From positions 1-34,579 of IMG/VR virus record IMGVR_UViG_3300028571_000061: a stretch of DNA of 34,579 nucleotides; one strand, 5' to 3'. The stretch comes from a virus. A model generated the notes under the pieces. The model was not told where the DNA came from. It worked only from the letters and a program-made list of their open reading frames with translations, and ran no database searches. Positions within the stretch are counted from its first letter, which is position 1; the number at the start of each line of letters is the position of its first letter. Made by a program: the position numbers and the translations under genes. Below are positions 1 to 34,579 of this stretch, one piece after another.

Positions 1-252
1 GTTATAAATGCAGTAAGTGCATCATATGCTTTAAGTGCATCTTTTGCTTCAACATCATCATACGTTATAAATGCAGTAAGTGCATCATATGCTTTAAGTG
101 CATCTTTTGCTTCAACATCATCATACGTTATAAATGCAGTAAGTGCATCATATGCTTTAAGTGCATCTTTTGCTTCAACATCATCATACGTTATAAATGC
201 AGTAAGTGCATCATATGCTTTAAGTGCATCTTTTGCTTCAACATCATCATAC
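1..252 (+). repeat. Four perfect 63-bp tandem repeats inside the fibre gene
   Basis: Units start at 1, 64, 127 and 190 and are identical at every base; the fourth ends at 252, after which the sequence diverges. 63 is a multiple of three, so each unit encodes 21 residues in frame (VINAVSASYALSASFASTSS plus Y). The array touches the window edge and may hold more copies. Absence of any synonymous drift implies very recent expansion or ongoing homogenisation. Confidence 0.97.
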
Positions 253-3200
253 GCTGATAATTTCACAGTAGCAGGAACATTAACAGCACAAAAATTAGTT
301 GTTCAAACAATTAGTTCAAGTATAATATACTCAAGCGGATCAAATATATTTGGAGATGAATTATCTGATACACAAACACTTACTGGTTCAGTAGGTATAA
401 CAGGATCACTATCAATAAATGGTAGAGATTACGCAAATACAAGTGCTTCTTTTGACACTCGAATATTAAACAATAGCTCAAGTATTGGTGCTTTATCATC
501 TTCATTCACAACATTTAGTGGTTCATACAATACAGGATCATTTACAGGATCATTTAAAGGTGATGGTAGCGGATTATATAATATATCTGCGTCAGGTATC
601 GTTGGATTAAATTTATCTCAAATAGCATCAGGTAGCGTTACCGCCTCCGTTGATCCTAATTTAGGATTTAGAGTAAACGCTAATACTACAATAACCGGTT
701 CATTAAATGTAAGTGGTTCAGTAACAGCATTTTCATTCACAGGTTCACTATCAGGAAGTGCTTTAACTGCTATAAGTTCATCATATGCTTTTAATGCAAC
801 AAGTGCATCTTATGCTCTTAATACAACAAGCGCTTCATATGCCTTAAGTTCAAGCTATGCATTAAATGCAACAAGCGCTTCTTACGCCTTAAGTGCATCT
901 TATGCTCTTAGTACAACATCAGCATCGTACACATTCAGTTCATCGTATGCTGATAATGCAACAAGCGCCTCATATGCTTTAAGTTCAAGCTATGCCTTAA
1001 ATGCTACATCTGCATCCTATGCATTAAATTCAACTAGTGCATCGTATGCTTTAAATAGCACAAGCGCATCTTATGCTTTAAATGCAACATCCGCATCATA
1101 TGCTCTAGATGCAACAAGCGCATCATATGCAAATAATGCTACTTCTGCATCTTATGCTTTAGTTGCTACAAGCGCATCTTATGCGCAAACATCATCATTT
1201 GCTGATAATTTTACAGTAGCAGGAACATTAACAGCACAAAAGTTAGTAGTACAGACCATAACATCTTCGGTAATATATTCAAGCGGATCAAATATATTTG
1301 GTAACGATCTATCAAATACACAAGTATTTACAGGTTCAGTTAGTATTACCGGTTCATTATCTGTAAATGGTAGTCCTGTAATCCTAACAAATCAGACATC
1401 TTCAATGTCTGTATTGAGTGCATCTTATGCTAATAATGCAACAAGTGCCTCATATGCTCTTAACGCAACTACATCATCTTATGCACTAGTTGCTACAAGT
1501 GCTTCTTATGCTTTAAATGCAACAAGCGCATCATATGCTTTAAGTGCTTCTTATGCTTTAAATGCAACAAGCGCTTCATATTCAAACAATACTACTTCAG
1601 CATCTTACGCTCTTAATTCAACTAGTGCATCTTATGCCTTAACATCATCATATTCATTATCAGGTACAGGATTTCCATTTAGTGGATCTGCTGTTATAAC
1701 CGGCAGCTTACTAGTATCAGGAAGTGGAATTACTGGATCTTTATTTGGTACTGCATCCTATGCTTTAAATGCAACATCTGCATCTTATGCCCTAACAGCA
1801 TCATTTGCGTTAAACGGAGGTGGAGGAGGTGGTGCTAAAACATTTACACAAGTATCATCTGCTACAACATGGAGTTTTACACATAATCTAAACACACTAC
1901 TTCCATTAATTGAGGTATATAACAGCAGCTATAACGTCATTATACCAACCAACATTAGCAGCTCTGATTCAAATACTACAGACATATATTTTGATGTATC
2001 ACAATCAGGATATGCTGTAATCTCCACTGGTGGTAGTCTTATAATTACAGGCTCTAATGCTCAATTACTACAAACATCTGCCGCTACTACATGGTCTTTC
2101 TATCACGGTCTAAACACAACCTATCCAGTATTTACTATATTCGATAATAATAATGATGTTATTATACCTGAGAGAATAAATGTACAAAACGCAAACACAG
2201 CATCTATATATTTCTCAAGCCCTAGAACAGGTGTTGCCGTGGCTGCAAACTGCGGATTAAGCGGTTCATTACTATTTGAAAGTGCATCCTACGCCTCTAA
2301 TGCGGAACTATTGGACGGTAGAGATAGCCTTACTTTTGCAAATACCGGTTCAAATTCATTTGTAGGTAGTCAAAACATTAATGGCAGTGTTGCCATCACA
2401 GGATCACTAACCACTACTGGAGCAATAACGGCACAAACGCTTAATGTACAACAGGTAACTTCTTCTATTGTTTATTCAAGTGGGTCTAATATATTTGGTA
2501 ACACTGTATCCAACACGCAGTCAATGACTGGATCAGTGGGAATTACTGGTAGTTTATCGGTAAATGGGGTATCTACATTATCAGGTGCATTAACAGGAAC
2601 AAGTGCTACGTTTAGTAATGTAATTACTTCTACAATGGGTAACAATACTAATATATTTAATGCAGCATCAGCTACAACTGGGTATCAGTTTATGAATATG
2701 CAAAATACATCAGGTAGATTGTATATGGGTATTGCAGGGTCAACAGTCGCTCAATTAACATTTGGTGATACAGCTTATTCTACAACTTTTGGAAGTATTA
2801 CTGCAACAGATTTATTTTTAGCTACTAATCAAACTGCAAGATTAAAGATAGATGGCTCCACAGGTGCAGCCACGTTTAGTTCAGGAGTCGGTGTAAACAG
2901 TGCTACTTTACAAACATCTTTAGGAAATGGAATAACTATTGAAGGGTTAACTTACGCAACTTTATATTTTTCAAATTCAGGTACTTTAAGAGGGTATTTA
3001 ACAGCTTATTCAGGTGGGTTAATATTAAATTCGGTATCTAGTAATCTTATATTAAATAATGGCGGTAGTCCCGTATTAATAGGAACAGATACCGCTTCAG
3101 GAAGTTCTATATTGCAAGTCACAGGTGCAGCTACGTTATCAGGTGCATTAACAGGAACAAGTGCTACGTTTACTGCAGCAGTAAATGCAGCAGGGTTTAA

Positions 3201-3492
3201 TTCTTACTTGGGAACAGTAAATCCTACAAGTGGGACATTCACAACTATCTTTTCTATACCAAGTACGCAAGCTGCTGAGGGTGTTTATACCGTTTATGCT
3301 CACTATAATGATGATGCAGGAGGTATGGCTTATACACAGATATTAGCAGACAGAACGTATCTGAGAGAGATTAATGCAAATGATGGGGCTGATGTAGTTA
3401 TGCAATTGTCTGGGAGGGATATACAAGTAAGACAAACGTATGGTGTAACGGTTGCAGTTCAATATTCAATATTATGGCAAAAATTAAGATAA
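1..3492 (+). CDS. Tail fibre protein, repeat-rich, 5'-truncated by the window edge
   Basis: Frame 1 is open from base 1 to the TAA at 3490-3492 (1163 visible residues), so the true start lies outside the window; the first in-frame ATG at 1405 is internal. The visible part opens with four identical 21-residue repeats (1-252). Long arrays of the short motif TSASYALN/S follow (about 780-1200 and 1410-1800). A fibre cassette (TLTAQ...YSSGSNIFG...TGSVGITGSLSVNG) occurs near 270-420, 1220-1375 and 2420-2575. A GGGGGG linker near 1819 precedes two tandem domains sharing ATTWSF-x-H-x-LNT and NVIIP/DVIIP motifs (about 1845-2270). The C-terminus ends in a Tyr/Gln-rich beta domain without an S74 chaperone. 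Low-complexity Ser/Thr/Ala/Gly repeats are typical of fibres in Bacteroidota phages. Role inferred: trimeric host-recognition fibre. Fibre identity is fairly sure; the receptor is unknown. Confidence 0.85.
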   Translation, partial: VINAVSASYALSASFASTSSYVINAVSASYALSASFASTSSYVINAVSASYALSASFASTSSYVINAVSASYALSASFASTSSYADNFTVAGTLTAQKLVVQTISSSIIYSSGSNIFGDELSDTQTLTGSVGITGSLSINGRDYANTSASFDTRILNNSSSIGALSSSFTTFSGSYNTGSFTGSFKGDGSGLYNISASGIVGLNLSQIASGSVTASVDPNLGFRVNANTTITGSLNVSGSVTAFSFTGSLSGSALTAISSSYAFNATSASYALNTTSASYALSSSYALNATSASYALSASYALSTTSASYTFSSSYADNATSASYALSSSYALNATSASYALNSTSASYALNSTSASYALNATSASYALDATSASYANNATSASYALVATSASYAQTSSFADNFTVAGTLTAQKLVVQTITSSVIYSSGSNIFGNDLSNTQVFTGSVSITGSLSVNGSPVILTNQTSSMSVLSASYANNATSASYALNATTSSYALVATSASYALNATSASYALSASYALNATSASYSNNTTSASYALNSTSASYALTSSYSLSGTGFPFSGSAVITGSLLVSGSGITGSLFGTASYALNATSASYALTASFALNGGGGGGAKTFTQVSSATTWSFTHNLNTLLPLIEVYNSSYNVIIPTNISSSDSNTTDIYFDVSQSGYAVISTGGSLIITGSNAQLLQTSAATTWSFYHGLNTTYPVFTIFDNNNDVIIPERINVQNANTASIYFSSPRTGVAVAANCGLSGSLLFESASYASNAELLDGRDSLTFANTGSNSFVGSQNINGSVAITGSLTTTGAITAQTLNVQQVTSSIVYSSGSNIFGNTVSNTQSMTGSVGITGSLSVNGVSTLSGALTGTSATFSNVITSTMGNNTNIFNAASATTGYQFMNMQNTSGRLYMGIAGSTVAQLTFGDTAYSTTFGSITATDLFLATNQTARLKIDGSTGAATFSSGVGVNSATLQTSLGNGITIEGLTYATLYFSNSGTLRGYLTAYSGGLILNSVSSNLILNNGGSPVLIGTDTASGSSILQVTGAATLSGALTGTSATFTAAVNAAGFNSYLGTVNPTSGTFTTIFSIPSTQAAEGVYTVYAHYNDDAGGMAYTQILADRTYLREINANDGADVVMQLSGRDIQVRQTYGVTVAVQYSILWQKLR
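2488..2616 (+). repeat. 129-bp near-identical block shared with 3849-3977 (copy 1)
   Basis: This stretch of the first fibre gene matches 3849-3977 in the second fibre gene at a constant offset of 1361 bases. I see one mismatch (ACA here, TCA there, the codon after GCATTA). Both copies are read in the same codon register. Upstream of 2488 the proteins remain very similar, but the DNA differs at many synonymous sites. Confidence 0.93.
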
Positions 3493-3499
3493 TATAAAT

Positions 3500-3577
3500 A
3501 TGAAACAAATCACACCTATCTCTATATGGGATGCAGGACAAAACAAACAACAACACCATCATATTTATATGAAATAA
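3500..3577 (+). CDS. Tiny His-rich peptide (25 aa), paralogue of 4961-5041
   Basis: The ATG at 3500 follows the fibre stop by seven bases and the ORF ends with TAA at 3575-3577, five bases from the next fibre start. The peptide reads MKQITPISIWDAGQNKQQHH followed by HIYMK. An ORF of almost the same sequence follows the second fibre. The two share MK-x-ITPISIW, QNKQQHHH and IY, and the codons for both isoleucines that differ (ATC/ATA and ATA/ATT) change only synonymously, which hints at selection on the peptide. The opening MKxITPISIW reminds me of longer small proteins next to fibres in related phages, so these may be degenerate remnants. The 3' end overlaps the putative promoter of the next gene, an alternative reason for conservation. 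No function is known to me. Confidence 0.45.
   Translation: MKQITPISIWDAGQNKQQHHHIYMK
3561..3570 (+). promoter_or_regulatory. Putative late promoter element (TATTTATA core) for the second fibre gene
   Basis: ATATTTATAT lies about 20 nt before the ATG at 3582. It matches the recurring GATATTTATA(A/T) element, though without the leading G. It overlaps the end of the tiny ORF 3500-3577. Confidence 0.5.
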
Positions 3578-3581
3578 CAAT

Positions 3582-4952
3582 ATGAAGATAATAAGTGCAA
3601 ATATAACCGGATCCCTAATATTAAATAATGTTGATATATCTAGTATAACAGGATCACAGACTAGTATAAATTCATTAAATAGTAAGACCGGAAGTTATGC
3701 TACAACGGGTTCTAATGCTTTTGTTGGACAGCAGAACATTAATGGCAGTGTTGCTGTTACTGGTAGTTTAACTACTACAGGTACCATTGTTGCCCAGACG
3801 TTAAATGTACAGCAAGTCACGTCTAGCATCGTTTATTCAAGCGGTAGCAATATATTTGGTAACACTGTATCCAACACGCAGTCAATGACTGGATCAGTGG
3901 GAATTACTGGTAGTTTATCGGTAAATGGGGTATCTACATTATCAGGTGCATTATCAGGAACAAGTGCTACGTTTAGTTCAACTAATACTGCCACTTCATT
4001 TATTCCAACGTCCCCAACAATCCCAGTTAACGGAATGTATTTATCAGCTGCAAATACATTAGATTTTGCAACGAATAGCGTAAATCGGTTAAGTATAAGC
4101 TCGGCTGGTCTTGTTATCTTTAGTTCATCGGTTTCTGCAAGTTATGGAGGAACATTTGTTATACCTATTGAAAGTCCTGCAAGTGGTACTGTAGCTTTAG
4201 TAGCTAAAACATCAAACGGGGGTAATGATATATTTAGATGGTATGATGGAGCAACACAATTAGGAGTATTTAAGAATAGTGGTAACGTAGGGATTGGTAC
4301 TGCAAGTCCAAGTGCTTTATTAAATACATATAGTGCAACAACTGCAACTCAAATTATTGTAACAGGAGCAGATACAACAAATCAAAGATTAGAAGTAACA
4401 GATGGAACTGTAACCAATAGATTTGGAATATTTGGTCGAACAAATGGCGATGCTGGGGTTATAGGTACTCAAACTAATCATCCTTTAGTATTTAACACAA
4501 ACGGTACCGAAAGTATGCGTATCAAGTCAGGTGGTGAAGTTTATATTGCAGGAACTACTGACCAAGGAGCGTATAACTTACAATGTAACGGTACTGGAGT
4601 TTGGGGAGCAGGTGCTTATGTGAATGGCTCGGATTTAAGATTAAAAGAAGATATAAAACCTATTCTAAGCGGACTTGATTATGTTAATAAAATGAATCCA
4701 GTTAGCTTTAAGTATTTAGAATCATATTCAAGAGATAGAAGTATTCAGACTGGGTTTATTGCGCAAGAATTAATAGAAGTATTTAAAGATGAAGAATGGG
4801 TAGATGGAATAGTTAAGCAAGGTACTGAACATTATAACGTAGCTTATCAAGCTATAATACCTGTATTAGTAAAAGCAATACAAGAACTTAAAGCCGAGAT
4901 AGATTTATTAAAAGGGATAGCACCTATTGAGCCGAATAATAATTTAGAATAA
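3582..4952 (+). CDS. Tail fibre/spike protein with C-terminal S74 intramolecular chaperone
   Basis: 456 residues. The N-terminal third is fibre cassette: NINGSVAVTGSL, then YSSGSNIFG, then TGSVGITGSLSVNG, nearly identical to part of the preceding fibre. The middle has a beta-rich region and the motif GNVGIGTASPSALL, common just before S74 domains. The C-terminal ~107 residues form a peptidase S74 / endosialidase-type chaperone. The signature SDLRLKEDIKP starts at Ser350, followed by FKYLE, TGFIAQEL and a terminal coiled coil (LVKAIQELKAEIDLLKG). In this family the chaperone drives trimer folding and then cleaves itself off just before the serine, here predicted between Gly349 and Ser350. The gene therefore probably encodes a folded trimeric host-recognition fibre of about 349 residues after maturation. 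A TATTTATA element precedes it. Confidence 0.9.
   Translation: MKIISANITGSLILNNVDISSITGSQTSINSLNSKTGSYATTGSNAFVGQQNINGSVAVTGSLTTTGTIVAQTLNVQQVTSSIVYSSGSNIFGNTVSNTQSMTGSVGITGSLSVNGVSTLSGALSGTSATFSSTNTATSFIPTSPTIPVNGMYLSAANTLDFATNSVNRLSISSAGLVIFSSSVSASYGGTFVIPIESPASGTVALVAKTSNGGNDIFRWYDGATQLGVFKNSGNVGIGTASPSALLNTYSATTATQIIVTGADTTNQRLEVTDGTVTNRFGIFGRTNGDAGVIGTQTNHPLVFNTNGTESMRIKSGGEVYIAGTTDQGAYNLQCNGTGVWGAGAYVNGSDLRLKEDIKPILSGLDYVNKMNPVSFKYLESYSRDRSIQTGFIAQELIEVFKDEEWVDGIVKQGTEHYNVAYQAIIPVLVKAIQELKAEIDLLKGIAPIEPNNNLE
3849..3977 (+). repeat. 129-bp near-identical block shared with 2488-2616 (copy 2)
   Basis: Second copy of the block described at 2488-2616, lying in the second fibre gene. Recombination between the copies would keep the reading frame and delete 1361 bp, joining the long fibre to the S74 chaperone end. 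Confidence 0.93.
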
Positions 4953-4960
4953 AATAAAAT

Positions 4961-5041
4961 ATGAAAAACATAACACCTATCTCTATTTGGAATAAAGTAC
5001 AAAACAAACAACAACACCATCACCATATTTATACAATATAA
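4961..5041 (+). CDS. Tiny His-rich peptide (26 aa), paralogue of 3500-3577
   Basis: The ATG at 4961 is eight bases after the S74 fibre stop; TAA is at 5039-5041. The peptide reads MKNITPISIWNKVQNKQQHH followed by HHIYTI, with four consecutive histidines. It is the counterpart of the 25-aa ORF after the first fibre, so the unit 'fibre plus tiny ORF' seems duplicated. Its end overlaps a TATTTATA element that would serve the 5054 gene. Coding status is plausible but unproven. Confidence 0.45.
   Translation: MKNITPISIWNKVQNKQQHHHHIYTI
5025..5033 (+). promoter_or_regulatory. Putative late promoter element (TATTTATA core) before 5054
   Basis: ATATTTATA starts 29 nt before the ATG at 5054 and overlaps the tiny ORF 4961-5041. 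Spacing agrees with the other copies of this element. Confidence 0.45.
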
Positions 5042-5053
5042 ACAATACCCTAG

Positions 5054-5230
5054 ATGACAATATACTACATATTAAAACAATTCTACCCTGGAGCAGAAAT
5101 TTGGGTACTACAATTAAATGATGAAGATAATATTTATGAATATAACACATTGGAGGAGGCAGAAATAGCACTACCCAAAGTACAGTTACTGTACCCTGAT
5201 AATATTTGTAAGATAAGTGATATAATATAA
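5054..5230 (+). CDS. Small unknown protein (58 aa)
   Basis: The ORF from ATG 5054 to TAA 5228-5230 encodes a compact mixed protein starting MTIYYILKQFYPGAEIWVLQ and continuing with an acidic loop (LNDEDNIYEY), a helix-like stretch (TLEEAEIALPKVQLLYP) and a Cys near the end. Support for coding: a TATTTATA element at the usual distance, an amino-acid composition like an ordinary soluble small domain rather than random AT-rich translation, and position directly after the fibre block. I do not recognise the family. It could be a fibre-associated accessory factor, but nothing in the sequence proves this. Confidence 0.6.
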   Translation: MTIYYILKQFYPGAEIWVLQLNDEDNIYEYNTLEEAEIALPKVQLLYPDNICKISDII

Positions 5231-5297
5231 TAATAAATTTGGATATATAAAATATATTATGTATATTATATCACATAAATAAAAATTAAAGTATAAC

Positions 5298-5753
5298 ATG
5301 GAAAAAATTAAATTAAAGCTGTCCGAAGTTTACGGATTAAACGCTGAATTAAAAGGAATCATCAATCAACAAACTGGAGAAATTATTCAAAAAGGAATAT
5401 TAGATGAAAATCTATCTATCAAAACCAAATACAGTTTGTCTAAAGTATCTACTCAATTAGTTAAAGAGATAGAATCTGTTGAAAAATTAAGAGAAGAAAT
5501 AATTAAAAAGTATGGTGATGTTGATAAAGATAATAAATACTTTATTCCACAACGCATAAATGAAGTTATTGATGAAGAAACTAAACAAGTAGTTAGTTTT
5601 GATATTAATCCTAAATTTATACAATTTCAAACAGAATTTGAATCATTACTTCAAGAAGAAGTTGAAATTGATTACACCCCAATTTTATTAGATCAAATCG
5701 ACATTAAATCAGAAATTAATCCATCAATATTATTTAAATTAATAACAGAATAA
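5298..5753 (+). CDS. Unknown phage protein, helical, 151 aa
   Basis: The start is an ATG in an A-rich leader. The protein begins MEKIKLKLSEVYGLNAELKG and has a predicted helical middle with many Lys/Glu (VEKLREEIIKKYGD), then a beta-like C-terminus ending LFKLITE. The N-terminal layout and 'KLREEI..KYG' stretch remind me of small phage proteins of the DUF1617 type, but similarity by eye is weak. It opens a three-gene set (5298, 5764, 5967) just upstream of the sheath gene, with ten bases to the next gene, so co-transcription is likely. No function is assigned. Confidence 0.7.
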   Translation: MEKIKLKLSEVYGLNAELKGIINQQTGEIIQKGILDENLSIKTKYSLSKVSTQLVKEIESVEKLREEIIKKYGDVDKDNKYFIPQRINEVIDEETKQVVSFDINPKFIQFQTEFESLLQEEVEIDYTPILLDQIDIKSEINPSILFKLITE

Positions 5754-5763
5754 AACAAAAATT

Positions 5764-5964
5764 ATGACATTATTTTTAACATCATTATTATTAGTAATTA
5801 TCGGGATAATAATTATAATATATTATAAACCTACCGATAATATTAAAAATTTTAAAGATCAAGACAAATTTAAAGAACAACTTTCTGTAGAACATCCCGA
5901 AGTCGAGAAACCAAAAGTTGATAAAAAACCATATAAAAGAAAAGCACAAGCTAAGAAAAAATAA
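5764..5964 (+). CDS. Small membrane-anchored protein with a lysine-rich tail
   Basis: 66 residues. Residues 2-21 form a hydrophobic membrane helix (LFLTSLLLVIIGIIIIIYY). A charged linker with Pro/Val/Glu follows, and the end is strongly basic (KPYKRKAQAKKK). The N-terminal anchor lacks a lipobox or an obvious signal-peptidase site, so an N-in single-pass topology is plausible; the basic C-terminus alone would argue for the cytoplasmic side. It ends two bases before the next ATG. Size and architecture would fit several roles (lysis accessory, membrane tether), none of them shown by the sequence. Confidence 0.65.
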   Translation: MTLFLTSLLLVIIGIIIIIYYKPTDNIKNFKDQDKFKEQLSVEHPEVEKPKVDKKPYKRKAQAKKK

Positions 5965-5966
5965 TT

Positions 5967-6209
5967 ATGAATTATAAATCAGTTACGCCAGAAGAACTAG
6001 TTACCTTAAAAACAATTAGTGATAAAAATGATAGATGTGTTGTAGAATTAGGTAGAATAGAATATCAAAAAACTATTCTAGAACAAGAAGCATATCAAAT
6101 TAAACAATCAATACTAGAATTAATTACAAGTGAAAAGCAATTTTCTGATCAATTAATTGCAAAATATGGTGATATTAAGGTTGATTTAGAAACAGGTACT
6201 ATATCTTAA
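5967..6209 (+). CDS. Small coiled-coil protein, unknown
   Basis: 80 residues, almost entirely helix-prone: KNDRCVVELGRIEYQKTILE and LEQEAYQIKQSILELITSEK, then a short C-terminal motif (LIAKYGDIKVDLETGTIS). The pattern resembles small prefoldin-like coiled-coil proteins common in T4-like phages of Bacteroidota. It follows the membrane protein with a two-base gap and precedes the sheath gene's own promoter element. Function is unknown. Confidence 0.65.
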   Translation: MNYKSVTPEELVTLKTISDKNDRCVVELGRIEYQKTILEQEAYQIKQSILELITSEKQFSDQLIAKYGDIKVDLETGTIS

Positions 6210-6236
6210 GTAAAATATTGTTTCGGCCATAATGTG

Positions 6237-6249
6237 GATATTTATAATA
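6237..6249 (+). promoter_or_regulatory. Putative late promoter (GATATTTATAATA) of the sheath gene
   Basis: Exact match to the recurring element; the TATTTATA core starts 29 nt before the ATG at 6268. It lies in the 58-nt gap after the 80-aa gene. Confidence 0.6.
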
Positions 6250-6267
6250 GATAATTATTAAATCATT

Positions 6268-8022
6268 ATGGCAGAAACTCTAATCTCACCAGGCGTTTTT
6301 TTACAAGAAAACGATTTATCTCAAATACAAGAAGGACCTATAACGGTAGGTGCAGCACTAATTGGACCAGCAGTGCTGGGGCCGGTTAATATCCCTACTT
6401 TAGTAAGATCCTACTCCGACTACAAATCCAAATTTGGCACATCATTTGTATCAGGGGGTACTAACTACGAGTATCTTACCTCTATAGCTGCATTAAATTA
6501 TTTTGAACAAGGAGGAGAATCTTTAATAGTTACTAGAGTTGCATCAGGATCATTTACACCGGCAACAGCATCTATATTAAATACTTTATCCACCAGCTCA
6601 TTTACACTAGAAACAATATCTTCAGGAATTATAATGAATAATGATTCTGGAAGTACTTTAGGAGTATCTGGATCTTTACCTAGTGGATCTGAAAATAATA
6701 TTAGATGGGAAATTACAACATCAACCACTGGATCGGGAGTATTTAGTCTTATAGTAAGAAGAGGTGATGACTACTCAAATCAAAAAACTATATTAGAATC
6801 ATGGTCTAATCTTTCATTAGATCCCAATCAAAACAATTACATTGAATATGTAATCGGTAACCAAGATGAAAATCCAGTTCAAGACGAATCCGGAGCTTAT
6901 TACCTGCAGACAACAGGATCTTATGTAAATAGGAGTAGATATATTAGAGTTAAAACAGTAACTACACCAACGCCAAACTATTTTAATAGCCTAGGTCAGC
7001 CGCAATCAGCATATACTGGATTTCTTCCAGCTATAGGTTCAGGATCACTACAAGGATCTTTCGGAGGAGCTACCGGTACAGTAATTTCTGGTACTGCAAT
7101 GAATTTATTCGAAAATATCCCTACAGCAGCATCTACTACAGTAACACCTAACACAAATATTCAGGGAGTATTTGCATCAAATTATACTATTGCAGTTAGC
7201 TTATTAGCTAATAAAGATTCATACAACTATAAAACTATATATGCACCAGGAATAAATAATCAGAACGCATCTAGTGTTCTTGCTTCAATATTAAGTAATA
7301 CTCAGGATAGAGGTGATGCAATTGCAGTTGTTGATATGGTATCATATAATCAAGTTATATCAACAGTAGTAAGTCAAGCACAAACAATTGATTCATCATA
7401 CGGTGCAACTTATTGGCCATGGGTCCAATTAAGATCTAGAGAAACAGGAAAATTAGTTTTTACACCAGCATCTACAATAATACCTGCAGCTTATGAATAT
7501 AGTGATAAAGTATCAGCAGAATGGTTTGCACCAGCAGGATTAACTAGAGGTGGTTTATCAACCGTTATTCAACCAGAAAGAAGATTAACAGTTTCTCAAA
7601 GAGATTCTCTATATGCAGGTAAGGTTAACCCAATTGCAATATTCCCGGGCCAAGGCACGGTAATATATGGTCAGAAAACATTACAGGCTAAGCCATCAGC
7701 TCTAGATAGAGTTAATGTTAGAAGATTATTAATTACATTAAAGAGATATATTGGAAATATTGCTGAAGGATTGGTATTTGAACAAAATTCACAAACTACA
7801 AGAAATAATTTCTTAAATAGAGTTAATCCATATTTACAATTAATACAGCAAAGACAAGGTCTTTATGCATATAGAGTAGTAATGGATGACACTAACAATA
7901 CTCCAGATGTAATTGACAGAAATCAATTAGTAGGATCAATATATTTACAACCTACAAAAACTGCTGAATATATATTATTAGATTTTAATATATTGCCTAC
8001 AGGAGCAACTTTTGGGCAATAA
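6268..8022 (+). CDS. Contractile tail sheath protein (gp18-like)
   Basis: 584 residues. The N-terminus SPGVFLQENDLSQIQEGP followed by TVGAALIGPAVLGP is the classic sheath opening, where the N-terminal strand contributes to the inter-subunit mesh. C-terminal sheath hallmarks are present: a region around ARLTRGG-like 'PAGLTRGGL', RRLTVSQRDSLY, NPIAIFPGQGTVIYGQKTL, LDRVNVRRLLITLKRYIGN and the final YLQPTKTAEYILLDFNILPTG. The middle (roughly 95-330) is a Ser/Gly-rich variable domain, usual for surface-exposed sheath insertions. The sheath contracts around the tube to drive infection. The neighbours (tube, tape measure, baseplate) fit. It is somewhat shorter than T4 gp18 (659 aa), but the core is complete. 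Confidence 0.96.
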   Translation: MAETLISPGVFLQENDLSQIQEGPITVGAALIGPAVLGPVNIPTLVRSYSDYKSKFGTSFVSGGTNYEYLTSIAALNYFEQGGESLIVTRVASGSFTPATASILNTLSTSSFTLETISSGIIMNNDSGSTLGVSGSLPSGSENNIRWEITTSTTGSGVFSLIVRRGDDYSNQKTILESWSNLSLDPNQNNYIEYVIGNQDENPVQDESGAYYLQTTGSYVNRSRYIRVKTVTTPTPNYFNSLGQPQSAYTGFLPAIGSGSLQGSFGGATGTVISGTAMNLFENIPTAASTTVTPNTNIQGVFASNYTIAVSLLANKDSYNYKTIYAPGINNQNASSVLASILSNTQDRGDAIAVVDMVSYNQVISTVVSQAQTIDSSYGATYWPWVQLRSRETGKLVFTPASTIIPAAYEYSDKVSAEWFAPAGLTRGGLSTVIQPERRLTVSQRDSLYAGKVNPIAIFPGQGTVIYGQKTLQAKPSALDRVNVRRLLITLKRYIGNIAEGLVFEQNSQTTRNNFLNRVNPYLQLIQQRQGLYAYRVVMDDTNNTPDVIDRNQLVGSIYLQPTKTAEYILLDFNILPTGATFGQ

Positions 8023-8042
8023 AAATATAGAATAAAAGCAAT

Positions 8043-8216
8043 ATGAAAATAAAAGTAAATATGTCTAAATCACTTCTTGAATCAATCACTAAGGAAGTAT
8101 TATCTGTAATGAAGGATAAAAAGGCTATGCACAAGAAAGAAGATTATATTCAAGATCCAAGAAAAGCTATGGAGAAGTTACAAGATATGGGTGATCAAGT
8201 TGCTCGAAATAGATAA
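8043..8216 (+). CDS. Small basic protein between sheath and tube genes (57 aa)
   Basis: The ORF from ATG 8043 to TAA 8214-8216 encodes a lysine-rich, helix-prone peptide starting MKIKVNMSKSLLESITKEVL and ending EKLQDMGDQVARNR. An in-frame ATG at 8061 (MSKSLLESI) is an alternative start. It begins 20 bases after the sheath stop, and coding-like composition (Met, Lys, Glu, Asp rich, no low-complexity) supports it. Its location between sheath and tube suggests a tail-assembly or minor role, but I do not recognise a family. Confidence 0.65.
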   Translation: MKIKVNMSKSLLESITKEVLSVMKDKKAMHKKEDYIQDPRKAMEKLQDMGDQVARNR

Positions 8217-8245
8217 TAGCAACAGTTATAAAATATAAAAATATA

Positions 8246-8258
8246 GATATTTATAATA
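8246..8258 (+). promoter_or_regulatory. Putative late promoter (GATATTTATAATA) of the tube gene
   Basis: Same 13-mer as at 6237; the core begins 23 nt before the ATG at 8271. The abundant tube protein having its own promoter is reasonable. Confidence 0.6.
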
Positions 8259-8270
8259 AAATAGAATAAA

Positions 8271-8756
8271 ATGGCAGTACTAGATCCAAACGAAATATTC
8301 TTCACAGCCTTTGAACCAAAAGTTCAGAATAGATTTATAATGTATATTGATGGAATACCGTCATATCTTATAAAAAAAGCAGCTTCACCTCAAATATCAT
8401 TTACAGATATTAAACTAGATCATATCAACGTATATCGTAAACTAAAAGGTAAAGCAGAATGGGCTGATATGTCACTACAATTATACGATCCAGTAACTCC
8501 TTCAGGAGCACAGGCATTAATGGAATGGGTTCGATTAGGTCATGAATCAGTAACAGGTAGAAACGGATACTCTGATTTTTACAAAAAAGACTTAACATTA
8601 AATACTTTAGGACCAGTAGGTGATATCGTAGGAGAATGGATCATTAAAGGAGCATACGTAAAGTCAGCTAATTTCGGAGAATATGACTGGTCATCAGATG
8701 CATATGTAAGTATTGATTTAACAATTGCGATGGATTTTTGCATTTTGAATTTCTAA
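8271..8756 (+). CDS. Tail tube protein (gp19-like)
   Basis: 161 residues, close to T4 gp19 (163 aa) and its family. The fold-typical pattern is visible: NRFIMYIDGIPSYLIKKA, then SFTDIKLDHINVYRKLKGK, then a central helix region (PSGAQALMEWVRLGHE) and the closing strands GAYVKSANFGEYDWSSDAY and VSIDLTIAMDFCIL. Tube proteins stack as hexameric rings on the baseplate and form the DNA channel inside the sheath. Its place right after the sheath gene and before a hairpin terminator agrees. Confidence 0.95.
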   Translation: MAVLDPNEIFFTAFEPKVQNRFIMYIDGIPSYLIKKAASPQISFTDIKLDHINVYRKLKGKAEWADMSLQLYDPVTPSGAQALMEWVRLGHESVTGRNGYSDFYKKDLTLNTLGPVGDIVGEWIIKGAYVKSANFGEYDWSSDAYVSIDLTIAMDFCILNF

Positions 8757-8794
8757 AGCATACATTTATTATTTAAATTATAAATCTATATAAG

Positions 8795-8826
8795 AATCCC
8801 TGGCTCTGCCAAGGGATTTTTTATTT
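8795..8826 (+). terminator. Rho-independent terminator after the tube gene
   Basis: AATCCCT and GGC (8795-8804) pair with GCC and AGGGATT (8808-8818, one bulged A), with a TCT loop. The run TTTTTTATTTT follows. This GC-rich stem is unusual in the AT-rich surroundings and closes the sheath/tube transcripts. Confidence 0.85.
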
Positions 8827-8871
8827 TATATAATCTTCATTATATTAAAAAATAATGTATTAGATAAAGGG

Positions 8872-8883
8872 AAAATAAAGTTG
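8872..8883 (+). promoter_or_regulatory. Shared upstream motif AAAATAAAGTTG (copy 1)
   Basis: Twelve identical bases recur at 20772-20783 upstream of the gp32-like gene, each followed by YAT. Copy 1 lies between the tube terminator and the 8939 gene, 56-67 nt before its ATG. It may be a promoter of another temporal class. Confidence 0.3.
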
Positions 8884-8910
8884 TATTTATGATAAAAATA
8901 CATTAACTTA

Positions 8911-8923
8911 GATATTTATATAA
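8911..8923 (+). promoter_or_regulatory. Putative late promoter (GATATTTATATAA) before 8939
   Basis: The core starts 26 nt before the ATG at 8939, downstream of the tube-gene terminator, so a new transcript is needed here. Confidence 0.6.
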
Positions 8924-8938
8924 AAATATATTATCATC

Positions 8939-9709
8939 ATGAATCAAGAAAACAATATTAAACTTAACTTTCCTACTGAAACAGTAGAGTTACCATCTAA
9001 AGGTTTATTATATCCAACAGATAACCCTCTTTCATCCGGAAAAATTGAGATGAAATACATGACAGCAAGAGAAGAAGACATATTAACAAATGTTAACTTT
9101 TTAAAGCAGGGAATTGCTATTGATAAAGTACTACAAGCAATAATTAAATCACCAATTAATTATGAAGATTTATTATTATGCGATAAAAATGCAATTTTAA
9201 TATCTGCTAGAATACTAGCCTACGGTAAGGATTATTCATTTATGTATACAAACCCTAACACCGATCAGGAAGAAAAGGTTACTATTGATTTAAGTAAATT
9301 TGAAAATAAAGAAGTAGATTACTCCTTATTTAATAATAAGAATGAATTTACATTTACTTTACCCCGCTCTAAAAACGAAATTACGTTTAAACTACTTACT
9401 CATGCAGACACAAAGAAAATTGATGCAGAGATTAAAGGTATGAAAAAAATAGGTAATACTGGAGAACTGACCACCAAATTAAAGCATCAAATATTAGCTG
9501 TTAACGGAGATTACGAAGTAAAAGCTATTAGAGAATTTGTAGATAATTATTTCCTATCCATAGATACAGATGCTTTCAGGCAGCATATAAATCAGATTAC
9601 ACCAGATCTTAATCTTAAGATCAGCTTTACTTTAAATGATGGTACAGAAGTAAAGGACATATCAATGCCATTAGAGCTGGACTTCTTTTTTCCAGGGAGC
9701 CGGTTATAG
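8939..9709 (+). CDS. gp26-like baseplate hub / tail assembly chaperone protein
   Basis: 256 residues, beginning with NFPTETVELPSKGLLYP and KYMTAREEDILTN, a signature I associate with the T4_baseplate (gp26-like) family. The protein continues through NAILISARILAYGKDY to LKISFTLNDGTEVKDISMPL and ends DFFFPGSRL. Its place between tube and tape-measure genes is where tail assembly chaperones (lambda G/GT type) sit in many tailed phages. The last codons run over TTC TTT TTT CCA, and a second domain continues in another frame, so a minority fused product is likely. The local base composition becomes clearly GC-richer around the stop codon. Alternative view: it is simply a baseplate hub subunit and the downstream gene starts independently. 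Confidence 0.8.
   Translation: MNQENNIKLNFPTETVELPSKGLLYPTDNPLSSGKIEMKYMTAREEDILTNVNFLKQGIAIDKVLQAIIKSPINYEDLLLCDKNAILISARILAYGKDYSFMYTNPNTDQEEKVTIDLSKFENKEVDYSLFNNKNEFTFTLPRSKNEITFKLLTHADTKKIDAEIKGMKKIGNTGELTTKLKHQILAVNGDYEVKAIREFVDNYFLSIDTDAFRQHINQITPDLNLKISFTLNDGTEVKDISMPLELDFFFPGSRL
9683..9694 (+). other. Candidate programmed ribosomal frameshift site (TTC TTT TTT CCA)
   Basis: A six-T run lies 15 bases before the TAG stop of 8939-9709. The frame of the downstream gene (9720-9956) is open back to 9675, with no start codon before ATG 9720. A +1 (or -2) slip would fuse the two products through FFQGAGYRSAF into MEEVH. Downstream, CCTGGC (9737-9742) can pair with GCCAGG (9751-9756), a possible stimulatory stem. 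Confidence 0.45.
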
Positions 9710-9719
9710 ATCGGCATTC

Positions 9720-9956
9720 ATGGAAGAGGTTCACAACCTGGCTTTTCACGGCCAGGGCGGTTTCCCTATATCTGAAGTATGGGATCTGCCTGTTCCTCAT
9801 AGAAGATATCATATTAAAATGATAGTTAAATACCGCGAACAGCAGCAAGCGGATATTGATGAAATGAAAGGTAAAGTACCTATGGATAAAAAACAGGTAC
9901 ATTACCCTCCTGTTTCTAAAAAGCCTACATATACTACTAATATAAAATCACAGTAA
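9720..9956 (+). CDS. Small domain downstream of gp26-like gene; possible frameshift extension
   Basis: From ATG 9720 this encodes 78 residues. The core HGQGGFPISEVWDLPVPHRR followed by YHIKMIVKYRE resembles the short 'HG-x-GGF...MP..RR' domain of tail-assembly/gp51-like proteins. The tail is basic and polar. The family motif may begin upstream of the ATG: GYRSAFMEEVHNLAFHG reads as one helix, yet the residues before Met have no start codon. That supports expression by frameshifting from 8939-9709. It probably acts as a chaperone for the tape measure encoded next. Independent initiation ten bases after the previous stop is the alternative. Confidence 0.65.
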   Translation: MEEVHNLAFHGQGGFPISEVWDLPVPHRRYHIKMIVKYREQQQADIDEMKGKVPMDKKQVHYPPVSKKPTYTTNIKSQ

Positions 9957-9958
9957 TT

Positions 9959-9971
9959 GATATTTATATAA
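9959..9971 (+). promoter_or_regulatory. Putative late promoter (GATATTTATATAA) of the tape measure gene
   Basis: The core starts 24 nt before the ATG at 9985 and directly follows the stop of 9720-9956. Confidence 0.6.
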
Positions 9972-9984
9972 TATAAAATAGTAT

Positions 9985-12111
9985 ATGGCAGATAATAGCA
10001 AAAATATTGATAATAAATCTAATATCGATTCGATAAAGGAACTTTCTAAAGTTTTTAAGAATGCTTTAAAAATTCAAGGGTATTATGATGATTTAGTCTC
10101 TGACTCTATTAGCAATCTAAAAAATCTTAGTAAAGAATTACAAAAACAAGCTCTATATATTGATGACCTTGCAGCTGGTGAACTAAAACGTGATAAAATT
10201 TTAGAAAGGATACAAAAAGCAAAACAAAAAGAAAGAATAGCTCAAAAACAATTAAACGACCTATCTGAAAATCTTACTGATCAGCAGATTGCTAACGGTA
10301 AAAGCTTAATATATAATATAGAAAAAAGAAAACGATTAGAACAAGAAAGTATATTATTAGGAAAAGAAGGTAGTCAAAATGCTGCATATTTAAAGAAGAT
10401 GGAAGCTATGTATGTTGATGATATAATACAACAACAAGAGCGATATTTATCACCCCAAGAGTTAGAATATGCTGCAGCAATAAAAGTAAAAGAAGCTCGA
10501 TCTGATTCGGTTACAGAATTATTAAAACAAGAAGATATTATAGGTAAAATACAAAGAAAGTCTTTTGAAGGATTTACAAATCTAGTAAGTACAATTCCGA
10601 TAATTGGAGGAGCTTTATCTGGAATACTTACTGGAATGAAATCTTTACTTGATTTTATATTAGAAATAGAGGATAGAACGGTTAAATTCGGTAGAGCATT
10701 AGGATATTCAAGAGAAGAATCGTTTAAAATTGCACAAGACTTTGGAAATTTATCTACTAGTACTGGTAATTTATTAATAACTACTCAAAACTTACTAGAA
10801 GTTCAAACTGATTTATCAAATGAATTAGGAGTCACTAACATTTTATCTAATGAAATGTTAACAACCCAAATTGAATTAAAAAAAATTATAGGATTATCTA
10901 CAGCTGAGATGGGATCTCTAGCACAAGCCTCTATTATATCTGGTAAAGGTCAAAAAGAAACAGTAGAAGGAATAGTAGGTCAAGTCGCAGGATTAAAGCA
11001 GGCAACAGGTATATCATTTAATTATAAGCAAATAATAGGTGAAGTAACCAAACTATCAGGAGTATTAGGTTTAAAATTCGCTAAATACCCACAAGCTCTT
11101 ACTAAATCAGCAATAGTAACTAAAGCTTTAGGTATGGATCTTGCAAAAGTAGATCAAATAGCAGATTCACTACTTAATTTTGAAGAAAGTATACAAAATC
11201 AGCTAGAAGCACAGTTAATCACAGGAAAAAATATTAATCTATCAAGAGCACAGCAGCTAGCACTTGAAGGAGATACAGCCGGAGTTGCAATAGAAATATC
11301 AAAACAATTCGGAACAGCTAATGAATACTTAGAAATGAATAGAATCCAACAGGAATCTATTGCAAAAGCTGTAGGAATGACAAGAGAAGATCTTGCTGAT
11401 ACTTTAAAAAACCAAGAGATGTTAACTAAACTTGGTGCTAAAGATACTGATAATGCTCAAAAGAAATTACAACTAGCTATAGCACAATATGGTACTCAAA
11501 AAAATATAAATGAAGCTCTAGGTGAAGGAGCATATCAAAACTTAACACAATTATCAGCTCAAGAAAAAATTGCAGCATTAATAGATAAAGTAAAAGGAGC
11601 TTTTCAAGACTTTTTAACTAAATCAGGTGTAGTAGAATGGGTAACAGGATTAATACAGAAATTAACCAACCCAGATAACGTTAAAGGGTTAATTAATACA
11701 TTAAAAGAAGGAGTTGCCGCAATTGCTGATATAATTCAATCGATAGCATATGGTATATTAACTATAGCTAACGCAATTACATTTGGTAGTGATGATACTA
11801 TTAAATCAATGCGTAAAAAAATAGGTGAAGAAAGTATGGGTGATAAGATTATATCATTAGGTTCAAATCAAATGTCTGTTAATGATTTTGTTATCAAACC
11901 ATTGAATGAAGATTCAATAGTAATGGCAGGTGGTACTAAGTTAGGTAGAACAGATGAAATGGTTGATATATTAAAACAAATATTACAAGAAACCAAGCAG
12001 GGTAAAACAATTACTGTATCTGTTGATGGTCAGCCCTTAGCAGTAGCAGTTGCAAGAAATGCATCACTTACACAGGCAGCAAGTAATTTAGGTCCTAGAC
12101 CGTTAAGATAA
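9985..12111 (+). CDS. Tail tape measure protein (gp29-like)
   Basis: 708 residues. The N-terminal ~190 residues are coiled coil rich in Lys/Gln/Glu. A hydrophobic segment near 200-225 (STIPIIGGALSGILTGMKSL) follows, then a long helical middle (LGYSREESFKIAQDFGNLST; SAQEKIAALIDKVKGAFQDF). A second apolar segment lies near 575-595 (AAIADIIQSIAYGILTIANA), and the C-terminus is KTITVSVDGQPLAVAVARNA. Alternating coiled coil and membrane-like helices in a long protein after the tube genes is the usual tape measure profile. At the customary ~0.15 nm per residue this predicts a tail of roughly 100 nm (inference). It is longer than T4 gp29 (590 aa). Confidence 0.85.
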   Translation: MADNSKNIDNKSNIDSIKELSKVFKNALKIQGYYDDLVSDSISNLKNLSKELQKQALYIDDLAAGELKRDKILERIQKAKQKERIAQKQLNDLSENLTDQQIANGKSLIYNIEKRKRLEQESILLGKEGSQNAAYLKKMEAMYVDDIIQQQERYLSPQELEYAAAIKVKEARSDSVTELLKQEDIIGKIQRKSFEGFTNLVSTIPIIGGALSGILTGMKSLLDFILEIEDRTVKFGRALGYSREESFKIAQDFGNLSTSTGNLLITTQNLLEVQTDLSNELGVTNILSNEMLTTQIELKKIIGLSTAEMGSLAQASIISGKGQKETVEGIVGQVAGLKQATGISFNYKQIIGEVTKLSGVLGLKFAKYPQALTKSAIVTKALGMDLAKVDQIADSLLNFEESIQNQLEAQLITGKNINLSRAQQLALEGDTAGVAIEISKQFGTANEYLEMNRIQQESIAKAVGMTREDLADTLKNQEMLTKLGAKDTDNAQKKLQLAIAQYGTQKNINEALGEGAYQNLTQLSAQEKIAALIDKVKGAFQDFLTKSGVVEWVTGLIQKLTNPDNVKGLINTLKEGVAAIADIIQSIAYGILTIANAITFGSDDTIKSMRKKIGEESMGDKIISLGSNQMSVNDFVIKPLNEDSIVMAGGTKLGRTDEMVDILKQILQETKQGKTITVSVDGQPLAVAVARNASLTQAASNLGPRPLR

Positions 12112-12118
12112 TATAAAG

Positions 12119-13753
12119 ATGGCATTAATAGATTTATTAAATAACGATCCAAACTTTTTCTACTATAGTGGGCAGGGAAACTTTACTCAAAAGTCTATAC
12201 CATACGGTAATGACCAGCCTGGAGGCGGGAGCAGTAATCAACCATTTATACAATTCCCATTACCAGAAGATGCAGGCCCTAATGTTAAAAGATATTATGA
12301 ACTAAACAGATCAGGTAATGATTTTCCTTTAAGAGGAGGGTCCGGAATAGGTATTAGTTCATTAGTACCAATAATTCCATCAGCAGCAGTAATAGATAGA
12401 GATAGAATAAAAAAATTTTATAGTACATCTGAAGGTAATATATTCTTACAGAAACAAAGATATTTACAATATGCTAACCCAAAATTAGAGGTTGGTCAAG
12501 CATTACAGCCTTTTGGGCAGCAGATAGGTACGTTAATACAAGGAGGAACTGAATATACTAGAGTATATAACAATGGAAGAAATACTTTAGAGCAGGTAGG
12601 AGTAATGGGATCTGGTATTCATTTTGATAGACATGGGTTAGTACCTATAAATCCTTTCCAGTTAACATATGAATATGTTGTAAAAAATAAAGCTAAAGAT
12701 CTTAACAGATTAGTTAGTTTATATAGAAGTAAAATAACATCAGATACTATTGATATATTATCACTTAATTCATCTAATAGTAATTTAGGAATATCACCTG
12801 ATCCAACTCTATTATTTGAATATCCAGGTGGTCCCGATTCAATAGGAGGTATAGGTTTTACTACAATAGAGAGAAAGGTTATAACAGACTTTGATCCTAA
12901 CTTAGATGTTAATCAAGGAGTATTTACATTTAATTATAATCAATTATCACAAGCAATATATAATAAAGGAGTAATTAAGCAGGATTTTAGACAGCAGTTT
13001 AATGGAAATGTTCCATATAGTGATTATCTTAGCGGTAGTATTGAAGTTAAATATAAACTTGGAACTAAAACTGGAGATAATATAAATAAGCCAGATAATA
13101 CATACACATTTATTAAACCCCATATAGATCCATGGGATAACATTACAAACACATTCCCAGTATCAACCGAAGATCTTATAAGATTCGGATTTGAAGCTAT
13201 TAATTACGATCCTGTAGGGAGTATATTCGTTCAATTTAGAGCATTTATATCATCATTTAGTGATAATAATTCTGCAGAATATAGCTCAGTAAAATATATA
13301 GGTAGGGGTGAAACATTTTACGGATACACCGGATTTACAAGAAATATTGGCTTTGGATTTATTATAGCTGCATTATCTAAGAATGAATTATTACCAATAT
13401 ATAAAAAACTAAATATATTACTATCCCAAATATATCCCGATTACGGGTCAAACAGCTTTATGAGAACACCAGTTGTTAAAATGACTATAGGTGATTATAT
13501 TTATAGACAACCAGGATTTCTTAATAGTATGAATTTATCAATAGAAACAGATTATCCATGGGAAATAGATAGTAGAGGTATATCTGATGCACAGTTACCG
13601 CACGTAATAAAAGCAGAATGTCAGTTTACACCAATACATGATTTCTTACCAAGAAGATCACAAGATAATAAAATAACTCCATTAATAAATCAAAGAACAA
13701 GAATTATTAACTCCGATACAAGTATTCTGGATTCCAGTCTGCAGCAGAGATAA
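12119..13753 (+). CDS. Baseplate/tail-tube junction protein (gp48/gp54-like), tentative
   Basis: 544 residues, starting seven bases after the tape measure stop. The N-terminal ~120 residues are Gly/Pro/Asn-rich. The C-terminal domain contains VVKMTIGDYIYRQPGFLNSM, SIETDYPWEIDS, QLPHVIKAECQFTPIHDFLP and RRS. The pattern 'GDY.Y..PGFL..M.....WEI......LPH.I.....F.PI.DF.PRR' is typical of proteins in this position in Bacteroidota phages and recalls the tube-initiator fold of gp48/gp54. Gene order (tape measure, this gene, LysM/gp53-like, hub) fits a tube-initiation or junction role. The N-terminal half is not recognised. Confidence 0.6.
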   Translation: MALIDLLNNDPNFFYYSGQGNFTQKSIPYGNDQPGGGSSNQPFIQFPLPEDAGPNVKRYYELNRSGNDFPLRGGSGIGISSLVPIIPSAAVIDRDRIKKFYSTSEGNIFLQKQRYLQYANPKLEVGQALQPFGQQIGTLIQGGTEYTRVYNNGRNTLEQVGVMGSGIHFDRHGLVPINPFQLTYEYVVKNKAKDLNRLVSLYRSKITSDTIDILSLNSSNSNLGISPDPTLLFEYPGGPDSIGGIGFTTIERKVITDFDPNLDVNQGVFTFNYNQLSQAIYNKGVIKQDFRQQFNGNVPYSDYLSGSIEVKYKLGTKTGDNINKPDNTYTFIKPHIDPWDNITNTFPVSTEDLIRFGFEAINYDPVGSIFVQFRAFISSFSDNNSAEYSSVKYIGRGETFYGYTGFTRNIGFGFIIAALSKNELLPIYKKLNILLSQIYPDYGSNSFMRTPVVKMTIGDYIYRQPGFLNSMNLSIETDYPWEIDSRGISDAQLPHVIKAECQFTPIHDFLPRRSQDNKITPLINQRTRIINSDTSILDSSLQQR

Positions 13754-13796
13754 TAAATACTTAACTATTAATAACATTGCCTAGATAATATTAATC

Positions 13797-14102
13797 ATGC
13801 CCAGTAGATATCAATATATTCCAATAACTAAAAATAATACAGGAAAAAGGTATTACACATCCAATATATACCCCGATATACCGGCAGATGCAAATGACAT
13901 TTATGTAATAACTACTATATCTGATAGATTAGATATACTAGCATACGATTTCTATGGAGACACAACCTTGTACTGGATAATATCAATGGCAAATAATTTA
14001 CCCGGTGATAGCTTAGTACCTACTCCCGGAACACAATTAAGAATACCAGTTAATATTGAACCGGCACTGAATTTGTATAATAACGCAAATCAGAATAGAT
14101 AG
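13797..14102 (+). CDS. Baseplate wedge gp53-like protein with LysM-like domain
   Basis: 101 residues. The segment SDRLDILAYDFYGDTTLYWI followed by ISMANNL and a closing PGTQLRIP has the LysM/tail-X-like layout: a start-of-use motif, then 'YGD..LYW.I..ANNL', then a Pro-Gly turn. Such short proteins stand next to hub genes and belong to the gp53-like wedge group, joining baseplate parts rather than binding cell wall by themselves. The start ATG at 13797 is followed by basic MPSRYQYIP. It ends three bases before the hub gene. Confidence 0.75.
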   Translation: MPSRYQYIPITKNNTGKRYYTSNIYPDIPADANDIYVITTISDRLDILAYDFYGDTTLYWIISMANNLPGDSLVPTPGTQLRIPVNIEPALNLYNNANQNR

Positions 14103-14105
14103 GTT

Positions 14106-17100
14106 ATGAGTCAAGAAAAATTTACAAATATCGTAGGTGTTCCTCTTAAAAAATATGTAAAGGAGCAATTATATACTAGATCATTTCAAGGATCAACTAT
14201 TGATTCAAGAACTAATGATCAAATACTGTATTTAGCTAATAAAACATGCTGGATAAGATTGGTATCATTTGTAGATGTAGGAGACGATCAATTAAGAAGA
14301 GATCTAGATATTGAAGGAAAACAAAAAGCTGGAACACCTACTGATGTTTCTAAGCAATGGATACTTTTCGGAGGAACATCCTACATCTCCCTGAATAGAG
14401 CGGGCAGATATCAAAATAACAACATAAATTTACGATCAGGGATAGAATCAAACGATCCATCTTCTATAACTAATAATTCAGCATATGGATTAGGAGGAGT
14501 AGATCAATTCGGATATAGACCTATGCCGGGAATAACATCAGCAACAATAGATCATGCAGGTACAGCTGGATCATTAAGAATTGCTAATATAAAATTTAAG
14601 GTATGGAATATTAATCAATTAAATGCAATTGATCTACTTTACTTTAGATTAGGATATTCATGTCTTCTTGAATGGGGACATACTACTTATCTTGATAATA
14701 ATAATAAATTAGTAACAATAGGTCCGCAGATTAACCCTTTAGATGTATTTAATAACGATTTATATAAAACTAAAGAAGGAATACTTAGAGGTATAAGCGA
14801 TAAAAGAGTAAAATCATTTGGTAATTATGATGGGTTATATGGATTAATATCTAATTATGAATGGTCTCAGGCTGAAGACGGATCGTATGACTGTAATGTT
14901 AAATTAACAGGTCTAGGTAGTGTTATTGATTCATTAAAAATTAATCAAGCATTTAGTATGCCTGGAGGAGGGTCGGAAAGTGCAGTTCAAAACATAAATG
15001 ATAATACCACTCAAAAAGTATCCGGTAATATAACAGTACCAGCATCAACCAAGCCATATATAATACAAGGTAGAAACAGCATAGCATGGCCAGATATAGG
15101 CGAAATAATTAACTCAGGAGAAACTGTACTTATAAATTTTGAGAAATTACAGAAAAGAAAAAACGATTTACAGCAACTAATAAATCAATCAATAATACCT
15201 GAAGATAAAGGTGTAAATATTAAGTTTATATATAATAATTCTAAGGGAAATACACTATCTAAATCATATTCAATTAACAACCCATTATTAAAATCAGGTC
15301 AAATAGGATATTCTGAGATTGATTATAATAGACTAATACAGATATCTAATAATGAACTAAAACAAGGTTTCTATGTCTCTTCGCAAGATTATTTAAATTT
15401 AAAAACAGAACAGGAGATTGCACTAAAACAATGGATACTAGAATCAGCAACTCCTAAATTAATAAAACTAACTAAAAAAATACCACTAAAATCAGAGGAA
15501 AAAATAACAGTATTTACAGGAACAGGCACAGGAGATTCAGCATCTGGGTTTGCGGATCTAGACTCAGTAGAATTTATTAATACTGATATATTAATTGAAA
15601 TAACCTTTAATGCAGACTATTCCGAAAATTTAGACATTATTAGACCTGTAGCAAATTTAAACCAAGGAGCTGGCCAGATTAAATCACAGGCTTTAAGAAG
15701 ATATTATCTTAATTATGTACTTGATGTTTGGAATGCTCCTGATTACAATAAAAAATTATCATTCAAAGAAGGATTAAGAGAAGAATTAATAACAATTAGT
15801 AAACTATCAGCAAGAAATGTAAACGATAACGCAATAAAAATATCAGCATTAATTGAAACAAAAGATGTTATATCAAAGGAAGGATATACTCCAGGGTTTA
15901 GGATTCAAAAAGTTCAAGAAACAGTAAAAAGTATATTTGATAAGATTGAATCATATAATAATAGTACAGAAGAAAAAGTATTTTTTACTATACTTCCTGC
16001 AAATAACGATAGTATATATAACGGGGATACTTATAGTAAATCAAAAACACAAAAGGTATTAGATATAGCTACTATTATATATAACTTTGATGAAAAAAAA
16101 TTATTAAATTCTAGTAATACTGAAGGATACGTACCTGGAGAATCATTAGATACAATCCAAACCAGTATTCCAGAACAATATTTTTCTAATATTGATAAAT
16201 TTTTAATAGATTTAAGAGATTTTGCATCAGCTAGTCCAAATAGTACAAGAGAAGTACCAGGCTCGTATGAATTTATAACTGAACAATTAAAAAACGGCCC
16301 CTTAGATCCAATTAGAATAAATAATGAAAATACAGTATTTTCTGATAATACTAGCGATGTAACTAGCCTAGGTATAGAAAAGCAGCTAGCATTCTTTATT
16401 AATAAAGGATTTAACAGTGAAGTATTATCGGGTGAATTAAAATCATCAGAAAAAATATCCAATGTTGATTTTAGAGAACTATTTAAAGTATACAAAGCAG
16501 GATTAGAAGATAACGATAATCAAGGTAAAACATCTAAGTTTTGCTATATTAAATTAGGATTGTTATTATATTATATAAATAATAATAGTATATTCTATGA
16601 AAAAAATACTGATGGAAAAATTAAAAAACCCTTTATATACATAGATTTTAATCCAGAAACAAACTACTGTTTTACCACACCATACCAGCTATCGATAGAC
16701 CCTGGGGTGTGTATGATTAAAATTAATATTAATAATCAAATATATCAAAAATTATTTCCTGAAAATGCAAAACCTATAAATCCATTTAATAATAAATTAG
16801 ATGCATTTTCTCCTAATGTACAATCTGGATTCGGAGAAAAGGAAGGTATATCATCACTTAGAGGAAAATTAATGAATATTCCTGTTAATATTGATCATGT
16901 TATTAATATTATACAATCTCAATCAAATAGTAATTCTAAAACTGATGTTTATTTAAGATCATTTTTAGAAATATTAATGGATGATATTAATAAATCATTG
17001 GGTAATATTAATAGTTTTAGAGTTGGATATTATGATGACGCCAATACAGTAAGAATATATGACGATCAAATGATTAACCCTCCTTCAAATCAATCAACCA

Positions 17101-18329
17101 TATCATCAAACGGTCCTGAAAGTCCGTTAATGCTAACAGAACCAACAGTTATTCCTATAATAGGTAAAAATTCTATAGTTAGATCTTTACAGCTAAAAAC
17201 AGAAGTTAGTACTAAGATGAGTCAAATGATTGCATTCAGCTCACAGGCAGGTAACTTAGGATCACTAAACACAGACTCATCAGCATTAGGATATAATAAT
17301 GATGAATTAATAGACAGAGTACTACCTGTAAAAGAGATAGCAGTAAATACTAGCGGTATTAATAATAACGCGACTAAATCAAATATAAATGCAGATAAAG
17401 ATGCGGCAACAATATTTAATAATACAGTAATTGAAATTTATAATCGAGGTATATATACAAAATCTAATGTTAATACCTCAAAAGTATACTATACTACTGC
17501 AGCTAATAAATTAAAAGCAGGAGAAGATACAACTAAAGCAAGACAAGTATTACCTATTAGTATTAATATAGGAATGGACGGAATAAGCGGAATGTCTCTA
17601 TTAGAAGGATTCACGGTTCCTAAAGATGTTCTGCCTACTCAATATTTAGATAAAAAAGGATTTAATAGAGTAGGATTTGCTGTTGCCGGATTAAATCATA
17701 CTATAGATAATAATCAATGGGTAACATCTATTAGAGGTCAAATGATTAATATCCCAATATCATCACCAACAAACGCTAATAATTTAGGTAATATTGATGA
17801 AAGTATCGGAGGAGGTCAGCCTACTAATAATATATCCATTAATTCAACAGCCTTGGATACTAGCTTTATAGGAACTAATGCTGAAGCTAAAAAAACAGCA
17901 GAACAATATTTAGGTAGATCAATATCCTCCATTGAATGGTCACAATTGATATCAGCAACATTTGCTGAAGCTAGTAATAATCAAACAGAAAGAGCATATG
18001 TAATGGGAGCTATATTAAATAGAACAAGAAGTAAATCATGGGGTCCGACTATAACAAATGTATTAACTGCAAAAAATCAATTTCAAGCAGTAACCGGTAC
18101 TAGAGCAAACCCAGTTCCAAGTAGGCAATATTTAAATGGCCCTAGTCCTACTCAAGCAGATAATATTTACGGTGCAGCAATTAATTTATTAAGTAATGTT
18201 CCTAAAAATATAATAAATTTTACAGCAGCAGATATAAAAAGCTACGGTCCAGGAACAAGACCAAAATATAGACAAGAATTATTTGCAAGAGGCGGATTTA
18301 TAATAGGTAAAACAATTTTTTCAACATAA
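14106..18329 (+). CDS. Giant baseplate hub protein with C-terminal SleB-like cell-wall hydrolase
   Basis: 1407 residues, the largest protein here. The N-terminal region (SQEKFTNIVGVPLKKYVKEQ; LLYFRLGYSCLLEWGHTTYL) matches what I know of hub proteins in Bacteroidota myoviruses. Residues roughly 330-1190 are long and Asn/Ile/Lys-rich with no domain I recognise. The last ~130 residues read as Hydrolase_2 (SleB): SATFAEASNNQTERAYVMGA, ILNRTRS, NVLTAKNQFQAVTG, QADNIYGAAINLL. Glu1288 in FAEA is the likely catalytic acid, and the hydrolase is preceded by a Ser/Asn/Gly linker. The protein probably combines a gp27-type hub with a murein-cutting tip, the job of T4 gp5 lysozyme, but with an unrelated enzyme. 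The internal minus-strand ORF at 16031-16495 is a shadow. Confidence 0.8.
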   Translation: MSQEKFTNIVGVPLKKYVKEQLYTRSFQGSTIDSRTNDQILYLANKTCWIRLVSFVDVGDDQLRRDLDIEGKQKAGTPTDVSKQWILFGGTSYISLNRAGRYQNNNINLRSGIESNDPSSITNNSAYGLGGVDQFGYRPMPGITSATIDHAGTAGSLRIANIKFKVWNINQLNAIDLLYFRLGYSCLLEWGHTTYLDNNNKLVTIGPQINPLDVFNNDLYKTKEGILRGISDKRVKSFGNYDGLYGLISNYEWSQAEDGSYDCNVKLTGLGSVIDSLKINQAFSMPGGGSESAVQNINDNTTQKVSGNITVPASTKPYIIQGRNSIAWPDIGEIINSGETVLINFEKLQKRKNDLQQLINQSIIPEDKGVNIKFIYNNSKGNTLSKSYSINNPLLKSGQIGYSEIDYNRLIQISNNELKQGFYVSSQDYLNLKTEQEIALKQWILESATPKLIKLTKKIPLKSEEKITVFTGTGTGDSASGFADLDSVEFINTDILIEITFNADYSENLDIIRPVANLNQGAGQIKSQALRRYYLNYVLDVWNAPDYNKKLSFKEGLREELITISKLSARNVNDNAIKISALIETKDVISKEGYTPGFRIQKVQETVKSIFDKIESYNNSTEEKVFFTILPANNDSIYNGDTYSKSKTQKVLDIATIIYNFDEKKLLNSSNTEGYVPGESLDTIQTSIPEQYFSNIDKFLIDLRDFASASPNSTREVPGSYEFITEQLKNGPLDPIRINNENTVFSDNTSDVTSLGIEKQLAFFINKGFNSEVLSGELKSSEKISNVDFRELFKVYKAGLEDNDNQGKTSKFCYIKLGLLLYYINNNSIFYEKNTDGKIKKPFIYIDFNPETNYCFTTPYQLSIDPGVCMIKININNQIYQKLFPENAKPINPFNNKLDAFSPNVQSGFGEKEGISSLRGKLMNIPVNIDHVINIIQSQSNSNSKTDVYLRSFLEILMDDINKSLGNINSFRVGYYDDANTVRIYDDQMINPPSNQSTISSNGPESPLMLTEPTVIPIIGKNSIVRSLQLKTEVSTKMSQMIAFSSQAGNLGSLNTDSSALGYNNDELIDRVLPVKEIAVNTSGINNNATKSNINADKDAATIFNNTVIEIYNRGIYTKSNVNTSKVYYTTAANKLKAGEDTTKARQVLPISINIGMDGISGMSLLEGFTVPKDVLPTQYLDKKGFNRVGFAVAGLNHTIDNNQWVTSIRGQMINIPISSPTNANNLGNIDESIGGGQPTNNISINSTALDTSFIGTNAEAKKTAEQYLGRSISSIEWSQLISATFAEASNNQTERAYVMGAILNRTRSKSWGPTITNVLTAKNQFQAVTGTRANPVPSRQYLNGPSPTQADNIYGAAINLLSNVPKNIINFTAADIKSYGPGTRPKYRQELFARGGFIIGKTIFST

Positions 18330-18332
18330 TAT

Positions 18333-18971
18333 ATGATTAAGTATTATCCTAAAAATAGAATTACTATTAATAAATATACTAGAGGTGATGAATACCAGCT
18401 TAATGGAAAACCATATATTGGAGCATACTATAAAACATTTAACGGTAAAATATATACTGGTATTAATCCTGTAATAGGATCATCTCAAGAACTACAAGCT
18501 ATTCAGAATAATAATATTAATATAAACTTAGATAATAAAAAAGGTGTAATAATATTAAATAACAAATCAGATCAATACATTAAAAATCCTAACATAAAGA
18601 ACTTACAATCATACCAAATCCCACCTCAATATTACCCTCAACCGACCGATTCAGATTATGCAAAAGGATATATCATGAGGTATTTTGCAAAGAAAAGAAA
18701 TGATATTGGATATGTTATAGAGATATCAAAAGATACATATCTTTCATTACAATCCAGTACTAGTGAATATGATTATATAACATATCAAGCTATTGATTTA
18801 TTTTGGCAAATAACTGGTCCTTTAAAAGATACAAGAGAAAATAGACAGTACAAAATCTCTGGAATTATAGACACAAATAAAAGATTAGTTCAAACTAAAG
18901 ATAAATTATTTAGAGGATTAATTGAATATATCGGAGAAAAATACGATAAATACGCAAGACCTTCTATCTAA
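18333..18971 (+). CDS. Conserved structural/baseplate-associated protein, unknown
   Basis: 212 residues. The opening YYPKNRITINKYTRGDEYQL and GKPYIGAYYKTFNGKIYTGI (then NPVIG) is a pattern I associate with unassigned structural genes in Bacteroidota phages. The middle is Asn-rich and ends in QIPPQYYPQPTDSDYAKGY. The C-terminal half is helical (YQAIDLFWQITGPLKDTREN; LFRGLIEYIGEKYDKYARP). It starts three bases after the hub stop and is last in the tail operon. It may be a baseplate or hub attachment protein; no catalytic motif is visible. Confidence 0.65.
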   Translation: MIKYYPKNRITINKYTRGDEYQLNGKPYIGAYYKTFNGKIYTGINPVIGSSQELQAIQNNNININLDNKKGVIILNNKSDQYIKNPNIKNLQSYQIPPQYYPQPTDSDYAKGYIMRYFAKKRNDIGYVIEISKDTYLSLQSSTSEYDYITYQAIDLFWQITGPLKDTRENRQYKISGIIDTNKRLVQTKDKLFRGLIEYIGEKYDKYARPSI

Positions 18972-19020
18972 GTTGTTATTATGAGAACAAATACGTATAT
19001 TATGGTTCAATTAAGGTTAT

Positions 19021-20346
19021 ATGTTTTATATAATAGAAACGAAAGAGCAGTTATTACAATTAAGTAAGGATGAAGACAGCTTTATCCATATTATTTCATC
19101 TAATAGTAATTATCACCCTAAAATTAGTAGTATTTCTTCACTCTATTATCACAATAGGGAGAAAGGGTTTATAATTGCGTTTGATCATAGCGAAACATTT
19201 TCAATAGATATAAATGATGTTATAGAATTTTTATCTAATCATAAGAAACTATACTGTATAGATAAAAAGTATCATTCATATTTTATTCCATCAGATAATC
19301 TAGTTGATATTAATTTTATTATAATAGATGAGGAAAATAATAATATCGATTTAGATTGTGATACATTATTACATAGGAATTTCTATAAAAAATATTATCA
19401 TAATCCTAACATAAATAAACTAATTCCTATATCTAAACATTACGAAAAATGTGAATATCTATATGAAAAAATACAAAAATATATAGGATTAGAAAATACA
19501 GATAATCTTTATAATGAACTAGTAAAGGAGTATAAAAGAGTTGAAGAAAAAGGAATGTTAATCGATGAAAAAACATTAGATAAGCATTTTGAACTAAACT
19601 GGAAGCCATATTCTATTCAAGACGAAATTATATATAATTATTATAATTTATATAACCTAACAGGTAGACCAACTAATTCGTTTAATAGTATTAACTTTTT
19701 AGCAGTAAATAAAGATAATAAATCAAGAGAAAGTTTTTATCCTATAAATGATATGTTTATAGAATTTGACTTTGACGGATATCATCTAAGATTAATATCA
19801 GAATTAATTAATTATAAAATAAGTACGGACGAATCTATACATATAATATTAGGTAGAGAATATTTTAATTGTGATAATATAACTGACGAACAATATAAAC
19901 AATCTAAAGAAATAACTTTTAAGCAGATATATGGAGGAATTAATAAGCAATATGAACATATTGAATTTTTTCAAAAAATAAAAGAATATATAATAAAAGC
20001 TTGGAATGAATTTAATAATAAAGGGCTAATAAAATTACCAACAGGAAGAATATTACATAAAAATAAAATTAAAGAATTTAATCAATTAAAATTATTTAAT
20101 TATATTATTCAAAACTTGGAAACTAAATATAATGTAATTATATTAAAAGAAATAAATGATTTACTAGAAAACACTAATAGTTATATATCATTAGTAGTAT
20201 ACGATTCCTTTCTTATTGATTACTCAATTAAAGACGGAAAAGAAATATTATTACAAATTAAAAAAATAATAAATAAATATAATTTAACATCAAAAACTAA
20301 GTACGGAAAGAATTATCACTCTTTAGTAAAAACTACATATTTATAA
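19021..20346 (+). CDS. Divergent family A DNA polymerase
   Basis: 441 residues. Polymerase motifs are readable in order. A TGRPTNSFNSINFLAV segment (T214-) is equivalent to TGRLSS...NLQN. Motif A is EFDFDGYHLRL with Asp250. The motif B helix is YKQSKEITFKQIYGG with Lys296, Phe300 and Tyr304 in the K-x3-F-x3-YG spacing. Motif C is VYDS with Asp395. Both metal-binding aspartates are kept. The E. coli Pol I Glu710 position is His here, and the H-D-E of motif C is Y-D-S. The N-terminal ~190 residues may be a decayed exonuclease domain; I see no D-x-E. T4 itself uses a family B polymerase, so a family A enzyme beside gp32/uvsX/gp41 homologues is a hybrid arrangement. It overlaps the next gene by one base (TAATG). 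Confidence 0.8.
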   Translation: MFYIIETKEQLLQLSKDEDSFIHIISSNSNYHPKISSISSLYYHNREKGFIIAFDHSETFSIDINDVIEFLSNHKKLYCIDKKYHSYFIPSDNLVDINFIIIDEENNNIDLDCDTLLHRNFYKKYYHNPNINKLIPISKHYEKCEYLYEKIQKYIGLENTDNLYNELVKEYKRVEEKGMLIDEKTLDKHFELNWKPYSIQDEIIYNYYNLYNLTGRPTNSFNSINFLAVNKDNKSRESFYPINDMFIEFDFDGYHLRLISELINYKISTDESIHIILGREYFNCDNITDEQYKQSKEITFKQIYGGINKQYEHIEFFQKIKEYIIKAWNEFNNKGLIKLPTGRILHKNKIKEFNQLKLFNYIIQNLETKYNVIILKEINDLLENTNSYISLVVYDSFLIDYSIKDGKEILLQIKKIINKYNLTSKTKYGKNYHSLVKTTYL

Positions 20347-20762
20347 TGGATATTACATACACGTTACAAGATATAATGAATAAGTTATTCTGTACTTTTA
20401 CCTCACATGAGGAATTAGAAGAAACTCTTAATACAATAAAATCACATTATTCTATCCTATATGGTAAAATTTTTATATTAGAAGCCAAAGATAGTAATGA
20501 GTTATTATGTACGTATAATATTGATCCTATAAATTCAAATTCAAAGGTTATATCAAATACAATATTACTTCATCGTAAAAAAGAAACCAATACTCTTTAT
20601 ACTATAAATGCATTAAATCTCTTAATTAAAGAGTTAAATATGGGAGTAATTGATTCTAATTATAAAGTAGAATGGCTTGATTTTAAAAATACCGTTCTAT
20701 TAACGCAAGGATCTGATCTAAGAAAACTCCAAACCAAGATCAATAAGATTATCCTAGTTTAA
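20346..20762 (+). CDS. Unknown protein coupled to the DNA polymerase gene
   Basis: 138 residues, with its ATG sharing one base with the polymerase stop, so translation is probably coupled. It has a helical start (YTLQDIMNKLFCTFTSHEEL), a beta-rich centre (LCTYNIDPINSNSKVISNTI, then LLHRKKETNTLYTINALNLL) and a closing basic helix (LRKLQTKINKIIL). I believe similar proteins occur between polymerase and SSB genes in related phages, always unassigned. The coupling suggests a replication accessory role (inference only). Confidence 0.65.
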   Translation: MDITYTLQDIMNKLFCTFTSHEELEETLNTIKSHYSILYGKIFILEAKDSNELLCTYNIDPINSNSKVISNTILLHRKKETNTLYTINALNLLIKELNMGVIDSNYKVEWLDFKNTVLLTQGSDLRKLQTKINKIILV

Positions 20763-20771
20763 TTATTTTAC

Positions 20772-20783
20772 AAAATAAAGTTG
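20772..20783 (+). promoter_or_regulatory. Shared upstream motif AAAATAAAGTTG (copy 2)
   Basis: Identical to 8872-8883. It stands 57-68 nt before the gp32-like start in the 77-nt gap after 20762. No TATTTATA element is present here, consistent with an early or middle promoter. Confidence 0.35.
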
Positions 20784-20839
20784 CATATTGTAATAATTAT
20801 TACTATATTATAAATTATTATTAAACAAAAGTTACGAAA

Positions 20840-21709
20840 ATGGATTTAAACCTAATCAAATCAAAGCTAGCATCAATGCAGCAAAAACCTGGCGGATCTA
20901 AAAGAGATCTATCAGTTATTATCTGGAAACCTGCAATCGGAAAACACTCGGTCCGCATGGTTCCATCAACTCACAATAAGCAATGGCCATTTAAAGAATT
21001 ATTTTTTCATTATGGAATTGGAAATCGAACTATGATTTCATTAATTAACTTTGATGAAAAAGATCCTATTGTTGAATTTGCAGCACAAATTAGTAAATCT
21101 AATGATAAAGAAAATTGGCAATTAGCTAAAAAGTTACAACCTAAAATGAGGGTATTTGCACCTGTTATTGTTAGAGGTGAAGAAGACAAGGGTATACGTC
21201 TATGGGAGTTCGGAAAGGAGGTGTATATGGAACTTCTAGCGATTTTAGAAGACGAAGATGTAGGTGATTTTACCGATCCAGTTGAAGGACGAGATCTAAC
21301 AATTGATACAGTAGGACCAGATCAATCAGGAAGAACGTACAACAAAACCTCAGTTAGAGTACGTACAAAAATAACACCACTATCAACTAATGCAAGTGAT
21401 GTAAAATCTTGGTTAGAAACTCAACCTAATCCATTAGAATTATTTAAAAAATATCCATATGAGGAAATGAAAGAATCATTACTTCAATGGTTAAGCCCTG
21501 AATCAGAAGAAGAGATTAAACCAGCACCAATTAATACATCTACATTATCACCGCAAAATATTTCTAAAACAATACCAGAATTAGTTTCGGCAGGAACAGG
21601 TAATAAATATTCAATCTCTACAAAGAAGAATATAGATGATGAGTTTGACAAGTTATTTAGTGATACATCAGAATCAGCAGTAGCAGATGATGATGATTTA
21701 CCGTTTTAA
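20840..21709 (+). CDS. Single-stranded DNA-binding protein (gp32-like)
   Basis: 289 residues, near T4 gp32 (301 aa). An N-terminal basic cooperativity-type segment (LIKSKLASMQQKPGGSKRDL) is followed by an OB-like core (SVRMVPSTHNKQWPFKELFF; MRVFAPVIVRGEEDKGIRLW; LLAILEDEDVGDFTDPVEGR) and a strongly acidic C-terminal tail (DDDDLPF) typical of SSBs that recruit partner proteins. There is no cysteine in the protein, so the gp32 zinc site (His-Cys3) is absent. It coats ssDNA during replication and recombination. The next gene is UvsX, the usual partner, 13 bases downstream. Confidence 0.92.
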   Translation: MDLNLIKSKLASMQQKPGGSKRDLSVIIWKPAIGKHSVRMVPSTHNKQWPFKELFFHYGIGNRTMISLINFDEKDPIVEFAAQISKSNDKENWQLAKKLQPKMRVFAPVIVRGEEDKGIRLWEFGKEVYMELLAILEDEDVGDFTDPVEGRDLTIDTVGPDQSGRTYNKTSVRVRTKITPLSTNASDVKSWLETQPNPLELFKKYPYEEMKESLLQWLSPESEEEIKPAPINTSTLSPQNISKTIPELVSAGTGNKYSISTKKNIDDEFDKLFSDTSESAVADDDDLPF

Positions 21710-21722
21710 TTAAAAATATAAT

Positions 21723-22808
21723 ATGGCAAAAACAAAAGAGGTATCACTAAATGCAAGTATATCAAGTGCAATAAATGGTAAGCATGATTTAGATAAATTT
21801 AAAAAAGGTAAGAACCTAGGAGGAGCAAGTGTTAAATTTAAAGACCAAGCATGGATACCTTTATCCAATGCTTTTAGAAAAGCTGTATCAGTGCCAGGTA
21901 TTCCTGCAGGCCATATTACCCTTTTAAGAGGGCACTCAGATACAGGTAAAACAACTGCATTGTTAGAAGCAGCAGTAAATACCCAGAAAATGGGCATTTT
22001 ACCTGTATTAATTATTACTGAGATGAAATGGTCATGGGAGCATGCTAAGATGATGGGTCTCCAGGTAGAAGATGTTATAGATGAAGAAACAGGAGAAGTA
22101 GTAGATTATAAAGGATTTTTTATATATACTGATAGAAGCAGCCTTGGTACTATTGAAGATGTTGCATCATTAATAAATGATCTATTAGATGAGCAGAAAA
22201 AAGGTAATTTACCGTATGATCTGTGTTTTTTCTGGGACTCAATTGGGTCTGTACCATGCAAGATGTCAGTAGAAAAATCATCTAATAATAATGAATGGAA
22301 TGCTGGAGCGATGTCTGTTCAGTTCGGAAATTTTATCAATCAACGAATATTATTATCTAGAAAATCTAATTCACCATATACTAATACACTAGTTGCTATT
22401 AACAAGGTATGGGTTGCTAAACCTAATATGCCTATGGAGCAGCCTAGAATGAAAAACAAGGGCGGGGATACAATGTGGTTTGACGCTACTATGATTATTA
22501 CATTTGGTAATATAACAAATCAAGGTACATCTAAAATTAAAGCTATTAAGGGAGGTAAAGATGTAACGTTTGCTAAACGTACTAAAGTTCACGTAGAGAA
22601 GAATCACATATCTGGTGTTGATACTAAAGGAAATATTATTATGACACCTCACGGTTTTATAGAAGATGATAAAAAAGATTTAGAAGTATATAAAAAGCAA
22701 CACTCAGAAGAATGGTTAAAAATATTAGGCGGAGGAGATTTTCAAGTAGTAATTGAAGCAGAAATGACAGAAGATATTAGAGATATTTTTGATCATACAA
22801 ATGAATAA
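21723..22808 (+). CDS. uvsX: UvsX RecA-like recombinase
   Basis: 361 residues (T4 UvsX 391). Walker A is GHSDTGKT at residues 70-77, followed by TALLEAAVNTQKMGILPVLI and the ITEMKWSWEH region. Walker B is the hydrophobic DLCFFWDSIGSV. The DNA-binding loop region and GGDTMWFDATMIITFGN match UvsX proteins. It catalyses ATP-dependent strand exchange for recombination-dependent replication on gp32-coated ssDNA. The gp32-like gene lies upstream, and the flap nuclease overlaps by eight bases downstream, forming one replication/recombination operon. Confidence 0.95.
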   Translation: MAKTKEVSLNASISSAINGKHDLDKFKKGKNLGGASVKFKDQAWIPLSNAFRKAVSVPGIPAGHITLLRGHSDTGKTTALLEAAVNTQKMGILPVLIITEMKWSWEHAKMMGLQVEDVIDEETGEVVDYKGFFIYTDRSSLGTIEDVASLINDLLDEQKKGNLPYDLCFFWDSIGSVPCKMSVEKSSNNNEWNAGAMSVQFGNFINQRILLSRKSNSPYTNTLVAINKVWVAKPNMPMEQPRMKNKGGDTMWFDATMIITFGNITNQGTSKIKAIKGGKDVTFAKRTKVHVEKNHISGVDTKGNIIMTPHGFIEDDKKDLEVYKKQHSEEWLKILGGGDFQVVIEAEMTEDIRDIFDHTNE

Positions 22809-23829
22809 AGACTTTAGAGCAATATTCGATAGTTTAAAAGAATCAAAACAAGAGACCTTATATACTAATGATAAGGTACTCTTGGTTGATTCCTTAAATA
22901 CCTTTTTAAGAAGTTTTGTGATGATCAATCATTTAAACTCTCAAGGAAATCATATAGGTGGATTAACCGGTTATTTAAAATCAATAGGGTTTGCTATTAA
23001 GCTTATAAAGCCTACAAGAGTAATATTAGTTTTTGACGGAATGGGAGGGTCAACAAATAAACAATACCTCTATCCAGAATACAAAGCTAATCGTAAGCTT
23101 AAAAAGATAACTAATTGGGATGCATTTGATACAAGAGAAGAAGAAGCCGAATCCATTACTAATCAAGTATTAAGGCTAATAGAGTATTTAAAATGTCTCC
23201 CTGTAGATTTACTTTGCATAGATAAAATCGAAGCAGATGATATAATAGGGTATCTAGCTAACAACCTAGAAGGTCACGTACATATAATGTCATCTGATAA
23301 AGATTATATTCAATTAGTATCAGACAGAGTAACCGTGTATTCTCCTATAAAGAAAAAGTTCTATACTCCTAAAGAAGTTAAACAAGAACTATTAATTCCT
23401 GCCATTAATTATCTTAATCATAAGGTATTATTAGGAGATATATCTGATAATGTTCCCGGGGTCCGAGGATTAGGACCTAAAGGATTAATTAAATTGTTTC
23501 CGCAGTTACAAAGTGAAAGAAAAATCCCGCTAAAAGAGATAGTACAATATAGTAAAGATAATGCAGATAGTAAAAAAGCATACCAATCAGTATATAACTT
23601 CCGAAACCAATTAGAGATTAATGAAAAGCTAATGGATCTCCATAGTCCTAATGTACCAGAAGAAGATATATTAACTATACAAAATATCATTGCAAATCCA
23701 AGCAAACGCATTGATAGACAGTCCTTCTTAAATATGTATAGTGAAGATAATTTAGGTAATTCTATACCTAATACTGCAATGTGGTTATTTGATGTATTTG
23801 ATTATATTACACATATTAAGAACAAATAG
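22801..23829 (+). CDS. rnh: T4 RNase H-like 5' nuclease (FEN family)
   Basis: 342 residues from ATG 22801 (MNKDFRAIFDSLKESKQETL). A longer reading from TTG 22789 is possible but less likely. FEN family acidic motifs are present: VLLVDSLNTFLRS, VILVFDGMGG plus YPEYKANRK, IEADDIIGYLA and MSSDKDYIQLV. The helix-3-turn-helix DNA-binding motif LLGDISDNVPGVRGLGPKG follows. In T4 this enzyme removes RNA primers and 5' flaps during lagging-strand synthesis. The eight-base overlap with uvsX (ATGAATAA) suggests translational coupling. The length is slightly above T4 RNase H (305 aa). Confidence 0.93.
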   Translation: MNKDFRAIFDSLKESKQETLYTNDKVLLVDSLNTFLRSFVMINHLNSQGNHIGGLTGYLKSIGFAIKLIKPTRVILVFDGMGGSTNKQYLYPEYKANRKLKKITNWDAFDTREEEAESITNQVLRLIEYLKCLPVDLLCIDKIEADDIIGYLANNLEGHVHIMSSDKDYIQLVSDRVTVYSPIKKKFYTPKEVKQELLIPAINYLNHKVLLGDISDNVPGVRGLGPKGLIKLFPQLQSERKIPLKEIVQYSKDNADSKKAYQSVYNFRNQLEINEKLMDLHSPNVPEEDILTIQNIIANPSKRIDRQSFLNMYSEDNLGNSIPNTAMWLFDVFDYITHIKNK

Positions 23830-23864
23830 TTGATATTATAAAAAAAGGTTATTAAATTAAGGAT

Positions 23865-24638
23865 ATGACGGCTCTAAATAAATTATCTCAATACGGATCA
23901 AGTTTTCAAATTAAAGTATTAACATCATTATTAAAGCATAAAGAATTTCTACAAAATATATACGATGTATTAGATCCTGAATATTTTGATAATCCGGCTC
24001 ATAAATGGTTAGTTGAAGAAATTTTAAGATATTATCATAGATATCACACTGTTGCAACTTTAGATTCATTACATATCGAGGTTAAAAAAATCGATAATGA
24101 AATATTAAAAGTATCTGTTGTAGAGCAGTTAAAAGAAGCTTTTAAAACTATTAATGAAGATCAAGATTATATAGAACAGGAGTTTGCTAACTTTTGTAAG
24201 AATCAGCAATTAAAAAAAGCACTATTAACATCTGTAGATCTATTGCAATCAGGATTATATGATGATATTAGAACTATTATTGATTCAGCATTAAAATCCG
24301 GTCAAGATAAAAATATTGGACATGAATATGAAAAGGATATTGAGTCTAGATACCGCAAAGAGGAAAGAGGAGCAATACCTACTGGTTGGGAAATAATAGA
24401 TACTATGCTGCAAGGAGGTCTAGGATCAGGTGATTTTGGAATTATATTTGGTAATCCAGGAGGAGGAAAATGCGTGGGATATAATACTAGTATTGAAATT
24501 CAATATGAGGAATACGGTATTGAACTACTTAATAATGTTAGGGAAAAATATATTATGTGGATATCACCTTGGGATGAATTTAATATAGATGGAATACATT
24601 TATATGGATGGCAGGTATATAATTTATTAAAAAAGTAA
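23865..24638 (+). CDS. gp41-like replicative helicase, N-terminal part fused to split intein N-fragment
   Basis: 257 residues. Residues 1-202 are the N-extein: a DnaB-like N-terminal helical domain (QIKVLTSLLKHKEFLQNIYD; PAHKWLVEEILRYYHR), the linker and the start of the RecA-like core (PTGWEIIDTMLQGGLGSGDF), stopping exactly inside the P-loop after GNPGGGK. Residue 203 is Cys, the first residue of an intein, and residues 203-257 are its N-fragment, followed by a stop. The Ser completing the P-loop is residue 139 of the protein encoded at 25549-26736. Trans-splicing should give a ~459-residue helicase (T4 gp41 475). Without splicing there is no ATP site. An endonuclease gene occupies the gap. 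Confidence 0.92.
   Translation: MTALNKLSQYGSSFQIKVLTSLLKHKEFLQNIYDVLDPEYFDNPAHKWLVEEILRYYHRYHTVATLDSLHIEVKKIDNEILKVSVVEQLKEAFKTINEDQDYIEQEFANFCKNQQLKKALLTSVDLLQSGLYDDIRTIIDSALKSGQDKNIGHEYEKDIESRYRKEERGAIPTGWEIIDTMLQGGLGSGDFGIIFGNPGGGKCVGYNTSIEIQYEEYGIELLNNVREKYIMWISPWDEFNIDGIHLYGWQVYNLLKK
24471..24635 (+). other. Split intein N-fragment (helicase), atypically short
   Basis: The 55 residues start CVGYNTSIEIQYEEYGIELL, which fits intein block A (Cys1, then x-N-T-x-I). The fragment ends without block B (TxxH); that block is on the C-fragment. This resembles the AceL-TerL type of split, where only the first strand and a little more are on the N-piece. The Trp/Tyr-rich tail (WISPWDEFNIDGIHLYGWQV) has no intein motif I know. 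Confidence 0.85.
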
Positions 24639-24656
24639 TATATTTACGTCCACCGG

Positions 24657-24669
24657 GATATTTATAATA
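24657..24669 (+). promoter_or_regulatory. Putative late promoter (GATATTTATAATA) of homing endonuclease 1
   Basis: Exact match to the sheath and tube gene elements; the core starts 25 nt before ATG 24684. It lies inside the gap between the two halves of the helicase gene, so the endonuclease can be transcribed separately. Confidence 0.6.
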
Positions 24670-24683
24670 AATACATAAATATT

Positions 24684-25562
24684 ATGAATATAGGATTAAA
24701 ATGTGTTATATGTGGTCATAAAGAAAAATATAACCTAAATAAACATTTAAAAGAAAAACACAATATAACTACAAAAGAGTATAAAAAGAAATATCCAGGC
24801 AATAAAACTATGACAGGTCATAGTAAAAGAACAGTTGAATACTGGTATTATAAAGGTTATTCATACGATCAATCAGTGTTAAAAGTTAAAGAGTTTCAAT
24901 CAAGTAGTAAAAAAATATATATTAATAATCTTATAAATCTAGGATTAACTAAATCTGAAGCTCAATATAAATGGAATATAAAACAATCTGAAAATTCACA
25001 ACTATCTATTAATCATTACTTAAAGAAAGGTTATTCTAGAAAAGAAGCAATAATATTAATATCAAACATTCAATCTATTAATAGTAAACTATCATCTAAA
25101 TTTAAAGGACATAATCATACTGATAAAACAAAAAGTATTATAGGTCAGAAAGTAAAAGAACAGATAAAGAAAGAAGGAGCATTAGTTGGCGTATCAAGAA
25201 CCAGAAATGGTGCTCAAAGTAATAGATCAAAATCAGAAATAGAATGTTATAATATTTTAAAAAAACATTTTAAAGATTTAAAATGTAATGTTGAAATAGA
25301 GGGTAAAATAGTAGATATGATCTATAATAAATTAATAATTGAGTATTATGGAGATTACTGGCATAGAAATCCTAAAAAATATAATATAGATCATGTATCT
25401 CATAAAAAAACATCTCAAGATATTTGGAATAAAGATTTAAAAAGATTATCTTTATTTAATAGTATTGGGTATAATACATATATTATATGGGAAAGTGATT
25501 GGAAAGAAGACAATAATAAAGTTATAAACGAGTTATATAATATTATAAATGGTAATACATAA
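24684..25562 (+). CDS. Free-standing homing endonuclease (Vsr-like/EDxHD type) inside the helicase split
   Basis: 292 residues. The N-terminal C2H2-like zinc finger has Cys7, Cys10, His21 and His26 (CVICGHKEKYNLNKHLKEKH). A Ser/Lys-rich middle has repeated helix motifs (GYSYDQSVLKVKEFQS; GLTKSEAQYKWNIKQS; GYSRKEAIILISNIQS), probably DNA-binding. The C-terminal nuclease carries SEIECYNIL (Glu185/187), IVDM (Asp211), IIEYYGDYWH (Glu220, Asp224, His227), a Lys/Asp-rich helix and NTYIIWESDW. These fit the Vsr-related nuclease family described for 'fractured' phage genes. It is expected to cut the uninterrupted helicase P-loop allele and spread the intein. The last 14 bases overlap the helicase C-part. 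Confidence 0.85.
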   Translation: MNIGLKCVICGHKEKYNLNKHLKEKHNITTKEYKKKYPGNKTMTGHSKRTVEYWYYKGYSYDQSVLKVKEFQSSSKKIYINNLINLGLTKSEAQYKWNIKQSENSQLSINHYLKKGYSRKEAIILISNIQSINSKLSSKFKGHNHTDKTKSIIGQKVKEQIKKEGALVGVSRTRNGAQSNRSKSEIECYNILKKHFKDLKCNVEIEGKIVDMIYNKLIIEYYGDYWHRNPKKYNIDHVSHKKTSQDIWNKDLKRLSLFNSIGYNTYIIWESDWKEDNNKVINELYNIINGNT

Positions 25563-25962
25563 AAGAGAAGTAAATAAAAAAGTTAAAATAGGAGATCTAT
25601 TTCTTAAATTAGGAATAACACCATTTGAACATAATACATATATTCCGGAATTTAACTTAAAGGTTAAAACTCCCTATGGATATAATAGTGTACAAAGCTT
25701 ATTCACTACCGAAAAACAATCCACAATAACAACATATTTTAAAAACGGAAAAAGATTAACTACATCTCCACATCATCAAGTAAAATCTATTAATGGAGAA
25801 TGGAAAAAAATAATAGATATTAATATCGGAGATAAAATATTAACAGACATAGGATATACAGAAGTAATTAAACAAAATAAAAAAGATAAAAAGATAGTAC
25901 TATATGATATATCAGTAAATGAAGTTCATTGCTATTATAGTAATGGAATACTATCGCATAAT
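25549..25962 (+). other. Split intein C-fragment (helicase), long, carries block B
   Basis: 138 residues: KVKIGDLFLKLG helix, NLKVKTPYGYNSVQSLF, block B TTSPHHQV (T-x2-H, around residues 72-76), GDKILTDIGYTEVI, block F VLYDISVNEVHCYY and block G NGILSHN. The protein beyond block A therefore sits on the C-piece, the reverse of the usual DnaE-type split. The terminal Asn precedes Ser139. Confidence 0.87.
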
Positions 25963-26736
25963 TCATGGTGCTTAGTATCATTAGGGGCTATTGCAATAAA
26001 ATTAGGATATAATGTTTTACATTATACTTTAGAGTTATCTGAATCATATGTTGCTAAAAGGTATGATGCTGTATTTTCAGGAACACCAATCGAAAAGCTA
26101 GAAACAAATAAAGATATATTAAATGATGTAATTAATAATTTACCAGGAACATTAATTATTAAAGAATACTCTCCTGGTAGAGCGTCTATATCCACGATAG
26201 AAACTCATATTCAAAAATGTACCGATCTAGGAACTAAACCAGATCTAATAATTATTGACTATGTAGATTTATTAAAATCTAAACGTAAATCTACAGAAAA
26301 GAAAGAAGAGATAGATGATGTATATACTGCAGCTAAAGGACTTGCAAGAGAATTAAAAGTACCAGTATGGACGGTATCACAAGTAAATAGAGCAGGAGCT
26401 AAGGATGATATTATTGAAGGAGATAAAGCAGCAGGATCCTATGATAAAATTATGATAGCTGATTTTGCAATGTCATTATCAAGAAAAAGACAGGATAAAG
26501 TAAACGGTACAGGTAGATTTCATATTATGAAAAATAGATACGGTATGGACGGAATGTCATATGGAGCTGTAATAAATACTTCTGTCGGCAAAATTACAAT
26601 TGATAATAATGAGTTTGATGAGTCAAATATAGAACAGGGTAGTGAAAATACCGTATGTGGTAAAATAAATAATTTTAATAGAGATGAAAGAGAAATATTA
26701 AGTAAAAAGTTTTTTGAATTAGGCGGAATCGGTTAA
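25549..26736 (+). CDS. Split intein C-fragment fused to gp41-like helicase C-terminal part
   Basis: 395 residues. Residues 1-138 are the intein C-fragment, ending in GILSHN; Ser139 is the +1 nucleophile and also the P-loop Ser. Residues 139-395 complete the RecA-like helicase core: SWCLVSLGAIAIKLGYNVLH, LELSESYVAKRYDAVFSG, Walker B KPDLIIIDYVDLLKS, the VPVWTVSQVNRAGAKDDIIE sensor region, and FHIMKNRYGMDGMSYG. The helicase unwinds DNA 5' to 3' at the fork as a hexamer. The ATG at 25549 overlaps the endonuclease end, and no TATTTATA element precedes it, so it is probably read by coupling from the endonuclease message or from upstream. No other start gives a complete intein part. Confidence 0.92.
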   Translation: MVIHKREVNKKVKIGDLFLKLGITPFEHNTYIPEFNLKVKTPYGYNSVQSLFTTEKQSTITTYFKNGKRLTTSPHHQVKSINGEWKKIIDINIGDKILTDIGYTEVIKQNKKDKKIVLYDISVNEVHCYYSNGILSHNSWCLVSLGAIAIKLGYNVLHYTLELSESYVAKRYDAVFSGTPIEKLETNKDILNDVINNLPGTLIIKEYSPGRASISTIETHIQKCTDLGTKPDLIIIDYVDLLKSKRKSTEKKEEIDDVYTAAKGLARELKVPVWTVSQVNRAGAKDDIIEGDKAAGSYDKIMIADFAMSLSRKRQDKVNGTGRFHIMKNRYGMDGMSYGAVINTSVGKITIDNNEFDESNIEQGSENTVCGKINNFNRDEREILSKKFFELGGIG

Positions 26737-26742
26737 TATTAT

Positions 26743-26755
26743 GATATTTATTTAA
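26743..26755 (+). promoter_or_regulatory. Putative late promoter (GATATTTATTTAA) before 26767
   Basis: One base departs from the core (TATTTATT). It starts 22-24 nt before ATG 26767, in the gap after the helicase gene. Confidence 0.45.
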
Positions 26756-26766
26756 AATAAAGAATT

Positions 26767-26979
26767 ATGAGTATATTAAATCAAACATCCCAAAGTCAAT
26801 TAAGCGTCAAAGGTAAAAAGGGCGGAATTGCTATTAATAATAAAAATATTACAAACTATGATAATACTTTAGTTACAACAAGAGGTCAAGGTAATGTTAT
26901 ACCACAAATTGAACCACCAAATCAATCAAATCTATCTCCAGAACCTGGAAAAAAACCAACAAAATTAATTAATCACTAA
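26767..26979 (+). CDS. Small polar protein of unknown function (70 aa)
   Basis: The 70-residue product is rich in Asn, Gln, Gly, Lys and Pro, with MSILNQTSQSQLSVKGKKGG at the start and PEPGKKPTKLINH at the end. No cysteines, hydrophobic core or known motif are seen, so it is probably disordered. A late-type element in front and hairpins behind suggest a self-contained transcription unit between the helicase and reductase genes, perhaps a virion or packaging-associated peptide (speculative). Confidence 0.55.
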   Translation: MSILNQTSQSQLSVKGKKGGIAINNKNITNYDNTLVTTRGQGNVIPQIEPPNQSNLSPEPGKKPTKLINH

Positions 26980-26991
26980 TATTGATTAATT
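26967..26991 (+). terminator. AT-rich hairpin at the end of the 70-aa gene (weak terminator)
   Basis: AATTAATCA (26967-26975) pairs with TGATTAATT (26983-26991) over a 7-nt loop. TTATAAATT and a later T run follow. The stop codon lies in the loop. An all-AT stem makes termination doubtful. Confidence 0.35.
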
Positions 26992-27026
26992 TTATAAATT
27001 AGCATTTTTACATAAATTTTTTTTAA

Positions 27027-27066
27027 CCTGAAAAATCAGGTATGGATACCCTATCCGCTTTTATTT
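27027..27066 (+). terminator. Two GC-containing hairpins upstream of the reductase gene
   Basis: CCTGA-AAAA-TCAGG (27027-27040) is followed by GGATA-CCC-TATCC (27044-27056) and then GCTTTTATTT. The second hairpin plus T-run looks like a terminator. The structures lie 12-51 nt before the nrdJ start, so a leader-regulatory role is the alternative. Confidence 0.45.
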
Positions 27067-27077
27067 AATTTTAAAAT

Positions 27078-28334
27078 ATGAACATTACACAACAAGTACT
27101 TAGCGACATTACAGTTTACATGAAATACTCTAGATATATTCAAGAGATAAACAGACGAGAAACATGGAATGAAATAGCTGATAGAAACAAGCAGATGCAT
27201 TTATTTAAATTTCCTGATTTAAAAGAAGAAATAGAAAATGCATATAAATTTGTTTATGACAGAAAGGTACTACCTTCCATGAGATCACTCCAATTCGGTG
27301 GTACACCTGTAGAGTTAAACAATACTCGTATATTCAACTGTTCATTTTTACCAATCGATGATTATAGATCCTTCTCAGAATCAATGTTCCTACTATTATC
27401 AGGAACTGGAGTTGGATTTAGCGTACAACAGCATCACATCGAAAAATTACCTGAAATTAAAGTTCCAAGTAAAACTAAAAGATATTTAATAGGCGATAGC
27501 ATTGAAGGATGGTCCGATGCAGTAAGAATGTTATGTAAGTCATATTTTACAGGTTCACCTCTTCCAAGATTTGACTTTAGAGATATCAGGCCTAAAGGAG
27601 CACAATTAATCACCTCAGGTGGTAAAGCCCCAGGTCCGGAACCATTAAAAGAATGTTTATTTCAAATACAGAAAATATTTGAAAGAAAGCAAACAGGAGA
27701 AAAACTAACTTCATTAGAGTGTCATGATATTGTTTGCTTTTTAGCAGATGCAGTACTATCAGGCGGAATTCGTAGGGCAGCATTAATTTCATTATTTAAT
27801 TTAGACGATGAAGATATGCTAACTTGTAAATTTGGAAACTGGTGGGAAACTAACCCACAGCGCGGTAGAGCTAATAATTCTGCAGTAGTTATGCGTCATA
27901 AGATTACTGAAGATGAGTTTCATAAATTATGGAAGAAAATTGAATTAAGCGGATCTGGAGAACCAGGTATTTACTTTAGTAACGACAAAGACTGGGGATC
28001 TAATCCATGTTGTTTTATTGGTAATACATTAATTGAAACAGATTCTGGAAAAAAATCAATTAAGGAGATAGTAGATTTAATTAATAATGGTGATAAATGC
28101 CAAGTTCAAACATATAATGAAAAAACAAAACAAATAGAATTAAATACAGTTAAAGCTGGAATGTTAACCAAGAAAAACACAACAGTTATCAAACTCACGA
28201 TCGAAGATAACAATATAGAATATTCAGTAACATGTACACCAGATCATCAGTTTTATACAACTAATAGAGGCTGGGTTCAATGTAAAGATATTACACATGA
28301 GGATGAATTAGTAATATATCCATCTGTTTTTTAA
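27078..28334 (+). CDS. nrdJ: Class II ribonucleotide reductase, part 1, fused to split intein A N-fragment
   Basis: 418 residues. Residues 1-311 form the N-extein: KVLPSMRSLQFGGTPVELNN, TRIFNCSFLP (Cys88, redox partner cysteine), FLLLSGTGVGFSVQQHHIEK, PRFDFRDIRPKGAQLITSGG, LADAVLSGGIRRAALISLF, and ANNSAVVM. The sequence stops at NPC, where the last Cys (311) corresponds to the thiyl-radical cysteine of class II enzymes. Residues 312-418 are the intein N-fragment. No R2/NrdF partner is seen and the sequence pattern is NrdJ-like, implying adenosylcobalamin as radical source. The enzyme makes deoxynucleotides for phage DNA synthesis. By itself this part lacks the Glu of N-x-C-x-E and the phosphate loop. 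Confidence 0.93.
   Translation: MNITQQVLSDITVYMKYSRYIQEINRRETWNEIADRNKQMHLFKFPDLKEEIENAYKFVYDRKVLPSMRSLQFGGTPVELNNTRIFNCSFLPIDDYRSFSESMFLLLSGTGVGFSVQQHHIEKLPEIKVPSKTKRYLIGDSIEGWSDAVRMLCKSYFTGSPLPRFDFRDIRPKGAQLITSGGKAPGPEPLKECLFQIQKIFERKQTGEKLTSLECHDIVCFLADAVLSGGIRRAALISLFNLDDEDMLTCKFGNWWETNPQRGRANNSAVVMRHKITEDEFHKLWKKIELSGSGEPGIYFSNDKDWGSNPCCFIGNTLIETDSGKKSIKEIVDLINNGDKCQVQTYNEKTKQIELNTVKAGMLTKKNTTVIKLTIEDNNIEYSVTCTPDHQFYTTNRGWVQCKDITHEDELVIYPSVF
28011..28331 (+). other. Split intein A N-fragment (reductase, site 1)
   Basis: 107 residues with block A CFIGNTLIETDSGKK, block B SVTCTPDHQF (T-x2-H) and the NRGWVQCKDITHEDELVI strand before the stop. It closely resembles the NrdJ-1 type of split intein, including its insertion after NPC. 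Confidence 0.92.
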
Positions 28335-28367
28335 TATGTAATTGATTACGTTTTAATGCAATATCTT

Positions 28368-28397
28368 GATATTTATATTAAAGAGATTTATATAAAA
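28368..28397 (+). promoter_or_regulatory. Putative late promoter elements of homing endonuclease 2
   Basis: GATATTTATATTA (28368-28380) matches the element but sits 39 nt before ATG 28409. A second, shorter GATTTATATAAAA (28385-28397) stands at the usual distance. Either or both may act. Confidence 0.45.
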
Positions 28398-28408
28398 TTT
28401 AATCAATT

Positions 28409-29197
28409 ATGGGAGGTAAAGTAAAGAAAGGAACTTGTAAAAATAGAGGATATATAGGATATCATATAACTTGGGATAATAAAAAGGTATTTTTACGTAG
28501 TAAAGCTGAATTTGTTTATGCAAGAATGTTAGATATTGAAAAAACACCATATATGACAGAATGCATAACGTATATAATATCTGAAACTCGATATAAGCCA
28601 GATTTTTTTATATTTGATAGTGAATATATTCATGTTAAAAAAATAGTTGAAATAAAAGGATTAGATGATAGAAAAACAGCAATGGAATATTTATCTAAAT
28701 ATAAAAATTTTTTTAATTTAATAGGGATTGAATATGATGTAGTATGGAATTATCGAAAGATTATAACTAAATATAATCTTAATAAAGATGTAGAATTATG
28801 GATAAATAAATCATTAAATATATATGATAATATATCTGCTAGTAGAGGTAAAAACAATCCGATGTATGGAAAAACCCATAAACAATCAACAATAGAATTA
28901 ATAAGAAAAAAAGCACTAAACAGACAAACTCCAGAATACCGTAAACAAAACTCCGAAAATCAAATTAATTTTTTTAAATCAGAAGCAGGTATATTAAGAA
29001 GAAAACAAATATCGGATCAAAGAAAAGCATATATAAAACTAAATAATCCAATAATTAACAAGAAATGTAAGGAGTGTAATATAGATTTTGAAAGCAAGTT
29101 AAAATCAAAAAAAGAGTTTTGTAATTATAAATGCTTAAGAAAATGGTCATATAATAACATTCCAAATTACGGTAAACATAAAAGTAAATTAAAATAA
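28409..29197 (+). CDS. Free-standing PD-(D/E)xK homing endonuclease with NUMOD3 and zinc motif
   Basis: 262 residues. The nuclease core lies in the N-terminal half: LRSKAEFVYARMLD (Glu34), YKPDFFIFD (Pro64-Asp65) and IVEIKG (Glu81-x-Lys83), a PD-x15-ExK layout. NUMOD3-type DNA-binding follows (GKNNPMYGKTHKQSTIELIR). The C-terminus has a C-x2-C-x14-C-x3-C zinc motif (CKECNIDF ... FCNYKC) and a basic tail. This is a different nuclease fold from the two other split-associated endonucleases. It sits between parts 1 and 2 of the reductase gene and should cleave intein-free nrdJ at the NPC/CEI site. A five-base gap separates it from part 2. Confidence 0.8.
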   Translation: MGGKVKKGTCKNRGYIGYHITWDNKKVFLRSKAEFVYARMLDIEKTPYMTECITYIISETRYKPDFFIFDSEYIHVKKIVEIKGLDDRKTAMEYLSKYKNFFNLIGIEYDVVWNYRKIITKYNLNKDVELWINKSLNIYDNISASRGKNNPMYGKTHKQSTIELIRKKALNRQTPEYRKQNSENQINFFKSEAGILRRKQISDQRKAYIKLNNPIINKKCKECNIDFESKLKSKKEFCNYKCLRKWSYNNIPNYGKHKSKLK

Positions 29198-29202
29198 TAA
29201 AA

Positions 29203-29310
29203 ATGGCAAAATTAAAATCAATAGAAATATTAAAAGATACACATGATGTATATGATATTGAAGTAGAAAACAACCATAATTTCTTTGCTAATAATATATT
29301 AGCACATAAC
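29203..29310 (+). other. Split intein A C-fragment
   Basis: 36 residues: KLKSIEILKDTHDVYDIEVE (block F) then NNHNFFANNILAHN (block G, His-Asn end) before Cys37. Similar to the NrdJ-1 type C-fragment in length and motif. Starts with its own ATG. Confidence 0.92.
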
Positions 29311-29985
29311 TGCGAAATCGCCTTACGTCCGTATCAGTTTTGTAACTTATGTGAAGTAAATGTGTCAGATATTACATCACAGGAAGATTTAAATCAAAGG
29401 GTAAAAGCAGCTTCATTTATAGGCACACTACAAGCATCATATACAGATTTTCACTATTTAAGAGATATCTGGAAAAAAACAACAGAAAAAGATGCTTTAT
29501 TAGGTGTAGGAATGACTGGAATCGGTTCTGGAGAAATATTAAAATATAACCTAAAACAATCAGCAGATATTGCTAAAGAAGAAAATGCTAGAGTATCTGA
29601 ACTAATAGGAATTAATAAAGCTGCCCGGGTTACTACAGTAAAACCAAGCGGATGCATAACTCCAGATACATTAATTAAAACATCAGTTGGATCAATTACT
29701 ATAGATAAATTATTTGAATTAAACGGATATAATCTAGATGATTTTAAAGATAAGAGTACTTTATTTTTACCTACAACAGAAAACATTTATGTAAAAGATA
29801 AGGATAATGAATGGCAATTAATATCAAATTTATATGTAAATGGAAATCAAGAACTTATTAATATTGAGTTTGAAGATGGATATATTTTTAGATGTACAGA
29901 AAATCACAAACTATTAACATCAAATAGAGGCTGGGTTCGAGCAGATGAATTAACGGAAGAAGATGATATTATTAGTTATGAATAA
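29203..29985 (+). CDS. nrdJ: Reductase middle part flanked by intein A C-fragment and intein B N-fragment
   Basis: 260 residues with the order intein C-fragment (1-36), extein (37-150), intein N-fragment (151-260). The extein starts CEIALRPYQFCNLCEVN: Cys37 is the +1 nucleophile, Glu38 completes the catalytic N-x-C-x-E, and Cys47 is the second redox cysteine (RPYQFC). It continues with LLGVGMTGIGSGEILKY and ends VTTVKPSG. Both ends of this polypeptide must be processed for the reductase to form. The gene starts five bases after endonuclease 2. The topology IntC-extein-IntN is the one used for peptide cyclisation, so specificity of the two inteins matters. Confidence 0.93.
   Translation: MAKLKSIEILKDTHDVYDIEVENNHNFFANNILAHNCEIALRPYQFCNLCEVNVSDITSQEDLNQRVKAASFIGTLQASYTDFHYLRDIWKKTTEKDALLGVGMTGIGSGEILKYNLKQSADIAKEENARVSELIGINKAARVTTVKPSGCITPDTLIKTSVGSITIDKLFELNGYNLDDFKDKSTLFLPTTENIYVKDKDNEWQLISNLYVNGNQELINIEFEDGYIFRCTENHKLLTSNRGWVRADELTEEDDIISYE
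29653..29982 (+). other. Split intein B N-fragment (reductase, site 2)
   Basis: 110 residues: block A CITPDTLIKTSVGSITIDKL, block B FRCTENHKLL (T-x2-H), and NRGWVRADELTEEDDIISY before the stop. The 35-45 residues around DDFKDKSTLFLPTTENIYV are unlike intein A, a possible source of specificity. Confidence 0.92.
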
Positions 29986-30010
29986 TATGCATTTTAACTA
30001 TTAAACCTAC

Positions 30011-30023
30011 TATTTATAATAAA
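30011..30023 (+). promoter_or_regulatory. Putative late promoter (TATTTATAATAAA) of homing endonuclease 3
   Basis: The core starts 23 nt before ATG 30034. The preceding bases are CTAC rather than GA. Again inside a gene split. Confidence 0.5.
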
Positions 30024-30033
30024 TGAATATATT

Positions 30034-31191
30034 ATGGGTTTAACAGTTAAAGAAGAAAAAACACTTAGATTAAAGCAATTCTTAATACATATTTATGGAT
30101 CTGAATTAGGATTAAAAAGATATTTAGCAATAGTTAAAAGTTCAAATTTAAAAGTATTAATTTTTAAATATGGTAAAGAAGAAGGTATATATAGATTTAA
30201 TAATACTAAAGAAAAACATAAGATTAAAAACACATTACAAGGATTTATAATGAGGTATGGTGAAAAAGAAGGTCCTAGTAAATATTATGAAAAAAATAAA
30301 AAACTTTCTGTAAGTGTTGAATCCCTAAAACTATCTGGAAAAACCGAAGAAGAAATATACAAAATAAGAAGTATACATAAACAGAAATCAGCACAAACAT
30401 TAGAAAATTTTATATTAAGGTATGGTGATAAATTAGGAAAAGAAAAATTCAAAATATTTAATGAAAATAACAGAATAAGTTATAGATCAATAAATCAATT
30501 AATTAATAGAAGAGGTTTAACAGAAGAGGAAGCAAAAAAAATAGTAAAATCTATTCAAATAAGAGATGAAAAATTTTATATAAAAAAATACGGGAAAGAA
30601 TTAGGACAGCAAAAGTTTGAAGAAACTAATAAAAAGAGAGCTTTTGCAAATACTAAGCAATACTATATAGAAAAATATGGAGACGATGGTATTGAAATGT
30701 ATGAAAAAATTCTTAAAAAAAGAATATATACATTATCAAAAGAGTATTATATAGAAAAATATGGAGATAAAAAAGGAATAGAAGTATATCTAAATAATAA
30801 AATAAAAAATAGAGATCAGTATAATGGAGATTCTAAAATTCAATTAAAATTTGCTCAACAACTATATAATGCATTACCAGAACATATTCAAAATCAATTC
30901 ATAGGCCCACCAATAACTCAAAGTAAAATAATATATATTAATTCAGAAGACATAAAAATATCAATACCAGACATATTAATTCAAAACATTATAATAGAAT
31001 TCGATGGAAATTATTGGCACACATTACCAGATATAATAGTTAGAGATTTACTTAAAACTAAAATTCTTACAGAAAAAGGATATAATATAATAAGGGTTAA
31101 TGAATTAGATTATATAAAGGATAAATATTCCGTTATACAAAACGTCATAGAAAAAATTTTAAAACTAATTAGAATAAATAATGAAAATTAA
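30034..31191 (+). CDS. Free-standing homing endonuclease with seven YG repeats and Vsr-like nuclease
   Basis: 385 residues. Residues ~15-260 carry seven copies of a short basic motif, 'F/Y-I/L-x-K/R-YG-x-x-x-G-x-x-K/R-F/Y' (HIYGSELG, FKYGKEEG, MRYGEKEG, LRYGDKLG, KKYGKELG, EKYGDDG, EKYGDKKG), probably modular DNA-binding helices. The C-terminal nuclease has SIPDILIQ, IIIEFDGNYWH (Glu322, Asp324, His329), a Lys-rich helix and GYNIIRVNELDY, related to the Vsr-like core of endonuclease 1. It lies between reductase parts 2 and 3, overlapping part 3 by 11 bases. The expected target is intein-free nrdJ at KPSG/TSS. Confidence 0.8.
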   Translation: MGLTVKEEKTLRLKQFLIHIYGSELGLKRYLAIVKSSNLKVLIFKYGKEEGIYRFNNTKEKHKIKNTLQGFIMRYGEKEGPSKYYEKNKKLSVSVESLKLSGKTEEEIYKIRSIHKQKSAQTLENFILRYGDKLGKEKFKIFNENNRISYRSINQLINRRGLTEEEAKKIVKSIQIRDEKFYIKKYGKELGQQKFEETNKKRAFANTKQYYIEKYGDDGIEMYEKILKKRIYTLSKEYYIEKYGDKKGIEVYLNNKIKNRDQYNGDSKIQLKFAQQLYNALPEHIQNQFIGPPITQSKIIYINSEDIKISIPDILIQNIIIEFDGNYWHTLPDIIVRDLLKTKILTEKGYNIIRVNELDYIKDKYSVIQNVIEKILKLIRINNEN

Positions 31192-31285
31192 ATCAATTAA
31201 AAAAGCTAGCTCGGAGTTTACTGTAGATTTAGAGGTAGAAAATACACATAGCTATCAACTATCAAACGGTGCAGTAGTTCATAAT
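31181..31285 (+). other. Split intein B C-fragment
   Basis: 35 residues: KSIKKASSEFTVDLEVENTH (block F) and SYQLSNGAVVHN (block G) followed by Thr36. Differs clearly from intein A's C-fragment outside DxEVEN and HN. Confidence 0.92.
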
Positions 31286-31861
31286 ACAAGCTCTCTCGTA
31301 TTAGGAACATCATCGGGAATTCATGCTTGGCATAATGATTACTATATCAGAAGAATTAGAGTAGGTAAGAATGAAGCAATCTATACTTATCTTGCCATTA
31401 ATCACCCGGAATTAGTTGAAGATGATTTCTTTAAACCAACAATCCAAGCTGTAATTTCAGTACCGCAAAAAGCACCTGAAGGGTCTATATTAAGAACAGA
31501 AGATGTAATGGATATGTTAGAAAGAGTAAAGAAATTTAATACTCAATGGGTAAAGAAAGGGCATAGAAAAGGAGCTAATACTAATAACGTATCTGCAACA
31601 GTTTCTATTCAAGAAGGAGAATGGGATAAAGTAGGTGAATGGATGTGGAAGAATAGAGAAACATTTAACGGATTATCAGTTTTACCGTATTTCGGAGGAT
31701 CTTACGTACAAGCACCATTTGAAGATATTACTGAAGAAAAGTTTAATGAAATAGTAGAACACCTTCATGCAATAGATCTAACTAAGGTTATTGAATTCTC
31801 AGATAATACTGATCTAAGTGAAAGTCTAGCCTGTTCTGGAGCATCATGTGAAGTATTATAA
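31181..31861 (+). CDS. nrdJ: Intein B C-fragment fused to reductase C-terminal part
   Basis: 226 residues. Residues 1-35 are the intein C-fragment ending GAVVHN. Thr36 is the +1 residue and begins the extein TSSLVLGTSSGIHAWHNDYY, which completes the KPSG-TSS substrate phosphate loop. RRIRVGKNEAIYTYLAINHP, TVSIQEGEWDKVGEWMWKNR and the C-terminal ACSGASCEVL follow; its Cys-x4-Cys pair is the usual mobile thiol pair that re-reduces the active site. The spliced enzyme would be 311+114+191, about 616 residues. Thr as +1 residue is allowed but less common than Ser/Cys. The start overlaps endonuclease 3. Confidence 0.93.
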   Translation: MKIKSIKKASSEFTVDLEVENTHSYQLSNGAVVHNTSSLVLGTSSGIHAWHNDYYIRRIRVGKNEAIYTYLAINHPELVEDDFFKPTIQAVISVPQKAPEGSILRTEDVMDMLERVKKFNTQWVKKGHRKGANTNNVSATVSIQEGEWDKVGEWMWKNRETFNGLSVLPYFGGSYVQAPFEDITEEKFNEIVEHLHAIDLTKVIEFSDNTDLSESLACSGASCEVL

Positions 31862-32029
<168 letters not shown>

Positions 32030-32052
32030 AATTTATTTTACTATATTTAAAA

Positions 32053-32499
32053 ATGGTAAAAGTACAATCAAGAAAATTTATAGAAGAGAAATTATCACAT
32101 CTAAATCCTATTAATTATAATAGATTTCAATGGTGGAGAAATTATATTAATAAAAGTGAACTAACCGGTCACCATCCATTAATTCAACGTATTAAAAACA
32201 GAGATTTTGATTTTTCTCATTATTATTGGCAAGCTCAAAATGCAATCTTGCAATGGGATGATAATATAAAGAATAAAAAAGACTATGAAGAACTTCAAAG
32301 TAAAAGCGGACTATACATGGAAAAGTATAGAAGGTTAATCGAAGACTTTGAAAAAGACGAAAAGAAAAGATTATTAGAATTTAAAAAAGCAATAAAGCAA
32401 GTATTCAGAATAGCTTCAGAAGAATATGATGTGTTATTTGAAAATTTTGTTGGAAATCTAGAAGAATTTTACTATTTTATGGAATTGAAATATAAATAA
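32053..32499 (+). CDS. Unknown helical protein (148 aa)
   Basis: Charged, aromatic-rich protein. The N-terminal half contains LNPINYNRFQWWRNYINKSE and FDFSHYYWQAQNAILQWDD; the C-terminal half is a long Lys/Glu helix (YMEKYRRLIEDFEKDEKKRL). No membrane segment, signal or catalytic motif is seen. It is spaced 23 bases after the DUF5522-like gene. I do not recognise it; its place among accessory genes suggests a host-takeover or metabolic helper role, unproven. Confidence 0.6.
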   Translation: MVKVQSRKFIEEKLSHLNPINYNRFQWWRNYINKSELTGHHPLIQRIKNRDFDFSHYYWQAQNAILQWDDNIKNKKDYEELQSKSGLYMEKYRRLIEDFEKDEKKRLLEFKKAIKQVFRIASEEYDVLFENFVGNLEEFYYFMELKYK

Positions 32500-32517
32500 T
32501 ATATCCAAAACAAAGTT

Positions 32518-33036
32518 ATGACATACGAAAATTTTTTAAAAATAATATTAAAACAAGAAGTATTAGATGAGCAAATTAAAATAGAATTTGTAGATAGATA
32601 TCATGAAATAATTTCTACATTAATTAAAGAGATATATGGTGAAGAGGGTTATGATTGGTATTCTTGGTTCTGCTATGAAAATGATTATGGTCGTAAAGAA
32701 TGGAGTACAAAGGATGGGAAAATTGAATATAGTGCTACTAATGAAAAAGGAGATCCAATCTGTTATTCATTTGAAACATTATGGGAATATTTAGAAGAAA
32801 ATCACTTAATTATAAATAAAGAAAAACTAAAAGTTATGAAAGAATCAAAACAAGAGTATATATCCTTATATGATTTTCTAGGAAAAGCAGCTGGTAAGGA
32901 GCTAGGTGCAAAAGTATATTCAAAATCAAAAGATCTAGATATAATAGTTCATTATAAAAAAATATCAAATAAAGAATATACAGGACTTATTTCATTATAT
33001 CCTACACATTTCTTAGAACAATATTTTAAAAAATAG
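32518..33036 (+). CDS. Unknown acidic protein (172 aa)
   Basis: Soluble protein with an N-terminal segment rich in aromatic residues (YGEEGYDWYSWFCYENDYGR; ICYSFETLWEYLEENHLI), then a basic/helical C-terminal part (YDFLGKAAGKELGAKVYSKS) and a final short strand region. It may contain two small domains. It starts 18 bases after the previous gene and ends ahead of the HNH gene. Not recognised. Confidence 0.6.
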   Translation: MTYENFLKIILKQEVLDEQIKIEFVDRYHEIISTLIKEIYGEEGYDWYSWFCYENDYGRKEWSTKDGKIEYSATNEKGDPICYSFETLWEYLEENHLIINKEKLKVMKESKQEYISLYDFLGKAAGKELGAKVYSKSKDLDIIVHYKKISNKEYTGLISLYPTHFLEQYFKK

Positions 33037-33103
33037 AGTTTTTACTATTCATAATAATATATGGTAAAAATAAAATATTTTTTACATTAAGTGGAGGAAT
33101 TGC

Positions 33104-33115
33104 ATATTTATATTA
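33104..33115 (+). promoter_or_regulatory. Putative late promoter (ATATTTATATTA) of the HNH endonuclease
   Basis: The core starts 19 nt before ATG 33124. Its presence supports 33124 rather than the upstream GTG at 33091 as the start. Confidence 0.5.
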
Positions 33116-33123
33116 AAAATAAT

Positions 33124-33645
33124 ATGCCTAAACTTATAAAAAATTGTGAAATATGTAATAAAGAATTTGAAACCTGGCCTTCCGAAAATTATAGAACATG
33201 TAGTAGAAAATGCGGATCAGAGATACAAAAAAAATCATTAATAGGTAAATTTAAATCTGAAGAGCATAAAAATAATCTCTCAAAAGCTATGAAAAATTCC
33301 GAGGCAAATATAAAAACAAGGTTTAAAAAAGGAAAAGATAATCCTGCTTATGGAAAAAATCAAACAGGTCCAGTAAATAATAATTGGAAAGGTGGAATTA
33401 CTAATACAAATCAAAAACGAAGAAACGATCCAAGATTAATTGAGTGGAGAAAACAAGTTTTTGAAAGAGATAAATATACATGCCAGAAATGTGGTATACA
33501 AGGGTATTTACAAGCACATCATATTATATCATTTAGTAAAGATTTTTCAAAAGCATTTGATATTGAAAATGGACTAACAGTGTGTGTTTCATGTCATGAA
33601 GAAATTCACGGAATATTTATTGGAAAATTCAAACAAAATTCATAA
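33124..33645 (+). CDS. HNH homing endonuclease with zinc motif and NUMOD3
   Basis: 173 residues from ATG 33124 (MPKLIKNCEICNKEFETWPS). An N-terminal zinc-ribbon motif (CEIC ... CSRKC) is followed by a Lys-rich helix, NUMOD3-like GKDNPAYGKN and NNNWKGGI. The C-terminal HNH domain has RKQVFERDKYTCQKCGIQGY, the His-His pair of LQAHHIISF, the Asn of ENGL and CVSCHEEIH, with two Cys-x2-Cys pairs holding zinc. It lies between an unknown gene and queC; neither neighbour is split, so it is a free-standing intergenic homing endonuclease. The longer GTG-initiated reading would add MEELHIYIKNN and destroy the promoter spacing. Confidence 0.88.
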   Translation: MPKLIKNCEICNKEFETWPSENYRTCSRKCGSEIQKKSLIGKFKSEEHKNNLSKAMKNSEANIKTRFKKGKDNPAYGKNQTGPVNNNWKGGITNTNQKRRNDPRLIEWRKQVFERDKYTCQKCGIQGYLQAHHIISFSKDFSKAFDIENGLTVCVSCHEEIHGIFIGKFKQNS

Positions 33646-33655
33646 ATTAAAAGAA

Positions 33656-33687
33656 GGATCAAGCTACTATCCATAACATACTGTAGC
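33656..33687 (+). promoter_or_regulatory. Candidate H-type pseudoknot (preQ1-like) upstream of queC
   Basis: Stem 1 pairs GGAT (33656-33659) with ATCC (33669-33672). Stem 2 pairs GCTAC (33663-33667) with GTAGC (33683-33687). The crossing order makes an H-type pseudoknot with an A-rich third loop (ATAACATACT). TCAAGCTAC resembles the TCTAGCTAC core of class I preQ1 riboswitches. It ends 18 nt before the queC ATG. Stem 1 is short and the ligand-pairing cytosine is not clearly placed, so this is tentative. Confidence 0.35.
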
Positions 33688-33705
33688 ATTTAAATAATAG
33701 TTATT

Positions 33706-34548
33706 ATGAAAAAAATAAAACGACATGTAGTTGTTAGTGCCAGCGGCGGGATGGATTCAAGTACATTACTATTACGCTGTTTAAAGGAATACGATACAGT
33801 AACGGCAATTTCATTTGATTACGGTCAAAAACACAAAGTAGAACTTGAACGTGCTCAATTATTAGTAGATTATATAAATTGTGCTTATGACTTGGATTTT
33901 GAATATGGTATATTAGCTGAAGATATTCCATACTCAAAAATCAATTATCGTCAAATCCAATTAAATGGATTATCCGATCTATTAGATTCAGCATTAGTAA
34001 CAAGAGGTGCAGATATACCAGAAGGACACTATGCCGAAGATAATCAAAAAGCAACTGTAGTCCCTAATCGTAACAAAATATTCGCTTCTATTACTCAAGC
34101 AGTAGCATTATCAGTTGCTCAAAGAACCGGAGAAAATTGTGATATAGCTTTAGGTATACATGCTGGAGACTTTGGAGTATATCCTGATTGTAGACAAGAA
34201 TTCCGTGATGCTGATGATTATGCTTTTAGGATAGGAAATTGGGGATCTGAAAAGGTACAATACTTTACTCCATATCTTAAAGGTGTAAAACTTGATATTT
34301 TGAAAGATGGAGAAAAATTGTGTGAAGAGTTAGGTTTAGATTTTAATGAAGTATATAGAAGAACTAATACTAGTTATAAACCATATCCATCAGGTAATTC
34401 AGATTATAAATCTGCTTCAAGTGTTGAACGAGTAGAGGCTTTTATTAATTTAGGTCGTCCTGACCCTGTAATTTATGAAGATGAAGATGGTATAGCTTCT
34501 TGGGATAAAGTAATTGCTCACGTTAGTAAAGTATTATCTGAAAATTAA
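33706..34548 (+). CDS. queC: QueC-like 7-cyano-7-deazaguanine (preQ0) synthase
   Basis: 280 residues. The PP-loop ATP-pyrophosphatase motif VVVSASGGMDSSTLLLRCL is at residues ~7-25, followed by SFDYGQKHKVELERAQLL, VVPNRNKIFASITQAVALSV, ALGIHAGDFGVYPDCRQEF and YFTPYLKGVKLDIL, all diagnostic of QueC, which converts carboxydeazaguanine to preQ0 with ATP and ammonia. In phages, preQ0 pathway genes usually serve 7-deazaguanine DNA modification against restriction. The C-terminal zinc-site cysteines of cellular QueC (SCY ... CGKC..C) are missing; the region reads NTSYKPYPSGNSDYKSASSV. ERVEAFINLGRPDPVIYEDE shows that the rest of the domain is conserved. Other pathway genes would lie outside the window. 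Confidence 0.92.
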   Translation: MKKIKRHVVVSASGGMDSSTLLLRCLKEYDTVTAISFDYGQKHKVELERAQLLVDYINCAYDLDFEYGILAEDIPYSKINYRQIQLNGLSDLLDSALVTRGADIPEGHYAEDNQKATVVPNRNKIFASITQAVALSVAQRTGENCDIALGIHAGDFGVYPDCRQEFRDADDYAFRIGNWGSEKVQYFTPYLKGVKLDILKDGEKLCEELGLDFNEVYRRTNTSYKPYPSGNSDYKSASSVERVEAFINLGRPDPVIYEDEDGIASWDKVIAHVSKVLSEN

Positions 34549-34579
34549 AAATAAATAATGATAAAGGGATTATATTGAT

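What the first reader, a model, noticed from the sequence alone, without database searches (positions are those of the whole stretch)
27078..31861. One ribonucleotide reductase encoded as three genes joined by two different split inteins
Seen: N-extein ending NPC plus intein start (CFIG...), middle protein starting after ...LAHN with CEIALRP and ending KPSG before CITP..., last protein starting after ...VVHN with TSSLVLG. Each piece has its own start and stop, and an endonuclease gene fills each gap. Known: split-intein 'fractured genes' with one break (NrdJ-1, gp41-1 and similar) are described from marine metagenomes. Inference: this enzyme needs two separate trans-splicing events from three polypeptides, rarer than a single break.
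Basis: partly seen in the sequence, partly recalled or inferred. Interest (0 to 1): 0.9.

Follow-up and report, generated by a model that had tools for sequence, protein, structure and literature searches.

The report
Ribonucleotide reductase in three trans-spliced pieces
A phage stores its DNA-building-block enzyme as three separate genes whose proteins must be stitched together twice by two different self-splicing "split inteins"; the same trick, with up to four pieces, turned up in at least nine other phage lineages, so it is a recurrent and testable arrangement rather than a one-off.

Summary
Confirmed at the stated coordinates. nrdJ (class II ribonucleotide reductase) is encoded as three ORFs whose exteins join in silico to a 616-aa enzyme at NPC|CEI and KPSG|TSS. 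The joined protein scores as well as an intact 96%-identical relative with both sites empty. Both junctions carry complete split inteins with all splicing motifs. The first gap holds a PD-(D/E)xK nuclease gene and the second a Vsr-like one. The first break separates the radical cysteine from the catalytic glutamate, so unspliced pieces should be inactive. Exteins and related split inteins are under purifying selection.

(1) It is recurrent: nine other IMG/VR phages have nrdJ broken at two or more sites, two of them in four pieces and one of those with no endonuclease in any gap; the nine multi-split rows on the extein tree need nine changes. Cultured Klebsiella phage KP13-7 and Campylobacter phage WX1 have class Ia nrdA broken at the two homologous sites. 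(2) Site-a and site-b inteins form separate clades, only 27%/38% identical within this phage, which would explain orthogonal assembly.

Prior art: "two inteins" in Campylobacter phage nrdA (2012). The upstream helicase is a third fractured gene. Splicing itself is untested.

The parts
27078..28010 (+). N-extein of NrdJ (residues 1-311), ends NPC; carries C88 (=RTPR C119) and radical cysteine C311 (=C408)
28011..28334 (+). N-half of split intein a (107 aa + stop), block B TPDH
   Evidence: TIGR01445 E=2.3e-9; NrdJ-1 intein 8UBS E=4e-19
28368..28380 (+). late-promoter-like motif GATATTTATATTA upstream of the first endonuclease gene
28409..29197 (+). endonuclease gene a: PD-(D/E)xK-fold homing endonuclease with NUMOD3 and a C-terminal Cys motif
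   Evidence: invariant RSxxE..PDFF..ExK; NUMOD3; model resembles TnsA and the R2 endonuclease
29203..29310 (+). C-half of split intein a (36 aa, ...ILAHN)
   Evidence: TIGR01443 E=2.9e-8
29311..29652 (+). middle extein (residues 312-425, CEI...KPSG); carries E313 (=E410) and C322 (=C419)
29653..29985 (+). N-half of split intein b (110 aa + stop), block B TENH
   Evidence: TIGR01445 E=1.2e-10
30009..30021 (+). late-promoter-like motif upstream of the second endonuclease gene
30034..31191 (+). endonuclease gene b: Vsr-like (EDxHD, I-Bth0305I type) homing endonuclease; overlaps the next gene by 11 nt
   Evidence: PF18741 E=1.9e-8; invariant PD..G..WH..D; nearest fold I-Bth0305I 3r3p, probability 1.00, E=0.08
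31181..31285 (+). C-half of split intein b (35 aa, ...AVVHN)
   Evidence: TIGR01443 E=4.6e-5
31286..31861 (+). C-extein (residues 426-616, TSS...CSGASCEVL); carries redox pair C608/C613 (=C731/C736)
23865..24638 (+). related third fracture: N-part of DnaB-like helicase (N-extein to 24470 ends GGGK, then 55-aa N-intein)
24684..25562 (+). related: Vsr-like endonuclease ORF in the helicase fracture; late-promoter-like motif at 24657-24669
25549..26736 (+). related: long C-intein part (138 aa, to 25962) and helicase C-extein beginning SWCLVSLG

Best explanation
The locus is a functional, doubly fractured nrdJ of an Immutovirus-like (probably Flavobacterium) phage. Three polypeptides are made. Split intein a joins pieces 1 and 2 at NPC|CEI, and split intein b joins pieces 2 and 3 at KPSG|TSS, both tracelessly, giving one 616-aa monomeric B12-dependent ribonucleotide reductase. 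Because the first break falls between the radical cysteine (C408 of the solved enzyme) and the catalytic glutamate (E410), and the redox cysteines lie on piece 3, both splices are needed for activity. The middle piece has the order C-intein - extein - N-intein, the layout of an engineered cyclisation construct. The two inteins must therefore be orthogonal, otherwise the middle would close into a 114-residue ring or pieces 1 and 3 would join without it. That each gap's nuclease gene spreads its split intein by homing into empty alleles is inferred. Shown: anatomy, motifs, reconstitution of a full enzyme in silico, empty alleles, selection, site-specific intein lineages, recurrence. Inferred: expression, splicing, orthogonality, homing.
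For: Joined exteins score as RTPR like an intact relative (257.6 v. 256.4 bits). All catalytic residues align with L. leichmannii RTPR 1L1L and are spread over the three pieces. Cys1, block-B TxxH, penultimate His and Asn, and the +1 Cys or Thr are present at both junctions. Relatives L003 and L004 have all three sites empty, with no base gained or lost at the junctions. Extein dN/dS v. L003 is 0.04-0.09, as among intact relatives; dN/dS of related split-intein pairs is 0.05-0.19. Site-b inteins form one clade (100/100) apart from a and d; a v. b in this phage 27% (N-part) and 38% (C-part) identity. The nine multi-split rows on the extein tree need nine changes. No intact extra copy in the records searched, including two complete cultured genomes. 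No group I or II intron match.
Against: No expression, splicing or enzyme data. The window is a fragment (34.6 kb; its twin 43.9 kb) of a genome that in the nearest cultured phage is 160 kb, so an intact second copy cannot be excluded. Low extein dN/dS may partly date from before the insertions. Orthogonality rests on sequence distance alone. The co-conversion signal at site b is modest (1-5% of windows). A 2013 survey read similar Campylobacter phage nrdA genes as degenerating (PMC3653736).
Confidence: 0.86

Rival explanations
1. The pieces are decaying remnants: the gene was broken by endonuclease insertions and no active enzyme is made (the reading given in 2013 for Campylobacter phage nrdA).
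For: Interrupted phage RNR genes have been described as degenerating (PMC3653736); the phage might use the host enzyme.
Against: All frames open, all catalytic and splicing residues kept, exteins under purifying selection, related split inteins too, precise junctions, nine separate multi-split nrdJ lineages on the tree, no intact copy in complete genomes with the same double break.
Confidence: 0.05
2. The three polypeptides assemble non-covalently into an active enzyme without splicing, as with the two-gene NrdA of Aeromonas phage Aeh1.
For: A split RNR working without splicing is known (Aeh1, cited).
Against: Here each break carries a complete split intein with conserved catalytic residues; the first cut falls between C408 and E410 of the active site, and the intein halves would still hang on the pieces.
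Confidence: 0.04
3. The two inteins are not fully orthogonal: much of the protein goes into side products (middle-piece circles, piece 1-piece 3 joins), so the double fracture is a tolerated burden imposed by homing elements or even down-regulates RNR.
For: The middle piece has the cyclisation layout; both inteins share the HINT fold; no direct orthogonality data.
Against: Within-phage a/b identity only 27%/38% and separate clades; recurrence in nine other lineages.
Confidence: 0.05

Closest known systems
Fractured genes with split inteins and free-standing endonuclease (Dassa et al. 2009; NrdJ-1, gp41-1)
   Same: Enzyme gene broken by a split intein with an endonuclease ORF between; site a is the NrdJ-1 site (NPC|SEI there, NPC|CEI here); Vsr-like endonuclease in the second gap
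   Different: Two (elsewhere three) breaks in one gene instead of one; +1 Cys rather than Ser at site a; first endonuclease is PD-(D/E)xK. The 2009 paper was not readable here, so whether it lists a doubly broken gene was not checked
Campylobacter phage nrdA 'interrupted by two inteins' (IBB_35, PMC3322345; WX1 read here, L439)
   Same: RNR large subunit in three ORFs with split inteins at the two homologous active-site positions
   Different: Class Ia NrdA, not class II NrdJ; the sources do not describe three polypeptides joined by two trans-splicing events
Klebsiella jumbo phage KP13-7 nrdA (OP617745, L436)
   Same: Two split inteins at NLC|CEI and PGE|TSS with endonuclease-like ORFs between; complete cultured genome
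   Different: Class Ia; a further gap earlier in the gene, probably an intron; middle pieces annotated only as hypothetical proteins
Aeromonas phage Aeh1 two-part NrdA
   Same: RNR split into genes by a homing endonuclease
   Different: No intein; pieces work without splicing
Engineered three-segment tandem protein trans-splicing (e.g. PMC12707363, PMC7090010)
   Same: Three segments joined by two split inteins
   Different: Engineered; here it is natural

Membership tests
Split intein (HINT protein-splicing domain) | N- and C-terminal splicing motifs on separate ORFs, with Cys1, block-B TxxH, C-terminal HN and Cys/Ser/Thr +1 | tested here: met
   for both inteins
Split intein (HINT protein-splicing domain) | Trans-splicing activity | not testable with these tools
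   needs co-expression
Fractured gene (Dassa type) | Conserved enzyme gene broken by a split intein with a free-standing endonuclease ORF in the gap | tested here: met
   met twice in nrdJ and once in the helicase
Class II ribonucleotide reductase, monomeric RTPR type | Overall family match and catalytic residues C119, C408, E410, C419, C731, C736 | tested here: met
   E=2.1e-76, 257.6 bits, same as the intact relative though both lie below the curated equivalog cut-off of 340; residues aligned
Class II ribonucleotide reductase, monomeric RTPR type | B12-dependent nucleotide reduction | not testable with these tools
   enzyme assay needed
Vsr-like (EDxHD) homing endonuclease | Conserved PD..E-x-D-G-x-x-W-H..D core | tested here: met
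   Pfam; I-Bth0305I nearest fold, weak E-value
PD-(D/E)xK homing endonuclease (gene a) | PD-(D/E)xK catalytic core in a restriction-endonuclease-like fold | tested here: met
   invariant P64 D65, E81, K83; fold matches to TnsA and R2 endonuclease, weak E-values
Self-splicing intron | Group I/II intron RNA in the gaps | tested here: not met
   no Rfam match in 19000-34579

The most novel reading that the evidence does not exclude
Phage ribonucleotide reductases have repeatedly evolved into multi-part proteins (three to four polypeptides, two to three site-specific and mutually orthogonal split inteins), with the same two active-site breaks in class I and class II enzymes. The split state outlives the homing endonuclease: L330 keeps three breaks with no endonuclease at all. 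This would be a natural ratchet toward obligate multi-step trans-splicing.
Probability: 0.65. Interest if true: 0.75.

Novelty: new variant of a known kind. Interest (0 to 1): 0.64.

Why it matters
If it works as inferred, one essential enzyme is assembled from three or four gene products by two or three orthogonal trans-splicing reactions. Nature would thus have solved the multi-fragment ligation problem that protein engineers are working on, and supplies pre-matched intein sets. It makes several questions testable: whether paired natural inteins are orthogonal, whether splitting is irreversible after endonuclease loss, and whether trans-splicing delays or gates dNTP supply. A cultured phage (KP13-7) with a homologous double split offers a ready test system. 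It also warns annotators: such pieces are filed as hypothetical proteins or degenerate genes.

Tried and rejected
Introns: no Rfam match. Assembly artefact: rejected by the identical second record and by related loci. Intact extra copy: none found. Published description of natural multi-split proteins: phrase searches returned none, or only engineered systems; the founding 2009 paper is not held. Co-conversion around junctions: weak at site b, absent at site a and at the helicase, so not used as proof of homing. One family scan failed on wrong coordinates and was repeated.

Full report
WHAT IS THERE. The window is a whole IMG/VR record of 34,579 bases from a tailed phage. Extein G+C is about 34% and intein/endonuclease G+C 22-31%, as expected of inserted DNA. 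Removing the inteins gives 616 residues. The three pieces score 139, 37 and 51 bits to RTPR separately, and 257.6 when joined, against 256.4 for the intact homologue in L003, 96% identical.

WHY BOTH SPLICES SHOULD BE NEEDED. Aligned to L. leichmannii RTPR (1L1L), the catalytic residues spread over all pieces: C119 and the radical cysteine C408 on piece 1, E410 and C419 on piece 2, redox cysteines C731/C736 on piece 3. The roles of these residues are established knowledge. Break a lies between C408 and E410. Break b lies in the KPSG|TSS loop, which by analogy with known RNR structures binds the substrate phosphate (from memory, not tested). Unlike Aeh1 NrdA, association of pieces alone is unlikely to give an active site.

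THE INTEINS. Both have Cys1, TxxH (TPDH, TENH), a C-terminal HN and a +1 nucleophile (Cys, Thr). The closest solved intein of each N-half is NrdJ-1 (8UBS; 4e-19 for a, 9e-8 for b); its native junction is NPC/SEI (PMC13123727), the same position as site a. A tree of 60 intein pairs puts all 23 site-b inteins in one clade (100/100), including those from class Ia nrdA of cultured phages (long branches, so that placement is less sure), apart from site a and d. Inside this phage a and b are 27% identical in the N-half and 38% in the C-half. The middle piece has the order C-intein - extein - N-intein, so cross-pairing would cyclise it. Orthogonality is therefore a prediction of the model, supported so far only by distance.

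THE ENDONUCLEASES. Gene a has invariant RSxxE, PDFF, ExK, NUMOD3 and a restriction-endonuclease-like model (TnsA, R2 endonuclease; weak E-values). Gene b is Vsr-like (PF18741; invariant WH etc.), with I-Bth0305I as nearest fold (probability 1.00, E=0.08). Three exact copies of GATATTTATAATA stand 25-31 nt upstream of the sheath-like, tube-like and helicase-fracture endonuclease ORFs. Near-copies precede nrdJ endonucleases a and b and many related endonuclease genes. I read it as a late promoter that travels with the endonuclease (inference).

EMPTY ALLELES AND SELECTION. Relatives L003 and L004 lack all three window inserts, with no base gained or lost at the junctions. Extein dN/dS, window v. 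L003: 0.074, 0.038, 0.092; intact pairs: 0.02-0.09. Pairs of related split inteins give 0.05-0.19. Divergence is raised within 15-30 nt of site b (1-5% of windows), suggesting co-conversion, but not clearly at site a or the helicase.

HOW COMMON. In viral contigs, nrdJ relatives were mostly intact (175 of 253 distinct). Nine loci besides the window have two or three split sites: L201 and L330 (sites d, a, b; four pieces), L363, L368 (353.8 kb record), L375, L391 (a+b), L353, L407 (318 kb record) (d+a), L371 (d+b). L234, L381 and others mix contiguous and split inteins. On a 154-row extein tree the nine multi-split rows present need nine changes, seven forced by supported branches. The search was enriched for split inteins, so the frequency is not a population estimate. 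Several breaks have only 28-99 nt between the halves and no endonuclease; in L330 this holds for all three gaps. The split state thus seems to persist after, or without, the endonuclease.

CULTURED EXAMPLES. Klebsiella phage KP13-7 nrdA joins at NLC|CEI and PGE|TSS; Campylobacter phage WX1 nrdA at NLC|CEI and AGN|SSK. These are the class Ia counterparts of sites a and b, and no other class I/II large subunit is found in either genome. Carvalho et al. 2012 reported 'two inteins' in the RNR alpha gene of phage IBB_35 (PMC3322345); a 2013 survey called such genes degenerating (PMC3653736). I found no text describing natural assembly by two trans-splicing events, but the 2009 founding paper is not in the library.

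PHAGE. Core genes match Flavobacterium phage immuto (68% nt) with the same order polA - ssb - recA - exonuclease - helicase - RNR; immuto has class I RNR in that slot. The nearest cultured relative of the nrdJ itself is Microcystis phage Mel-JY01, which is intact.

VERDICT. Splicing, orthogonality and homing remain to be shown at the bench.

Noticed in passing
window 23865-26736: DnaB-like helicase is a third fractured gene: break at Walker A GGGK|SW, 55-aa N-intein and 138-aa C-intein part (a break nearer the N-terminus than usual, resembling AceL-TerL-type splits from memory), Vsr-like endonuclease between; the site is empty in L003/L004. Joined protein scores 95.5 bits to DnaB.
   Followed up: partly
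L201 4114-8675 (IMGVR 3300009451_000004): nrdJ in four polypeptides with three split inteins; the 24-kb record holds seven intein C-termini. A small ORF at site d looks like a TnpB-type zinc ribbon remnant.
   Followed up: partly
L330 4393-8532 (3300035034_001740): nrdJ in four polypeptides with three split inteins and no endonuclease in any gap.
   Followed up: partly
L436 (OP617745 28000-40000), Klebsiella phage KP13-7: Cultured jumbo phage with class Ia nrdA broken by two split inteins and probably an intron; pieces annotated as hypothetical proteins.
   Followed up: partly
L285 4930-7128 and L296: Contiguous mini-intein at site a, 50-62% identical to the window's split N-intein: possible unsplit ancestor or re-fused descendant.
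   Followed up: no
L010, L091, L097, L146: A different, contiguous intein starting with Ser at the neighbouring site NP|CC, one residue from site a; L201 and L363 also use NP|C for their split intein.
   Followed up: no
window 6237, 8246, 24657, 28368, 30009: Late-promoter-like motif GATATTTATAATA before structural genes and before all three intein-associated endonucleases.
   Followed up: partly
window 33091-33645 and 33706-34548: Free-standing HNH endonuclease gene and a queC gene (7-deazaguanine synthesis) downstream.
   Followed up: no
L371 3549-4802: N-intein at site d appears fused in one ORF with a NUMOD3-type endonuclease tail.
   Followed up: no
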